Source: Branchiostoma lanceolatum (lineage: Eukaryota > Chordata > Leptocardii > Amphioxiformes > Branchiostomatidae). Taken from it: a stretch of 64,000 bases of DNA. The stretch covers positions 749,501 to 813,500 of the forward strand of contig NC_089727.1 in the NCBI RefSeq assembly GCF_035083965.1, in the 5' to 3' direction. Under the pieces are notes generated by a model. That model saw only the letters and a list, made by a program, of their open reading frames with translations. It ran no database searches and was not told the DNA's origin. The position numbers were made by a program, and so were the translations under genes. Positions 1 to 64,000 of the stretch are shown here, one piece after another; the stretch's first letter is position 1; every line of letters starts with the position of its first letter.

Positions 1-785
1 TTGGCTTGAAGTCCTAACACCAAGACAGCCAGAGCCTTCTCAACATACATTAACACGATTCTTCACAAGCTAGCAAGTCTTAATGCACACTTCTTCCTCC
101 CTCTACTTTTATCTGTGAAGGCTCCTTGCAGCATGGAAGTCTAGGTATGCATTGCCAAAGTCAGGGTATGCATTGCTACTGACTTCATCCCTGCATAGGA
201 TACTTGCCAATGGGGAAATATTCTCTGGGTTCTTTCAGCAATGGTGGCTTCAAAGCAGTACATCATCAGCCATCACTGTGAAAAACAGCATCAATGCAGC
301 ACTGCAAGTCTGGCATTTCATAACAGACCACTCTGAAAGCACTACTCAGGGTAGAAGGATGCAACAGTACTAGTGCATCATCAGGGAGTATTTCTGAAAC
401 AGACCAAACTTTGAAGTTCTTGAAGGTCTGTAACGAAATCCTTTACCAAACAAAACTTTTAATTACAATGCAACTTCATGCCACCATTGCTGGAAGCACT
501 CAGAACATCTTAGCTAGTTTTCCACGGTTCATAGCACAGACATTTTGTACTGGAGCTGTCCTCAGCTAGAAGTTTATTTCCAAATCTAACCTTTCTCAGG
601 TGGTGTGTCAGAAAACAAGGAATTCCAACTGCTTGAGCTGGAAGCAACGGCTGGTCATTGCCCCACAAACTTGTCTCTCGGGTATGTGTTAGTACGTGGA
701 CACCAGCACAGCGTCCATTCTTCCTGTGTACAATTTACAGCACATACAATGGACAACAGCAATTTCCAACTAGTAGACGTTAAGT

Positions 786-940
786 CATCGGACCACACTG
801 CTATCTCTAGTCTGCCGCGTAAGTACAAGCACGCCCGCACAGTCTCAGATCACAGTCCATGTGTTTCCCTCCATGTTGAAACCCTGACTCTAGCTGCTGA
901 ACTTCCATGTGTTCCAGTTGAAAACGTTTATCTAGTTGCT
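786..940 (-). pseudogene. Degenerate copy of the last Kelch exon
   Basis: This stretch resembles the neighbouring terminal exon (1082-1349). It shares GTCATCGGACC near one end, CATGTGTTTCCCTCCATG in the middle and AACTTCCATGTGTTCCAGTT further on, with small indels that break the reading frame. A still more decayed piece (ACTTGTCTCTC, AGCACAG) lies at about 650-740. I read it as a tandem duplication of the final exon that has lost coding capacity. It lies beyond the candidate poly(A) signal. Confidence 0.6.
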
Positions 941-975
941 CTTATGATATAGAATGAATCTGACTACATAGAAAC

Positions 976-981
976 TTTATT
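976..981 (-). terminator. Candidate poly(A) signal AATAAA of the tandem-BTB Kelch gene
   Basis: AATAAA on the minus strand about 100 bases past the TGA at 1082. It implies a short 3' UTR that excludes the degenerate exon copies at 620-940. Confidence 0.5.
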
Positions 982-1081
982 CAAAGATACAGATGTTGGT
1001 TTTCAAGTTCAACACTTTTTTTTCAAATTCAAGAAGCAAGAAGAAAGGTAGTCAGAGTATTTATCTAGAAGCGACTCCTGG

Positions 1082-4000
1082 TCATCGGACCGCACACTTG
1101 TCCCTCAGCTGCTGTGAAAGCACGAGCACACCTGAACACAGTCCGTCGTAAATGTCGGGTAGATGCCCGACCACCGACCACGTGTTTCCCTCCATGTCGT
1201 AGCCCTGGATCTCGCTGCTGAACTTCCACGTGTTCCAGTTGATCCCCCCGAGGATGTAGATCCTGTCGTGGAACACCGCGATCCCCGCGCCCGTCTGCGG
1301 CGAGAGAACGGGTGCGAGAAACCGCCACGAGTCGTCCACCCGGTCGTACCTAACAGCAGAGGACAGGTAATAGCACAGAACTTTTCAATAACATATAATG
1401 ACATCTTCTTACAATATTGTACAACAAAAACTCTGTGAATTCGTAAACACTTGTTTTAAGAAGAGGGAGGAGACGTGTAAAAAATAATTCAGTGGTAGCA
1501 TCGCCTTATATGATTGACTGTTTTGTGAACGATAGATGTAGTGTTGCATAACTCTCTCCGATTGTTCAGGAACGCTACATGTAATGATTCTTTACCTAAA
1601 AGTTTCATGTGATGTTGAAACTACTAGACACATGTACTGCACTTAGCCCAAGTGGGGAGGAACATGCAAATAAAGATCATGATTCGCACTTCTCCATGGT
1701 GGCGACTGCGCAACCCCCGATGACGTAGATGTCCCCGCGCACGGCGCACATGTTGTGTCCCGACCGGGCGTCGTGCATCGGCTTGAGCTGCTCGCACCCC
1801 TGGTCAGGGTCGTAACGCACCAGGTAGTCATGGTAATGACCTTCGACCCGCCCGCCGGAGATGTAGACCTCGTCCTCGCAGACACATGCCGCATGCCCGT
1901 AAACCTCCACCTCTAACGGTTTTACCTGGAATAAAAGAATGAATTGAAAGAATCTTGTTTATGTATACTTTCGGTTACTTATGTTACAATTTGTCGCAAG
2001 TTTATCTTCTTTGATTTTACTGTTTTGTAATCAGGCACCCGAGGGTCTAAGGTCTAAGGTAAGGTAAGGTAAGGTCTTACTGCACCCATGGCACGAATTT
2101 CATTGATGACGAAAAAATATTTTGTGGGTTTTGTCATTCTACTAATACTTTTTGCATTATATTCCCATTCTAAAGTCAAGGGTAACACAAATCCAGTTTA
2201 GGACGCAGCAACGGCACCAACGTGCTGCGGGTCCAGTGAGAGGGGGGCTTAAGATATAGAGGTACACTTGACCTCACCTTTGTCCAGCGGTTCAGCTCCG
2301 GGCTGTACTGCTCCACCGACGAGAGGATATCCGGGCCGAGTTTCCCCGCGATGGCGTACAGATGACCGCGGCGCGCCACCAGCTGGAAGTAGTACCGTGC
2401 CTCCTGCATGGGTGCGATCGGGACCCAGGCGTCGAACCGGGGGTCGTACCTGCAGATTTAAATTTAAACACTATCACAAAACTGCAGAGTGCGTTAGGTG
2501 GATCCCCTGGACAGAGCTGCTTGGAAGCGCGGTGTGAAGAGTAACTGACTGCTGCCCACCCCTGTGTCAGGGAACCCCGGCAGCATTTTAATCAAATACT
2601 GGAAACTACTGCTACTACCACATACAAACTCTGACCTCTGACCGCTAGAAAGAAATTTGACTTCTGACCCTCAAGTATGAAGACAATCCATCCAGGCATT
2701 CTCAAGTTATACAAAGTCATGTACTATTCACACACACACACATATACACACACATACATGCACACGCACGAACGCTGTGCAAAACATAACCTCCTCGGCG
2801 AAGGTAAAAAAGTACCTGAAGCCAGACGAGAGGTGCGTCCCGGGGAGCGTGCCCCCCACCACGTAGAGGTAGTTATCCATGATGGCGGCGCAGTGGTACT
2901 TCCGCGGCGGGCTGGGCATCGGCCGCAGGGTCTTCCAACGCACGGAACTCGACACCACGCTGCCATCGCAGAACATGAGCTCGCGGCTGATCGCCTGGTC
3001 CGTCTCCCCGCCGATCACGATCACAGCGTCCTCCGTGGCTCGTACCTGTGTGTATGATGACAGGATAGTATTATACAAAATGTATAAATGTTTATGGATT
3101 TGTCAGGACTTCAATCATGTAATCTGTATCTTTGTTATAATCAACTAATCTGATATTTCATCACTTTTGCATATTTGAGAAGTGGCCCTCAGGCTGATTT
3201 GAGCTTCAACATGATTCAACAAAGGCTCAAACAAATAAACAAACAAACAAACAAACAAACAAACAAGCGCACCTGTGTCTGTGGGGACTGCAGAGAGTTC
3301 TGCTTGTAGGGGAAAGCCTTGTAGGTGAAGGACTCGACCAGCAGCGCGTGGCACTTCGGGTCCATCATCATGAAACCCACCTGGAGCGGAATAGAGCATG
3401 TTTGTTGTGCTATTGTCCCTACACAAAGTAAAACTCTTAGAGTTAGAGTCTTACCAACAAGCTTTTGATCATGCAGTTCTCTGATCCTTCTCAAGGTGAA
3501 ATGAACATCTGTTTAGATCACTAACATAAGATTTGGGTCATTTCAACTTGAGAAGGAAAAGAGAACTTTTTTTTAGTACTTTTACTCAATGGTCACCACA
3601 AACAAGACCTGAAAGTCTGAACTGATCGAAAGCCTGTTGGTAAGAGCTTTGCCTTCATTACAGAGTACAGAAATAGCATATAACATCTCTGACAGAGTCT
3701 ACAATTTAATTACTGTGACAGAACTTTCATTCGAAGATGATTGCTTCTGTTTATAGTTACTGTTTCACAAGAAAGGGGGGTCCAACAAGTTGGATAGCAG
3801 GATTCCTTTTTGGGAATAGGTGCACTGGTGCACCTAATAAATAACCTGGAAATTTAGGTGCAAAAAAATAATTTTGGGTGCACAACATGAAATAAAGTAC
3901 AATATCAGCAAAACGTATTTATATTCATCTATATTTATTAGCTAACTTGATAGGGTTACCTAGTATAGGTAGAAGTCTAAACACTCATCAAATACAGAGG

Positions 4001-5953
4001 AAATAAAGCCCACCTCCTGCACCTTCTCCATGATATCCCTGTCAGACATCAGCGGGAACCGAACACACTGCATGATCGTACAAGCGTCCTTCACGCGAGC
4101 GTCGTGGTCCGCGTCGATCCACTTCAGCGCAAACCTGAACACCTCCAGCTCGCTCGCTCCTATCGAATTCCTCTCCAGATAGCCAATCAGCTCCTTCTGC
4201 GTCAAAGTCTCGAACTTCTCCGTTTCCGCGAAGGTGTGGAAGTTTCTGACGATGAAGTCGTCCGCGAACTCCTTGAGTTCTGTGACTCCGTAGCTCTGCG
4301 CAGCGTGGGTAATCTCAAGACAGTTTTCCACAGTGATGGAGTCTTTATAGTACGTACAACACAGCTCCAGTACAGTGGGGATCTGTAGATAAGCCGCCAC
4401 GTTGATAATGTCTCCGATGTTCTGCGGACTTAGTCCGATCTGTCCGCTGTAGATGAAGTCTATACAAGCCTCCAGCGCTGAAGCCTTCATGCCGTGTAAC
4501 ACGATCTCACGCTCCTTACTTTCCTTCAAACTCCCCGTAAGCATCGCTCGAAAGTAGTCACTACAAGCCGCTAGAACGGCGCGGTGGGCGAGAAACTTCT
4601 GCTTGCAGGATATGAGCAGGATGTCGCACAGCTGTCCGTTACGGCGCAAAGCGTTCAGTCCTTTCAAAATCTTCCGACTGTGTTCACCCGAATCATGGTC
4701 AAGTTTCGCGCTCTCAGACCCGCCTTCCACGATAAAGTCGTAGCACGCCTGTACGATCGGTGGGATCTGCAAGCAGCTCGCAACACCAAGAACCTGTTTG
4801 ATGCCAATAAAAAGCAGTACACATTTCATTCTAAAGAAACAACAACTTGGTACAAATATCATACACACTTGAACCGAAAATAAAGCCAACACGCTCCATC
4901 TATAAAAATGAAATACAGAGATAAAGAAGACACAATAAGAAACAATGATGATACGTCGATGAAGGTTAGACATACAGGTAATAAGAGACCTCAAAAAAGC
5001 AGTTACTCAAGCAACTGTATATGATTTTGGAAACGGTCAGACGTTTCAAGTAGCATCCACTACTTTTCGTCAGTGACTCTGAGCAAGATCAGTTGAACAG
5101 CAGGTTTTTAACCACTAACTTTTACTTGATATGCAAATAAAGTGAAGACAATTTTAGATAGAAAACAAAGTAGACCTGTTTGACGTTGTCATCGTTGACT
5201 TCTGCCTTCGTTGCGTAGAGGATGTCCAGCAGACACCGCACGCCTTCCACCGTTACCCCTTCCAGTTCCACCTTGTCCTGCTTCCCGTCCGTTATTGCAC
5301 TGGTCAGCAGCGCCTTCTCACCAGCAACGGAAAAAGGGAAAAGTTTAATAAAACCATATTCATAACTTCTCCACAGTGAACAAATCACAACATTCTAAAG
5401 TGTAATAAAATCATCGTAATTTGCATAAATAAAGCTACAAATCTAAAATTACTCGTACTTGGAAATGGTGAATACACAAAACTTACATGCGCAGCCAGGG
5501 TACTGCTCAGCTCAACTGACTATGTCACAATCACATGGCCAGGTCATAAGTCAGATGGGCCAAAACAAGAAAATAAGTGATTGTAGCTAATTAATGAAAA
5601 TAACCAAAGGGTCCGTGTTCCTCACCTTCAGGTAGTTGCATGATGCCAGCAGTGCTCGATGAAGGCTGAAGCTACTGGACTCAGACACGAGCGTGAAGTC
5701 ACACAGAACACCCTCCTCAAACAAACAAACAAATGTTTCTCACCTTGAGGTAGTCGCTGCATGAAGCGAGCAGTGCTCGGTGAAGGGAGAAGCTGCTGGA
5801 CTCAGACACGAGCGTGAAGTCACACAGAATGTTTTCCTCCCGCAGGCCGTTCAGCCCCCCCAGGAGGAACTCCGGGTGTTTGTCGGACAGAAACTCCTCC
5901 AGCTCCTCCAGGTCAACATCCTCCTGCTCCGGAGTCACTCCGTCAGTATCCAT
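1082..5953 (-). CDS. Kelch-like protein with two tandem BTB domains (8 exons, 713 aa)
   Basis: BTB-BACK-Kelch proteins act as substrate adaptors of CUL3 ubiquitin ligases (family knowledge). Exons (minus strand): 5953-5744, 5313-5176, 4793-4014, 3380-3273, 3045-2816, 2449-2278, 1925-1690, 1349-1082. GT donors and AG acceptors fit and the phases add up to 714 codons including TGA. A first BTB (about residues 38-138, LCDFTLV...HRALLASCSDYLK) is built from exons 1-2 and the start of exon 3. A second, complete BTB (about 160-265, LCDILLI...HRAVLAACSDYFRAML) follows in exon 3, then BACK (about 275-375). Six Kelch blades are spread over exons 5-8 (VIVIGG, LYVVGG, LYAIAG, VYISGG, IYVIGG, IYILGG). 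The start is the first ATG before the BTB. Exon 2 uses a GAGAAG acceptor and exon 7 a GTGCGA donor, the weakest junctions. Two BTBs in one Kelch protein is unusual; I do not name an orthologue. Confidence 0.88.
5626..5715 (-). repeat. Duplicate 90-bp copy of the 3' part of Kelch exon 1, with splice sites
   Basis: On the minus strand this reads EGVLCDFTLV...HRALLASCNYLK, 30 codons matching the end of exon 1, with one codon (the S of CSDYLK) deleted and D changed to N. It keeps a GTGAG donor and is preceded by a TTTG-rich tract ending in AG. Only 28 bases separate it from the donor of exon 1 proper, too short for a normal intron, so the two copies could only be used alternatively. Confidence 0.65.
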
Positions 5954-6109
5954 GGCGATGGGGCATCACTGTCGCACTTCCTGTAGAACAACACATAACA
6001 CTCCATCAGTATCCATGGCGATGGGGCATCACTGTCACACTTCCTGTAGAACAACACATAACACTCCATCAGTATCCATGGCGATGGGGCATCACTGTCG
6101 CACTTCCTG
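5936..6109 (-). repeat. Three-copy 63-bp tandem repeat spanning the Kelch start codon
   Basis: ATG codons in the same context (ATGGATACTGA) lie at 5953, 6016 and 6079 on the minus strand, exactly 63 bases apart. Only the copy at 5953 opens into the Kelch protein. The two upstream copies read MDTDGVLCVVLQEV and then stop within 3 codons, so they would be short upstream ORFs if transcribed. Confidence 0.75.
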
Positions 6110-7633
6110 CGAAATGAAAATATATGAAAAGTTAACATACAGCAGGGTCAGACAATTGTTTAAGAGTTACTCATAAAAAATGACCAGGAAAGTTTTAGTC
6201 AAGTCTAACAACAACTGTAAAACTTAATATGTTTTTGTAAAAGTTTGTTTGTTTGTTAAGACCCTTGTAGTGGCACATTGTAACAGTAACAAGACCAAAA
6301 CAGTACTCACTTAGTGGGCTACGAGGGATTATGAAGACTGAATTCTTCTTCCACAAAGAATTGGACTTAACCAAATGTTCAACTGGATAGCACTTGTGTA
6401 GTCTTTACTTTACAATGAATGAATGAATGATGAGTTAAGTCCTCTCTTTCCTGTCTGCAGCTGAAGCTAAAACCTTGTGGTGTCTTCAAAATGACGTCTG
6501 TCAAGCCAAGAATTTCACAGAACAGCATGTCAGACCACTCTTTATATTCACGGTGTTGAAGGTTACATGTACATGCCTTAGCCCGGGACCTCAACTCCCC
6601 CCCCTACTATGCCCCTGAAGGGGTTATCTGGGGGTAACCTAATGTAGATGTAGATGTACATGTAAAACACAATGTAGGTCAGTGGTGCTCATGGAGAGTG
6701 ATCTCTTCACAAACATGGATAAAACCTGACCAAACTTGAACCTTGGTCGAGTTTAGTACCATAAAAGTACAACCTGATGCGCAGTAGCTTTAAGCTCTAT
6801 GGTAGTCATGGAAACCCTTGACACTAAATTCTACCTGGCCTTGAAAATACCTGACTGCAAGAGCTTGTGTTGACAACTGCTCCACAGAATAGGGCGAGTC
6901 TACTGGAGAATACTATAATAGCAGCAGTTGCACTGGATAAGCTACCAGTCGTCTATATATAACCAACCACAAACATTGCACTGCCATAGCTAAGGTTATT
7001 GCTAAAGTATGCCAGAACCAGGTCACTATTACACTCTGTTTAGAGTATAGTACGTATCTATAGTCTATACTAGTGTCAGAAGTGACTCACTTGGATGCAG
7101 CAGCACCAGCCTTTTCTACTTTATGACGTACAACATACAAATTTAGCTGGATTCCCTACAGAGTTCTAGAAGCCAGGCCCTAAAGCTCAGGAATCCTAAA
7201 CATCAGAGTGTTCTCAGAATGCCTGTCCCCGAAGCTCGGGAGTGTTCCCGGAATGCCTGTCCCTCATGCCTGTAATTTGGCCTGTTAACCTACAGGGGAG
7301 AGGGCCAAAGGTCGTGGCACTGGGCAGGACGAAGACAGTAAACTGACAGATTCTATATATATAGGAGCTGCAGATTTCCCCTACCCTCAAGATGAGGATG
7401 GGATCAGGTGAGGGTTCACCAGCCCTGGACTCAAGGTTCATGTGGCGATAGTGGAATAGTTTCATTCATGGTCAGGGATTTTCTGCTAAACCTGGTTTTA
7501 TCACAAAGTTTGAAACAATCTGAAGAGTTGAAAATGTTCATACAGTGACTGTCGTTCTTAATTAACAACCTTAAAATGAATCTGACAATATCATTGAAGC
7601 TGTACATGTATGCAGCAGGATACAGACTTTCCT

Positions 7634-7804
7634 CTAAGGCCACACCAATTTAATTTCTTGGTTAACGGATTTTTATTTTCAACAAAAAAAATTTTACAAA
7701 AAAAAAATCCCAGCCTTCTGTTTTCATTTTTTGTTCCATTTTTTTTTTTGGGGGGGGGGGGATAAAAATCCGTTAACCAAGAAATTAAATTGGTGTGGCC
7801 TTAG
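7634..7804. mobile_element. Palindromic MITE with about 43-bp terminal inverted repeats
   Basis: The left end CTAAGGCCACACCAATTTAA continues through AATTTCTTGGTTAACGGATTTTTAT. The right end is its near-perfect reverse complement, enclosing an A/T-rich and G-homopolymer core. No clear target duplication. Diverged relatives occur near 8108, 15838-15875 and 20857-20890 (ATTGGTGTGGC with GAAAACCAAG), so this is a dispersed family. Confidence 0.8.
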
Positions 7805-9460
7805 ACTCATGTTGATCTTCCAGTCTAGTGTCATTTTTTAAATTCCAAATAGAAGTTAAATTTGTCAGTCCTTACAGGGTCCATGGGATTATGAGTACAA
7901 ATGTATTTCACCCACAGGCTGCACACACACATTAAACTCCCCAGTACTACCAAATGTTTCCCACCATATCTATCATCACTAACTGTTCCCTCAACGGTAC
8001 ACACCCAACCCCTGCCTGCAGCCAGCTTAGACATTTCCTGATGAAGTCAGATGGAACTGCAAGGAACTCGCTCCTGCCTAGCTAAAGACACAACATTCTT
8101 CAGATTAGTCCACACCAATCTAATTTGTGGGTTTTCAGGTTTGATAACGATACAGTGCAGTCACCTGAACTGGAAGATCAACTCAAAAACATGAAAATCA
8201 GTGCCTGTACCTTGGCACACACAGTTTCAGGGAGTGGATATAGTCAGATTCAAGTTTTCCTCCCAGCTCCATTTACATGTTAGCCCTTGCTTCACTTTTA
8301 CCTTTGAATGTCTGACTGTCAAGGAAATCAATCAGTGTGTGCCCTCAGCATCGCATTCATGATCACCCCAGGAGAAGCAGCCTTACTGTATTTGACATAA
8401 ACCCTCAGATAAAATCCCAAACATGTAAGAACCCGCATCAATCTCTCTAAGCTTCTCCCGCTGCCCACAACCCTGCAACTAACCACAAATCTGGTGGTGC
8501 TGTAAGGTTCAGGAGATGTACTTGGAGATTGCTTGAAGGCAAGAGGATCTAATGGACTCAGAAAGTTGTAATTTTTGTATCTCTACATGTCATGTCAGCC
8601 TGCTGCTAGTCTAAGGGTTGAATCCTAGCGATAGTGGCGGCCTAGAGGTTGCCCAGCAAGCTGAAAGGGTTGAAGATTCATGGTACAGAAAAAGTTCGCC
8701 ACTGTAAAAAGGTAGATTTGCAGTGATGTTATATGCTAGAATTCTCAGGGCCGCAAGCTGGTGGCACATCATCAGGTCTTGTACACTTTACCAGTGATAT
8801 ATTCAGGCTGAACTGTCCTACAATATTCAAGTTGGTTTTCTTCCACTTGGAATAGCAGCTTTAATGGTAATAGTACTCCAGAGTTGCCCAAAGTTGCCCA
8901 GAAAGCTGACGTGTGTGGAAGGAGGGTCTGTTGAAGATTCATGGCAGGAAACGTTTGTCCTTTTTCGAAAGGCAGATTTGTGTTTGATTTTAACTCAAGA
9001 CAGAAAGTAGCCATTGAATACTAGTACATATACCTGAATTTATCATGTGATACGAAAACTGCAGATTCTGTACTGAGACTTGAGAGCTAGGATATCAGGC
9101 TTTAAGATACAGCTATTGGGGCGCCAGATCCTGATCTGACTTTATATACCAGGTTGATGAAGAGACAGAGTTTGTCTCGAAAGCTCCCCAGAGTAGCAAA
9201 CTCTTTTGTTGTGTGTAAGGTTTAAATATTTGTCAAAGGTTCCTGTCTGATTTACCTGCGATGTATGCAGATGGTCATGCAAAAGCAATACATCTAAGTT
9301 GGTTTTCTTCAAAGATGAATTATAGCACCTTTTAATACCAGCAGTACAAAGGACATACAAAAGCTCTCTGGTGTGTGATGTATGACATCAGTGGCATCTC
9401 TACAGACATCAGAGGACATCAAAGGGACGGCTTCCAACTGATCGCTCAGCAGATAATACA

Positions 9461-9646
9461 GGCGGATTCCGATGATGGCCCCTGCTGCATGTTTCCTGAG
9501 TCTGTGAATGATGTTTAAGACAGGCAGATTCCGATGATGGCCCCTGCTGCATGTTTCCTGAGTCTGTGAATGATGTTTAAGACAGGCAGATTCCGATGAT
9601 GGTCCCTGCTGCATGTTTCCGGATCCTGTGTGAATGATGTTGGATG
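9461..9646. repeat. 62-bp tandem repeat, about three copies
   Basis: Units beginning GGCRGATTCCGATGATGG recur at 9461, 9523 and 9585, each followed by CCCTGCTGCATGTTTCC; the last copy is diverged. Open frames crossing it are repeat artefacts. Confidence 0.85.
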
Positions 9647-10134
9647 CCAAAATGCCAACATAACCCATATTTTGTGGACGATGTTTTGGCGTGAGTAACG
9701 ACTTCGCTTGCAGCATTCAGGACTGTATTCAAACAAATTCCCCAAAGCAGTTTTTCATCGGTGACATGTACTTTTGCCGCAAAGTTTGGAAAACAGGCAT
9801 AAAAACTCAAACTGTTCTTAAGGACTACATGATGTATGGACCTCCGTTGTGCTGTATAAGATAGAATCAAACCATGTTTTGCCACTTTGAAACAAATTTC
9901 CTCATGATTGCTTCCCTGAAGTACAATCTTAAACTTTTCAAGTCAAAGGTGAACAAGCATCAGTCAACACAGTCCAGTTCAGTAACCCAAAACACTTGTC
10001 AATGAGTGACTGTTAGAGCCTTGTTTTGTGGTGAATATGAAGTAAATAGAAAGAAAAACAGCTTAGCTTTCAGGCAAAGCTCATCTTCCACTGGTCATGA
10101 CAGAGAGGACGGATGATATGCACAGTAGCGGTTA

Positions 10135-10373
10135 TGTAACAAGGTATTGATCGTCCTTACCTCGTATCCGTGGGCTCTACAGAAGGTGGAACTTCGTGAT
10201 GGATTATGTTGTCGAACTCGAACCTAACTATCGCTATAGCGTGCACGCTCTAGTCTAAAACTAAACCGAATAACTGTAAACACTTGCTTGAACTTGCCCC
10301 AACGCAACGCAACTAACTTCAACATCCGGGGCCTCGATCAGGGCTGACCCATGACCTCCTAAACCTGGTTACA
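10135..10373 (-). repeat. 3' LTR of the Ty3/gypsy element
   Basis: 239 bp beginning TGTAACAAGG and ending CTGGTTACA on the plus strand. It matches the LTR at 15290-15528 base for base as far as I could compare. GTTA precedes it at 10131-10134. Confidence 0.95.
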
Positions 10374-10387
10374 CTGTCCTCCCTCCT
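10374..10387 (-). other. Polypurine tract
   Basis: AGGAGGGAGGACAG on the minus strand directly abuts the 3' LTR, the expected place and composition for the plus-strand primer. Confidence 0.85.
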
Positions 10388-10408
10388 ATGAAGACACGTC
10401 CTCGTGTC

Positions 10409-12967
10409 TTAGAACCCCAATCTATCCGGGGGTCTCCCCCGGCGTCGGGAGCGGGTTGTAGTGGGTGCTGGAGCGTCACACACATTTTGACTCTGGTCTT
10501 TGTTCATTGAGCAGTACCACTCTCCGTCTGGATCTATCTCAGCAGCTTCATGTGCTGTTATCCTTCTCCAGCTGTCACAGGAGTCACACTGCACCCAATC
10601 CTGCAGCGACTCTGCGTCTGAATCCTCAGCTGGAGTCTCCTCGGCAGGTAACTCATCTGTCAAAGAATCTTCTGCTCTCGCTCCTGTTTCCTCTTCCGGC
10701 TCTTGCACATGGTACTCCTTGAGCCTGTTGAAGTGCACTACGACCCTCTGTCGTCCTCCCACTCGCTGGACTCTATAGGTAACATCTGAGATCCGTGTCA
10801 CCACTCTGTAGGGTCCTTTCCATTTTGGGAAGAACTTCTTGCTCAATCCTCTTGGGACGGCTGGAATAGACAGCCAAACTTGGTCCCCCACGGAGAAGCC
10901 TCCTCCGTGGCATTTCCTGTCATACACATCCTTTTGGCGCCTGTGGGCCGTTTCCATGTTCTGTCTAGCTCTTCTGTAGGCCATATCCAACTCTTCTCTC
11001 ACCCCCTGTGCCTGGACGTCTATCCCTCCAGCTGGCTCTGGCCTGTCCACAGGCCACATGACGTCGGCTGGTACCCTTGCTTCCTCACCATAGGTGAGAA
11101 AGAATGGAGTGTAGTCTGTGCTTGAGTGGACACTGGTACGGTAGGCGAACAAGGCTGACTGAAGGCGGGCATCCCAGTCAGTGTGAGAGTCATTCACATA
11201 CATGGTAAGAATCTGACAGACCGTCCTATTAAATCGCTCGACCATGCCATCACCCTCTGGGTGATATGCCGTAGTTCTTGTCTTCTTAATTCCCAGCTCC
11301 TGGCATAATGTGTGGACAATCTGTGAATCAAAGTCTCTCCCTTGGTCACTGTGCAGCTGGTAGGGCACACCGAACCTGGTGATCCATGTATCAATCAATG
11401 CTCGCACCACGGTCGTCGCCTTTTGATCTGGTAACGCTACAGCTTCCACCCATTTCGTCATATAATCAGATATTACCAATATGTGTTTATTTCCCTTCGG
11501 GGTCTCTGGGAAGGGTCCCATAAAGTCCATGGCCACCCTCTCCCACCGGAATCCTGGGGATGAGGGAACTAATGGTGCCCTTCTTCGCCGGGACCCTGTC
11601 TTCCTCTTGGCACACTCTGAACATCCCTTCACATGTAGCTCGACATCGGTAGCCATCCCGTACCAAAAGAACCGTTCTCGCATTCTTAGAAGGGTTTTAT
11701 CCACCCCTAGGTGCCCACTCAGAATACCTCCGTGGCATTCCCTGAGCACCTGTTCCCTCAGAGTCTTTGGGACGACGAGCTGGAGCCGATAGGAGGTGTC
11801 TGTGTTATCAGCATACAATCTCCGGTACAACACCCCTTCCTTGACCTCCATCCTCTCTCGGTCATTCCAATAGCGCAAGCCTTCCTTCCCGAGTGGGGAG
11901 GGTTGTTCAGTCTCGTCTCCGCTCTCCACTGCTAATAGCACTGGGCTTATCTCAGGATCGTCGGCCTGCTGTTGCTTGATATCCTGACCGGCTGCAAAAG
12001 GTACAAGTACCTCAGGGGGGTCTGAAGCAACCTGGACTGACATCACGCCATCTGTCGGTGCATCTTCTAGGCCGCACTGTCGGCAGGGAATCCTAGACAA
12101 CCCGTCAGCATTGCCGTGTTTCTTCCCAGCTCTGTGCTGAACCGTGAATGAGAATGACGCTAACGTCTCCAGCCAACGTGCTACTTGATTCTCAGGCTCC
12201 TTAAATGTCATCAGCCATTTTAAGGCGTGGTGGTCGGTACGAACAGTAAACTCGCAGCCTAACAAATAGTGTCTGAAATGCCATACAGAGTTGACGAGAG
12301 CAAGCAGCTCTTTCCTGGTGGTGCAATACTTCCGTTCAGCTTTGCTCAGCGTACGACTGTGGTAGGCTATAGGGTGTTCACAACCGTTGACTTCTTGAGA
12401 CAGTACAGCTCCCAGTCCCCGATCTGACACATCTGTGTCTAAGATGAATCTCTTGTGAAAATCGGGGAAGGCTAGGACCGGGGCTGTGGTGAGTTCCCTT
12501 TGTAACTGCCTGAAAACCCCCTTTTCCTCCTCTCCGAACTCAAAGTTCCCCTCTCGGTCGTTGGCCAGCTGGTATAACGGTGCCGCGATACCTGAAAAGT
12601 TTCTCACAAACCTCCTGTAGTAAGAGCAAAAGCCCAAGAACGATCGGAGCTCTCCCCTGTTACTTGGGATCGGCCAGGTTTTGACGGCCTCTACTTTCCC
12701 TGGTTCTGTCTCCACCCCCTGTTCACTCACTACATGTCCCAGGAAAGACACCTTCTCTCTCAGCAGTTGACACTTGGTAGTCTTGACCTTCAGTCCTGCA
12801 TCTTGTAGGCGCTGCAAGACAGACTCAAGTCGATCCCAATGCTCTTCAAACGTACGGCCAAAGACTATAATATCATCGAGGTAAACAAGACAGGAGGACC
12901 AGCAGAGTCCAGCCAAGACTAAGTCCATAAGCCGTTCAAATGTCGCGGGCGAGTTGCAGAGGCCCAT
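10409..12967 (-). pseudogene. pol: Pol, second part: RT catalytic core, RNase H, integrase and CW zinc finger, 852 codons
   Basis: Same frame as the first part, after the nonsense codon. RT active site YLDD at residues 29-32. RNase H (FILDTDVSD at 174-182, TDHHALKWL near 245). Integrase HHCC zinc domain with H412, H419, C449 and C452. Integrase core D481, D541 and E577, a D,D-35-E triad. GPY/F-type module near 711-755 (FPKWKGPYRVV). An acidic linker, then a CW-type zinc finger at 791-833 and a basic GRPP tail to the end. All catalytic residues I looked for are present. It lacks its own start unless the nonsense codon is bypassed. Confidence 0.93.
10469..10597 (-). other. CW-type zinc finger appended to the integrase
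   Basis: Residues 791-833 contain WVQCDSCDSWRR, then EWYCSMN, then C830. This is the W-x2-C-x2-C...W...W-x-C...C pattern of zf-CW domains, very close to the MORC and ZCWPW type. Known CW domains bind histone H3 tails methylated at K4. The position matches that of the chromodomain in chromoviral integrases, which suggests a targeting role (inference). Confidence 0.88.
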
Positions 12968-12985
12968 GGGAAGGGTGTTGAACTC

Positions 12986-14419
12986 CTACAATCCGAGAGG
13001 TGTAGTGAACGCTGTCTTCTCTTTGCTACTTTCCTCTACTTCGACTTGGTGGTAACCGCTCACCAGATCAAGGGTACTGAAGAACTTTGCTCCACCCAAA
13101 GCGTCCAGGGCGTCGTCTATCCTAGGTAGGGGATATGCATCCTTCAGTGTACAGTCATTGAGCTTTCTGTAGTCCACACAGAATCGTGTTGATCCATCAG
13201 GTTTCTTTACCAAGACTACAGGAGCTCCCCAGGGAGAGTGTGACTCCCTGATGATGCCTATCTCTCGCATGCCCTGGAGGCAGCGCGCCATCTCTTCTCG
13301 CTGGTGGGGTGAGTACCGTCTAGGTGCAAGTTTCACTGGCCTGGCACTACCGGTGTCAATCTTGTGTTTGACCTTGTCAGTTCTTCCCAAGTCCAGCGGT
13401 CCACGTGAGAACACATGTTGAAATCGATCAACTGTCCTATACACACGCCGACGCTGGTCTGTGCTCAAGTCCTTCCTGTCCAGACCAAGGTCTGACAGGA
13501 TGCGATCCACCTCTCCTGCCTTGGGAGTAGAACTCTTGGTGGCCAGACCCCTCAGCGTCAACACTTGCTGTGCCCTTGTGCGTCTCTTGGTTCTACCTTT
13601 GCCAGCTGGCGGCAGTACAACTTCCTCAGCCTCCCCTCCCTCCATAGGAGTCAGCTGTCCGACCTTGGAACCACGCCGTAATGTCACTGGCTCTGGCGAC
13701 ATGTTGACCAGCCGTATTGGCACAGACCCCTCGGTCGGCGCCACCACAGTTCTGGCACACACAACTTTATCTTTCCCTTCCAAACTGTTGGGTTCAAACA
13801 CAGCAGACAGAAAACCTCCCCAGCCAGGGTTTGAATCTTGTATGCATCCAGGTACGACGACTTCATGACGTCCCGGGAGGGTAACATCTTCTGCTAAACT
13901 CACCCTACAGACATTGGGGCGAATGGACAGGACTTGCAAGGGGCATGGTCTGCCTCGGACAGAGATGGTCTCTCCTACGGTGTCAACTACGGCTCTGACT
14001 GACCTCATAAAGTCCATTCCCAGGATACATCTCTCCTGCAAGCCGTGAACGACATAGACCTTCCTCTTGATCTCCGCACCATGCACCCTTATCCTCACCT
14101 CCACGGAACCAAGCACTTTAAGTACACCACCTCCCGCTGCTACGAAACTCTGCCAGCAATTCTTTAAGGGCACTTTGCCACCCTTTTCCCAAACTGAGCT
14201 ATCAACACAAGATGGCCCCGCACCTGAATCTACCAATGCATTCAAATTTTGATTCCACATGTCCAGATTTAAATATAACAGTTGCTTGATTTCCCTGGCT
14301 TCACAATCTTCATGATCATTGTCTTCAAAATCCTCATTATCGTTGGCACAATCAGAAGAATCATTCAACTTACTGTTCTGGGGTGACTCCTTAATATGCG
14401 CTAGTGTGTCACCCCCCAC
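12986..14419 (-). pseudogene. pol: Pol, first part: protease and N-terminal half of reverse transcriptase; ends at a nonsense codon
   Basis: 477 codons from the first start-like codon (GTG at 14419); the frame is open further upstream across the gag stop. An aspartic protease is visible (LVDSGAGPSCVDSSV, ILGMDFM). RT motifs follow: VKLAPRRYSPHQREEM, GIIRESHSPWGAPVVLVKKP, RFCVDYRKLN, YPLPRIDDALDALGGAKFFS, LDLVSGYHQVEV, KTAFTTPLGL. The frame then meets TAG (plus-strand 12986-12988) between two conserved RT blocks, and the same frame reopens straight after it. I see no frameshift here, only a point nonsense. Confidence 0.9.
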
Positions 14420-14430
14420 CCCAGCGCCCC

Positions 14431-15225
14431 CTAGTTTGACGACTTCTTCGGGCTGGGGCAGTTCCTTGCCATGTGCGCACGGCCACCACAGTTGAAACAG
14501 ATGTAGTCCCTACCATCAGCCTTGTTTCCGTTGTTGTTGTTGTCATTTCCCGGGTTGCTTGGGGTACGAACTCCGGTGTCGCTCTTCGTTACTGCGTCTT
14601 CAATTCGGGTCAGGCAACCCGCCATGCCCTCTACTCGGCTCTCCAGCCGGGCCACCCTTTCTTCTAGCTCCTCCTCCCTGCTATTGCTAGCGACCATGTG
14701 CACCGTAGTGCTCTCCGTACCCTCCAGCTGTGCTGCGGCACGGCGGATGTCTCTCAGGTTATTCGGCCGAGGGAAAATGTCGCCCAACCTCTCTGCCAGC
14801 CTAGAGGGCTGCAGACCGGTAATGAAATAATTGACCCCCATCTTCTCCCTCTCCGCTACATCTGTTTTGGGGTGCCCGTACTGCAACAATGACCTGAGTC
14901 GCATTTCATAGTCGAGTAGTGTCTCTCCTACCTTCCTGTGGAAGTGCAGTAGCTCGTCGAGCGAGGTTTGCTTCCTTTCCCCGGCCCCAAACCTGTCTGA
15001 TAACACCGTGTGCAAATTTTCCACGTCATTTGTCAACTTGTCACCCAAACTCTCGGCGTACTCTAGAGCCGGACCCTCCAAATGTAGCATGAGGTACATT
15101 GGGTAACTTTCTACTTTCCATTGTTGCAATCTGGCCAGGCGAGCAAACTGCCTATACCATGAGCCGAAATTTAGGTTACGGCCTGAGAACTTGGCGAGTT
15201 TGATTTCTGCACGTGTCGCCGCCAT
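14431..15225 (-). CDS. gag: Gag (capsid/nucleocapsid) of the Ty3/gypsy element, 264 aa
   Basis: It forms the element's particle. About residues 1-170 are a retrotransposon-type capsid region (FGSWYRQFARLARLQQW, YAESLGDK, FHRKVGETLLDYEMRLRSLL, YFITGLQPSRLAERL). A charged coiled-coil stretch follows (EEELEERVARLESRVEGM), then an N-rich linker, and one CCHC knuckle CFNCGGRAHMARNC near the C terminus. ATG at 15225 follows the primer-binding region by about 50 bases. Pol lies in the -1 frame relative to gag and is open through the gag stop, so ribosomal frameshifting is the likely link. Confidence 0.92.
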   Translation of the reverse strand: MAATRAEIKLAKFSGRNLNFGSWYRQFARLARLQQWKVESYPMYLMLHLEGPALEYAESLGDKLTNDVENLHTVLSDRFGAGERKQTSLDELLHFHRKVGETLLDYEMRLRSLLQYGHPKTDVAEREKMGVNYFITGLQPSRLAERLGDIFPRPNNLRDIRRAAAQLEGTESTTVHMVASNSREEELEERVARLESRVEGMAGCLTRIEDAVTKSDTGVRTPSNPGNDNNNNGNKADGRDYICFNCGGRAHMARNCPSPKKSSN

Positions 15226-15274
15226 TTTGAGTTTCTTTGTTCTTTGTCCGACGCGCGTTCCAGAATCTTCTGTT

Positions 15275-15288
15275 CACTTCTGACACCA
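15275..15288 (-). other. Primer-binding site, probably for tRNA-Leu
   Basis: One base inside the 5' LTR the minus strand reads TGGTGTCAGAAGTG. This is complementary to a tRNA 3' end CACTTCTGACACCA, which is the end I know for animal tRNA-Leu(CAG). The match is 14 nt. Confidence 0.75.
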
Positions 15289-15289
15289 A

Positions 15290-15528
15290 TGTAACAAGGT
15301 ATTGATCGTCCTTACCTCGTATCCGTGGGCTCTACAGAAGGTGGAACTTCGTGATGGATTATGTTGTCGAACTCGAACCTAACTATCGCTATAGCGTGCA
15401 CGCTCTAGTCTAAAACTAAACCGAATAACTGTAAACACTTGCTTGAACTTGCCCCAACGCAACGCAACTAACTTCAACATCCGGGGCCTCGATCAGGGCT
15501 GACCCATGACCTCCTAAACCTGGTTACA
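15290..15528 (-). repeat. 5' LTR of the Ty3/gypsy element
   Basis: Same 239 bp as the 3' LTR. It should carry the element's promoter and cap site. The target duplication GTTA follows at 15529-15532. Confidence 0.95.
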
Positions 15529-17779
15529 GTTACATACAGGGTCATTACAATGATACAGGGGTTTTCAACAGTACATGTAAGTATACAGTGAGACAGGCAA
15601 ACAGCAAACACCGTTTCCAAAATCTAACCAGTTGCTTGTTAATGAGTAACTGTTGCTTTTATTGCTTAAATATCATTTTAACTGGATGTCTAACCTTCAT
15701 CGAAGTACAGTAAACAGAGCTAGTGCACATCATATCTGGGTGAAAGCCTGTACCTTGGTACACGCAGTTCCAGGCTGTGAATTCCTCCCAACCCTCTGTT
15801 TTTATCTTGTCTTCTTGCTAAACTTTCTTTTTAAAACGTCTGAGAACCAAAGAAGTAAATTGCCGTGGCCACAGTCCTGTGATAGACATAAGGTTGACAG
15901 GAATAGCCATGATACATGAAACCCACCAGCTATTTCAGGCTGGATGTGAGAGACTGTGAACCGGGGCACACATGACAGCGATGGATCCCGGAGCAGCTCT
16001 GACATTTCCTCGGGACTCGGATCTGATCCATTAGCTCCATATCCTCTGGTCTATATGTCATACCTCACCTTGTCAGTACTCGTATGTATACCATGGATGA
16101 CATTCAGCACTGTAGAAATGTTCAGGGGTCTCCAGTGATACATGTACAGCTGTTATCACCAGCCTTTGGGGTCTATACTGAGAAGCTTTGAATTGTTGTG
16201 GTGAAGATATTATCATACGGATTCAAGTGTGAAAATCAAGTGACTTAGTGTATTTGATATCTGCAGAAAATATTGAAGTCTTTCACTAAGTTTCAGGTTT
16301 GAATTCGAAAATGATTCAATGAATCAAGTAAATAATGAAGTTACAGACAGGAGTGTCACAATGATTTTCCACTCCCGGTTTAAGAGAAAAACATGTTGCC
16401 TGCTTGTTTCCAACTTTTTAGGATCCATCCCGTAAACATCAATTTCCCCAAATCCCAATCAACACTGTTAGCAATGTCAGAATTATCACAAACTTGCAGA
16501 AAAAACTTGTTTCTAAAAATGATTTCTAAGAAAATTAAAGAAGACCTAACAACCAACGATCAGCCTTAAGGGGCACAAAACTTGGTGTGAAACCAGCAAA
16601 GGAAATGTACAATCATTTTTGTTATAAGTTGCAAATTGGTGTACGTAGTGGATCCAGAGAGATATTCAATAACAGATAGAGAACTCAGAGGTAACCAGAG
16701 CTAGTACGACGTGGCCTGTATCTGTATCAATCATTCAACCAAAAGGACTGCCCTTTCATGTAACACACCAGCTTCACAGGCACAAATCATCAACTGATTG
16801 TATCACACTGAACGACTTGTCACACCTAAACCACTCAGATCCAACTCTAACTGAGTGTGAGTACTCGTACTCCAACTGCCATTTAGAGTTAAAGCTATCT
16901 CACGAAGATGCGGCTACTGTCCCCTTTACAGGACCGTCTGCGTAGCACCAGGAGTCTCATGTTACCACAGCCATGGGGGATATGGAATCGACTGTCCCGA
17001 CATGCAGAACCCAGGGACAAGCACTCCCAGTCTCTCAAGCAATGCAGGCGAGACGTACCTCAAGATTAATCTCGAGCGTTTCCTAACCGCTTCTTGAGAC
17101 AGGAGAAGATCCTGGGATGCCTACTTAGTCTAGTATTCTCTCTGAGGACTCGGCTGTTACTTAATGCACCATGGGGATGTCACAAGTATGAGGTCATTAG
17201 ATTATTTTTAGGTTCACAATTATACATAACATTCCCACTGGACTGGTGAGGGCCTGTGTGAGCCGGTCTGGGGGTACAGTTGTCAGGGCAACAAAAAAAC
17301 TTGCATATCTTATTACCTGGATGTCTAACCTTCAATGATGTATCAGTATAGTAAGTCAGGTTGATCTGGTATTTCTGCCCAAATTCTAGACCTGTTTTCA
17401 AGCAAATGCAAGGAGCAAAATGTCAAGGAGCAAAATGTCAAGGAGTCAAATGCAAACAAGTTGGAATGTGGCTGGTGTGGGCTGGAGTTGGTGGCATGAC
17501 TGTACATGTATGTAAAAACAGACACACCGAAGAAATTACATTGTGATGACGATTGTTATACTACAAGATGCCGACTTCTCAGCCAAAATTCTGCATTAGA
17601 AAGACCCAGTAAGAAGTGGAGAGGAAACTAGAAGTAATTTTGAGTGAAACTTGATAAGAAAATGTTGCGCTGCCGCGCTGTTATCACCCGGGTGTCCCGG
17701 TATGTCTGTCACCGAGATGTCAAACACGACGGGAGGATACTTCACATCCCCTCTGTACCCATGGTGCACTCGTCATGTT

Positions 17780-18230
17780 GGGTACTGAACTAACGTAGGG
17801 ATACAGATACATGTGTGGTAGGGAAGGTCTAGAAATTTCTTTCATCATGAGTGGCCAGGCCTTTGTACCCGCGGTGAACTGGACTGTCATACGGCTACCA
17901 ATATATCAAAGCATCATATACTAGGCAAAGGTCTGGAAATGTGTGCAGACTTGTGATACTGGGTACTGAACTGTGGTGATGATGATGATGGCAGCTTCTT
18001 CGCTCTCGAAGATTACTGGGAAGGTTGTCCTGAACTGTGGTAGAGGTACACAAACATGTGTAACAAGGAGAGCAACAATGGGAAAGGTCTGGAAATGTCT
18101 TTCTCTTTGAGTGGCTGAGTTTTCCACAGCGTACTGACTCAACGTCTTGTTGTGCCTGGCACTGAACTATCATAGGGATACAAACACATGTCATCGATAT
18201 CTAAAAGCAGCATAGGCAAAGGTCTGCAAG
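17780..18230. repeat. Diverged tandem repeat, three to four copies of about 130-180 bp
   Basis: Recurring order: GGTACTGAACT, a TAGGGATACA or similar block, ACATGTG, then GGTCTGGAAATGTCTTTC-like sequence, at about 17780, 17957, 18060 and 18151. Copies are strongly diverged and no coding potential is seen. Confidence 0.5.
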
Positions 18231-18433
18231 CTAGTGTCTGCACACTTGCAAATGTATCATACCAAGTACTAAACTATCTAGTAAGTACCTAGCTTTGGTA
18301 AGGCACCTCCTCTCATATGCAACGTAAAATCAAATGTCCCGTGTTTGAGGAGAATCACACCTTCAGCACGTTAAAGAACCCACCGCACTTATCAACAACA
18401 GTAGGGGTCCATTCCGGTATCAGTAGATCAAAG

Positions 18434-18736
18434 ATTACTGTAATCAAATTCTACCTATACCAAATGAACATAAAAGACTCGCTCCACATATCAAGTGTTG
18501 AAGAATGTAAGATCAGACTCCAGCAGTCGTGTGCCAGACGTGAAGACGTCATCCACTGATGGATGAAAAGATGGAAAGTTTTATAGCCTCTTCTTTGATA
18601 TTTTTAAGTTCTCTAGTATTTTATGTATATGTGGTTTTAATGTTTGTTAAATTGCGACAATCCTGTATGAATGTATATATGTTTGTTGTATATGTTGTAT
18701 ATTTTCAATAAAGCGTTTAAAAAAAAAAAAAAAAAA
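18434..18736 (+). mobile_element. LINE-mobilised insertion with poly(A) tail and target duplication
   Basis: A 15-bp direct repeat flanks it with one mismatch: ATCAGTAGATCAAAG at 18419-18433 and ATCAGCAGATCAAAG at 18737-18751. It ends with AATAAA at 18707-18712 and an A-tract of about 18. The 5' part is open on the plus strand up to a TGA at 18557-18559 (the tail reads VEECKIRLQQSCARREDVIH), which looks like the C terminus of the source protein followed by its 3' UTR. I cannot tell whether the source is a truncated LINE or a processed cellular mRNA. Confidence 0.75.
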
Positions 18737-19737
18737 TCAGCAGATCAAAGTTTAACCTTACAATCCGGGCCTGCGTAGCTTGTACTGTACAAAACCGGTG
18801 GGGTACGCCTGAAGCCAGTTTACCGGTTATGCGTGATAAGCAAAGGTATATACAACAATTTTTATTGACACAACAAAAGTACATCGACTCTCGTAAGGTC
18901 TACTTAATCTATACATACATACATACATGCCAACAAACAAAGTTCATACTAATGAGTTTGTTTACATACAGTCATATGGAATAGGGCAACATATTGAAAT
19001 TTAGCGTGTCGTATACTTATACATTACTTGTTCTTATGTCTAAACATTCTTATATATAGCATGTGTCCATCCATTTCTAGAAGCTTCTACAACTAACTCA
19101 TGTGTGACACTATGACTTATCATGATCTGCGAGGCATGATTTTCTGCAGGGCTGCTCAACTACCCCATAAATCACAAACCCTGCCTCGCGACAGGCACGT
19201 TGGCACGGCGACCAGGAATCCAGGTTGCACCATGCAGAATTCCTCCAGGGCTAAACTGCAGGCGTGAGTCGCAGCCTGAGTCAACAATTCTGAGAAATCT
19301 GATACATCAGTTTCATTCACATTAGCATTTTATTAAGCTGAAGTACTGAGGCTGGTGTAGAACATAATGATATTGCATGACTGTATATAAAATAATCCTC
19401 TTGTGGCTTGTTTCTGCGCTGTTTTTAAACAGTCCCTTAGTATGGAATAATGATAGAAATGTACTAATATGGGGGTGTTAATGTCAATATAAGAAAGATT
19501 GCCTTATCCAGAATATTTGCAGTTTTAATGCCCAAAAAATCGCTTAGATTGCCTTTAACATAGTCGAGGCACCTCCACAATCACAGGACCCCCATTTTAC
19601 TTCCCTATCTGAAAGGCGAATGCAGCTCCAACCAGAACCAACTAATTGGAACAGGGAGTTCAACCGAGCGGCTGCTACCAGCTGAACTACAGGACATCTG
19701 TTTGAATTATATACTGTGACATTTTTCTGATACCTCG

Positions 19738-20135
19738 TGCTTTGTGGGTTGTGACATTGAATAGCATGGAGAATTCTAGTAGCCACCAGGGCCCTGAATC
19801 AAGCCTGTAGTAACTGCGCCACCTAGCACCAGTGATGGGTACTACAGTAATAGGTAATCCTTAGTGCTTTGTGGATTCTGATATTGCATAGCATGGAGCA
19901 TTCTTGTGGCCACTTTAGGCTCTGGCCTGGAATCAATCCTGTACTAACTGCGCCACCTAGCACTAGTGATGGGTACTACAGTTAACCGTTATTGGGTTTT
20001 TGTGCTTTGTGGGTTCTGATATTGCTTTAAATAGCAAGGCATATTACTAAATTTTCAGTTGTCACCAAGGGACTGGCCCTGGATGAATCCTGTACTAACA
20101 GCACCACCTAGCACCAAAGGTAGGTACTACAGTTG
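19738..20135. repeat. About 130-bp tandem repeat, three copies
   Basis: Units start GTGCTTTGTGGRTT and end GGTACTACAGT, with CTGCGCCACCTAGCAC near the end, at about 19738, 19863 and 20000. Confidence 0.75.
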
Positions 20136-21954
20136 TACACCACACCTGTATGCATAGGTTTATCCAGCGTGTGCCAAAACTCTGACGGCAAAATACATGT
20201 AACGTTAAGAATCTCTAATAATTTTAAAATCTTCCCCTTACAAAAAATTGAACAGGAACTTTTGCATAAGCTGACAATAAATCTAGTTAATATCATTGAT
20301 CACAAAACAGTGCTGCGTGCGTGTCATATAGAGTTTATTTAGAACATGGACAAGAATTAAGGTAGATTTTGGCAGTTTTACAAAAATACATTTCAAAGTG
20401 TTGATTTGCCGAATTCATACACATGTTTTACAATACATACACTTAACATGTTGATTTACATGACTTGTGATACATTTATCAGAATCAGAAGTATATGAGG
20501 CATCGAGAAATCCTAATTCTAGATATGCAACAACATTTGATAAAACCTGGTGCCTAAAAACAACCTCAAGTGACTACAATCAGATATTCACTAAGATATC
20601 GCTAGATGTTGGTTGAGTTGTACGTGTCTTTAACAATTATAACAATTACAAAGGTAAACAAAGTCATCACCAGATTATTTGTTTGTTTACAGTGAGATGT
20701 ACATGTAGGTGGGAGAGACATGAAGGTGAGACATAACTCATGAACAAGACTATACGAAATGTTTAACATGAAAACTACAATTCTGTTACATGTATAACAT
20801 TGTTACATTGCAATTCATATTTACACCATGCAAAGTAATCTGTTAGACTTTTAACATGTCTGAAAACCAAGCAAATAGATTGGTGTGGCAAAAAAAAAAA
20901 GTATTGCAAACTGTCAAGTGACTGAACATGTAAAAAAAACATTGCACCAAAATGTTCAGGCCGGCTAGTGCATATGCATACAAAGTCATCCAGGTAATAA
21001 GATACGCCAAATGACGGTCACTCAATCAACCAACTGGATAAAATTCTATCCAGCTGATTGAGCAACTGTCATTTAGAATAACAGACTACATAATTGGTGT
21101 TTCGTTACTGATTACAACAAAACTGTACCTCTTGTTATGTACAGAGAGGTAGAATTGCACACAAGGAAATTGTGATTGACCCTTTTAAATCACTGGATTT
21201 CCTGCTAGCCCTTCACGGGAAGAAAACCAAAATGGAAAACAAGGCTACTAGTAGTGAGGTGTCGATATTATAAGTTCAGCTGTTGGACAATTTTATGTGT
21301 AAGCTGAAACAACCCTCACTTAATGTCGCACATCTTTTGTACATTAAAATATAGCTTATTAGACACTAGATATTTCTAAACATCAAAAACATCTTGCTCA
21401 GTCCTGAACTCCAAACTAACTTGACACCATGCTGTGCAACTTCTGCATATTTCTTCACTTCTTTCTGTTATAATAATAATCTTAAGGCATTCATTTGATC
21501 AAACACTCGTGTCTCTTTAGCACTTTGGAAGGTGAGTTCATCTTCTTCAAAGCCTTCTTTGGAGTGAATTAAGTCTCTTCAACAAAACTGGCACATCTTT
21601 GTGTGAATACTTACAATATTTGTGGATTTCAGATGATAACATCCACACATTTAACTGCTGACATGACAGCTGAAGGCAACTTACTCTTGTTACATCTATC
21701 TTTTCCCCTTACATGGCAGATTGAGTACTGTATTGCAAAAAGACAAGGCCTTGTTATGTTACTGTATACAAAGCTTGGAAAGGTGAATTTCCACATTTTG
21801 GGCTGTACTTGATAACAAACATGTACATTTTTTGTATCTTTGCCAAGGCCATCTTTGTAGTTAACAGCGTCTCTTAAGCACTCTAGAAGAAGTCATCCTG
21901 AACTGCTACTGTACAGAAATACTGTCTTGAAGGCACACTAAGCCGAAAACATGG

Positions 21955-22345
21955 CTTTCGCAGGAGAACATTCTTGAAGACATGGCTAGCCCAGGAGAAC
22001 TTTCTTGAAGACTTGACTTTCCCAGAACTTTCTTGAGAACTTTCTTGAAGACATGGCTAGCCCAGGAAAACTTTCTTGAAGACATGGCTAGCCCAGCAAA
22101 ACTGTCTTAACGACTTGACTTTCCACTCTTGAGAACTTTCTTGAGAAATTTCTTGAAGACTTTACTATCCCAGGAGAAGTCCTTCTCGAGAACTTTCTTG
22201 AAGACATGACTTTCCCAGAAGAGCTTTCTTGATAACTTTCTTGAAGACATGGCTACCCCAGGAGAACTTTCTTGAAGACTTGACTTTCCCAGAAGAACTT
22301 TCTTGATAACTTTCTTGAAGACATGGCTACCCCAGCAGAACTCTC
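21955..22345 (-). repeat. Minisatellite in the LRRC58 3' UTR, grown from the last codons
   Basis: On the minus strand units of about 30-60 bases alternate AGTTCTCCTGGG(G)TAGCCATG and TCTTCAAGAAAGT. The coding end GTT CTG CTG GGG TAG of LRRC58 is itself one unit, so the array appears to have expanded from the terminal VLLG-stop sequence into the 3' UTR. Confidence 0.8.
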
Positions 22346-25300
22346 CTGATCTTGTCGGAGGGAACCGCTCCTTCCTCATCGCTCTCGGACTCGGAGCTTG
22401 TTACGGGACTGGGCGCGGTGCAGCGGGGCGAGCAGAGGTACTGCTGCAGCGGGAGGCGGTACTTCCCGCAGAAATCCACGAACTTGATCTGCTTCACACG
22501 GGCATCGAAGTAAACTCCTGGGGAGGGAAAATACAGCACTGTTATTGAACAAGTTCTCTGTATATGTCACTTATGCATAGATGTTACAGAAAAACTTGAT
22601 CTGTTTGACACGGGCATCGAAGTAAACTCCTGGGGGGGACGATATAGAAAAATACAGCACTGTTAATGTTATAATAATATTATTGTAAAAGTTCTCTAGA
22701 TGTTACAGAAAGAAACAAACTTGATCTGCTTGACATGGGCATCGAAGTAAACACCTGGGAGAAGAGAGACATTACTGTAATACAGTATGAGTCTCTATTG
22801 ACAGAACAAAAGTACAGCGATTTTGGTAAGGACATATTAAGGTCCTTTACCAACAAACAAGGGGGATACATTGATTGATGCAGGTTGGACATCAAGGTAA
22901 TGAGATATGCAAGGTAACAAAAGTGATCTGTCCTATGTACAAGTACATTGATAAATCAACATGTTGTGTTTAAAAGCTTTGACTTGGCTTGACTTGAAGT
23001 TTCTTTTTGAGTACTGCTTCAAAGGTCCAAACATCCTGACTCCATCTGCTGCCCCTGACCTTGAGGGAAGCCTCAGAGCTGGCCCGTGGGGTGATTTGGG
23101 TTGAAGGTCATGTCCAGGTCAGGACAGGACACAGGGGGAGGGGTAAAAAGAAATTAAAGTGTGGGAACCATTTGCATGTAGATTACACAGTGCCTGTGTG
23201 GCTTGTCCAGGAGAGTTACCAGACATCTCAGTAGAGTTTTGCCTTCAGCCCCCTCAGGGAGTGATGCAATGTTAATGGCCATGGCTCCATTTCTTATGGG
23301 ACCCGCCTGGGGTTAATACACAAGGTCATGGCTGCAACTGGGCTGGATCAAACACACTTGGTGCCAGGATAATGCAGTTTGTGTAATATATGTAATGTAA
23401 AAAGTGTGCGAAGTCAGCATATGTAATTGGGCATGTTCCTTACTTGTTGGAAAATATATCCTTTTTCTGACTCTCTGACCCTTTCCTTTAATTTGTTTAG
23501 GAATGACTTTAAGTTTTTAAGTTGAAGTTAAGTTTATCGTCAAAATGGATTAAGACTCTGTATATAGTCCAACACAAGAAATGATATAGCATATAGTGCA
23601 TGTACGTGCTTTAGCTTGGGAACAGCAAATAACCAGCATCGTCTTTCAATAACGTATACACAACGTACAGGTGACAGGTCACCTATCCACATGACTTCTT
23701 GATTTGTTAACTGTAACTTAATTCTAATGGTCACCTGTCAACAGCTAAAATTTCTTCATCGCAAATATTTAATCACTAATATTTGAGACAGTAATGTTTG
23801 TTCCCACAGTTAAATTTAAGTGCCGTCACTTACACTCCAATGTCAAAATGAACAGAGACATTGTCCGTGTGTGACACCACCAACAATCCAAGTGAAATGC
23901 TGTTTTGACTGGGGAACTTGTTGTTCACATTTAGAGTGTTTTCTGACACAGTTGACCCACAAGTGACCCTCATCTACATGTAGTTGTTGTACTTGTAGAT
24001 ACCACAGGAGTTCACTCAAAATGTCACATGTCACTTTTTGCTTAGTCTGCATAATGCAAACACCGCTGTCAGGGGCTTTGACGGGCCCCTTTCACAGTTG
24101 ACAGGCCACTATATCTTATAAGGGAGAATTACTGTAAAGGCATTTAAGTTAGTGTGGTTTCAATTTCGCGGTAGAGATAAAATTGAGTGTTCGCTGTGGT
24201 CTTTAAGTTTAAGTTTGAGACAACAGTAGGGGGTGGGAGGGCAAAAAAATTCTATAGTGATTTTAAGTTCGCGGCGAAGACCTTACCGTGCAAACCACGA
24301 ACATAAAACCACAGCGAACATTTCTGCATTTACAGTAATTAGCTAACTTTTAATTTTAATACCAACTTTCATGTAAGCACAATTTTTTTTCATGAAAATG
24401 CATTTGCCTTGAATCATCTGAAACCTTCCCAGTTCATAAGAGAAGCTATGATTGAATAGATGAAACGACTGTTTTTCTACTGAAGGACTCTAATCAACCA
24501 GGCATGCACAAGTTTTCCTGATGTTCCATACTAGATGTTGTTCACGTAAGCATTTTTTTCTGTCGCAGGTGACCCTCAGGTGACCCACATCCACATGAAC
24601 ATGTATGTATACATACCACCAGAGTTCAGTTCAAGGTAGTTTCATGGAGAGTTGGATAACTTTTACCAACCTTCAAATAAGTACAGTTTTTCTCAGTTTT
24701 TTTCTGAACATACACAGTGCCTCCAATCAACAGAAAACTTCCCAGCATTTTTTTATAGTAGAAGCTAATATGAACAGATGAAACAACTGTTTTTCTGCTG
24801 AAGGACTCTAAGCAACCAGGCATGCAGACTTCCCATTAAAAAATGTCATAAGTTTCCCTGATGATGCAACACTATGGTAGATGTTTTCAAATAAGCAGAA
24901 TTTTCTGGCACAGGTGACTCCCTGGTGACCCATATGTACATACCACCAGTCTGAGAGTTCATTCAAATGTCACATGTTGATTTAGCTCAAGGTGGTTTCA
25001 GGAAGAGTTGGATTATGAACTTTTAGCAACCTTTAAAAAGTACAATTGTTTTTTTCTGATTCTGAACAAACATGTACACTTGCCTCGAAACTTCCCAGCC
25101 TTTGTTGATAACAAATGTTATGAATAGATGAAACAACAGTTACTGTTTTCTTGGGCTAGACTAGAAAATATGAGATAACTTTCTTGAGTTAACAACACTT
25201 AATATCAACCTCCTCAAATCTGTTTGATATTAAACATCTTAGGGAGTTGATACAAGAAGAAATCTTTGCTTGAATCTTTGGAAGCTAAAAATTTCCTCAA

Positions 25301-28300
25301 GAAATATGACAACTTCAAACCATCATAGTCAGAATCCACTTCACAGAAAGAGATGGAAAGGTATTCCCAGACCCTGTCAGACCTTTCCTACATGACAAGA
25401 CTGATGACTGGCCATGTTTGGGCCTGTAGTTTATTCAGACCGACTGAGATGACAGATGCGTGATGACTGCATGGCAACAGAGCCCTGTGGGAATGTGCTT
25501 TTGGGATGACTAGAATACCTGTCAATCAAGCTGCCTTCCTGTCAATCAAATGGTCTTCCTGGAACTTTGAAGGACCTTGTTTACCACACATACTCTGAAT
25601 TTGTTATATTTTTTTCTAAAATGTTATCCAGTTGCTTGAGTAACTGTTACCTTGTGTAGCTATCTAATAATCTATAAATGTAATGTATAAATGTTATGAT
25701 TATTTTTTTAGGAAAACAGAACTTTGCCTGCACTTTGAACAGTCCAGAGGGAATCATGAATGTGCTTCTGGCAGTTTTCAAACAGTGCTGAGTAACAGTT
25801 TGGATACAACACAGGCCTGCCATTTGGTAGACACTCTTAGTTTTAGGGAGTGAGCAGAGTAAGAGTTTTCCCTGACCTTTTGGGGTTGGGGCACTTGCAT
25901 GTTCTTATGCAGCTTGGAAGTGTTTAAGTGTTACTATGTTGAGGTGTTTCCCTTACCTGTACATTTGGGCTTGGGGTTGCTACATGGTGTTGTTATCTAA
26001 GTGTTGTATTGTTATCATTGTTCCTCACCTGTACATTTGGGGTTGGGGCACTTGCATGTTATTATGTGGCTTGGAAGTGTTTTAGTGTTACTATGTTGAA
26101 GTGCGTTTCGCTTACCTGTACATATGGGCTTGGGGTTGCTACATGGTGTTGTTATCTAAGTGTTGTAGTGTTATCATTGTTCCTCACCTGTACATTTGGG
26201 GTTGGGGCACTTTCGTGTTGTTATGTAAGAATTGTAGTGTTGTTGTTCCTCACCTGTACATTTGGGGTTGGGGCACTTGCGAGCGAGACTCAGGTAGCGG
26301 TACAGGTTGGGCGGGACGTCCCCCTCGCCGTACGGGATTCCCGAGTTCTTCACCCCCCTCCCCGCCAGCTCCAGCAAGGTCGGCGGGTCGTAGCTCAGGT
26401 CCCGCACGAAGTTCACGACCAGCGGGTTGCCCCGGAGACTGAGCTCGGTGAGGTTGCGCAGGGCGATGATCTCGCTGGGCAGCGCGGCGATGCGGTTGTT
26501 ATGGAGACTGAGGGAGCGGAGGTTGCGGAGACGGGCGAGGTGGGGGGGGATGGACTCCAGCCGGTTGTCGCACAGCACCAGGGACATCAGGGAGGACAGA
26601 CTCCCCACCTCCAGGGGCAGGGACGAAATCTGGTTTCCTCCAAGGTACAGGATCTCTAGTCTGTAAGGGTGAAGGAACACGTCTTAGCAGGACGCACGTT
26701 GCAGACGTTTGCAGCAAATCAAAACCGAAATCGTAAACCGTGAAAATTTCTGCAGTATCTGGTTTAAAGTTAATCTTCAGGTTCTTAAGTCTGAGGGAAG
26801 GAAGGGGTCTCATCAGCAGAGACAGATGGATGCATCTTACAGTCTTTATAATGTTTAAGGTGGTACCATGGGACAAAGGCGATTTCTATCTTGTAAGCAC
26901 ATTAGGTCTATGACATGTTTTCATGTTGATCTCAAGTGCAGCATTATAGTTTTAAATCTCTCTCTCTCTCTCTATCCAATTTAACATCTTTTGTTCCCCA
27001 TCATATGGGGGTTGGACGTGCTTGCACATGGATGGGGGAGCCCCAGAACTCCTCATCAAGTGCAAGTCTTTTTTCAACAAATTAAGATGATGTGGCCTCA
27101 GACCAGGATTATGTCTGTATATGTAACAGCAGACAGCCGGCGATACTGAAAAGGGTTTAGACTTAAGTCCTTTCCATTCCTACACTCACTGTAAATGCAC
27201 CCAGACGTAAACTATCACTGAATGAGTGATGGTCTTACTACTATTATCAGACCTACATGCTGGCACACAATTATAGTATCTGGGTCAGCAGCTCATTTTA
27301 ATAAGCTCACACACAGTTAGACTCAGCCTGGTGGAAGTAGCCTCTACCAGGCTCCGCGGATCGCTGGGAAAAATAGAAGAAATTGGCCAAATAGAGTGAA
27401 TAGTATGCCAAGGGTAGTCCGCTATACAGGCAAGCTCAACGTGGTTCGCCTATTGAGCTTCCCTGTATAGCGGAGTACCCTTGGCATACTATTCACTCTA
27501 TTTGGCCGATTTCTTCTATTTTCCCAGCGATCTGCGGAGCCTGGTAAATTTGACAACAGAGTCTGAAGGGAAAGTCTTGTCTGTGTATTTCTAACCTAAT
27601 TTTGAGAAACCATCTGCCCCTTAAGAACTGAACAGATGATTATCTTCAGTTTAACTTTAAGCCCCTTTCACAATGGGATCAATTGAACTGTCCCACAATT
27701 GTCGTTACCTCATTTACATATCAATTCACAGTTTTGGCTGTATCTACCTGTTGGATTTCAGATTATTTCCTGACGAAAGACAGGTTGGGTCCCACACGTC
27801 TGTTTTCAAAACTTATCCCGTTGCTAGAGTAACTTCGGTACTGTGTAAAAAATTATCATCACTGTTTTTCCCCATGGAGACAGGCTGTCATAACAAAGAT
27901 TAAACAGGGTCTGGGAGTCTGAATTCAGAATTATTGATTACAATTAGTGCCACATTATTGTTAAAAACCTGGACCTTGGATTTGTCCTGGCATCCATCTG
28001 TCAAACTGTTCTGACATTTTCGACAGAATTCTGACAAAATTACCATCAGCCGAAACTCATTAAACATTTACTGATGTCCGCCAAACTTCAGTTCTAGCCT
28101 GACTCCTTTGTAGCCCTGTCACCCTCCACACAAAGGATAATCTCGAAGACCGTATTACACTGGCAGAAGAAGTATGTATTGCAACCTTGGATTGCCATAC
28201 AAGCTCCTTCTTCCAGTTGGATACGGTCTTTGCAATCCATTGGGCCTGCTTGGAGGCTACACAAAGGACACAAGATCGAGGGGTTGCGAGTTCAGTTCGT

Positions 28301-30592
28301 GGCTAGACGTTGTGTCCATGGGAAAGGCACTTTCCTCACTCCACCTAGGTGTAAAAATGGGTACATGTCTACGGTTGGGGAGGTGAAAGGTGGTGGAAGG
28401 AGAGGGATGGGCTCCGCCTTCCAATACCGTGCGCCAGGCACAGTAGATAACACACCCACTGCCCCTGCGGCCTCATAAAGGATATGGGGCCTTCACCTTT
28501 TTTACGATGCTACAAAAACATCACATGAGGGAGGACCTTCAACTCTGCCTGTGCTCTCATAAAGCATGTCCTGACATATCACCTGTCACACCTGAACAAA
28601 GGCTCACCTGGTGAGGACAGGTGAGGCCAACAAACATGGAGGGTTAACCTTCTCCCTGCTGCCCAACCCGAGAACCAATACAAATTTGGCTCCAAATGAC
28701 TACCTTACAAGTCTCACCGCTACAAGTACAAACCAGACTTTGTGTGTTTCATCTTATTTTCTTTCCACCATTTTCTTTCTGTTGTACAAAATGACAAGAT
28801 TTATATACATTTTAGAATCCTAAAACAAACCTTTATCTAAAATTTATCTTCAGGAGGGACTCCTGATACATTATAAAGATATGATTTAACAGTGAACATT
28901 TGACATTTTACAAGGTTCAATCTTTTGGAAACTAAATGTTCAAATCTTTTGTATATTCTACATTTCTACAGGTATCGAATCAGGGTGACTTTATGTAATT
29001 GTTTTTGCTTCCATGTTTTTCTCAGACCTTTCTTGACAGGCACACATAACTGATATATGAGACGGCCGTGCTGTCGAGTCCGTTCCTTCACATGTGTGGA
29101 TGGCCTCTAGAACATGTAGACTAATTATAACAGGTCACAGCGTAACATTACACACTGTTTCACTCATGGTATGTTTACACACATGATGTATTCAAAACTT
29201 GTCTACAAGACTACATGTTTATGTTTAGACTTTCTCTTAGACTTTTCTTCATATCAATACAGAACATCAATCAACTATAGATTATACGGTAACAATATTA
29301 CACTTACAGACATTTCAAAGTAAAATTTACAAACCAGCCAACATCAAAACAGAAGGCTGGAAGTGCATTCACTCCCTGGAACTGTGCACCAAGGTACAGC
29401 CTTCAGACTGTTTTAAGTTAATATTTAAATTTGGTGCAGCCGTATGTATGATCTAATATAACAATATCGCTTAGTCATGATTGCAGGAGTGTTCAGGGTG
29501 GCATTGACGTTACACCGTAGTTAATATTTTACTACCGTACAAACTCGCTACAATGATATTTTCCCCAGAGGCGCAGACAGAGGCGAATACAAATACTTTA
29601 CGATTTCTTTTCATTTAAAAAAAAAAATGTGACTGAAAGTAATCAAACACAAGTACAACCTTAGGGTATCAGGAAAATCAAACTTGCACAACCTAAATAT
29701 AATCATAAATCGTATACATTTTTAATATAATCGTCAGGGCTGGAAATTTTGTGAGTTTGCTGGAAGCTGTTTGAGATCTTTGAGATTACAGATTGATATA
29801 AACAAGTTTCAAATTATTTGGCAAGTGAAAAGAATGCTCAAGGTGCTTATGAATCACATTTTGCAGAAAACAGGACTGTAGTATTTTGAGCCCTGATACA
29901 AAAACACAAAACAACAGTACATCCATTTGCAGGCAAATGTTTAAGTTTTTTGAGATCACAGTTTGATACAAACAAGTTGCAATTCGCAATTCGGCAATCA
30001 AGAAGAATAGCTAGGCAGGCTTCGTTCCTACGATCATAACATATTGCAGAGAACAGGCCTAGGAATATAGCACCTTATTTCAAGCCCTGATACACACATG
30101 TATAGATAACAACAAATGTAGATAGCGAAAAAAACCTTCTCACCTGCTCATGTGTTTGATCTCGCTGGGAACCGTCCGCAGCCTGTTGGCGCCGAAGTAC
30201 AGCGCCCTGAGACCCGCCATTCCCTCGATCTGCTCCGGGAACTCCATGAAACCGTTCCCGCTCAGGTTCAGCACCTGCAGGCTGAGACACCGCCCCAGTT
30301 CCTTCGGCAGGGCGCCGTCCTCGAGCAGGTTGTTCTTGGCAATGAATGTCCTGAGGTTGGGCAGGTGCGTGAGCTCGCCGGAGACGTGCGTCAGGCCGTT
30401 GGCCGAGATGTCCAGGTGCCGGAGCTCCTGGAACAGGGAGACGGCGCGCGGGAGCACCAGGATGCGGTTGTTGTTCAGGTGAAGGCTCTGGATTCTGTCC
30501 GCTTTCTCAGAAAGGTGCTCCGGGAAGAGGTCCAGGCCGGAGTACGCCAGGTCCACCCGGTTCTCCGGTGGGACGTCGTCTTCGTACATCAT
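22327..30592 (-). CDS. LRRC58: LRRC58, leucine-rich repeat protein (3 exons, 348 aa)
   Basis: Exons 30592-30144, 26660-26254 and 22517-22327 join with consistent phases (AG|A and G|GA) to 349 codons including TAG. The N-terminal 270 residues are LRRs (LQSLHLNNNRILVLP, LRHLDISANGLTHV, LQVLNLSGNGFMEFP, LEILYLGGNQISSLP, LRSLSLHNNRIAALP). The conserved RGNPLVV, FVRDLSYDPPTLLELAGR, CPNPKC, FDARVKQIKFVDFCGKYRLP, YLCSP and terminal VLLG are diagnostic of LRRC58. The paired CxxxxC, C and CSPRC cysteines look like a small zinc-binding module. Recent work, as I recall it, links the human protein to cullin-RING turnover of cysteine dioxygenase; I have not verified this. Intron borders are duplicated nearby. 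Confidence 0.95.
22589..22757 (-). repeat. Two extra copies of the LRRC58 exon 3 acceptor and its first codons
   Basis: Copies with 5' ends at 22629 and 22754 (minus strand) retain CAG and GVYFDARVKQIKF or GVYFDAHVKQIKFV. They then run into SFCNI/FCNIYA and a stop. If spliced to exon 2 they would give shortened C termini lacking the YRLP...CSPRC cysteine module. Confidence 0.75.
23930..25150. repeat. Diverged tandem repeat in LRRC58 intron 2, unit about 340 bp
   Basis: Blocks CAGGTGACYCYCWGGTGACCCA at 24566 and 24909 start units about 342 bases apart, each followed by ACATACCACCAG, GTTCA, an AGAGTTGGAT block, AACTTCCCAG and AGATGAAACAAC. An older unit precedes them (23950-24540). Confidence 0.7.
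25871..26253 (-). repeat. Five extra copies of the LRRC58 exon 2 3' end and its splice donor
   Basis: The true exon ends AAGTGCCCCAACCCCAAATG + TACAG|GTGAGG at 26254. Copies of this block lie at about 25871-25902, 25953-25980, 26034-26056, 26114-26140 and 26186-26213. Two of them keep the GTGAGG donor exactly. The copies at 25953 and 26114 have GTAAG-type donors with CCCCAAGCCC, and the outermost is decayed. Confidence 0.8.
27346..27545. mobile_element. 200-bp near-perfect palindrome (hairpin MITE)
   Basis: Left arm from ACCAGGCTCCGCGGATCGCT to AAGCTCAA; right arm is its reverse complement, ending AGCGATCTGCGGAGCCTGGT. The loop is about 13 bases. TAGCCTC just outside the left end recalls the TAGCC-ended MITEs at 31277 and 58279. 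Related debris (CCACCAGGC, AGTAGCCTCC) occurs at 51300-51440 and 32660-32820. Confidence 0.85.
28225..28500 (+). mobile_element. tRNA-derived SINE-like repeat
   Basis: A box-B-like GGTTGCGAGTTCAGTTCGTG is followed by an unstructured body (GGGAAAGGCACTTTCCTCAC, GGGATGGGCTCCGCC, ACACCCACTGCCCCT), the arrangement of a pol III SINE. The open frame across it has no protein motif and I treat it as chance. Confidence 0.6.
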
Positions 30593-31276
30593 CTTGCCTT
30601 CTTAAAGTTAAATCCCTCCTTGCGCTTCTTAAACTACCAGAAGGAACCTGATCTACTAGTGCTGACGACCTCCTTGAGAAAGCCACAAGCAAACACCGCA
30701 GACTTCACAGCAGCCATTTCAGTACAGACTCCTGCCAGCATACCAAGGATAGATCCTGCAGATACCCTGCATGTAGGTCTGACATGCTGTGGTTACAGTT
30801 ACAGGAAAGCCGGGAGCCTGTTGCACACAGCCCAGCCGGTAAAACTGAGTCTCACCAAAAACCTGCCCACCAAAATCTACATGTCCTTCTGTTCTGGGTT
30901 ACAACAACATCTCTCACACTCAACGAACAACTTGTCTACAGGACTGGGGAGCAAACTACAGTTACATCCCACCACTGGACAGTTTTGCAGAGTCACTGAA
31001 CGTCCTGTTCTGCAGAGTCACTGTTCACTGACCCAGTTAGAGAGACAGTCACTCACTGTACCTTTTCTTTACACAGAGCAGGAAGGCCTGCTGACCTTTG
31101 CACCCTCTTGTGTTATTCAACCGCTGGGTCATTGCATAAGCCAAACTGGGGAGGTAAATATAGCTTCATGAATATGTAAGATTTACCTTATAAGGGAAAC
31201 ATATCCTCATGAATATGTATGAGCCTCATGAATATGTAATGACCTACCTTATGAAAATGTGAAATGAGATTTGCAT

Positions 31277-31481
31277 TAGCCTGGATGCCAGACTGTTTCC
31301 AGGGCCTACACAGGCCAACTCCTCAGCTCAAGGGTCAACATACCCCAAAGGAAATTTTACAACAGACCCCCTGATGAGTTTAGAATAGAGTTCAATAGAC
31401 CCTCACCATCACCCTGGCTAGATCAGACAGAACTGTCGACTCTCTGGACACACAAAGATATCATGTCTGGCATCCAGACTA
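31277..31481. mobile_element. MITE with TAGCCTGGATGCCAGAC termini
   Basis: Left end TAGCCTGGATGCCAGAC, right end GTCTGGCATCCAGACTA, inverted. The flanking 9-mers GATTTGCAT and GCTCTGTAT agree at 6 of 9 positions, perhaps a decayed 9-bp target duplication. The related element at 58279-58508 has a perfect one. Confidence 0.75.
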
Positions 31482-32246
31482 GCTCTGTATGTGGAGAGAG
31501 CACTTAACTTTAGTCAGGAATTTTGTAGTATATTTTGCATTGACAAAGAACTACAAACACAGCTAGGAAATGCAATATCTATGCAAGGAGGTTGATCTAT
31601 GCACCTTACACCACTGGTATAAGATATATAAGTAGACTAAGGACACAACAACTTACAAGTACCTAGGTGAAAAAGCACCACGCTTCCTGCAGAGGATAAC
31701 TGCAGCTGTAAACCTTTCCAAAGGAACAAATATGTAGGTCCACAAAGGAAAAATCACTGTCCCTTTATACTATACTACAATAAAGGTCTTCATTCATTCA
31801 AGTTTATTGGAAATGCTTTTGTCAGTCTGAGCTCATTTGTGAGCCTTTCATATTCATTAGGGACTCACTTGTCAGCAGACAATAGACATATCATCAATAA
31901 TCACCTGTCAGGAGACAATAGACAAATGTCAATCAGGGATCACTTGTGACGCCTCTGTAGTCATTAGGCAGTGATTAAAGCATGATTAGTGACAATCACG
32001 TCAATAGAAAGCTATAGCTAAATAACAACCATCATGGTCTAATGACTCTAATTATAGCTGGGGATTAGAGCCTCCTTCAACACAACAATTTTGTTAGTTA
32101 AAGACCCATTCAACATCACTGCATTCTGAGGCTTCTTGAGTTAAATATCAACTTATCATGAATAAACAAAGGTTCAAACAAATCAAACAAACAAACTTCA
32201 TATGCTTCTGAAAAGGGCCACCTAAATCGGCTACTTATAAGTTATA

Positions 32247-32350
32247 GCTGCGAGAAGCAGTACTCCAGTCAGAAGCTCTGAAGAAGGTGTCTGACAGACA
32301 CCAAAACGTCAGCAGGTGAGATTACCTGGTTGTGTAAATAGAAACTCCAA
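32247..32350 (+). mobile_element. 3' tail fragment of a Penelope-like or GIY-YIG retroelement
   Basis: AGAAGCAGTACTCCAGTCAG, then GAAGGTGTCTGACAGACACC, then TGGTTGTGTAAA. The same order occurs at 44155-44265 directly after an open frame for the element's C-terminal peptide, which supports calling this its 3' end. Confidence 0.5.
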
Positions 32351-33873
32351 ATATCCAACTTCATATACATGTATGCTGTTGTGAAAAAAACAAGCACATC
32401 CCTACAAAAGTTATTGCCTCTTTTAATTGAAGCCGGAAATGGCATCATAATCAGGTTAACTCCAGACTTTTTGATGACCGTTATACATTTACTTGTAATT
32501 CTTCGTGATCGTATGATGATTTGGTATCATATGAGGGAATTGTTATAGCAAGAACACACAAGAACTGTGCGAGAGGAGAATCCTGGGTTCAGAGCTTGAC
32601 ACGTCCCTGGCTTATATTTCCCCATACAAACGACTGCAACTCTTTCCAACATTGTGCCGGCCTAGTCTCTACCAGACTAGTAGCTACGCCGGCTATAGGG
32701 AGAATATTTGCCAAGGGAGTTTTGGCCATGCAGGCACAGTTGTTAACCTTAGCGTGGACTCTACTGACCAATTATTCCTTTTTTCTGTACCCCTGTAGCA
32801 AGGCCTGGTGGAGGCTAGTGCCAGTCAGTTAGGGCAATATGAGTGACAGACAATCAGCCAGGAATCAAACCCCTGCCCCTCTGGTTCAGCCCCAGGGTAG
32901 AGCAGGGTAACGGTAACCAGAGACCCAGGCATGCTCCATGATAATGCTGATCACCCCGGAGGGACACATTAGAGAGTCCTGGGGCCTGACAGGGATGGAT
33001 CATAGAAAAAGGCTGGAAACAGACTGAATAAAGTCGAAACCGGTCGAATTCCGTGTCAGCGCTGTCATTATCCCAGAACTACGAGGGATGGATTACAGAC
33101 TTACATCAGATATGGGGACAGTTTGTCACTCAAGGGCAACAGAAATTCTTCTCTTTTGTCATTCTCAATCCTGGCAACTACAGGCAGGCTTGTAGGGATG
33201 CTGCGCTAAGAGGCTACTAAGTTTACGGTATATCATTCATTGTCTACCGATCCACTATATTGTTGAATATATGACATATTGTCTCCGGGCTCCAGCCTTA
33301 TTTTTCAGTCAACCAAAATTTTTGTATCAACATGTCGCTACCCCTTGACCCTCTGAAACGCTTTGTCCTGCATATTATTAAGGGGCTAATCAAAGTCAAA
33401 GCCAAGTCAAGTCAAAGCCTTTATTTTACTTTGAAGTGCTTGTTCGGCCACAGGGCCGCTTTTCAACAAGGTCGAAGTGAAGTGGAGGGGCAGGAGTCAC
33501 GGATAAAGAGTACGAAAATAAACTTAACGTAAGTTGGTTTAATGACATCTCTTTTGGTGGAAAATTGCATAAGGGTTTCTGCTTGATTTTTTTGGCCTTG
33601 AGTCGAGATGTTATTACTAGCCGGGATGGGGATGAGAGGAGGCCTGTCTGATGAAATCAACGCTTTTCTAGGAACACTTCCAGCAACACGCAAGCACAGG
33701 TCACCAAGAGTTTAATACCTAGAGAGAAATTGGCTCATAACTGAACCAAGCAAAACTCAGCACCAAGAGATGATAGACGTTAAACAAGGACAACAACAAG
33801 AGATGAGTGGCTGCATGTCTGTCAAGATTCTGCAGTTCTTTGTTTTTGTTTTGCAATTTAGCAGCATTTCTAT

Positions 33874-34100
33874 ATCTAGGCTGAGGTGGGCAGGAACAGA
33901 CTGACAGTCTGGTGGTAACAAACTTACTCTCCAAGCAGAGGTTAGTGGAGAAGATTGTGACCTTTTTATCCTCTGCCCCGTTTAACGGGGCAGAGGAAAA
34001 AAGGATAAAAAGGTCACAATTTTCTCCACTAACCTCTGCTTGGAGAGTAAGTTTGTTACCACCAGACTGTCAGTCTGTTCCTGCCCACCTCAGCCTAGAT
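33874..34100. mobile_element. 227-bp near-perfect palindrome
   Basis: Arms run ATCTAGGCTGAGGTGGGCAG ... CTGCCCACCTCAGCCTAGAT, with a tip CCCCGTTTAACGGGG. Only small indels separate the arms (about 112 bases each). An inner block ACTCTCCAAGCAGAGGTT also forms the termini of the repeats at 58925 and 59974, so this is a hairpin member of that family. Confidence 0.9.
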
Positions 34101-34524
34101 TTACGTCCTTGCTAGATTTACCTTGGAGAGTAAACAAACTAGCTATTAACCAGGAGAATGACCGAGAAAACAAAAAAACTCTCAGACTGAACCATACATC
34201 AAATCACGTTCTCACTCAGTCAGACCTGGTGATCAATCTCAACCATCCTTTCACAGCTGCAGGGACCTTAAAGGTACTGAGTAGAAAGGTAGAACAAACA
34301 CAATCAGACTTCTGAAACCAAAATCCAACTCTCAGCAGAAAATGCGCTTTCTGTACAGAATGTCTCAGATGTGGAACACAGGCGGCAATTAGCAAATAAT
34401 TGGACTGTAACTATTGCTTTTAAGGAGACCATAGGAAGAATAGCCTCTTATGAGGCTAATTGTGGATCTAAATAAAACTCTAACTCAAACTGAGTACTAG
34501 TACTAGTAGTATCATCCGTACTCC

Positions 34525-34640
34525 GTAGTCCAGTGGTGAGGGACTCTGAACCAGGAGGTTGGGAGTTCGAATCCCAGATGTTGTCGCTCACCCGACATGC
34601 ACGCTACTGGAAGGGGTTGCAGTCCTTAGGACAGGACTTT
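34525..34640 (+). mobile_element. tRNA-like SINE head
   Basis: TCCAGTGGTGAGGGACT resembles box A and GGGAGTTCGAATCCC is a perfect box B, 30-odd bases apart. The sequence does not fold into a complete tRNA and continues into a tail (GGGGTTGCAGTCC), so I call it a SINE rather than a tRNA gene. Confidence 0.6.
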
Positions 34641-35185
34641 AATTAAGCTGTGGTTCACTCACTGTTCATTGTTCACTTCACTAACTGTTCATTGTCTGTT
34701 CATTGTAACAGACCGTTCGGTGTAATATGACCGGCTATATAGATACAGACACTTCTCGAAAAGACATTAGGAATTTCTCCGCCACAACAAACCTGCAGAT
34801 ACTGTACATGGCGTCCGTCTTCTCTGCAAAGACCAGTCCAGTGGAAGAGTAGTTTTTTGGTTCAAGATCACTTTCAAGTAGTCCCCAAGCAGACGTAACT
34901 TTCATTTTTCTCAACTCAAATTGAAGGCAAGAACTTGGTGAGAAACCAACAGCACCTTACAATCTGTGTGGGCCCTGGGAAGAGAACATGACATCCCCAC
35001 ATCTGCTTGGATATCATCATGCACGGAGGTAGAGGAGTTAGGGGATCTTTAAACCAACCAGGTGGAAACTTTCACTTTCACCTGTGGTGTCAGGTGTGAA
35101 AGACACAGGTGTAGCGTAGACAGGTGTATCCCTTTAATAGGGCTCTAACATACAGCAAGGACCTCAAAGATAATACCCTTACACC

Positions 35186-35206
35186 ATATAGAAGGAGAGC
35201 GGACGA
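35186..35206 (+). repeat. Left 21-bp inverted repeat of the transposon
   Basis: ATATAGAAGGAGAGCGGACG plus A. It lies 286 bases before the transposase ATG and reads inward. The TATATAG-like start could double as a TATA element. Confidence 0.8.
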
Positions 35207-35308
35207 GCTAGCGCCCCGCTGGGTCCTTTTGTTTCGCCCCGCTGCGACCCATTGTGTATAGCTGGCGCGGCGCCATCTTTGAACCCGATGCGTGAATCGC
35301 GGTTCTCT

Positions 35309-35451
35309 ATGCAAATGAGCTTCGGCATGACGTCACACGTGCCGAGCTTGAGCCGACCGGCAGCCGAGATGCCTCGGGTTTCCGACGATTTCCTTATTTG
35401 GGACACCCGGTAGGGTTCGGCTGACGTCATCATTCGATTGAGGACAAAATG
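35309..35451 (+). promoter_or_regulatory. Putative transposase promoter with octamer, CRE and E-box motifs
   Basis: Octamer ATGCAAAT at 35309-35316, CRE TGACGTCA at 35328-35335 directly followed by CACGTG at 35336-35341, and a second TGACGTCA at 35422-35429. At 35449 an AAAATGGCGG context (YY1- or TISU-like) offers an upstream ATG out of frame with the transposase; it would read 26 codons across the first splice and stop. An octamer ATGCAAAT also occurs at 42581-42588 before the accessory gene. Motif matches only. Confidence 0.45.
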
Positions 35452-35491
35452 GCGGTCATCCAGACATTTGAGTTTTCGTCGTGCGAGCAAC

Positions 35492-38400
35492 ATGGGTGAG
35501 TTTATGGTCTTTTTCGTCCACAAGTCTCCGTTTTTTAGCGTTCGAATTATAGATCAATAGCTATAATTTCATGTAGCCACAAAAAATTTGTATCGTTATT
35601 TTAGAAAGGTTTGTTTTTTTTCCTGAATAGCTGAAGGGTTCCTCGTTCCAAATTTGTAATTTTTGGCGCCGGTACCTGGGTAGATTTTCCGGTACCTGGG
35701 AGTGACTTTTTGTATAATTTTCGGGCCCGTCCGTGCATGGAGGTCCTTAGTTCGTGTCCATGGGTTCTTCGGTCATGATTTGGATAGCTATGTGTGTTTC
35801 CTTAAGAGACTTTTAGGTCTATTTATGTCGGCTCCCGATTGACATGTTTACCGGCATATTAAAGAAAGTATTTGCGAGCCAAGCCAAGCTAAGTTTGTAA
35901 GCCAAGCTCAGTCGGCATTATATTGCAATACCACGAGCAAAGTACAAAATACTATAACTTCTGCTAAAACGATCAGTTTTGTGGGAGGTTTGTGATGTAC
36001 AAATATGATTTTGCAGATCTTATATTATACCTTGTTTGTTCAATGTAATTCAAAGGGAGGTTTGAACCACTTTGTACAGGGAAACTTAAAAGGATGTCTT
36101 ATTTTTCTAAATTGCTGATATTTGAGAATATTGCTATCATTGTGCTTTGCCCTAGTCCTAAGAAGCCCCCCTTCAGGAATTGATATTTTGGTAGCAAAGG
36201 AGGGAAAATTGGACAAAGAAGTTGCACAAAGATACATTAAATTTTGCCTGCTATATACTTGTTTTGTTTCTATTTTATTTGTGTCCGGCCCTGGGTCCAT
36301 ATCAAAAACAAGGACAAAATATCAGTATGTATGTATCTAAATACATACATTTAGATATAACTTTGTGGGTATATGCATACATTACAAATCTTTTGACATG
36401 AGCTTCTTAATCTTATCCTTATTCAGATCACAAAGGAAACCTTGCAAGGGTTTGTAGAGTATGCGGCACGCGCTTCAAACCTCCAAAAGATCGGAAACCC
36501 AAACCTGTAACTGCATTTCGAGAAACCATTTTGTATCTGTTCGATGGTTTTGACATCATACATGACAAGGAGGACACTCATCCCCCCTTTGTGTGCGAGA
36601 AATGCCGGCTCACCTTAATCAAGGCACAAGCAAAGCTTAAAGATGGAAAAGGTGCAACAACAATGTTGGGTGACAAGATGGCAGACTTCCATCCACACAC
36701 GGAGGACACTTGTACCATATGCAACTACAGACCAACTGGCAGACCAATAAAGAAAACTCCCCCTGGGTTGCGAGCGCCCTCCACAGCGGTACCACCTGAA
36801 AACGGCTCAACTTTTGACACACTCACTGATGGAGAGATTATTGACGAAGCAACGAGACACGGATTTGCCCATCTGGGGAGTGCTGGGAATGGTGATCTGG
36901 TTTTCGCCAAATATCAGGTCAAGAGCGTTCATGTCAAAATCCAACAGCAGGTCAACGTCAAACAGGACAGGACATGGGAGGTGTTTGTCCATGACAAACC
37001 ACTTCCTCCATCCCACCCCATATATTCTTCCCGAAGTCTTCCATCCGTGCTCACCAAAGATACAAAGTCAAAGTTGTTTTTGGAACTAAAGGAAAGTTCC
37101 ATTTGTGTTGGGAATCTTGGATATGACGAACTGTTGAAGAAAAAGAGAGAGGGAGTTGAAAATGTGGTCTTCAAGGGAGTAGATGGAAATGTCGTTGCAA
37201 GGGAAGAAACGGGTCCTCATACTGATGACCGAACGATCAGACACGTTGATTGTCATCTTCTCCTTCCGTCCAACAAGTTTTCGCCCAGATGCCCCACATG
37301 CACAGCACACGGCAACACGTTAAGAGGAGCACTACACAGGACAAGACACAAGAAGGACCTTGATGTTTCCCATTCATCAAGGGTCTCAAACAAACATCTA
37401 ACAAAGGAACAGTTGATTGATAAGTCAAAGGATCTGCAGCGCGAAAAACGATTACAGAAGACCCTTGCCTCTAAAGCAAAGGACAGAGTCTGTGATGCTG
37501 TGGAAAAAGAAGGTTGCAATGTCAATGAAAATCAACATGTCTTCTTGCAGTCAGTTCTTAAGGCAGCAAAGCCAAAGCCAGGAATGCAGTTCGAAGATGG
37601 CTCCGCACAACAATTCTTGTTCCAGCAGCAAGTAAAGCAATCCCAACAACAAGATGCAAGAACTATGAGATGGCACCCCATGATGATCAGGTGGTGCCTG
37701 GCCATATTCTACACATCCAATGCAGCATATGATATCATGCGAAACTCTGGATTTCTTCAACTCCCCCACCGCACAACACTTCAACAATATGGAAAATTCA
37801 CAGAACCCACCCCAGGTTTCAATCCTGATATACTCACAAAGCTCGGAGAAGTTTCAAACCTCATCAACCTGCCAGACTGGAAAAAAAACGTGACCCTTGT
37901 TTGGGACGAGATGAAGATCAAGTCAGGCCTTGTGTTCTGCAAATTGTCAGGAGACCTTATTGGTTTCACTGATCTGGGCGAAATCAACAACGAGATGAAG
38001 GATTTCGAAAGAAGGTGCCGCGAACAACAGCATGGAACAGATGAACAACCGGACCTAGCAACACATGTCCTTGCCCTAATGGTCAGAGGAATCTTTACAA
38101 ATTTAGAATTCGTATTCGGCTACTACCCATGTCTGGGGTTTTCGAGCGACCAACTTTACCCAGCAATCTGGGATGGTACAGCCATCCTAGAGGACATGGG
38201 CTTCCACGTGCGGGCCTTTGTGTCGGACGGCGCTTCGCCAAACCGGAGGTTTGTCTCATGTTTCTGTAGAATAGATTCTGTTACATAAGGTCAGAGACAC
38301 ATTTTAAGTATTGCTGTATATTGTAGATGGAAATAAAGTGCATGCCAATCTCTAACATTTGCAGGCTCATTGATGGGTGAAGTCACAACAGTACAATTTG

Positions 38401-40218
38401 CATCATGTTTTGTTTCAGACACAGGACTACAGTAGATACCATGTGATGTGAATGAAAGATGCGATTAAGGGGCTTTGATTGTTTGACTACAGGTTTTACA
38501 AGATCCATGGTGATGATGACGCACAGCTGGTATACTGGACTACAAACAACCACCGACCTGGACACAAGATCTACTTCATCAGCGACGTGCCACATCTCGT
38601 AAAAACAACCCGCAACAACCTGGAGAACTCGGGAGCGAACAGGAGGACAAGAAATCTGCATGTGAGTTTTTTTACGTTTGTGTCCTTCTGTTCAAATGCT
38701 TTTGTTTTGAAGGTTACTTAGCATTGGTTATCTTCATTAATATTTTTTTTTCCAACAGTACGACAGTCAGGAAATCACCTGGAGGCACATCGTCAGCGTT
38801 TATGAGTGGGATCTTGATCCACAGCGCGTGGCATTAGGAATGAGAAAGCTGATCAAGCTGAAAACAGACCACGTTCACCTGACCCCATCCCTCCGTATGC
38901 GGGTCAACCTTGCTGCACAGGTTCATATTTGCTTTTGTGTTGTCTTCCAGTTTTGTGTACAGTTTCTTTTGGTGAGGTTAATGTCAATGGTAACATAGTT
39001 CCCAGCATGATTTCTTTATTGTATGTTGGCAATTTTTCTGCTTGCATTTAAAGATTATGTTAATATACCAATGTCTTAATATACAAATTTACTGATAATG
39101 TCTTAAGTAAGCCATGCACAGTAACATATACATGTAAACAGTGTGGGAAAAATTGTTTTGGATGACACTTAGCTGTAAACATGTCATGCATTTGTATTGA
39201 ATGGTAAATATCAATCACATTATTTGTACAGGTCCTCAGCAATACAATGAGTTGTACCCTTGCCAGCCAAGGGCGCCATGATACCGAAGGAACCAGGAAG
39301 CTCATCGGCATGATGGACAGGTTCTTTGACTGTCTTAATGTCAAAAGTGCTAGGCAGGGAGACCGTACCAGAAAGGACGACCTAAAGCCGTATCGGGATG
39401 TCGAAGATGCCAGGTTCACAGTAAGTGTCACAATTCTTACTTTAAGTTCTTTATCTAGACTGGGAAGTAACATTCAAATGTTACATATATCGATAAGGTA
39501 TAATATGCCTACTAGTTTTTTTTAAATTCTTGTGGGTCAAATATATAGCAGTATACACAAACACAAAAAAACAGCATGGAGTTTAAAAAGTTATGGCTTT
39601 ATTACAATCAAACAACTCTACTTTCTTTCAGTGGCTGGAGAAAGAGTTCCTGGGCTACCTCCATCGATGGGAGCAGCAGGCTCAGCAGACCCCCGGTGTG
39701 ACCAAGGATGTGAAGAACAGGATGTGTTTGTCCAAGCAAACACTTGTAGGGCTCAGGATGACAGGTACATTTGTTGCAATACCATAGTCACAGTAAATCA
39801 AGGATAAACGTTCTACTGGCGTAATGAAATGATCGAAGATGCTACCTGTTAGCTCCTTGCTAAGTGTAATGTTACCTTTATATTATGGCCCTCAATGTAA
39901 TGTCTACATCTACATTTTTTTTCAGTTTTATCTTTTATAGAGCTGACAAAGACCCTGCTACAGGAGGAAGGTGTCACCTACGTCCTCAGCGACAAGTTCA
40001 ACCAAGACCCCCTAGAGCAGCATTTTTCCAAGCAGAGGAGACGCTGTGGAGCTAACGAGAATCCCACAGTAATGGAATATGGTAGGAACGAGGTCAACCT
40101 TCATGTGATGGGGGAGATGCTTAGAGCTGTCAGGGGAGGGAATGTTGGAGGGAGGGCACAAGTGCCAATAGACTACAATGATGATACTCCTCTCGCAAAA
40201 AGGCCACGAAACAGATAG
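35492..40218 (+). CDS. P-element-like transposase with RAG1-N-like zinc region (7 exons, 918 aa)
   Basis: Exons 35492-35495 (ATGG only), 36427-38248, 38493-38661, 38759-38920, 39232-39420, 39632-39764 and 39941-40218. All junctions are GT-AG and in phase, totalling 919 codons. Residues 8-105 have CRVCGTRF (C11, C14), HPPFVCEKC (C58, C61) and FHPHTEDTCTICN (C97, C100), the order and wording of the RAG1 N-terminal zinc region. A C2H2 finger follows (C290, C293, H305, H309). The core matches P/THAP9-type transposases: WHPMMIRWCLAIFYTSNAAY, VWDEMKI (D495), VSDGASPNRRF (D602), YFISDVPHLVKTTRNN (D640), FFDCLN and FNQDPLEQHFS (E852). It presumably cuts and joins the element ends. There is no THAP domain. 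Start choice rests on the tiny first exon restoring M-D-H-K in frame; an upstream exon is possible. Confidence 0.88.
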
Positions 40219-40666
40219 TTTTTTTTTTTAAGTCTGTGTATTATGCAACCACTTGTATGTACAGATTCTGCAAGTTATTTACAAAATGTCATCTAGTACA
40301 TGTACATAACCTATGTATTGCCAAGCATGGCAGCAATATTTGTAATAATGATTACATTATCATTATGACAGGTGTACAAAATATGTAACAAGTTTTTATG
40401 GATCTACAGTACTAGTATGGACTGCAAGAAGTAGGCACAACTAGCGTTGTACAAAATCTGAAGGTGCAAGTACAGCTGAATGACTTCATGTATTATATAT
40501 ATATATACAGATAGAGACAATGTGTACAAGCCTATATATAACTGAAATACTGTGACATATAGCATCACAATGTTTTGTAGCAAGTATAAACACAATTGTA
40601 TATAAGGCTGCATAATATGACTGCAAAGAGCAAAGGCCATACAGTCACCTGCACACAAAAGTGGAG
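40219..40666. other. Gap between the convergent transposon genes
   Basis: 448 bases of AT-rich sequence with a TATA dinucleotide run near 40492-40506. It should hold both 3' ends, but I see no clear AATAAA. No coding signal. Confidence 0.5.
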
Positions 40667-42530
40667 TCATGAATCTTGTGAGTTCAATGACTTCCTTAGA
40701 GACTTTTCACCCTTTTTGGATGCTGCTGCATTGTGTACCAGCATGTAAGCATCAGCAAATGCTTTGCACCTTAGGTTGACATAGTACGAAAGGACCTTCT
40801 CCATCAAAGCTACACTAGCTTTCTCATCTGTTATGTCACAAGCAATGACGCACCAATACTTGTTCACCAGGAAGTCTGTCTCAAGTTTGCTTATTGTCTC
40901 ATGTTTTATTCCTGTTGCTATACCCTGGTTAAGCTGCTGAATGTTTGCCGTTGACCGTACAATCTTTTCCATGGCACGGAAGAAAAGGTACACTTTGTCA
41001 GTTACATTAAAAAGACCCCCACGATCAACAGCATTTACCCATCCTTCTGTGTACTTCAGAAAAGATGTATCAGAGTGTTTGGTACCTGAGACCTTCCATT
41101 GCTCCAAAACTGAAACATAGAGTTCGGCAATCTTATTGTTGCACTTCTTATAGCGCTTCAGTAGTGCATGCGGGATATACCCTGCAACATACCTCAGCAC
41201 TTGCTCTTCAGCCTCACTCATATTTCTAATGTCATCACTATTACAGTTACCACTTGAAGGTGGGGCATCCACATTGTGCTTCATTTTCAACAGGCCCTCA
41301 AAAACTTTCTTTGTAATGAATATATATAATGATGGGCATGGATCCTTCTTAAGCTTAGACATGAGATTGTTCCACAAACTGTGGAAGACCTCACCTGAGC
41401 ATAGCTTGTGATATGCAGCCCACATTACTTCATTACCAGCAGTAAAGAGAACTGAAGTATCTCCAGCAGTTATCACAGAAAAAAGTAGAGTAAACAATGT
41501 TAAGATGAAGTTCTTAGAGTCAACATTTGGCCAAATATCTAGAATTTCTGTCGCTGTTCTTCTTGCTCTGTTTCCTGGAGTCTCCATACTTCCAAATGTG
41601 ACCTTCCAGGCGGGATTGTTGGTGGCTTCTTGTAAGGCATCTGTCAGGAGCTGGGGTCCTTCCTGCAGGGCATCCTTTTCCTCAAACTTCGAAGTTGGCC
41701 TCTTGACTAAAGAAAAATACAAACAAAAACATGCAAGATATATTAATTGTAGAAAATTGCAATCACGAAGGCTGTAAGGAAGATAGCCGTCTTGCTCTCC
41801 AACAAATATTGTACAGGAAACTATTTGGTATATATTTATAAAGTCTCCATATTCACCTTTGAGTTTGCGACGTGACTGGGTAGCTTTGCGGGGTCCTTTC
41901 GCTGACGTGTTGTTAGAAGCGCCCTGTTCGTCGCTTGTGTTGGAAGTCCCTGGTTGTGGGGCTTCAGCTGTGACTGTGGAAGAAACAAGAGGCACAAATT
42001 GACTGACAGGTAGGGTGTATAAAAAGCCTTCTTGGTATAAACTAGATAAATATTTCTACAGATTGGATAGGTAGCTTTTTCAAAGCTATTCTCGATACAA
42101 GCGGCTTGTATGGATGGTCAATTGATTTTGGCACGCCGGGCGCTTCTACGCCCCCCTCCCCAAGCCGCGACAAAATATCAGATCGGAGCGCAAAATATAT
42201 CAGCAACAACATCAAAACAATCGAACTTATTCAACGGTACATTTTCATATAACGTTAGGAATAATCATGAGTCGTTAACTTACTGGTTTCTGGGTGTTCC
42301 TTCGACTTGTGTTTGTCAAACCATCGGGCGATTTTGTACTTTTTCCCGCATACTTCGCAAACGTATAATTTACTCGCTGCAGCGTTGGTCACCGCATCGC
42401 TTTGATCATCGCCGTCGGAGAGATCATCTTCCACGATATATTCTTCTGACTGTAATGAATCTAAGTCCTCCTCAAAGTCACTGAAATCGAAATCGCTCCA
42501 CACGTAATCATCATCGCCGGGTCGCGCCAT
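40667..42530 (-). CDS. Accessory protein of the transposon: acidic N terminus, C2H2 finger, YxAGY domain (3 exons, 467 aa)
   Basis: Exons 42530-42284, 41973-41857 and 41706-40667 join in phase to 468 codons. Residues 1-50 are strongly acidic (DDDY, DFEEDLDS, DDLSDGDDQSD). A C2H2 finger follows (C58, C61, H74, H79: YVCEVCGKKY...KHKSKEHPE), then a basic S/T/K linker. The C-terminal 345 residues include EEQVLRYVAGYIPHALLKRY and a helical end with LSYYVNLRCKAF. YxAGY and a late lR-x-F/S motif recur in C-terminal regions of several DDE transposase families (my recollection), so this may be a split-off transposase subunit or DNA-binding partner. No catalytic triad is evident. Confidence 0.82.
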
Positions 42531-42661
42531 GTCTGGACGTAAAAACAATGCAAGATCGCCAGAGCGCGCGCGTGGGCTGTATGCAAATCAGGGTAATTCG
42601 CACCTTGACGCGACATTGACTTTTCACACCCGTTAGGAGCATAGTACAATGGAGACTTGGG

Positions 42662-42682
42662 TCGTCCGCTCTCCTTCTATAT
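42662..42682 (-). repeat. Right 21-bp inverted repeat of the transposon
   Basis: Exact reverse complement of 35186-35206. It lies about 132 bases before the accessory-gene ATG. Outside it the minus strand reads CAAGGAGGTTTT. Confidence 0.8.
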
Positions 42683-43205
42683 AAAACCTCCTTGCTTACA
42701 CTCAGTGTGCGTGTTACTTACCTTCTCGTACGGGTTGATCGGTGCCAGAAAATGGAATATAATAATTTTCGTCCAATTTTGGGGGCAAGAATCGATTTTC
42801 TTCCTTATTTAGAACAGGCCCCAAACACAAACCATTTTCGCAACAGATGACAAACCTACATCCTCGTCTGACAAAATTCGACCTGTGTAAGAAATTTACC
42901 AGCATTTCCTCTTCGGTACAGGCTAGATAAATATCGCAGATCGTAGAAGCTCCGGATATGGTGGAAATATAATATAAGCGGGCGGCAAAGTGGATTTCGC
43001 ACGCCGCATAGCTCGCATACTTGCAGCTTTTCTACGCTAACACGCGCCACAATCAAGCTACGGTGGTCGCAGGGAAGGGCATAATGATCTACCACCTACC
43101 GTACATACGCTGCAACAATGCACGAGTTGCCCAGGTCCTATACTGCAGCAGAATCCGCCAGGTTTTCGGCAAAAGGCGGTCCCCAAAATATTACAAGGGC
43201 GCCGC

Positions 43206-43560
43206 CATGTTGTCCGGCCCGGTGCATGACGGTCCGTCCTTCCAACAGGCAGTACAGAAGCGCCCTCTGGCGAGAAACAGGGTGGTGTGCAGGTGAACTT
43301 CACTCGTTGGCATACCAGTAACATACGCCAATTTCTCCTGTTTTGTAGGATTAGCTCTCGCCAGTATTTAACTAGTGTATGGGTGCGAAAAAATATAAGC
43401 AACAAGCCAGCTGAAGAGAAATCTGTTTTGAATCAATATTTGTCCAAGAATCCAGTTTACTAATCACTGAATCAGTATGGTTGGAATTTCGTGCATCTGT
43501 TTGTATATCCTTCATTTCAGGTTTTCAACTTGTGTTGTCATGGGCTTTAGAGACAGACTG
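43206..43560 (-). pseudogene. Promoter/5' relic of a third BTB-Kelch paralogue
   Basis: CAACATGGCGGC at 43200-43211, then a CTCF-like block at 43256-43273 (AGTACAGAAGCGCCCTCTGG on plus), then ATTTGTCCAAGAATCCAGTT, GGTTGGAATT, GTGCATCTGTTT and TTGTCATGGGCTTTAG. These follow in the same order as upstream of the intact gene at 53159 (53157-53410). The ATG here leads only to MAAPL and a stop, so the coding part is gone or was never attached. Confidence 0.55.
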
Positions 43561-44014
43561 CATGGTCGTCCCCTCTCTCAAGATCTTTTCATTTTAGGCG
43601 CAGAAGTTTTAATAGAAGGCTAAAATAGAAGATTTGATAACTGATGCCGTTGAAATTAAAATTACAGTTTGCAGACGATTATAATTTTCTTTTTTTTGAC
43701 CAAAGCTCTGATAGAACGGTTTTTCACAGTCCATGGAATTTTGCTTGCCACTACCGCAGAAACTCTACCAAGCTCACAATAAGGCCACGTTGATTTGATT
43801 TGACAGATAATATCCTCTGGGAACCAAAAAAACTGATGCGAACGTGAAAAAAAAAAAATTTGGCAACTTTTTCGCACAGAGTATGGTATAGCGAATAATA
43901 GATTCTTCATTTTCACTTTTTTCTCATCTTCTTGACTTTTGAACTGATTTTGGTATTCTACCACAGTAGTGTCGTTTTCCAACGTTTTTTTTTCTGCATA
44001 TATTTGTGCATTTT

Positions 44015-44267
44015 CAGTACTCCGTGGATCAAGGAGGCTGTCTGGATAAGGAAGTCAACACCAGTGATGAACCGGGACGAGAGGCTATACAAGTTTAACC
44101 ACGTTTGGGATTGTGTTCTCGCCGCAAAAACGCCACCTACATCTGCTACACATAGCGGCGAGAAGCAGTACTCCTGTCAGAAGCTCCGAGGAAGATGTCT
44201 AATAGACACCATAAGTAAAGCAGATGAGAGACATTACTGGTTGTGTAAAAGAACTCCAATATCCTAA
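44015..44267 (+). mobile_element. C-terminal and 3' fragment of a Penelope-like or GIY-YIG retroelement
   Basis: The plus strand reads WIKEAVWIRKSTPVMNRDE...YKFNHVWDCVL. This is the closing motif I associate with the GIY-YIG-type end of Penelope-like or related retroelement polyproteins. It is followed by the tail shared with 32247-32350. No reverse transcriptase is present upstream, so it is a truncated copy. Confidence 0.55.
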
Positions 44268-45349
44268 GTTCTACCAACCTGAGAGACAGCCAGACGGAGA
44301 GTCGGACAGAGAAAGAGCAAGCCTGAGAGCATGACAGACAGACAGAGAGCCAGACAGACAGTCAGACAGCAATATTTTCTCTTATTTATTAATTCTGATG
44401 TTCCCATATATTTTGTCTAAATATTCAGATGTGCTACTAGAACAGAGTTGACAAATTATACCTTCAAGCAAAAAATGAAGCTTTATTTCGAAGAAACGAA
44501 AACATCTTAAACAAACGTATGTTAACATGACTAAAGCTTACAAAACCTACCTAGTACCTACATAGAACTAAAAAATTGCCTGTTAAAATCTTAGTCTATA
44601 ACATGTAACAAGTACATGTCGGTTCTGTTACAACAAAACATATTAGATACAGGTAGATCACCAACAGCACTAGTCTTTCTCCGTTCATTTTCAACCACCA
44701 AAAATCATTCTATCGCCTATGTCAAAAAGAATTCCTAAAGAAGAACATAGTAAACTTAATAACTTTCTAAAACATCTAGCTAGGTTAACAGCAGAAAACA
44801 AGAAAAATAAACGTCACACTGGTCAACTGACCAAAAGTTCAAAACACAACAAAAGTTGGACACGATATCGCAAAACAAACTTTACATGTCCACATATGTA
44901 CTATGAGGTTAGCAAAAACTTCAAATACATTTATTTTGAACCATCACTATCTTCTATATCAGCAGAATTGTTAACGTTACATGCCAGGGAATGCTACAAG
45001 CTAGATTTCCTGCATGCAGTCCAGCAGTACAATTACAAAAACATTTGTATGAAGGACACTAAAGTAAACTAAGTCTAAAGCAAACTTTACATACAGTCAC
45101 TGAAGACAGTGGTTTTTGGTTGATGTTCTTTCTCAGAACTGTAAATATCCAGCGAAGCCAATGAAGTATCCTCCCACTAGAGCTTACAATTACCCAGTTG
45201 GCTAAACTGTCTGTTGCACTCCTCACACCATCACAGTTTCTTCCCTGTCTGGCTTTGCAAGTTAGGTTCTACATGACAAAGCTCACTACTCATTCCTAAA
45301 AACTGGAGGGTTTATCACTTGTGAGTCTGCATGTGTTTCTTCAGATTAC

Positions 45350-46396
45350 TTAGCTGACTGAACTGACTGCCACATTCCTCACACTTGTACTTTTGTAGGG
45401 TTTCTCACCAGTGTGAGTGTGCATGTGTTTCTTCAGACAATCCAGCCGACTAAATTGCCTACTACACTCCTCACACCTGTATGGTTTCTCACCAGTGTGA
45501 GTCTGCATGTGTTTCTTCAGAGTACCCAGCTGACTGAACTGCCTGCTGCACTCCTCACACTTATAGGGTTTCTCTCCAGTGTGAGTCCGCATGTGTGCCG
45601 TCAGTACATGCAGGTGACTAAACTGCCTACTGCACTCCTCACACCTGTGGGGTTTCTCACCAGTGTGAGTTTGCATGTGTGTCTTCAGAGTACCCAGCTG
45701 ACTGAACTGCTTGCTGCATTTCTCACATTTGTAGGGTTTCTCACCTGTGTGAGTGTGCATGTGAGTCTTTAGACTATCCAGTCGACTGAACTGCCTGCTG
45801 CACTCCTCACACCTGTAGGGTTTCTCACCAGTGTGAGTCCGCATGTGTGCCGTCAGTACATGCAGGTGACTAAACTGCCTGCTGCACTTCTCACACCTGT
45901 AGGGTTTCTCACCAGTGTGAGTTTTCATGTGTCCTTTCAGAAGACTCAGCAGACTGAACTGACAGCCACATTCCTCACATCTGTAGGGTTTTTCACCTGT
46001 GTGGGTCTTCATGTGTTTTTTCAGATTACCCAGCTCACTAAACTGCCTGTTGCAGTCCTCACACCTGTAGGGTTTCTCCCCTGTGTGAGTTTTCATGTGT
46101 GCCTGAAGGTGTTGCAGCAGTCTAAACTGCCTGCTGCACTCCTCACACCTGTAGGGTTTCTCACCAGTGTGAGTCCGCATGTGACTCTTCAGACTACCCA
46201 GCTGACTGAACTGCTTGCTGCATTTTTCACACTTGTAGGGTTTCTCCCCAGTGTGAGTCCGCATGTGTTTCTTCAGACTATCCAGCGTAGTGAACTCTTT
46301 GCTGCACTCCTCACACCTGTAGGATTTCGTTGTTGCTCTCCTGTTGGAAAATCCACCTCCAGATCCTCTCTTGAAGTCACTGCTGTTTGTTGCCAT
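45350..46396 (-). CDS. C2H2 zinc-finger protein, 11 tandem fingers (348 aa)
   Basis: After a 25-residue leader (MATNSSDFKRGSGGGFSNRR), eleven 28-residue fingers follow, joined by HTGEKPY linkers, each CEEC or CEKC with 12 spacing residues and HMxTH. Such proteins bind DNA in the nucleus. The final block is shifted: an extra TACAAAAG-like insertion near 45395 turns the twelfth finger into KSTSVRNVAVSSVS and a stop. The true finger sequence (CEECGSQFSQLSNLKKHMQTH) remains intact in another frame to 45318. The coding exon starts at ATG 46396, with an AG acceptor-like site just upstream (AACTTCAG), so a 5' UTR exon is likely. Several fingers are near copies (for example fingers 6 and 9), showing recent internal duplication. 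Confidence 0.92.
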   Translation of the reverse strand: MATNSSDFKRGSGGGFSNRRATTKSYRCEECSKEFTTLDSLKKHMRTHTGEKPYKCEKCSKQFSQLGSLKSHMRTHTGEKPYRCEECSRQFRLLQHLQAHMKTHTGEKPYRCEDCNRQFSELGNLKKHMKTHTGEKPYRCEECGCQFSLLSLLKGHMKTHTGEKPYRCEKCSRQFSHLHVLTAHMRTHTGEKPYRCEECSRQFSRLDSLKTHMHTHTGEKPYKCEKCSKQFSQLGTLKTHMQTHTGEKPHRCEECSRQFSHLHVLTAHMRTHTGEKPYKCEECSRQFSQLGTLKKHMQTHTGEKPYRCEECSRQFSRLDCLKKHMHTHTGEKPYKSTSVRNVAVSSVS

Positions 46397-46908
46397 GGTT
46401 TCTGAAGTTCTTGAGTAAAAAGATGAGACTTAATTTTCCAAATATTTTGAGTTTCCTGGACAAGAACATAGGACATCATACGGACCCGAAAGAAGACAAA
46501 AAACAGTCACAAAACCAGGATGAAAGAAAACTAGGATACTGTATTAAACTGGTATGACTGTTCTTTTTCCACAGTCTTGAGAATGAAAAATTTTAATTTT
46601 AAATTTTAAAAAAAATCTTATCTCAGGTTTTCCTGAACATAACGATTCTCTTATACAACAATATGGCTTCACTACTTTACCTTACCTTTTATACAACATT
46701 TTGACACACAAAATTAAGCACCTACCAAAAACCTCTGATCCTTCTCAAGTTGAACTGAACCGAAGCCTATAGCTATGTCATGTTACCTGAATGGTCAGAG
46801 ATATCGTATCAAAATTTTTTATAAAGAGTTTGTTGGTTGGTAGCACTACTGGCCACAGACTTTCTGCAAGATCCACTGCAGCTGCTGACAAAGTCACGTG
46901 TTCTATCT

Positions 46909-47351
46909 CAGGGCTCGAAATACTGGGTGCATGTGCACCCAGTGCACCCAATTTTGGAGCTGTGCACCTAATTTTTTTACTGTGGGTGCACTGGTGCACG
47001 CAAATATTTTCGTACGGTTTAATGTGTAAGGTATCACTGCACACTAGTAGACAGCATATTCTTGACATCTAAGTGTAAGAAAATAATACAATCTTTGTTG
47101 TAGTACTTGTTTAAGATTTTGATGTTAGAATTTTGAGTTAATTTCGATTTTGAAAGCTTCAAAACTGCGTGCCGAGATCGCGTGCCAAACGCGCATGAAG
47201 AGGAACAGTAAGGTTTGTCATTAGGTTTTGCTTACAATAGTTACATTCTACTTTATTTTATGTGGTGCACAAAACATTTTTTTTTGTGCACCCAATTTTT
47301 TAGGTTGGGTGCACCAGTCAACCTATTCCAAAAACTGAATTTCGAGCCCTG
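46909..47351. mobile_element. Non-autonomous DNA transposon, CAGGGCTCGAAAT termini
   Basis: Ends CAGGGCTCGAAAT and ATTTCGAGCCCTG are inverted; inner arms repeat GGGTGCAC blocks in both orientations. TATCT flanks both sides (46904-46908, 47352-47356), a possible 5-bp target duplication. A fragment of the same family lies at about 3808-3885 (TGCACTGGTGCACC). Confidence 0.8.
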
Positions 47352-48506
47352 TATCTGCATAGTGTGACGTAAAACATTTGGGTAACGCTAAGTCCAATAT
47401 TTTGGTGTTGGCAATTACATCCGGACACAAGGTTTTCATCAGCTTGTTGTACTTACCTGTAAAATATCTTTTGGACAATCCCGTCTTCAGCTGCCAGAAC
47501 AGGACACAGGAAAACAGGTGAAGCCTTCAGCAGGGCAGGTTACAGAGTCCTGCAGGAAACAAAACAGGATGTAACCAGATAGCCCTACATTTGTGAGCAA
47601 ATGCAGGATATTCCATTCCCCAGTTCGTCCACATGCGATGAATAGGCTGATCTGAATCCAGTCCAGAAATCACCCATGCAAAAAGGGACTGTTCCAAAAA
47701 TTACCCTAAATGTTCTAATTACAATATTGACTAATATCAAGTCACTTCCTTGTGCAATCAAGAGGTTTAATTTCAGTTTTAAACAAATGTATAAAAATTT
47801 CTGGCCACTTGATTTTGATTTTATGGCACAAAAACTGAAAATGTGTATTTTTGAGTGAAACAAAAAACTCAATCTAAAGTAAATCAGCCCAGTTTATAAT
47901 ATTAGCCTATTTTCCACAACATCTGACGTACAGCAGTTTTTTAGCCTCCCCCAAGCCCCTTCATTCACCAAAAACTGCACATAAACAGTTAGTGAATCTC
48001 CCCTCGACTCCGGTTTCTGCGATGATGGAAACCAGATGTGAGCGCGGGAAACTCATGAGGGGAGGCTCATGTAGGGGTTTACAGATTACTTTTTGACAAT
48101 TCATGTAGTTTAATTCTTTCTCGTTTCTTTGCACGGATCAACTTTGGCCATTTCAGAAAGGCAATTCAGTATGATATACCAACACTACTGTTTTGGTCAT
48201 TAGTTTCAAAAAGTTGATTTAGATTCCGTAACCCCTACCCACCCCTTCGTTTTTGGAACCAGGACCACAACATGTTTCTCAAAAACAACGTTTAAACTTC
48301 GCCTTTCACAAAAAGCAGCACTACAGAATAACGGGTTAAAGTTTGTTACTTGTTCCAGATATACTCAATCTAATGTTACTGCTGTCCGAAGCGTGTTTAC
48401 AAGAAGGCGAGGTTGCTTTTTGAGCCGTTCAAAACTTGTCAGTGTAACACGTTGGTGTTTCGTGAGACAAAGCGTACCAAAATACGTGCTTTTTTCCTCA
48501 CAAAAC

Positions 48507-48598
48507 GTAGCCGTGGCGACTAACGAAGGGAGTTTTTGCTTGATATTACATATACGTAATATCAAGCAAAACCCCCCTTCGTTAGTCGCCACGGCTAC
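48507..48598. repeat. 92-bp palindrome
   Basis: GTAGCCGTGGCGACTAACGA ... TCGTTAGTCGCCACGGCTAC with a TATACGTA-like centre; arms pair almost completely. Probably a tiny MITE or hairpin repeat. Confidence 0.85.
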
Positions 48599-50067
48599 AC
48601 AAAACGATACTTATAGAGCAGACAATTACTTCGTACGTACCTGAGATATATGTAGGATACAATCCCGACGGTTTCAACCGAAACAGTCTCGTTGAAAGCG
48701 AAAGATGACGAAAAACCTCGCTACTTTCTTTCCCACCACAGCCAACACGTCGTCTGGTGGATAGAGGCAGGGGGCTGAAAATGAGCTCCGCGGAGCTGTG
48801 ATTCATGAGGCAGTTTGTTGTTTCTCGTCATATCCGCGGAGTTCACATTTGCTGTGAGGTAAAATATGAAAGAAACTTGATTTTCGTCACAAATTTCTAA
48901 CATACCAGCCATGACTTTAGAGTTGCAAGAAGGATGGAGATCTGGATGATGCTTGGAAAAGAATTTATCTGCCAAAGTGTAAGATTTCAATTTCCTGTAG
49001 TTTTCTCTGGTAACACCCACACCTATTTTTAATAATAAAATGCCGCATTGGTTATTTCCATGTCCAGATATTGAAGTAGGATTCACTTTAATTGTTACAA
49101 AACGTTTTACTCAACGACGATTTTCAACCACAATTCCAAGATCTCATACATTCACCAAATTACGACTGACGTATTCTAGATTATGCAAATAAGGTCCTCG
49201 TCTGCATTGGTCATTTCAGTTAGGATCTTGTTTCATATCCAGACACCACAGGTTGTACAAAGAATAAAAGCACCACCTGAGCAAAGAAGGCTATTGTTTA
49301 ATTTTTTTCCAGTAATTATGTAAATGCTGCCCAGAATAGCTTGATTTATATAAACAAAAATAGAAATTGGAAAAAAAAGAGATAATTTCACGTTCAACAA
49401 GACTTCAGTGATCCTTTAACATTGCTAGGTTGGTAGTTCTGATGACATCAGTTCCTTTGAAACAACTTAACCAAACTGTGTTGGACTTATCAATGAAATA
49501 TTGCTTGTTCAAGAGTATCTGGCATAATGTTACATGTCACGCTTCTAGCTACAAAGGAAGATTTATTCATTTCATCTCAAGACAGCTGGATTGCTCCTTG
49601 AACTGATGAAGTTGATTTCCAAGAGGGCACAGTATAAGCACAGATTTTGTTTCAATGCATCAGATTATAATTCTACTGAATGTCGTCCACTTTTGTCTCC
49701 TGACTGAATGTAACATGTTTATGCTGGGCCCTCTTGGAAATCAACTTTTACAGGGGCAACCTGTTGAAGGGGCAACCTAGCTGTCTTATGATGAAATAAA
49801 TAAATAAGTAAATGAATAAACAAATAAAACAAGACATGTTACATTTAGTCTGACTGTCTCTGCCAGTCTGGAGGAAACAAAACAAACCTGCAAATTTCAT
49901 GCACTTGTAGAGTTTGAATTGTTTTCATATATCGTTTACCTGGATGTCTAATCTTCATAAACGTAAAAATTGGACAAACTTCAGTGGAACAAATAAAAGA
50001 AATTCACTTTCGAGATGGAAAGTAAACACATCACCGGTACTTCTTGCACATCATTGGAAAAATAATC

Positions 50068-50073
50068 TTTATT
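50068..50073 (-). terminator. Poly(A) signal AATAAA of BTB-Kelch paralogue A
   Basis: AATAAA on the minus strand, 126 bases past the stop. The surrounding sequence (TACTTCTTGCACATCA) is shared with the 3' region of paralogue B. Confidence 0.6.
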
Positions 50074-50198
50074 CCAACAATCACAAACAAAGTCTGAACT
50101 ACAGTCAGATTGAATCATGTTTCTAAATTTCTTCACAAAAAAGAAATAGCTATTTCTCAATCCTATATTTCCTATCATATTTCTTGAAATCTTGATAT

Positions 50199-53159
50199 CT
50201 AGTAGTGTTTCAGTGCCCCTGTAAGATATGGTAGGTATATACGTGCCACAGGACACAGAGGGGTGTGTGCTAAAGCGGTATAGCTCTTATCAGGCAGGTT
50301 GACCTTCAAGTCTCTCCAGGCATCGGCAGACCTGTCAAACACATATACGAAATATTCAGATGGTGACTCTTCTATAGCAGTGTCATAGGCTTCCAACAAT
50401 ATGTGCAGCTGATTCTCCAGTACGAAAAAACTGGTAATATCATCCATACCAACAGCAAGGTTTCCTGGGTTCGGCAAGCCTTGCAGTTTCTGCCAGCTGT
50501 CTGACTCCGTGTCGTACACTGTTGTCTGACTGAAGTCACGATCTGTGCAGAAAATCTCTGTTCCCATGGCAACGGCCGTGCAAATGTATGTACTGATCAT
50601 CGGGGGGGTCCGCCTGCACCAACGGTCCTGACTCGGGTCGTAGCGATGCATTTCCGTGTTTGTGAAGAAATACAGGTTTGAACCGCAGGACAATGCCACA
50701 TTGAAGCTTGACAATGACCATACTGTTTCAGGAGTTGTGTCAAGTTGCAGCCGTGAACACTGCTGCCACTGGTCCGTGTGCCGGTCATACCTTCTCACCA
50801 CAACCAACACAATATCCAAAGAACATATATCAAGGTAGTATAAAATACCGTCAATTTGAATAAGGAGCTCCTGGACGCAATGCCAATCATCTCCTGGCTC
50901 TGACACAGGAACTGGAGACATACTGGCAGGTTCCCACACATTCTCCACATGGTTGTATCGAAACAGGGGCAACTCATCGGAACCAAATATCTCAGTAGCC
51001 AGCATGTAAATGCTGTTATTACTGGTCACTGCCATAGCTTGGGCTTCAGGTAGGTCTCCAGCATCATAACTGCAGCTGATGTACTTCCCTTCCCGAGGGT
51101 TCATGAAGAGGAGCTCCTTGGAACTGGATAAAACACAACACAGACTGTCAACAAAACTGGACTGGGAGCTCTGAACTTTTCTTTTATCACAAAATGCACT
51201 ATTGCATATACATTTGTAATATAAAAATGTATAATTTTGTGTCCTCGGCTTACAAATAAGTGGAAATTAGGTGCGTTTACATAACTGACACTGTGAAAGT
51301 AGCCTCCACCAGGCCCTCTTACGGGCGTATGAATCATGGAATTCGGCAGAAAAAGGAATAATTAGCCAGTAGAGTCAGTCCACAGTGAAGATCACATTTC
51401 GCCCGTTTAGCCTGCAAGTGAAACCCTGTCATTGTTAGTCTGGTAGAGACTACTGTGAAAGTGCGTACTGCAAGTGGACCACAAAATGTGGAATAACATT
51501 GTGCAAGGACTGTTCCTGGCATGGAGAGTCAAAAGAAGAAGTAAGTTTAACATACCCTACAATGTACAGAAGAACCATTTCCGTGGTCATCCCAAGCCTC
51601 GGTTTCAGGTCAGAGTTCCCTTTCTGTACCACATTCCTGATGACCTCAGAACTCCTAGGATCCTCCCTGACCATGGGGTGTTCCAAGATGGCTGCCGTGT
51701 CGTCTGAGGTCAGCAGGTTGAAGCGGATGTGAGGGAGGATGCTGGGTAGGTGGTGTAGTCTGTAGGGCACAGGGTAGGTGCAAAGTTTTGGGATCATTCA
51801 TTTACATCACTGCAGAAAATTCTTGGATATGGAAACAAATGGCTGAAAGTAATGCACATATCATGATATGGATGCCATCAATAGTACAATGTAAACATAA
51901 AATGAACAACTGATTAAATGAATGGAATACACTGACACCCACCTGTCTTCCCTGCTATGCTGCACCCATCTCACCACAGCCTCCCACACTGTTGTCTCCT
52001 CTTTAACATCCAGCTCATCTTGGCCGATGATCTCAGTCAGCTGATTCACACTCAGGCTGCAGAACTCCTCGCTGGAGGCAACCTGTGAAGGTGCGAAATA
52101 GTTTGAAACGTATTATGTATAGAGATTCAAATAAATGTGCTATGATCTGGTAGCTAATACTAAAAGCTTTAAATTGAAAGTTTAATCCTCTTAACAAACA
52201 GCTTTTCTCCCATGGAAACATCATGTGTGGATTCTTCATTTTATTATTATTGGGGCACATAAAATTAGGTCTCTAGAGACTGTCATCCTTAGAAATTTTA
52301 GAGTCTGAAATCACAAAGAAAATGAAGACCAACCTCAGCAAAGTGCTTAAAGATCCACTGAAGACAATGTTTCCTAGCAATTTCCACAGAAAAGGTGTCA
52401 GCAAACTTGTACAGGTCCACACAGGTGGAGTGCTCCACGTTCATGGCCATGTAGCTGCTGCAGGTGTCTCTCACATAGTCCAGTTGGAGGAGGTCAGCTG
52501 CCTGGTACAGGGGCTGCACTTTGTCTAGGGACACATGGAGGGTTCCCGAGTAGATGTAACTCAGAAGCTCCCCAAACATGCCTGCATCCAAACCCTGCAG
52601 AATACAACAAAATGTTAAAACGGCACCCAACATTGTATAACAGCAAAATACAAAATCAAGTGTCTGTTCAAACTTAAGATATGTCATTTGGTCCTTTAAA
52701 AGATATATTTTACATTATGTTTAATTTAGCCTTACTTAGTCGTTAGTAGGGCATGACGCATGGCGAGAAGTCAAGAAAACTTAATTTTGAATAACATTTG
52801 TTGACCTTGCGCTTCCTCTAATGGTTCTAAATGATAAGTGGTCACTCAGTTTAATTTCTTTTGCCATCTAATTTAATCCCTAAATGTTCCACCGCCAACC
52901 CTACCTGTAAAACAACCGTCTTCTGCCGACTTTCCGCCATGTCATTTGTAAACATGGCCCTGAAGTAGGGGCTGGCCGCGGACAGAACAAGCCGATGGCA
53001 GGGAAACCGCCGGTCCTCGACTTCAAGGACGACATCCTGCAGTACCCCAGCCTCCTGTAAGTCACCCACAGCTCCAAGAAACCCGTGCAGATAGCTCTCG
53101 TCTTGGTAGGAACAAGGTCGAACTGGGGGGTCGTGCGGTTCTTGGTCCGCGGCAGCCAT
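50199..53159 (-). CDS. BTB-BACK-Kelch protein, paralogue A (5 exons, 594 aa)
   Basis: Probable CUL3 adaptor (family knowledge). Exons 53159-52905, 52594-52334, 52082-51943, 51759-51556 and 51123-50199 sum to 595 codons in phase. BTB covers about residues 28-145 (LQDVVLEVEDRRFPCHRLVL, ASPYFRAMFT, LLSYIYSGTLHVSLDKVQPL, AADLLQLDYV). BACK follows (SVNQLTEIIGQDELDVKEET, VVRWVQHSRE). A divergent Kelch propeller runs from about residue 290 (RYDRHTDQWQQCSRL, MHRYDPSQDRWCRRTPPM, IFCTDRDF, VYDTESDSWQKLQGL, VYVFDRSADAWRDL). The overall layout resembles KBTBD-type proteins, but I do not name an orthologue. Poly(A) signal at 50068-50073. It is about 80% similar by eye to paralogue B. Confidence 0.92.
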
Positions 53160-53215
53160 GTTGATGATGATCACGGAGCTGTACCTCCCAGTTGGGTTCT
53201 TCTGACAGGCAGTAC

Positions 53216-53233
53216 AGAAGCGCCCTCTAGCGA
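53216..53233 (-). promoter_or_regulatory. CTCF-like motif upstream of BTB-Kelch paralogue A
   Basis: The minus strand reads CGCTAGAGGGCGCTTCT, 57 bases upstream of the ATG. It matches the CCxCYAGRKGGCGC core of animal CTCF sites. The same motif sits upstream of paralogue B and of the relic at 43256. Confidence 0.5.
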
Positions 53234-53636
53234 CTAACAAGGTGATATATACATGTATACTGTACACATGTATCTGAACTTGAGCTGTTCCCCGACTCCA
53301 TAGACGTGTTTGAATGGATATTTGTCCAAAAATCCAGTAAACTATCACAACAAGTATAATAACAAGGTTGGAATTGGGTGCATCTGTTTTGTTGTCATGG
53401 GCTTTAGTGGAACAAGGGGACAGAAAAATAAAGTTCAAGTTCAAAGACCTGGCAACAAGTCCCTAAATTAGATTAAATAAATTAGAGAACATTATTGATA
53501 GAAGTCTGCTTGCTCCAAAATATCTGACATACATATTATTATTTTTATTCAACTTGTGGCTTCCGATAGATTTGATTTTGAAATAGAAGGTAAACACATT
53601 GCCCATACTTCTTGCACATCAATAGATGAGGTAATC

Positions 53637-53642
53637 TTTATT
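53637..53642 (-). terminator. Poly(A) signal AATAAA of BTB-Kelch paralogue B
   Basis: AATAAA about 640 bases past the stop, within sequence paralogous to the 3' end of paralogue A (AACACAT..C, TACTTCTTGCACATCA, AATCTTTATT). The extra 500 bases in between were gained after duplication or lost from A. Confidence 0.5.
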
Positions 53643-54277
53643 TGAATCATCACATAGAATCTCTGGACTGCTGTCTGTGTACAATAGAATTTCCTGAGAA
53701 ACCTACTTAATCATACAAACTAGTACTAATGTTAGTTAACTTTTACTAATGTTAGGTAAGCAGTAGTATCGTTAGTTATTATCAATTAACTAGCACTAAT
53801 ATACTCTGGGTACATCATTGTATTTGATAGACCAAGACATATGATGCTTTAACACATACAAGTAAAAATGTTGGTGAAATTTCAATATCATATCAAAAGG
53901 CTGGTGTAGACCTAATATTTTCTGTAACACCTACTACCAGTCAAAACCTGACGGTTGTGAAACTGAAGAAAAATACAAACAACTGACAACTTGTCTACTA
54001 AAAGAAAACTCAGTTCAAGATTGAAGTTGAAGAAATATGAAATAAAGTACTAGTATTTCCAGTCATACAGTAGCGGTCCAATCCAATCCAAATTAACATT
54101 GACTGTTTCCAAAGTTGCTCACTCTAATATCTGGTCTTTGTCTAAAATGAAAAAAAAAAGCCACCACGTCCATGCATATCGTCTAAGCCTTGCGAGATTG
54201 GGAGCAATAAACGATTAACTTGATAGTGAATGAATGAGTGAGTGGTTGAATGACCTAGTGAGCTATTTGTCTATACT

Positions 54278-57135
54278 CTATTTCCTATCATATTCCATGA
54301 TGTGTTTTTGTTTCCCCTTTAGATGTGGTAGGTATATGTGTGCCACAGGAACCATGGGACCACTTGCTATATAACACTCATTCGGAAAGGGTTCATTCAA
54401 GTCTCTCCAGGCACCAGCAGACCTGTCATACACATATAGCAGGTTGTCGCAAAGTGGCTCTTCTGTGTCAGTGTCATACTCAGTTACTTCTACATGTATA
54501 TACAGCTGGCTCCCCAGTACAAAAAGCCTGGGATTACTACCAACACCAACAGCAAGGTTTCCTGGGTTCGGCCAGCCTCGCAGTTCCTGCCAGCTGTCTG
54601 ACTCTGTGTCGTACACTATCGTCTGGGTGAAGTGGTCATCTGTGCAGAAAATCTCTGTTCCCATGGCAACGGCAGTGCAGACTCTAGTAGTGATCATTGG
54701 TGGGGTCCGCTCGCACCAGAGGTCTTGCCTTGGGTCGTATCGATGCACTTCCGTGCCTGACAGGAAAAAGAGGTGTGGACCGCAGGACGGTGTCACGATG
54801 TTATATAAAGTTTCGCCAAGCTTTAGCCGCGAACACCTCTGCCACTGGTCCGTGTGGCGGTCGTACTTTCTCATCCGCAGTAAGGAACTGTCGTCTGCTG
54901 TTCTCCTTTCCAAGGCCAGGTAGAATAAAACCTGATCAACTTCAACTAGTTGCTCGTCAGGACACATCCCATCTCTTCTAAGCGCCCTCAACCTAGATAC
55001 CGAGGACATACCAGCATGTTCCCACAGGTTCTCTGCATGGTTGTATTGAAACAGGGACAGCTGACTGTGATCCCCTGACTCACGAGTCAGGATGTAAATG
55101 TTGTTATCACTGGTGACGGTCGTGGATATGGCATCGGGCAGGTCATGAGGATCATAACTGCAGCTGATGTACTTCCCTTCCCGAGGGTTCATGAAGAGGA
55201 GCCGACCTCTCCTGCACAAAACACATCACAAACTGTCAATAAAACTGGACTGCAAGTTACAGCATGCATTGATGTCATCTTTGAGATCTAATCTTGTCTC
55301 CTCTGAGAAATGTGATATTAAATGGGTATAATTACGGTCATCTACACGAGGGATACTGTGGAAATGTGCAGAACCACAAAATGTGGAATGACATTGTGCG
55401 AGGCTTGTTTCTGTCAAAGAAAGTCAAATGACAAAGAAGGATACACCGACTCTAAATTGTACAGCAGAGCCATTTCAGTAGTCGTCATCCCAAGCCTGGG
55501 CTTCAGGTTGGAGTTCCCTTTCTGTACCACATTCCTGATGACCTCAGAACTCCCAGGATCCTCCCTGACCAGGGGGTGTTCCAAGATGGCTGCCGTGTCA
55601 TCTGAGGTCAGCAGGTTGAAGCGGATGCGAGGGAGGATGCTGGGTAGGTGGTGTAGTCTGTAGGGCACAGGGTAGAGTCTGGATCACACCAACTCATTAA
55701 ATAGAATCAACCACAATATGACAACAACAACACAAAGCCTTAGTAATGTCAGCTGAACAAATAGAACACTGACACCCACCTGTCCTCCCTACTGTGCTGC
55801 ACCCATCTCACCACAGCCTCCCACACTGTTGTCTCTTCTTTAACATCCAGCTCATCGTGGCTGATGATCTCAGTCAGCTGATTCACACTCAGGCTGCAGA
55901 ACTCCTCGCTGGTGGCAACCTGTGGAGGTGCGGAGTACAGGTACATGTGTGGTACTGTGGAAATAGTTGTTACAAGCCCATTCTTGCTTTCGTTCTTATG
56001 GTTGTAGCAAGGTGCAATATACACTTGTACTTAACTAAGTCCTGGGAGCATTTTGTGGAGATAAAAAAACAATGTTGTTAAACTTAAATATCTGCAGCAG
56101 ACAAGAACCTATAGTGGTTACACCCCTATGTTTTGAAATACCTATGTTCTGAAAGCCCTGTTTTGTTTGTTCCGAAAACCCTATATAACCCATTGTAGCT
56201 TCACATACACAAACCTTGGCAAAATGTCTATGGATACACTGTACACAACGTTTCCGGACTGCAGGCAGAGGGAAGACATCAGCAAACTTGTACAGGTCCA
56301 CACAGGTGAAGCGCTGCACATTCAAGTACATGTAGCTGCTGCAGGTGTCTCTCACATAGTCCAGTTGGAGGAGGTCGGCTGCCTGGTACAGGGGCTGCAC
56401 TTTGTCCAGGGACAGGTGGAGGGTTCCCGAGTAGATGTAACTCAGGATCTCCCCAAACATGCCTGCATTCAAACCCTGAAGTGAAGGACAATGTAACTAA
56501 CATTACAATGTTCAAACTTTAGCCTTTTAATATGATACCATCATCATGTATTATCTAGCGTCAGTGTACATTCAAGGTCGTACCTCGCTGGCTTTCACGT
56601 TAAAGGTTTTACATACATAAGATTTAGGGCGCACTATTTCTTTCCCGCTACGTCACAATGGGGGTCGCGGATAGATACTACTACTAGTACTAAGTACTAC
56701 TATGCTGCTACCAAGAAAATAGAGCACTTAGTAGGGGCATGGGGAGGGGGGCAAAACGATGAAGCTTTTACACAATTTGCTTCTTTGGGGAAACAGTGCA
56801 CTTATCCCTTTGCATTAGTTCTATATATATGGGGCCTCTTAGTAAGTTCCCTGTTTTTTGTTTAACTCTAAACTTACCTGTAAAACAACCGTCTTCTGCC
56901 GACTTTCCGCCATGTCAAATTTTGTAAACATGGCCCTGAAGTAGGGGCTGGCCGCGGACAGAACAAGCCGATGGCAGGGAAACCGCCGGTCCTCGACTTC
57001 AAGGACGACATCCTGCAGTACCCCAGCCTCCTGTAAGTCACCCACAGTTCCAAGAAAACCGAACTCATAGCTGTCATCTTGGTAGAAACTAGGACGAACT
57101 GGGGGGTCGTGCGGCTCTTGGTCCGCGGCAGCCAT
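54278..57135 (-). CDS. BTB-BACK-Kelch protein, paralogue B (5 exons, 601 aa)
   Basis: Tandem duplicate of the gene at 50199-53159 with the same five-exon plan and phases: 57135-56878, 56475-56215, 55919-55780, 55657-55445 and 55211-54278, 602 codons in all. The BTB domain is nearly identical up to YFRAMFT. Differences concentrate in BACK (VFPLPAVRKRCVQCIHRHFAK) and the Kelch blades, and exon 4 has three extra codons at its 3' end (LESV, donor GTATCC, unusual). The C terminus carries a longer tail (LKGKQKHIMEYDRK). Tandem origin, intact frames and divergence in the substrate-facing part suggest two working adaptors with different targets (inference). Confidence 0.92.
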
Positions 57136-57165
57136 GTTGATGATGATCGAGGAGCTGTACAGTAG

Positions 57166-57183
57166 AGAAGCGCCCTCTGGCGA
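57166..57183 (-). promoter_or_regulatory. CTCF-like motif upstream of BTB-Kelch paralogue B
   Basis: The minus strand reads CGCCAGAGGGCGCTTCT, 31 bases upstream of the ATG, matching the CTCF core. The start codon context CAACATGGCTGC is close to the TISU/YY1 element (SAASATGGCGGC), which favours very short 5' UTRs. Confidence 0.5.
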
Positions 57184-57354
57184 CTAACAAGGGGTATGCA
57201 CCTCAATTACAGGTTTACATAGCAAAACCAATGTTGGATCCGTTGACACGTGGTGGGCCGCCATCTTGAACTGTGACGTCACAGGACCGCCATGTTGTTT
57301 CAGTTGGAATGTGATAGCCATGGGGCGTTACAGACACAAACTGGGGTGTGCCCT

Positions 57355-58556
57355 CTGGAGGGTCTGGGAGGAGAGGGATCATCCGTTTCACATAAACTCG
57401 AGGAGATGGGAAAGAGGGGACATTCATTTCACAGGGGGTGGAGGTTTGGGAACGAGAGAACATCATTGATTTCACTAACGTAAATTCAAGGGATGGGAGA
57501 GAGGGGCTACTCATCTCACACGAGGTTGAGGGTCTGAGAAGGGAGGGACCATCCGTTTCACATTTGGTTAACTGTCTAGGTAGCGAGAGACCATTCATAT
57601 GATATGGAGTTGAAGGTCTGGGAATAGAGGGGCCATCCATTTAACATGGGATGAAAGGTCTGGGGAAGGAGGGACCATCCAACTCACATTGAATGAAGGG
57701 TCTCGGAGGGACCGTCCATTACACATGTAGATAGGGGTCTAAGAAGGGAGGGACCATCTATTTCACACGGGGTTAAGAGTCTTGAAAGGGAGGCCACCAA
57801 TCTCACCAGGGGCTAACGGCCTGAGAAGGGAGGGGCCATTCGTTAATCATCGGGTTACGGGCCTGAGAAGGGAGGGGCCATCCATTAATCATCGAGTTAC
57901 GGGTCTAAGAAGGGAGGGACCATCCGTTAATCATCGGGTTATGGGTCTGAGAAAGGAGGGGCCATCCGTTAATCATCGGGTTATGGGTCTGAGAAAGGAG
58001 GGGCCATCCGTTAATCATCGGGTTATGGGTCTGAGAAGGGAGGGACCATCTATTAATCATCGGGTTACGGGTCTGAGAAGGGAGGGGCCATCCGTTAATC
58101 ATCGCGTTATGGGTCTGAGAAAGGAGGGGCCATCCGTTAATCATCGGGTAACGGGCCTGAGAAGGGAGGGGCCATCCGTTAATCACCGGGTAACGGGCCT
58201 GAGAAGGGAGGGGCCATCCGTTAATCATCGGGTTATGGGCATGAGAAGGGAGGGGCCATACATCAATCATCGGGTTAGTAGCCTGGATACCAGACCTTTC
58301 GCGCGATTCGATGATAAGCCTTTTTGGCCAGGGAAGACCTAGTAGTAGGGATAGAGTTAGCACCCGGGCGCGCTTGGCAGCCGAACCCTGATATCTACCC
58401 CGCGCGAGAGATAATTAGTGGGCCGTGTGCTGTCTGTGGCGGCGGCGCGAGTTGCTTCCCCGGCCGAGGGATTAGCGCCAGGAGCGCGGTGGTGTGGCAA
58501 CCAGGCTATCGGGTTAGGGGTCTGAGAAGGAAGGGGTCATCTATTAATCATCGGGT
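57355..58556. repeat. Satellite array, 42-bp unit, about 12 regular copies plus diverged older units
   Basis: The core 57815-58275 repeats GGGYCTGAGAARGGAGGGRC + CATCCGTTAATCATCGGGTT every 42 bases. Because 42 is a multiple of three, both strands appear open (GLRREGPSVNHRV on plus), which I do not regard as a protein gene. Units at 57355-57814 are longer and more diverged. The array is split by the MITE at 58279-58508. Confidence 0.9.
58279..58508. mobile_element. MITE inserted in the 42-bp satellite, with perfect 9-bp target duplication
   Basis: Ends TAGCCTGG and CCAGGCTA, 230 bp, flanked by TCGGGTTAG at 58270-58278 and 58509-58517. Removing it restores a normal satellite unit. A 9-bp duplication is typical of Mutator-like elements (8 bp would suggest hAT). 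The termini match those of the element at 31277. Confidence 0.88.
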
Positions 58557-58920
58557 TAAAATCTAATGAAAGACTACACATCTGGTTTTGACTGTTTATT
58601 CGATAGCAGTACTTAACAAAACGGAGGAATGCAAAGTGTACAATGTGTTACAAAAAGGCACAAATAGCACTTGACCTATTGATTGTAAGGCTAAGTGTGT
58701 ACAAAATATCTTTTTTTTTGCAAAGAATGTAAAACAAAGAGCAAATCGTTTTATAGAAGTACAAGGCTACAAATCAAGATGCCATCGGAGCAGAGTACAT
58801 GATTTGACTTCCGGCGCTTACAGTATGCAGCATAGATACATTCTTATCTTCTAAACAAGACAGTTGTTGTAAACGTTATTTTAATGAACTGTTTTGTTAA
58901 CTTAAAAGTATGATGGTGGC

Positions 58921-61105
58921 TCATTACTCTCCAAGCAGATGTTCGGCTTGGGCTGTTTTTTGACGCGTTTTAGGCGTCTCTATCGGACTTTCTTTTTTGT
59001 CCCGCTTTCTTTATGTTGCCAAGCCGCTGAACCTCTGCTTGGAGAGTAGTGGCTCGTGACTCAAGCTGAAAATGCTAAGCTTAGAAAAAAAGAAAATTGC
59101 CAAGTAATGATAACTGAGCTAAAAAATGCTAAACTAAACATGCTAAGTAAAAATGCAAAAATGCTAACTAATTCTAACTAAGCTAAAAAATATATGAAGT
59201 ACATGCTGATAATGTCAAAGCATGGTACAGAGGTAGCTTTCTGTTTCAGAGATCAGGGATTTTCCTGCTTCTGTTAGCTGTCAGGCTCTCCAACCACCTG
59301 CTTTACCTTCTGGCCCTGTCCATGTCTTGGTTCGGGACTCCAAGATATGACACAGGGCAAATTATGTAATGGTCTAGGGTTCCCGATGACCCACTGACCA
59401 CCACATAAACAGAAAGGACATTTTGGACTATCGTTTTGAAGTTATTTTGCAGCTTAAGGCTAAGGCATCAGTCAGATAGTGTTTGTGTTAGTGTGCTTGT
59501 GTTGTGTTGTGTGTGTATGTGTGTGTGTGTGTGTGCGCGCACATTAGTATGTAACTGTGTGTATGTGTGTGCGATCCAACGTAAGCCAAAGCCTTAAAAA
59601 CCTTAATATAAGTAACCGAAATTTCAGTAGGACTTAGACATGCAAACTACCTCTATACTATAAATGGGCATTATCAACATCTACTAAATTTTAAAAAATG
59701 TAGAAAAGATGAGAAAAATCAAACTTAACCCTACCTAACACATAACACACTTAACTACATACATATCTAATGCTCGGGTCACATTTCAAAGCTGGGGCCC
59801 GACTGGGCTGTTTAAGAAAACTGTTTATATTCTTATATGCATAATTCATTCAACTTATGGTAAGGAATACTTTTCTTAACGTTTTGCATGTTCTTTAACG
59901 TTTTGTGACCCTAGTATTACACAGAATACATGATTTCTGAAAAACTTGATCGTAAATGTATGACAGGTGCTCTTTACTCTCCAAGCAGAGGTTCGGTTTT
60001 GGCTGTTTTTTGACGCGGTTTTAGGCTTCTCTATCGGACTTTCTTTTTTGTCCCGCTTTCTTTATGTTGCCAAGCCGCCTAACCTCTTCTTGGAGAATAG
60101 TGGCTCGTGACTTATGCTAAAAATGCTAAGCTTAGAAAAAAGGAAAATTGCCACGTAATAATAAATAAGCTAAAATATGCTAAACTAAACATGCTAACTA
60201 AAAATGCAAAACATGCTAAGCTTAAATGCTAACTAAGCTATAAATGCTAAGCTAAGATGGAAATGCTTACCAAGCTGGAAATGCTAACTAATTCTAACTA
60301 AGGTAAAAACATATAAGTAATGCTAAGCTAAGTACATACACATCAAATGCTAGGGTCACATTTCAAAGCCAGACTGGGTTGTTTGAGAAAACAAATGATG
60401 AAATCAAGGAGGTTAAAATAGGACCTCCTTGATGAAATGGAGTACTTTTAAAAGGTTTTGCATGTTCTTTTGAACGTTTTATGCATTTTGTGACCCTAGC
60501 ATAACATAGTATACATGATTGCTGTACAATTGTAGACTTTGCATTCCATAAAAGGTCATTGACAAAAACTTTATCTTCAGACTGCTGGGGGCATGGCAGG
60601 AAATTAACCTGATTTGTGATTATCATTTCAGTTCTAGGTTCAACCTAGAAATGTACAATTACCATCTCTATCTACCTGAAGCATTGCCAGCAGAGAGAAT
60701 CACTATCTCTTGATGGATGGCCAGGTGTTGAGCACATTTTGATGACACCCTGAGTGAAATTGCTGACGGGGGGTTACGACATATCGAAAGCAGTAGCTAT
60801 TTCTGCACACAGGGCTCCAGCCTATTTCTGCAGTATACAAAACCCGATGCATGGCAGCCTCAGTTTCTGTGACTGTGTCGACAGCCGAGATTGCTCACGG
60901 AGTGACTATGAAGTTCACAGTTTCAGAGATCGGGAATTTTCCTGGTTCTGTTAGCTCACAACTACTCAGGCTCTCCAACCACCTGCCTTCCTTTCTGGCC
61001 CTGTCCATGTCTTGGTTCGGGACTCCAAGATATGACACAGGGCAAATTATGTAATGGTCTAGGGTTCCCGACGACCCACTGACCACCACATAAACAGAAA
61101 GGACA
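58921..61105. repeat. Complex segmental repeats
   Basis: ACTCTCCAAGCAGA...TCTTGGAGA-bounded blocks of about 125 bp at 58925-59049 and 59974-60096 are followed by similar GCTAA-rich tracts (AAATGCTAAGCTTAGAAAAA). A second shared block (TCTCCAACCACCTGC to AAACAGAAAGGACA) occurs at 59287-59421 and 60971-61105. A third (GGTCACATTTCAAAGC, TTTTGTGACCCTAG) occurs at about 59775-59935 and 60355-60520. No coding potential. Confidence 0.8.
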
Positions 61106-61240
61106 ACAGATGGTAGAAGAATCCAAGCAGTCATAAGCTAACAGAACCAGGAAAATCCCCGATCTCTGAGACAGTGAACTTCACAATCACTCCGTAAACA
61201 ATCTCAGCGATCGACACAGCCACAGAAACTGAAGCAACCA
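60859..61240. repeat. Inverted repeat with about 100-bp arms
   Basis: Left arm 60859-60958 (CAGTTTCTGTGACTGTGTCG ... TTTTCCTGGTTCTGTTAGCT) is mirrored by 61136-61240 at roughly 85-90% identity by eye, with a 177-base spacer carrying the GGACTCCAAGATATGACACA block. It could form a long hairpin or be a foldback element. Confidence 0.8.
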
Positions 61241-61815
61241 CACACCGGGCATGTACACTACAGAAACGGGCTGAAACCCTGTATGCAAAAGTAGCCACCA
61301 CTCACAAAATGCCCCAACCCCCCACCAACAACAACACTCAGGATGTCGACAAAACACGTCAAGCACCCTACCATCAACCAAGAGATTGTGATCATCCCTG
61401 CCGACAATGCCTCAGGTACACAAAGGGAACCGTACGTTCAGTTAACGCTATAAATGTAACATCACAAATCATTAACTTCCCATCACGCCTTTTTTTTTAG
61501 TCCCAGCCAAATTCTGTGAAAACATTTTGCACTTTGAACTGCTTCCCATGATAATGATGCAAACACTTAACAATTTCAGGTCCTCTGGTAAGGCATACAC
61601 ACGAGGACCGGACTTTCTGGATGTCACCGTGGAGATGGCATACTTGGGCGTTGGACGACGACCTCTCACCAGAATCAGTCCCACCTTGAACTTTCGGTAG
61701 TTGTTGGTCGTTTGGCTTCTTTTAGCTACAAATTACAAAAGCAATTAGGGCAAGACAGCCAGACTAACGTTATCTAGATCTTGCTTTGTTCTAATTAAAA
61801 CACTACAAAGGCAAT

Positions 61816-61937
61816 AGGATGCTTTACTTATAATGCATGACCTCAGTCACTGTTTTAACTCCTGGCCGAACGTAAAGCATCCTAGTAATTTTGAGTTAAA
61901 ACAGTGACTGATTGAGTCATGCATTATAAGTAAAGTA
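61816..61937. repeat. Foldback repeat
   Basis: CTTTACTTATAATGCATGAC...CAGTCACTGTTTTAACTC pairs with GAGTTAAAACAGTGACTG...GTCATGCATTATAAGTAAAG. The loop itself contains GTAAAGCATCCT, complementary to AGGATGCTTTAC at the left edge, so two alternative foldings exist. Confidence 0.8.
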
Positions 61938-61978
61938 CTGTGACCCAAACTGGTCAAACTTGGCAATCTTGACTTAGT

Positions 61979-62225
61979 GGAACTGGCATGGGTAAGTTCA
62001 GTTCAACTGGCATGGGTAAGCTCAGTTCAAATGGCATGGGTAAGCTCAGTTCAACTGGCATGGGTAAGCTCAGTTCAACTGGCATGGGTAAGCTCAGTTC
62101 AACTGGCATGGGTAAGCTCAGTTCAACTGGCATGGGTAAGCTCAGTTCAACTGGCATGGGTAAGCTCAGTTCAACTGGCATGGGTAAGCTCAGTTCAACT
62201 GGCATGGGTTAAAGCTCAGTTCAAA
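61979..62225. repeat. 24-bp minisatellite, about 10 copies
   Basis: The unit AACTGGCATGGGTAAGCTCA + GTTC is nearly invariant over 10 copies (one AAATGG and one AAGTTC variant). A 24-base unit leaves several frames open as octapeptide repeats, which are artefacts. Homogeneity suggests recent expansion. Confidence 0.92.
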
Positions 62226-64000
62226 GATGGTGCCACTGGCCCAAAGATGTCAAATTCTGACTCAAAGAATTACGTCACGCATACGGTCAAGTTAGAGAAG
62301 TTGTACAGATTCCACTCACAGCAGTGTTCATCCAGTCAACTGTATATTTCTTTTTTTGTTGGCTTCAGTCGGTTCAGGTTCTGCAGCAGGGCCAGGGTGT
62401 GCACACATCAGCTGTAACAAACACAAAAAAGTCCACTGCAGTACTGTTGGAAAACGCCAGGTAAATCATTTTTGAACGTGAACTTCTTTTACACAACCAC
62501 TACACACCTACTGAAAATTATGAAGACCCATCAAAGTTTTCTCAAGTTAAGCTCTTGACACACATACAGACGCACCCGACAGCTGCCTTAACCGAAAACA
62601 ATCTTCTCGGCGAAGATAACAAAGGCTCAATGACAAGTGGGAATATGGCGTACGGTATTAGAACCTCTGATGGACAAAAATTGTGCATGACCAAAAAGTC
62701 AAATACAAGATGTAACCGTGGAGCAGTGGACATACGTATGGTTTGTGCAATTGGTAATTGCAGATCCATTTTCATAATGAATCCTATTAATTATCAACTA
62801 GTGCTAAGCAGGGCCTGCTGTGAAACAATAGGCACAGGTGATGCTCACCTTGATGTTGTCACAAGGTATCCGATACTTGCTGCCTGTCATGCACGTCCAG
62901 ACATGTGTGTCAATGGTGCCTCTTCACCATTGCTACAACAAACACAATGATTGAGTACGATTAGTCCAATGGCAAGTGGGAATGTGACATAACTTTTTAT
63001 CACAGATGTCCAGTTATGATCTTATAAGTATTGACCAAAATTTCCGACCAACAAAATAAGTTTCAACCACATCGTGGAAGTTACTGCGAAGTATTGCACA
63101 AATTATGCTCAGGTCCCGCACAAAGGTATGAATCGTATATTTCCTAAGAACAAAGAACACATGTCCTTCCAGACTCTCAATCCCACTGAGTCAAGAGTCT
63201 TTTACTCCATTGGTTATCTGTGCTAACAAGATTAATTTTACATCATGATAGTCTACCAACACAGCTTCATTGCTAAACAACGTAAAGCAGAGTCTGCCGT
63301 ACACATTGTACAGTATCGAGAAGTACTTAATAGTAACTAAACTTACTGTCGGATGTCGTGGGAAAGGCTGGGGCATCACGCCATAGTAGATATCACTGGC
63401 ATACGGACTGACTCCTATACTGTTCATCCATGACTCTTACGGCTGGCAGGACCGTGCGACCAAGGAGGTTAGAACCTCCTTGTGCTACATGGACGAAGCT
63501 TACGGAGAGGAACAAGGGGCCAGCCCGGGCGGATGCACTAAGCCGGGCCCGGCGGCAGGCGGAGTCTCGAGCAGAAGAGACAAGTCGATCTTGCCATGCT
63601 GGTTGCTGATCGAAAGTGAACCTTGCCAGCTACAAAAGCTACAAAGGCACCTTGCAGTGGAAAAGTACTGCCCTGTGATTGGTCAATTGACAGAAATCTG
63701 GCTCGTGATTGGTTGTAGAAATGCACATTGGTTGTCATGGCGATGTCACTTCAAACTCTCTCCCCTCATTGGTTATCTGTCTGATCAGATCATTACCTCA
63801 GTCTAGAGTCTTTCACCCCATTGGTTACCTGTGCTAACAAGATTGGTATGTCATTAGTCGCACCAAGGAGGTTTAATCAAGCACCTGGCCCTAGACAAGA
63901 TGACATCCTGGCGGCAAAAAGGCCATATCATCGGAACTGGAACTAGTAAACGACACTGATACAGCGAACTCATAGATTTACGTCCGAAGTTGTAGCTCCC
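62226..64000. other. Window end, no supported gene
   Basis: Short direct repeats such as CTCCATTGGTTATCTGTGCTAACAAGATT at 63206-63234 (diverged copy at 63814-63845) and a palindrome CAAGGAGGTTAGAACCTCCT + TG at 63462-63483. A plus-strand frame at 62555-62950 (131 codons) has no motif I recognise. Confidence 0.45.

Follow-up and report, generated by a model that had tools for sequence, protein, structure and literature searches.

A segment of the amphioxus Branchiostoma lanceolatum genome is probably a DNA transposon with P/THAP9-family proteins and a split transposase, each part of it encoded by one of two convergent genes; we assign this reading a probability of about 0.75. The segment occupies positions 35186–42682 of the 64,000-nucleotide stretch of DNA that was analysed (the window). 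One perfect inverted repeat encloses two intact, convergent and spliced genes there, as an initial annotation had proposed. Gene 1 would encode the catalytic subunit, in which a RAG1-N/ZAD-like zinc domain replaces THAP and is followed by a weak HTH, a split RNase H domain and a GTP-binding insertion. Gene 2 would supply the C-terminal domain (CTD), along with a C2H2-like finger of its own and one further helical domain, and its protein would act in trans with that of gene 1; both proteins would be needed and the element would be mobile. Most likely the element works like a P transposase with the CTD provided from a second gene, in the layout of a RAG-like transposon.

The left (35186–35206, + strand) and right (42662–42682, − strand) terminal repeats are 21 bp long and match each other exactly at the annotated positions, so that the element has the terminal inverted repeats of the P/THAP9 superfamily. 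The repeat sequence begins with ATATAG. In a survey of perfect inverted repeats of at least 16 bp over the whole 64-kb window, this pair was the longest among those whose arms are separated by over 1 kb, and coincidence was rejected on this ground; the four inverted repeats in the window that are longer were short-span hairpins. By our own arithmetic, the chance expectation of such perfect 21-mers in the window is about 5e-4. The 16-bp core of the repeat, allowing up to three mismatches, occurred in the window at the two terminal sites only, and at least two such loose matches were found in 3 of 100 shuffles.

Several short motifs lie near the ends. On the + strand, at 35212–35255, a subterminal 21-nt sequence (CGCCCCGCTG...) is directly repeated; the two copies are 81% alike and lie 23 bp apart. 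A CAAGTCTCC-like subterminal motif is present in inverted orientation at both ends (35520–35532 and 42648–42660, 11 of 13 matches) and also at 41841–41850, and is a candidate transposase-binding site. The octamer ATGCAAAT occurs near each end (35309–35316 and 42581–42588; five on this strand in the whole window), and two TGACGTCA sites stand upstream of gene 1, at 35328 and 35422 (three in the window); octamers and sites alike are possible promoter elements. The B. floridae gene 2 model P0003 has an extra N-terminus, TLICIHPKR, that agrees at 7 of 9 residues with TLICIQPTR, the translated leader of gene 2 (42568–42594, − strand), a likeness that suggests conserved DNA near the element end.

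Ten exons make up the two genes, seven on the + strand for gene 1 and three on the − strand for gene 2. Coding exon 1 of gene 1 (35492–35495) consists of ATGG, and the relatives P0019, P0020 and P0021 also start with MDHK. Exon 2 (36427–38248) carries the RAG1-N/ZAD-like zinc domain, a linker, the weak HTH and the start of RNase H; the GTP-binding insertion domain (PF21788, aa 643–760) begins in exon 3 (38493–38661). Exons 4, 5 and 6 lie at 38759–38920, 39232–39420 and 39632–39764, and exon 7 (39926–40218) holds the C-terminal part of RNase H with E857 (PF21789, E = 2.3e-8) and, at its end, a basic PLAKRPRNR tail. In gene 2, exon 1 (42284–42530) encodes an acidic N-terminus and one C2H2-like finger (about 42294–42365), exon 2 (41857–41973) a linker, and exon 3 (40667–41706) the helical domain, the CTD-like module and the stop. 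The two convergent stop codons are separated by 448 bp (40219–40666).

As first modelled, the genes had 919 and 468 codons including stops, with GT–AG at all junctions, fitting phases and no internal stop codon. These features stood; the last acceptor of gene 1 had to be changed from TATAG at 39940 to TTTCAG at 39925, which gives a protein of 923 aa. The acceptor was moved because the restored residues VLSFI occur in P0019 and fit the family consensus TVxSF. Near-identical public proteins from B. lanceolatum support the models: P0019 is 99% identical to gene 1 and differs from it at only 4 of the first 850 residues (846 agree), while for gene 2 P0001 matches 461 of 467. P0019 diverges from gene 1 at the very end, as though in another frame; the published model therefore does not cover the last part of gene 1.

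On its sequence, gene 1 belongs to the P/THAP9 transposase family, as initially classified. PF21787, PF21788 and PF21789 all scored above their cut-offs in a Pfam scan, the protein aligns with 6p5a_A, and its RNase H domain is split by a GTP-binding insertion and carries DDE residues, as is characteristic of the superfamily. The TNP-like N-terminal part of RNase H (PF21787, E = 2.3e-18; aa 463–613) lies at 37809–38248 on the + strand and extends into exon 3, as far as about 38505. It contains D495 and D602, and these two residues and E857 are conserved among relatives. The HTH match is weak (PF12017, E = 0.051, below cut-off), and the protein stops short of the CTD of fly P transposase.

The Pfam scan found no THAP domain in gene 1 and, instead, a RAG1-N/ZAD-like domain that the earlier reading had missed. 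This RAG1 N-terminal-like domain (RAG1_imp_bd; aa 1–107, 36427–36743, + strand) has three CxxC motifs, and its zinc motifs (CxxC ... CxxC ... H..CxxC) can all be aligned with those of RAG1. The RAG1_imp_bd match reached E = 6.3e-6 in the whole protein and 2.6e-10 for the N-terminal piece alone, and a profile of the N-terminal family matched PDB RAG1 at E = 7.9e-14. Eleven of 12 family members matched RAG1_imp_bd, and 8 of the 12 also matched zf-AD. In the Patiria relative P0025, outside those 12, the third zinc motif is missing from the aligned first 94 residues.

Gene 2 is most likely the CTD of a P transposase made as a separate protein, to judge from its predicted fold. The second gene annotated inside the repeats is present, but it is no unrelated extra; it resembles the C-terminal domain of P transposase. 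The CTD-like module (aa 282–449) lies at 40724–41227 on the − strand, so that the C-terminal helical domain of the P/THAP9 superfamily is represented in the element, and the additional helical domain (aa 131–268; 41267–41680, − strand) had no convincing structural relative among the matches listed. When the PDB was searched with a CTD-only profile, the P CTD chain ranked first; it was not listed in PDB sequence searches with the whole gene 2 profiles A3 and A4, with the protein P0118 or with the window's CTD piece. Among the matches that Foldseek by itself listed for the two models, none reached E ≤ 0.001. When ten CTD pieces were scanned against Pfam one at a time, the matches were scattered and weak, with Tnp_P_element_C once at E = 0.086, and Tnp_P_element_C matches are equalled by unrelated ones in the same proteins. 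PF22824 is precomputed on several gene 2 relatives. The C2H2-like finger falls under Pfam cut-offs (E = 0.099 here, best E = 2.5e-4 in relatives). Gene 2 also shows homology with P-like gene models of sponges, in their C-terminal part, and one sponge gene model joins the gene 1-like and gene 2-like modules. A relationship to Kelch/RAG2 was rejected, since Pfam gave no Kelch match and the main structural model is helical.

In the gene 1 set, made up of homologues 0.55 to 1.75 times as long as gene 1, the RAG1-N-like domain was present in 20 of 97 proteins, the window's own included. A FastTree phylogeny, midpoint-rooted, was built from 76 of 96 extracted catalytic cores after 20 short ones had been dropped; P0114, the intended outgroup, is not among the 76. 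All 14 RAG1-N proteins in the tree form part of one clade (support 0.995) with members from Clytia, Hydra, amphioxus and echinoderms, some lacking a detected N-terminal domain. Outside it stand both the three sponge proteins in the tree and the THAP-bearing proteins of coral, sea anemone and Holothuria. In B. floridae, LOC118406544 is 67% identical to gene 1 over 918 aligned residues and LOC118406548 62% identical to gene 2 over 454. Both are reported with the same longest contig (17,116,508 bases), the sole such pair in both lists, and apparently lie on one contig. Sea urchins of the genera Diadema and Lytechinus have separate gene 2 relatives. In one of them, P0018 (Lytechinus variegatus LOC121413213), the C2H2-like finger is replaced by one of PHD-like type, which scores below cut-off (E = 0.0022) and is reminiscent of the PHD of RAG2. 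A second profile search for the gene 2 family returned 23 proteins, none labelled as cnidarian or mollusc and 12 of them without an organism label, so that gene 2 may not go together with gene 1 in every lineage. Pattern searches for relatives in viral_contigs and genome_contigs matched 3, 39, 16 and 37 stretches, none of which was confirmed.

The recent activity suggested by the initial annotation is unproven: no 8-bp target duplication was found at the terminal repeat ends, nor a 5-bp one. True ends elsewhere with an 8-bp duplication were rejected, since a scan around the element gave one 8-bp candidate, whereas six control places, examined for 8 bp, gave 3, 2, 4, 10, 10 and 3; candidates of 7, 9 and 5 bp were also seen around the element. 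If the repeat is taken to be 16 or 17 bp long, its palindromic ATATA may allow a 4-bp duplication, either TATA or ATAT. With no 8-bp duplication at the ends and no better 8-bp candidates in the surroundings than in the control places, we keep as an unlikely rival the reading that the two are host genes, domesticated as a pair from such a transposon and still flanked by its old terminal repeats. Such a pair would fit the intactness of both genes, the lack of a duplication, and the fact that no second repeat-bounded copy was seen among the sequences searched; the near-identical P0019 and P0001 could be alleles of the same locus. It fits poorly with two 21-bp ends that are still identical and with the divergence of relatives: B. 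lanceolatum and B. floridae have three gene 2 proteins each (47–54% identical within species). Single copies at one locus, which had been named as pointing to two host genes, are made less likely by these divergent gene 1 and gene 2 relatives in the two species. The longest contigs of P0019 and P0001, 31.7 and 20.0 Mb, give a weak hint of different sites. B. floridae has two gene 1 proteins, 56% identical, and B. lanceolatum has P0019 and a truncated P0023. The latter is a model of 1290 aa in which three RAG1-N-like domains follow one another; it probably represents several element copies run together, as in degenerate copies, which also argues against domestication.

An alternative is that gene 2 has a regulatory role and is not a structural subunit, its protein being a free CTD that inhibits the transposase or competes with it. 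Truncated P products repress, and a CTD that is made separately and has a finger could attach to the ends without taking part in catalysis. In the P element a truncated 66-kDa protein is made, according to PMC7776569. We consider a purely regulatory role quite improbable in view of gene 1 itself, which, like its relatives, ends without a CTD-sized tail: in the length-limited gene 1 set, 50 homologues are complete at least as far as query residue 880, and 47 of these have at most 60 residues past it, and the three with tails of more than 150 residues are two sponge fusions and Diadema P0048, whose tail is repetitive. PMC7776569 also describes many DNA contacts made by the CTD in the fly P transposase complex. 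With gene 1 lacking a CTD, something must therefore supply its role, unless that role is dispensable; plausibly, a protein in trans could take the place of the missing domain.

Accidental neighbourhood, with gene 2 from another element or a host gene and the repeat coincidental, is very improbable: gene 2-like proteins are listed on short unplaced contigs for which no gene 1 relative has a contig of equal length, yet perfect ends surround both genes, only 448 bp part their stop codons, the two modules share a sponge gene model, gene 2 has a predicted CTD fold, and the homologues in B. floridae are apparently co-located.

P transposase is the textbook single polypeptide, and the two-gene DNA transposons Harbinger and ISL2EU, which encode a second protein beside a DDE transposase, belong to catalytic families and have second proteins unrelated to those of the amphioxus element. 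The two-gene arrangement, claimed as new for the superfamily, still appears so, for no two-gene or split P element was described among the literature matches listed, a survey with Repbase outside its scope. The element shares with the Drosophila P element, vertebrate THAP9 and zebrafish Pdre2 a homologous split RNase H with GTP-binding insertion and DDE residues, an all-helical CTD-like module and terminal inverted repeats. According to PMC7776569, P/THAP9 has one transposase with an N-terminal THAP domain and a fused CTD, in contrast to the two convergent genes and RAG1-N/ZAD-like domain here; according to PMC10983969, P and Pdre2 make 8-bp target duplications and the Pdre2 repeat starts with CA, whereas the amphioxus element has no such duplication and a repeat starting with ATATAG. 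Because a THAP domain, a single transposase gene and an 8-bp duplication were looked for and not found, we do not class the element among canonical P elements and claim family membership for its two proteins.

The layout is that of RAGL/ProtoRAG, described in PMC7204232 as having, in amphioxus, two convergent genes inside terminal inverted repeats and a catalytic subunit with RAG1 N-terminal zinc motifs beside a second subunit. RAGL differs in its Transib/RAG1-type catalytic core (P-type here, where only the N-terminal domain matches RAG1), its Kelch partner (here a P CTD without Kelch match) and its 5-bp target duplications (none at the repeat ends here). N-RAG-TP of Aplysia (Panchin and Moroz 2008) is likewise mobile and codes for a protein resembling the RAG1 N-terminus; the passages seen of secondary accounts (PMC8355894, PMC2996935, PMC13337447) describe its RAG1-N part only.

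If the split-transposase reading is true, the natural break at the RNase H–CTD linker would be a tool for CTD function, with one protein added or omitted, and the element would be a second convergent two-subunit transposase in animals that also carry RAG-like transposons. The P-type clade, with its labelled cnidarian, echinoderm and amphioxus members, bears on the origin of the N-terminal part of RAG1, the enzyme by which antibody genes are cut. Tentatively, and with the odds against it, one may picture an animal-wide P-type transposon lineage with a RAG1 N-terminal domain, which in deuterostomes works as an obligate two-subunit convergent transposon like RAG1–RAG2. The RAG1 N-terminal region would then have been exchanged between P-type and Transib-type transposons, and the lineage would be a donor of the RAG1 N-terminus, or a sister source of it, as well as a second and independent case of a two-subunit convergent DDE transposase.

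Elsewhere in the window, a Ty3/gypsy-like retroelement (10412–15273, − strand) has in its pol frame, after the integrase, a zinc finger of the CW type (PF07496, E = 2.3e-13, aa 797–839 of 858), which we take to be perhaps a histone-reading tail comparable to chromodomains. MITE-like perfect inverted repeats with short loops lie at 33874–34100, 7633–7805, 27385–27507 and 48507–48598 (arms of 79, 44, 32 and 24 bp). Apparent host genes have BTB/BACK and Kelch exons at 1085–5006 and 50202–57183 on the − strand, the Kelch-like frames at 1–3.5 kb being judged by eye. LRR exons are found at 26177–30601 and a C2H2 finger array at 45353–46429.
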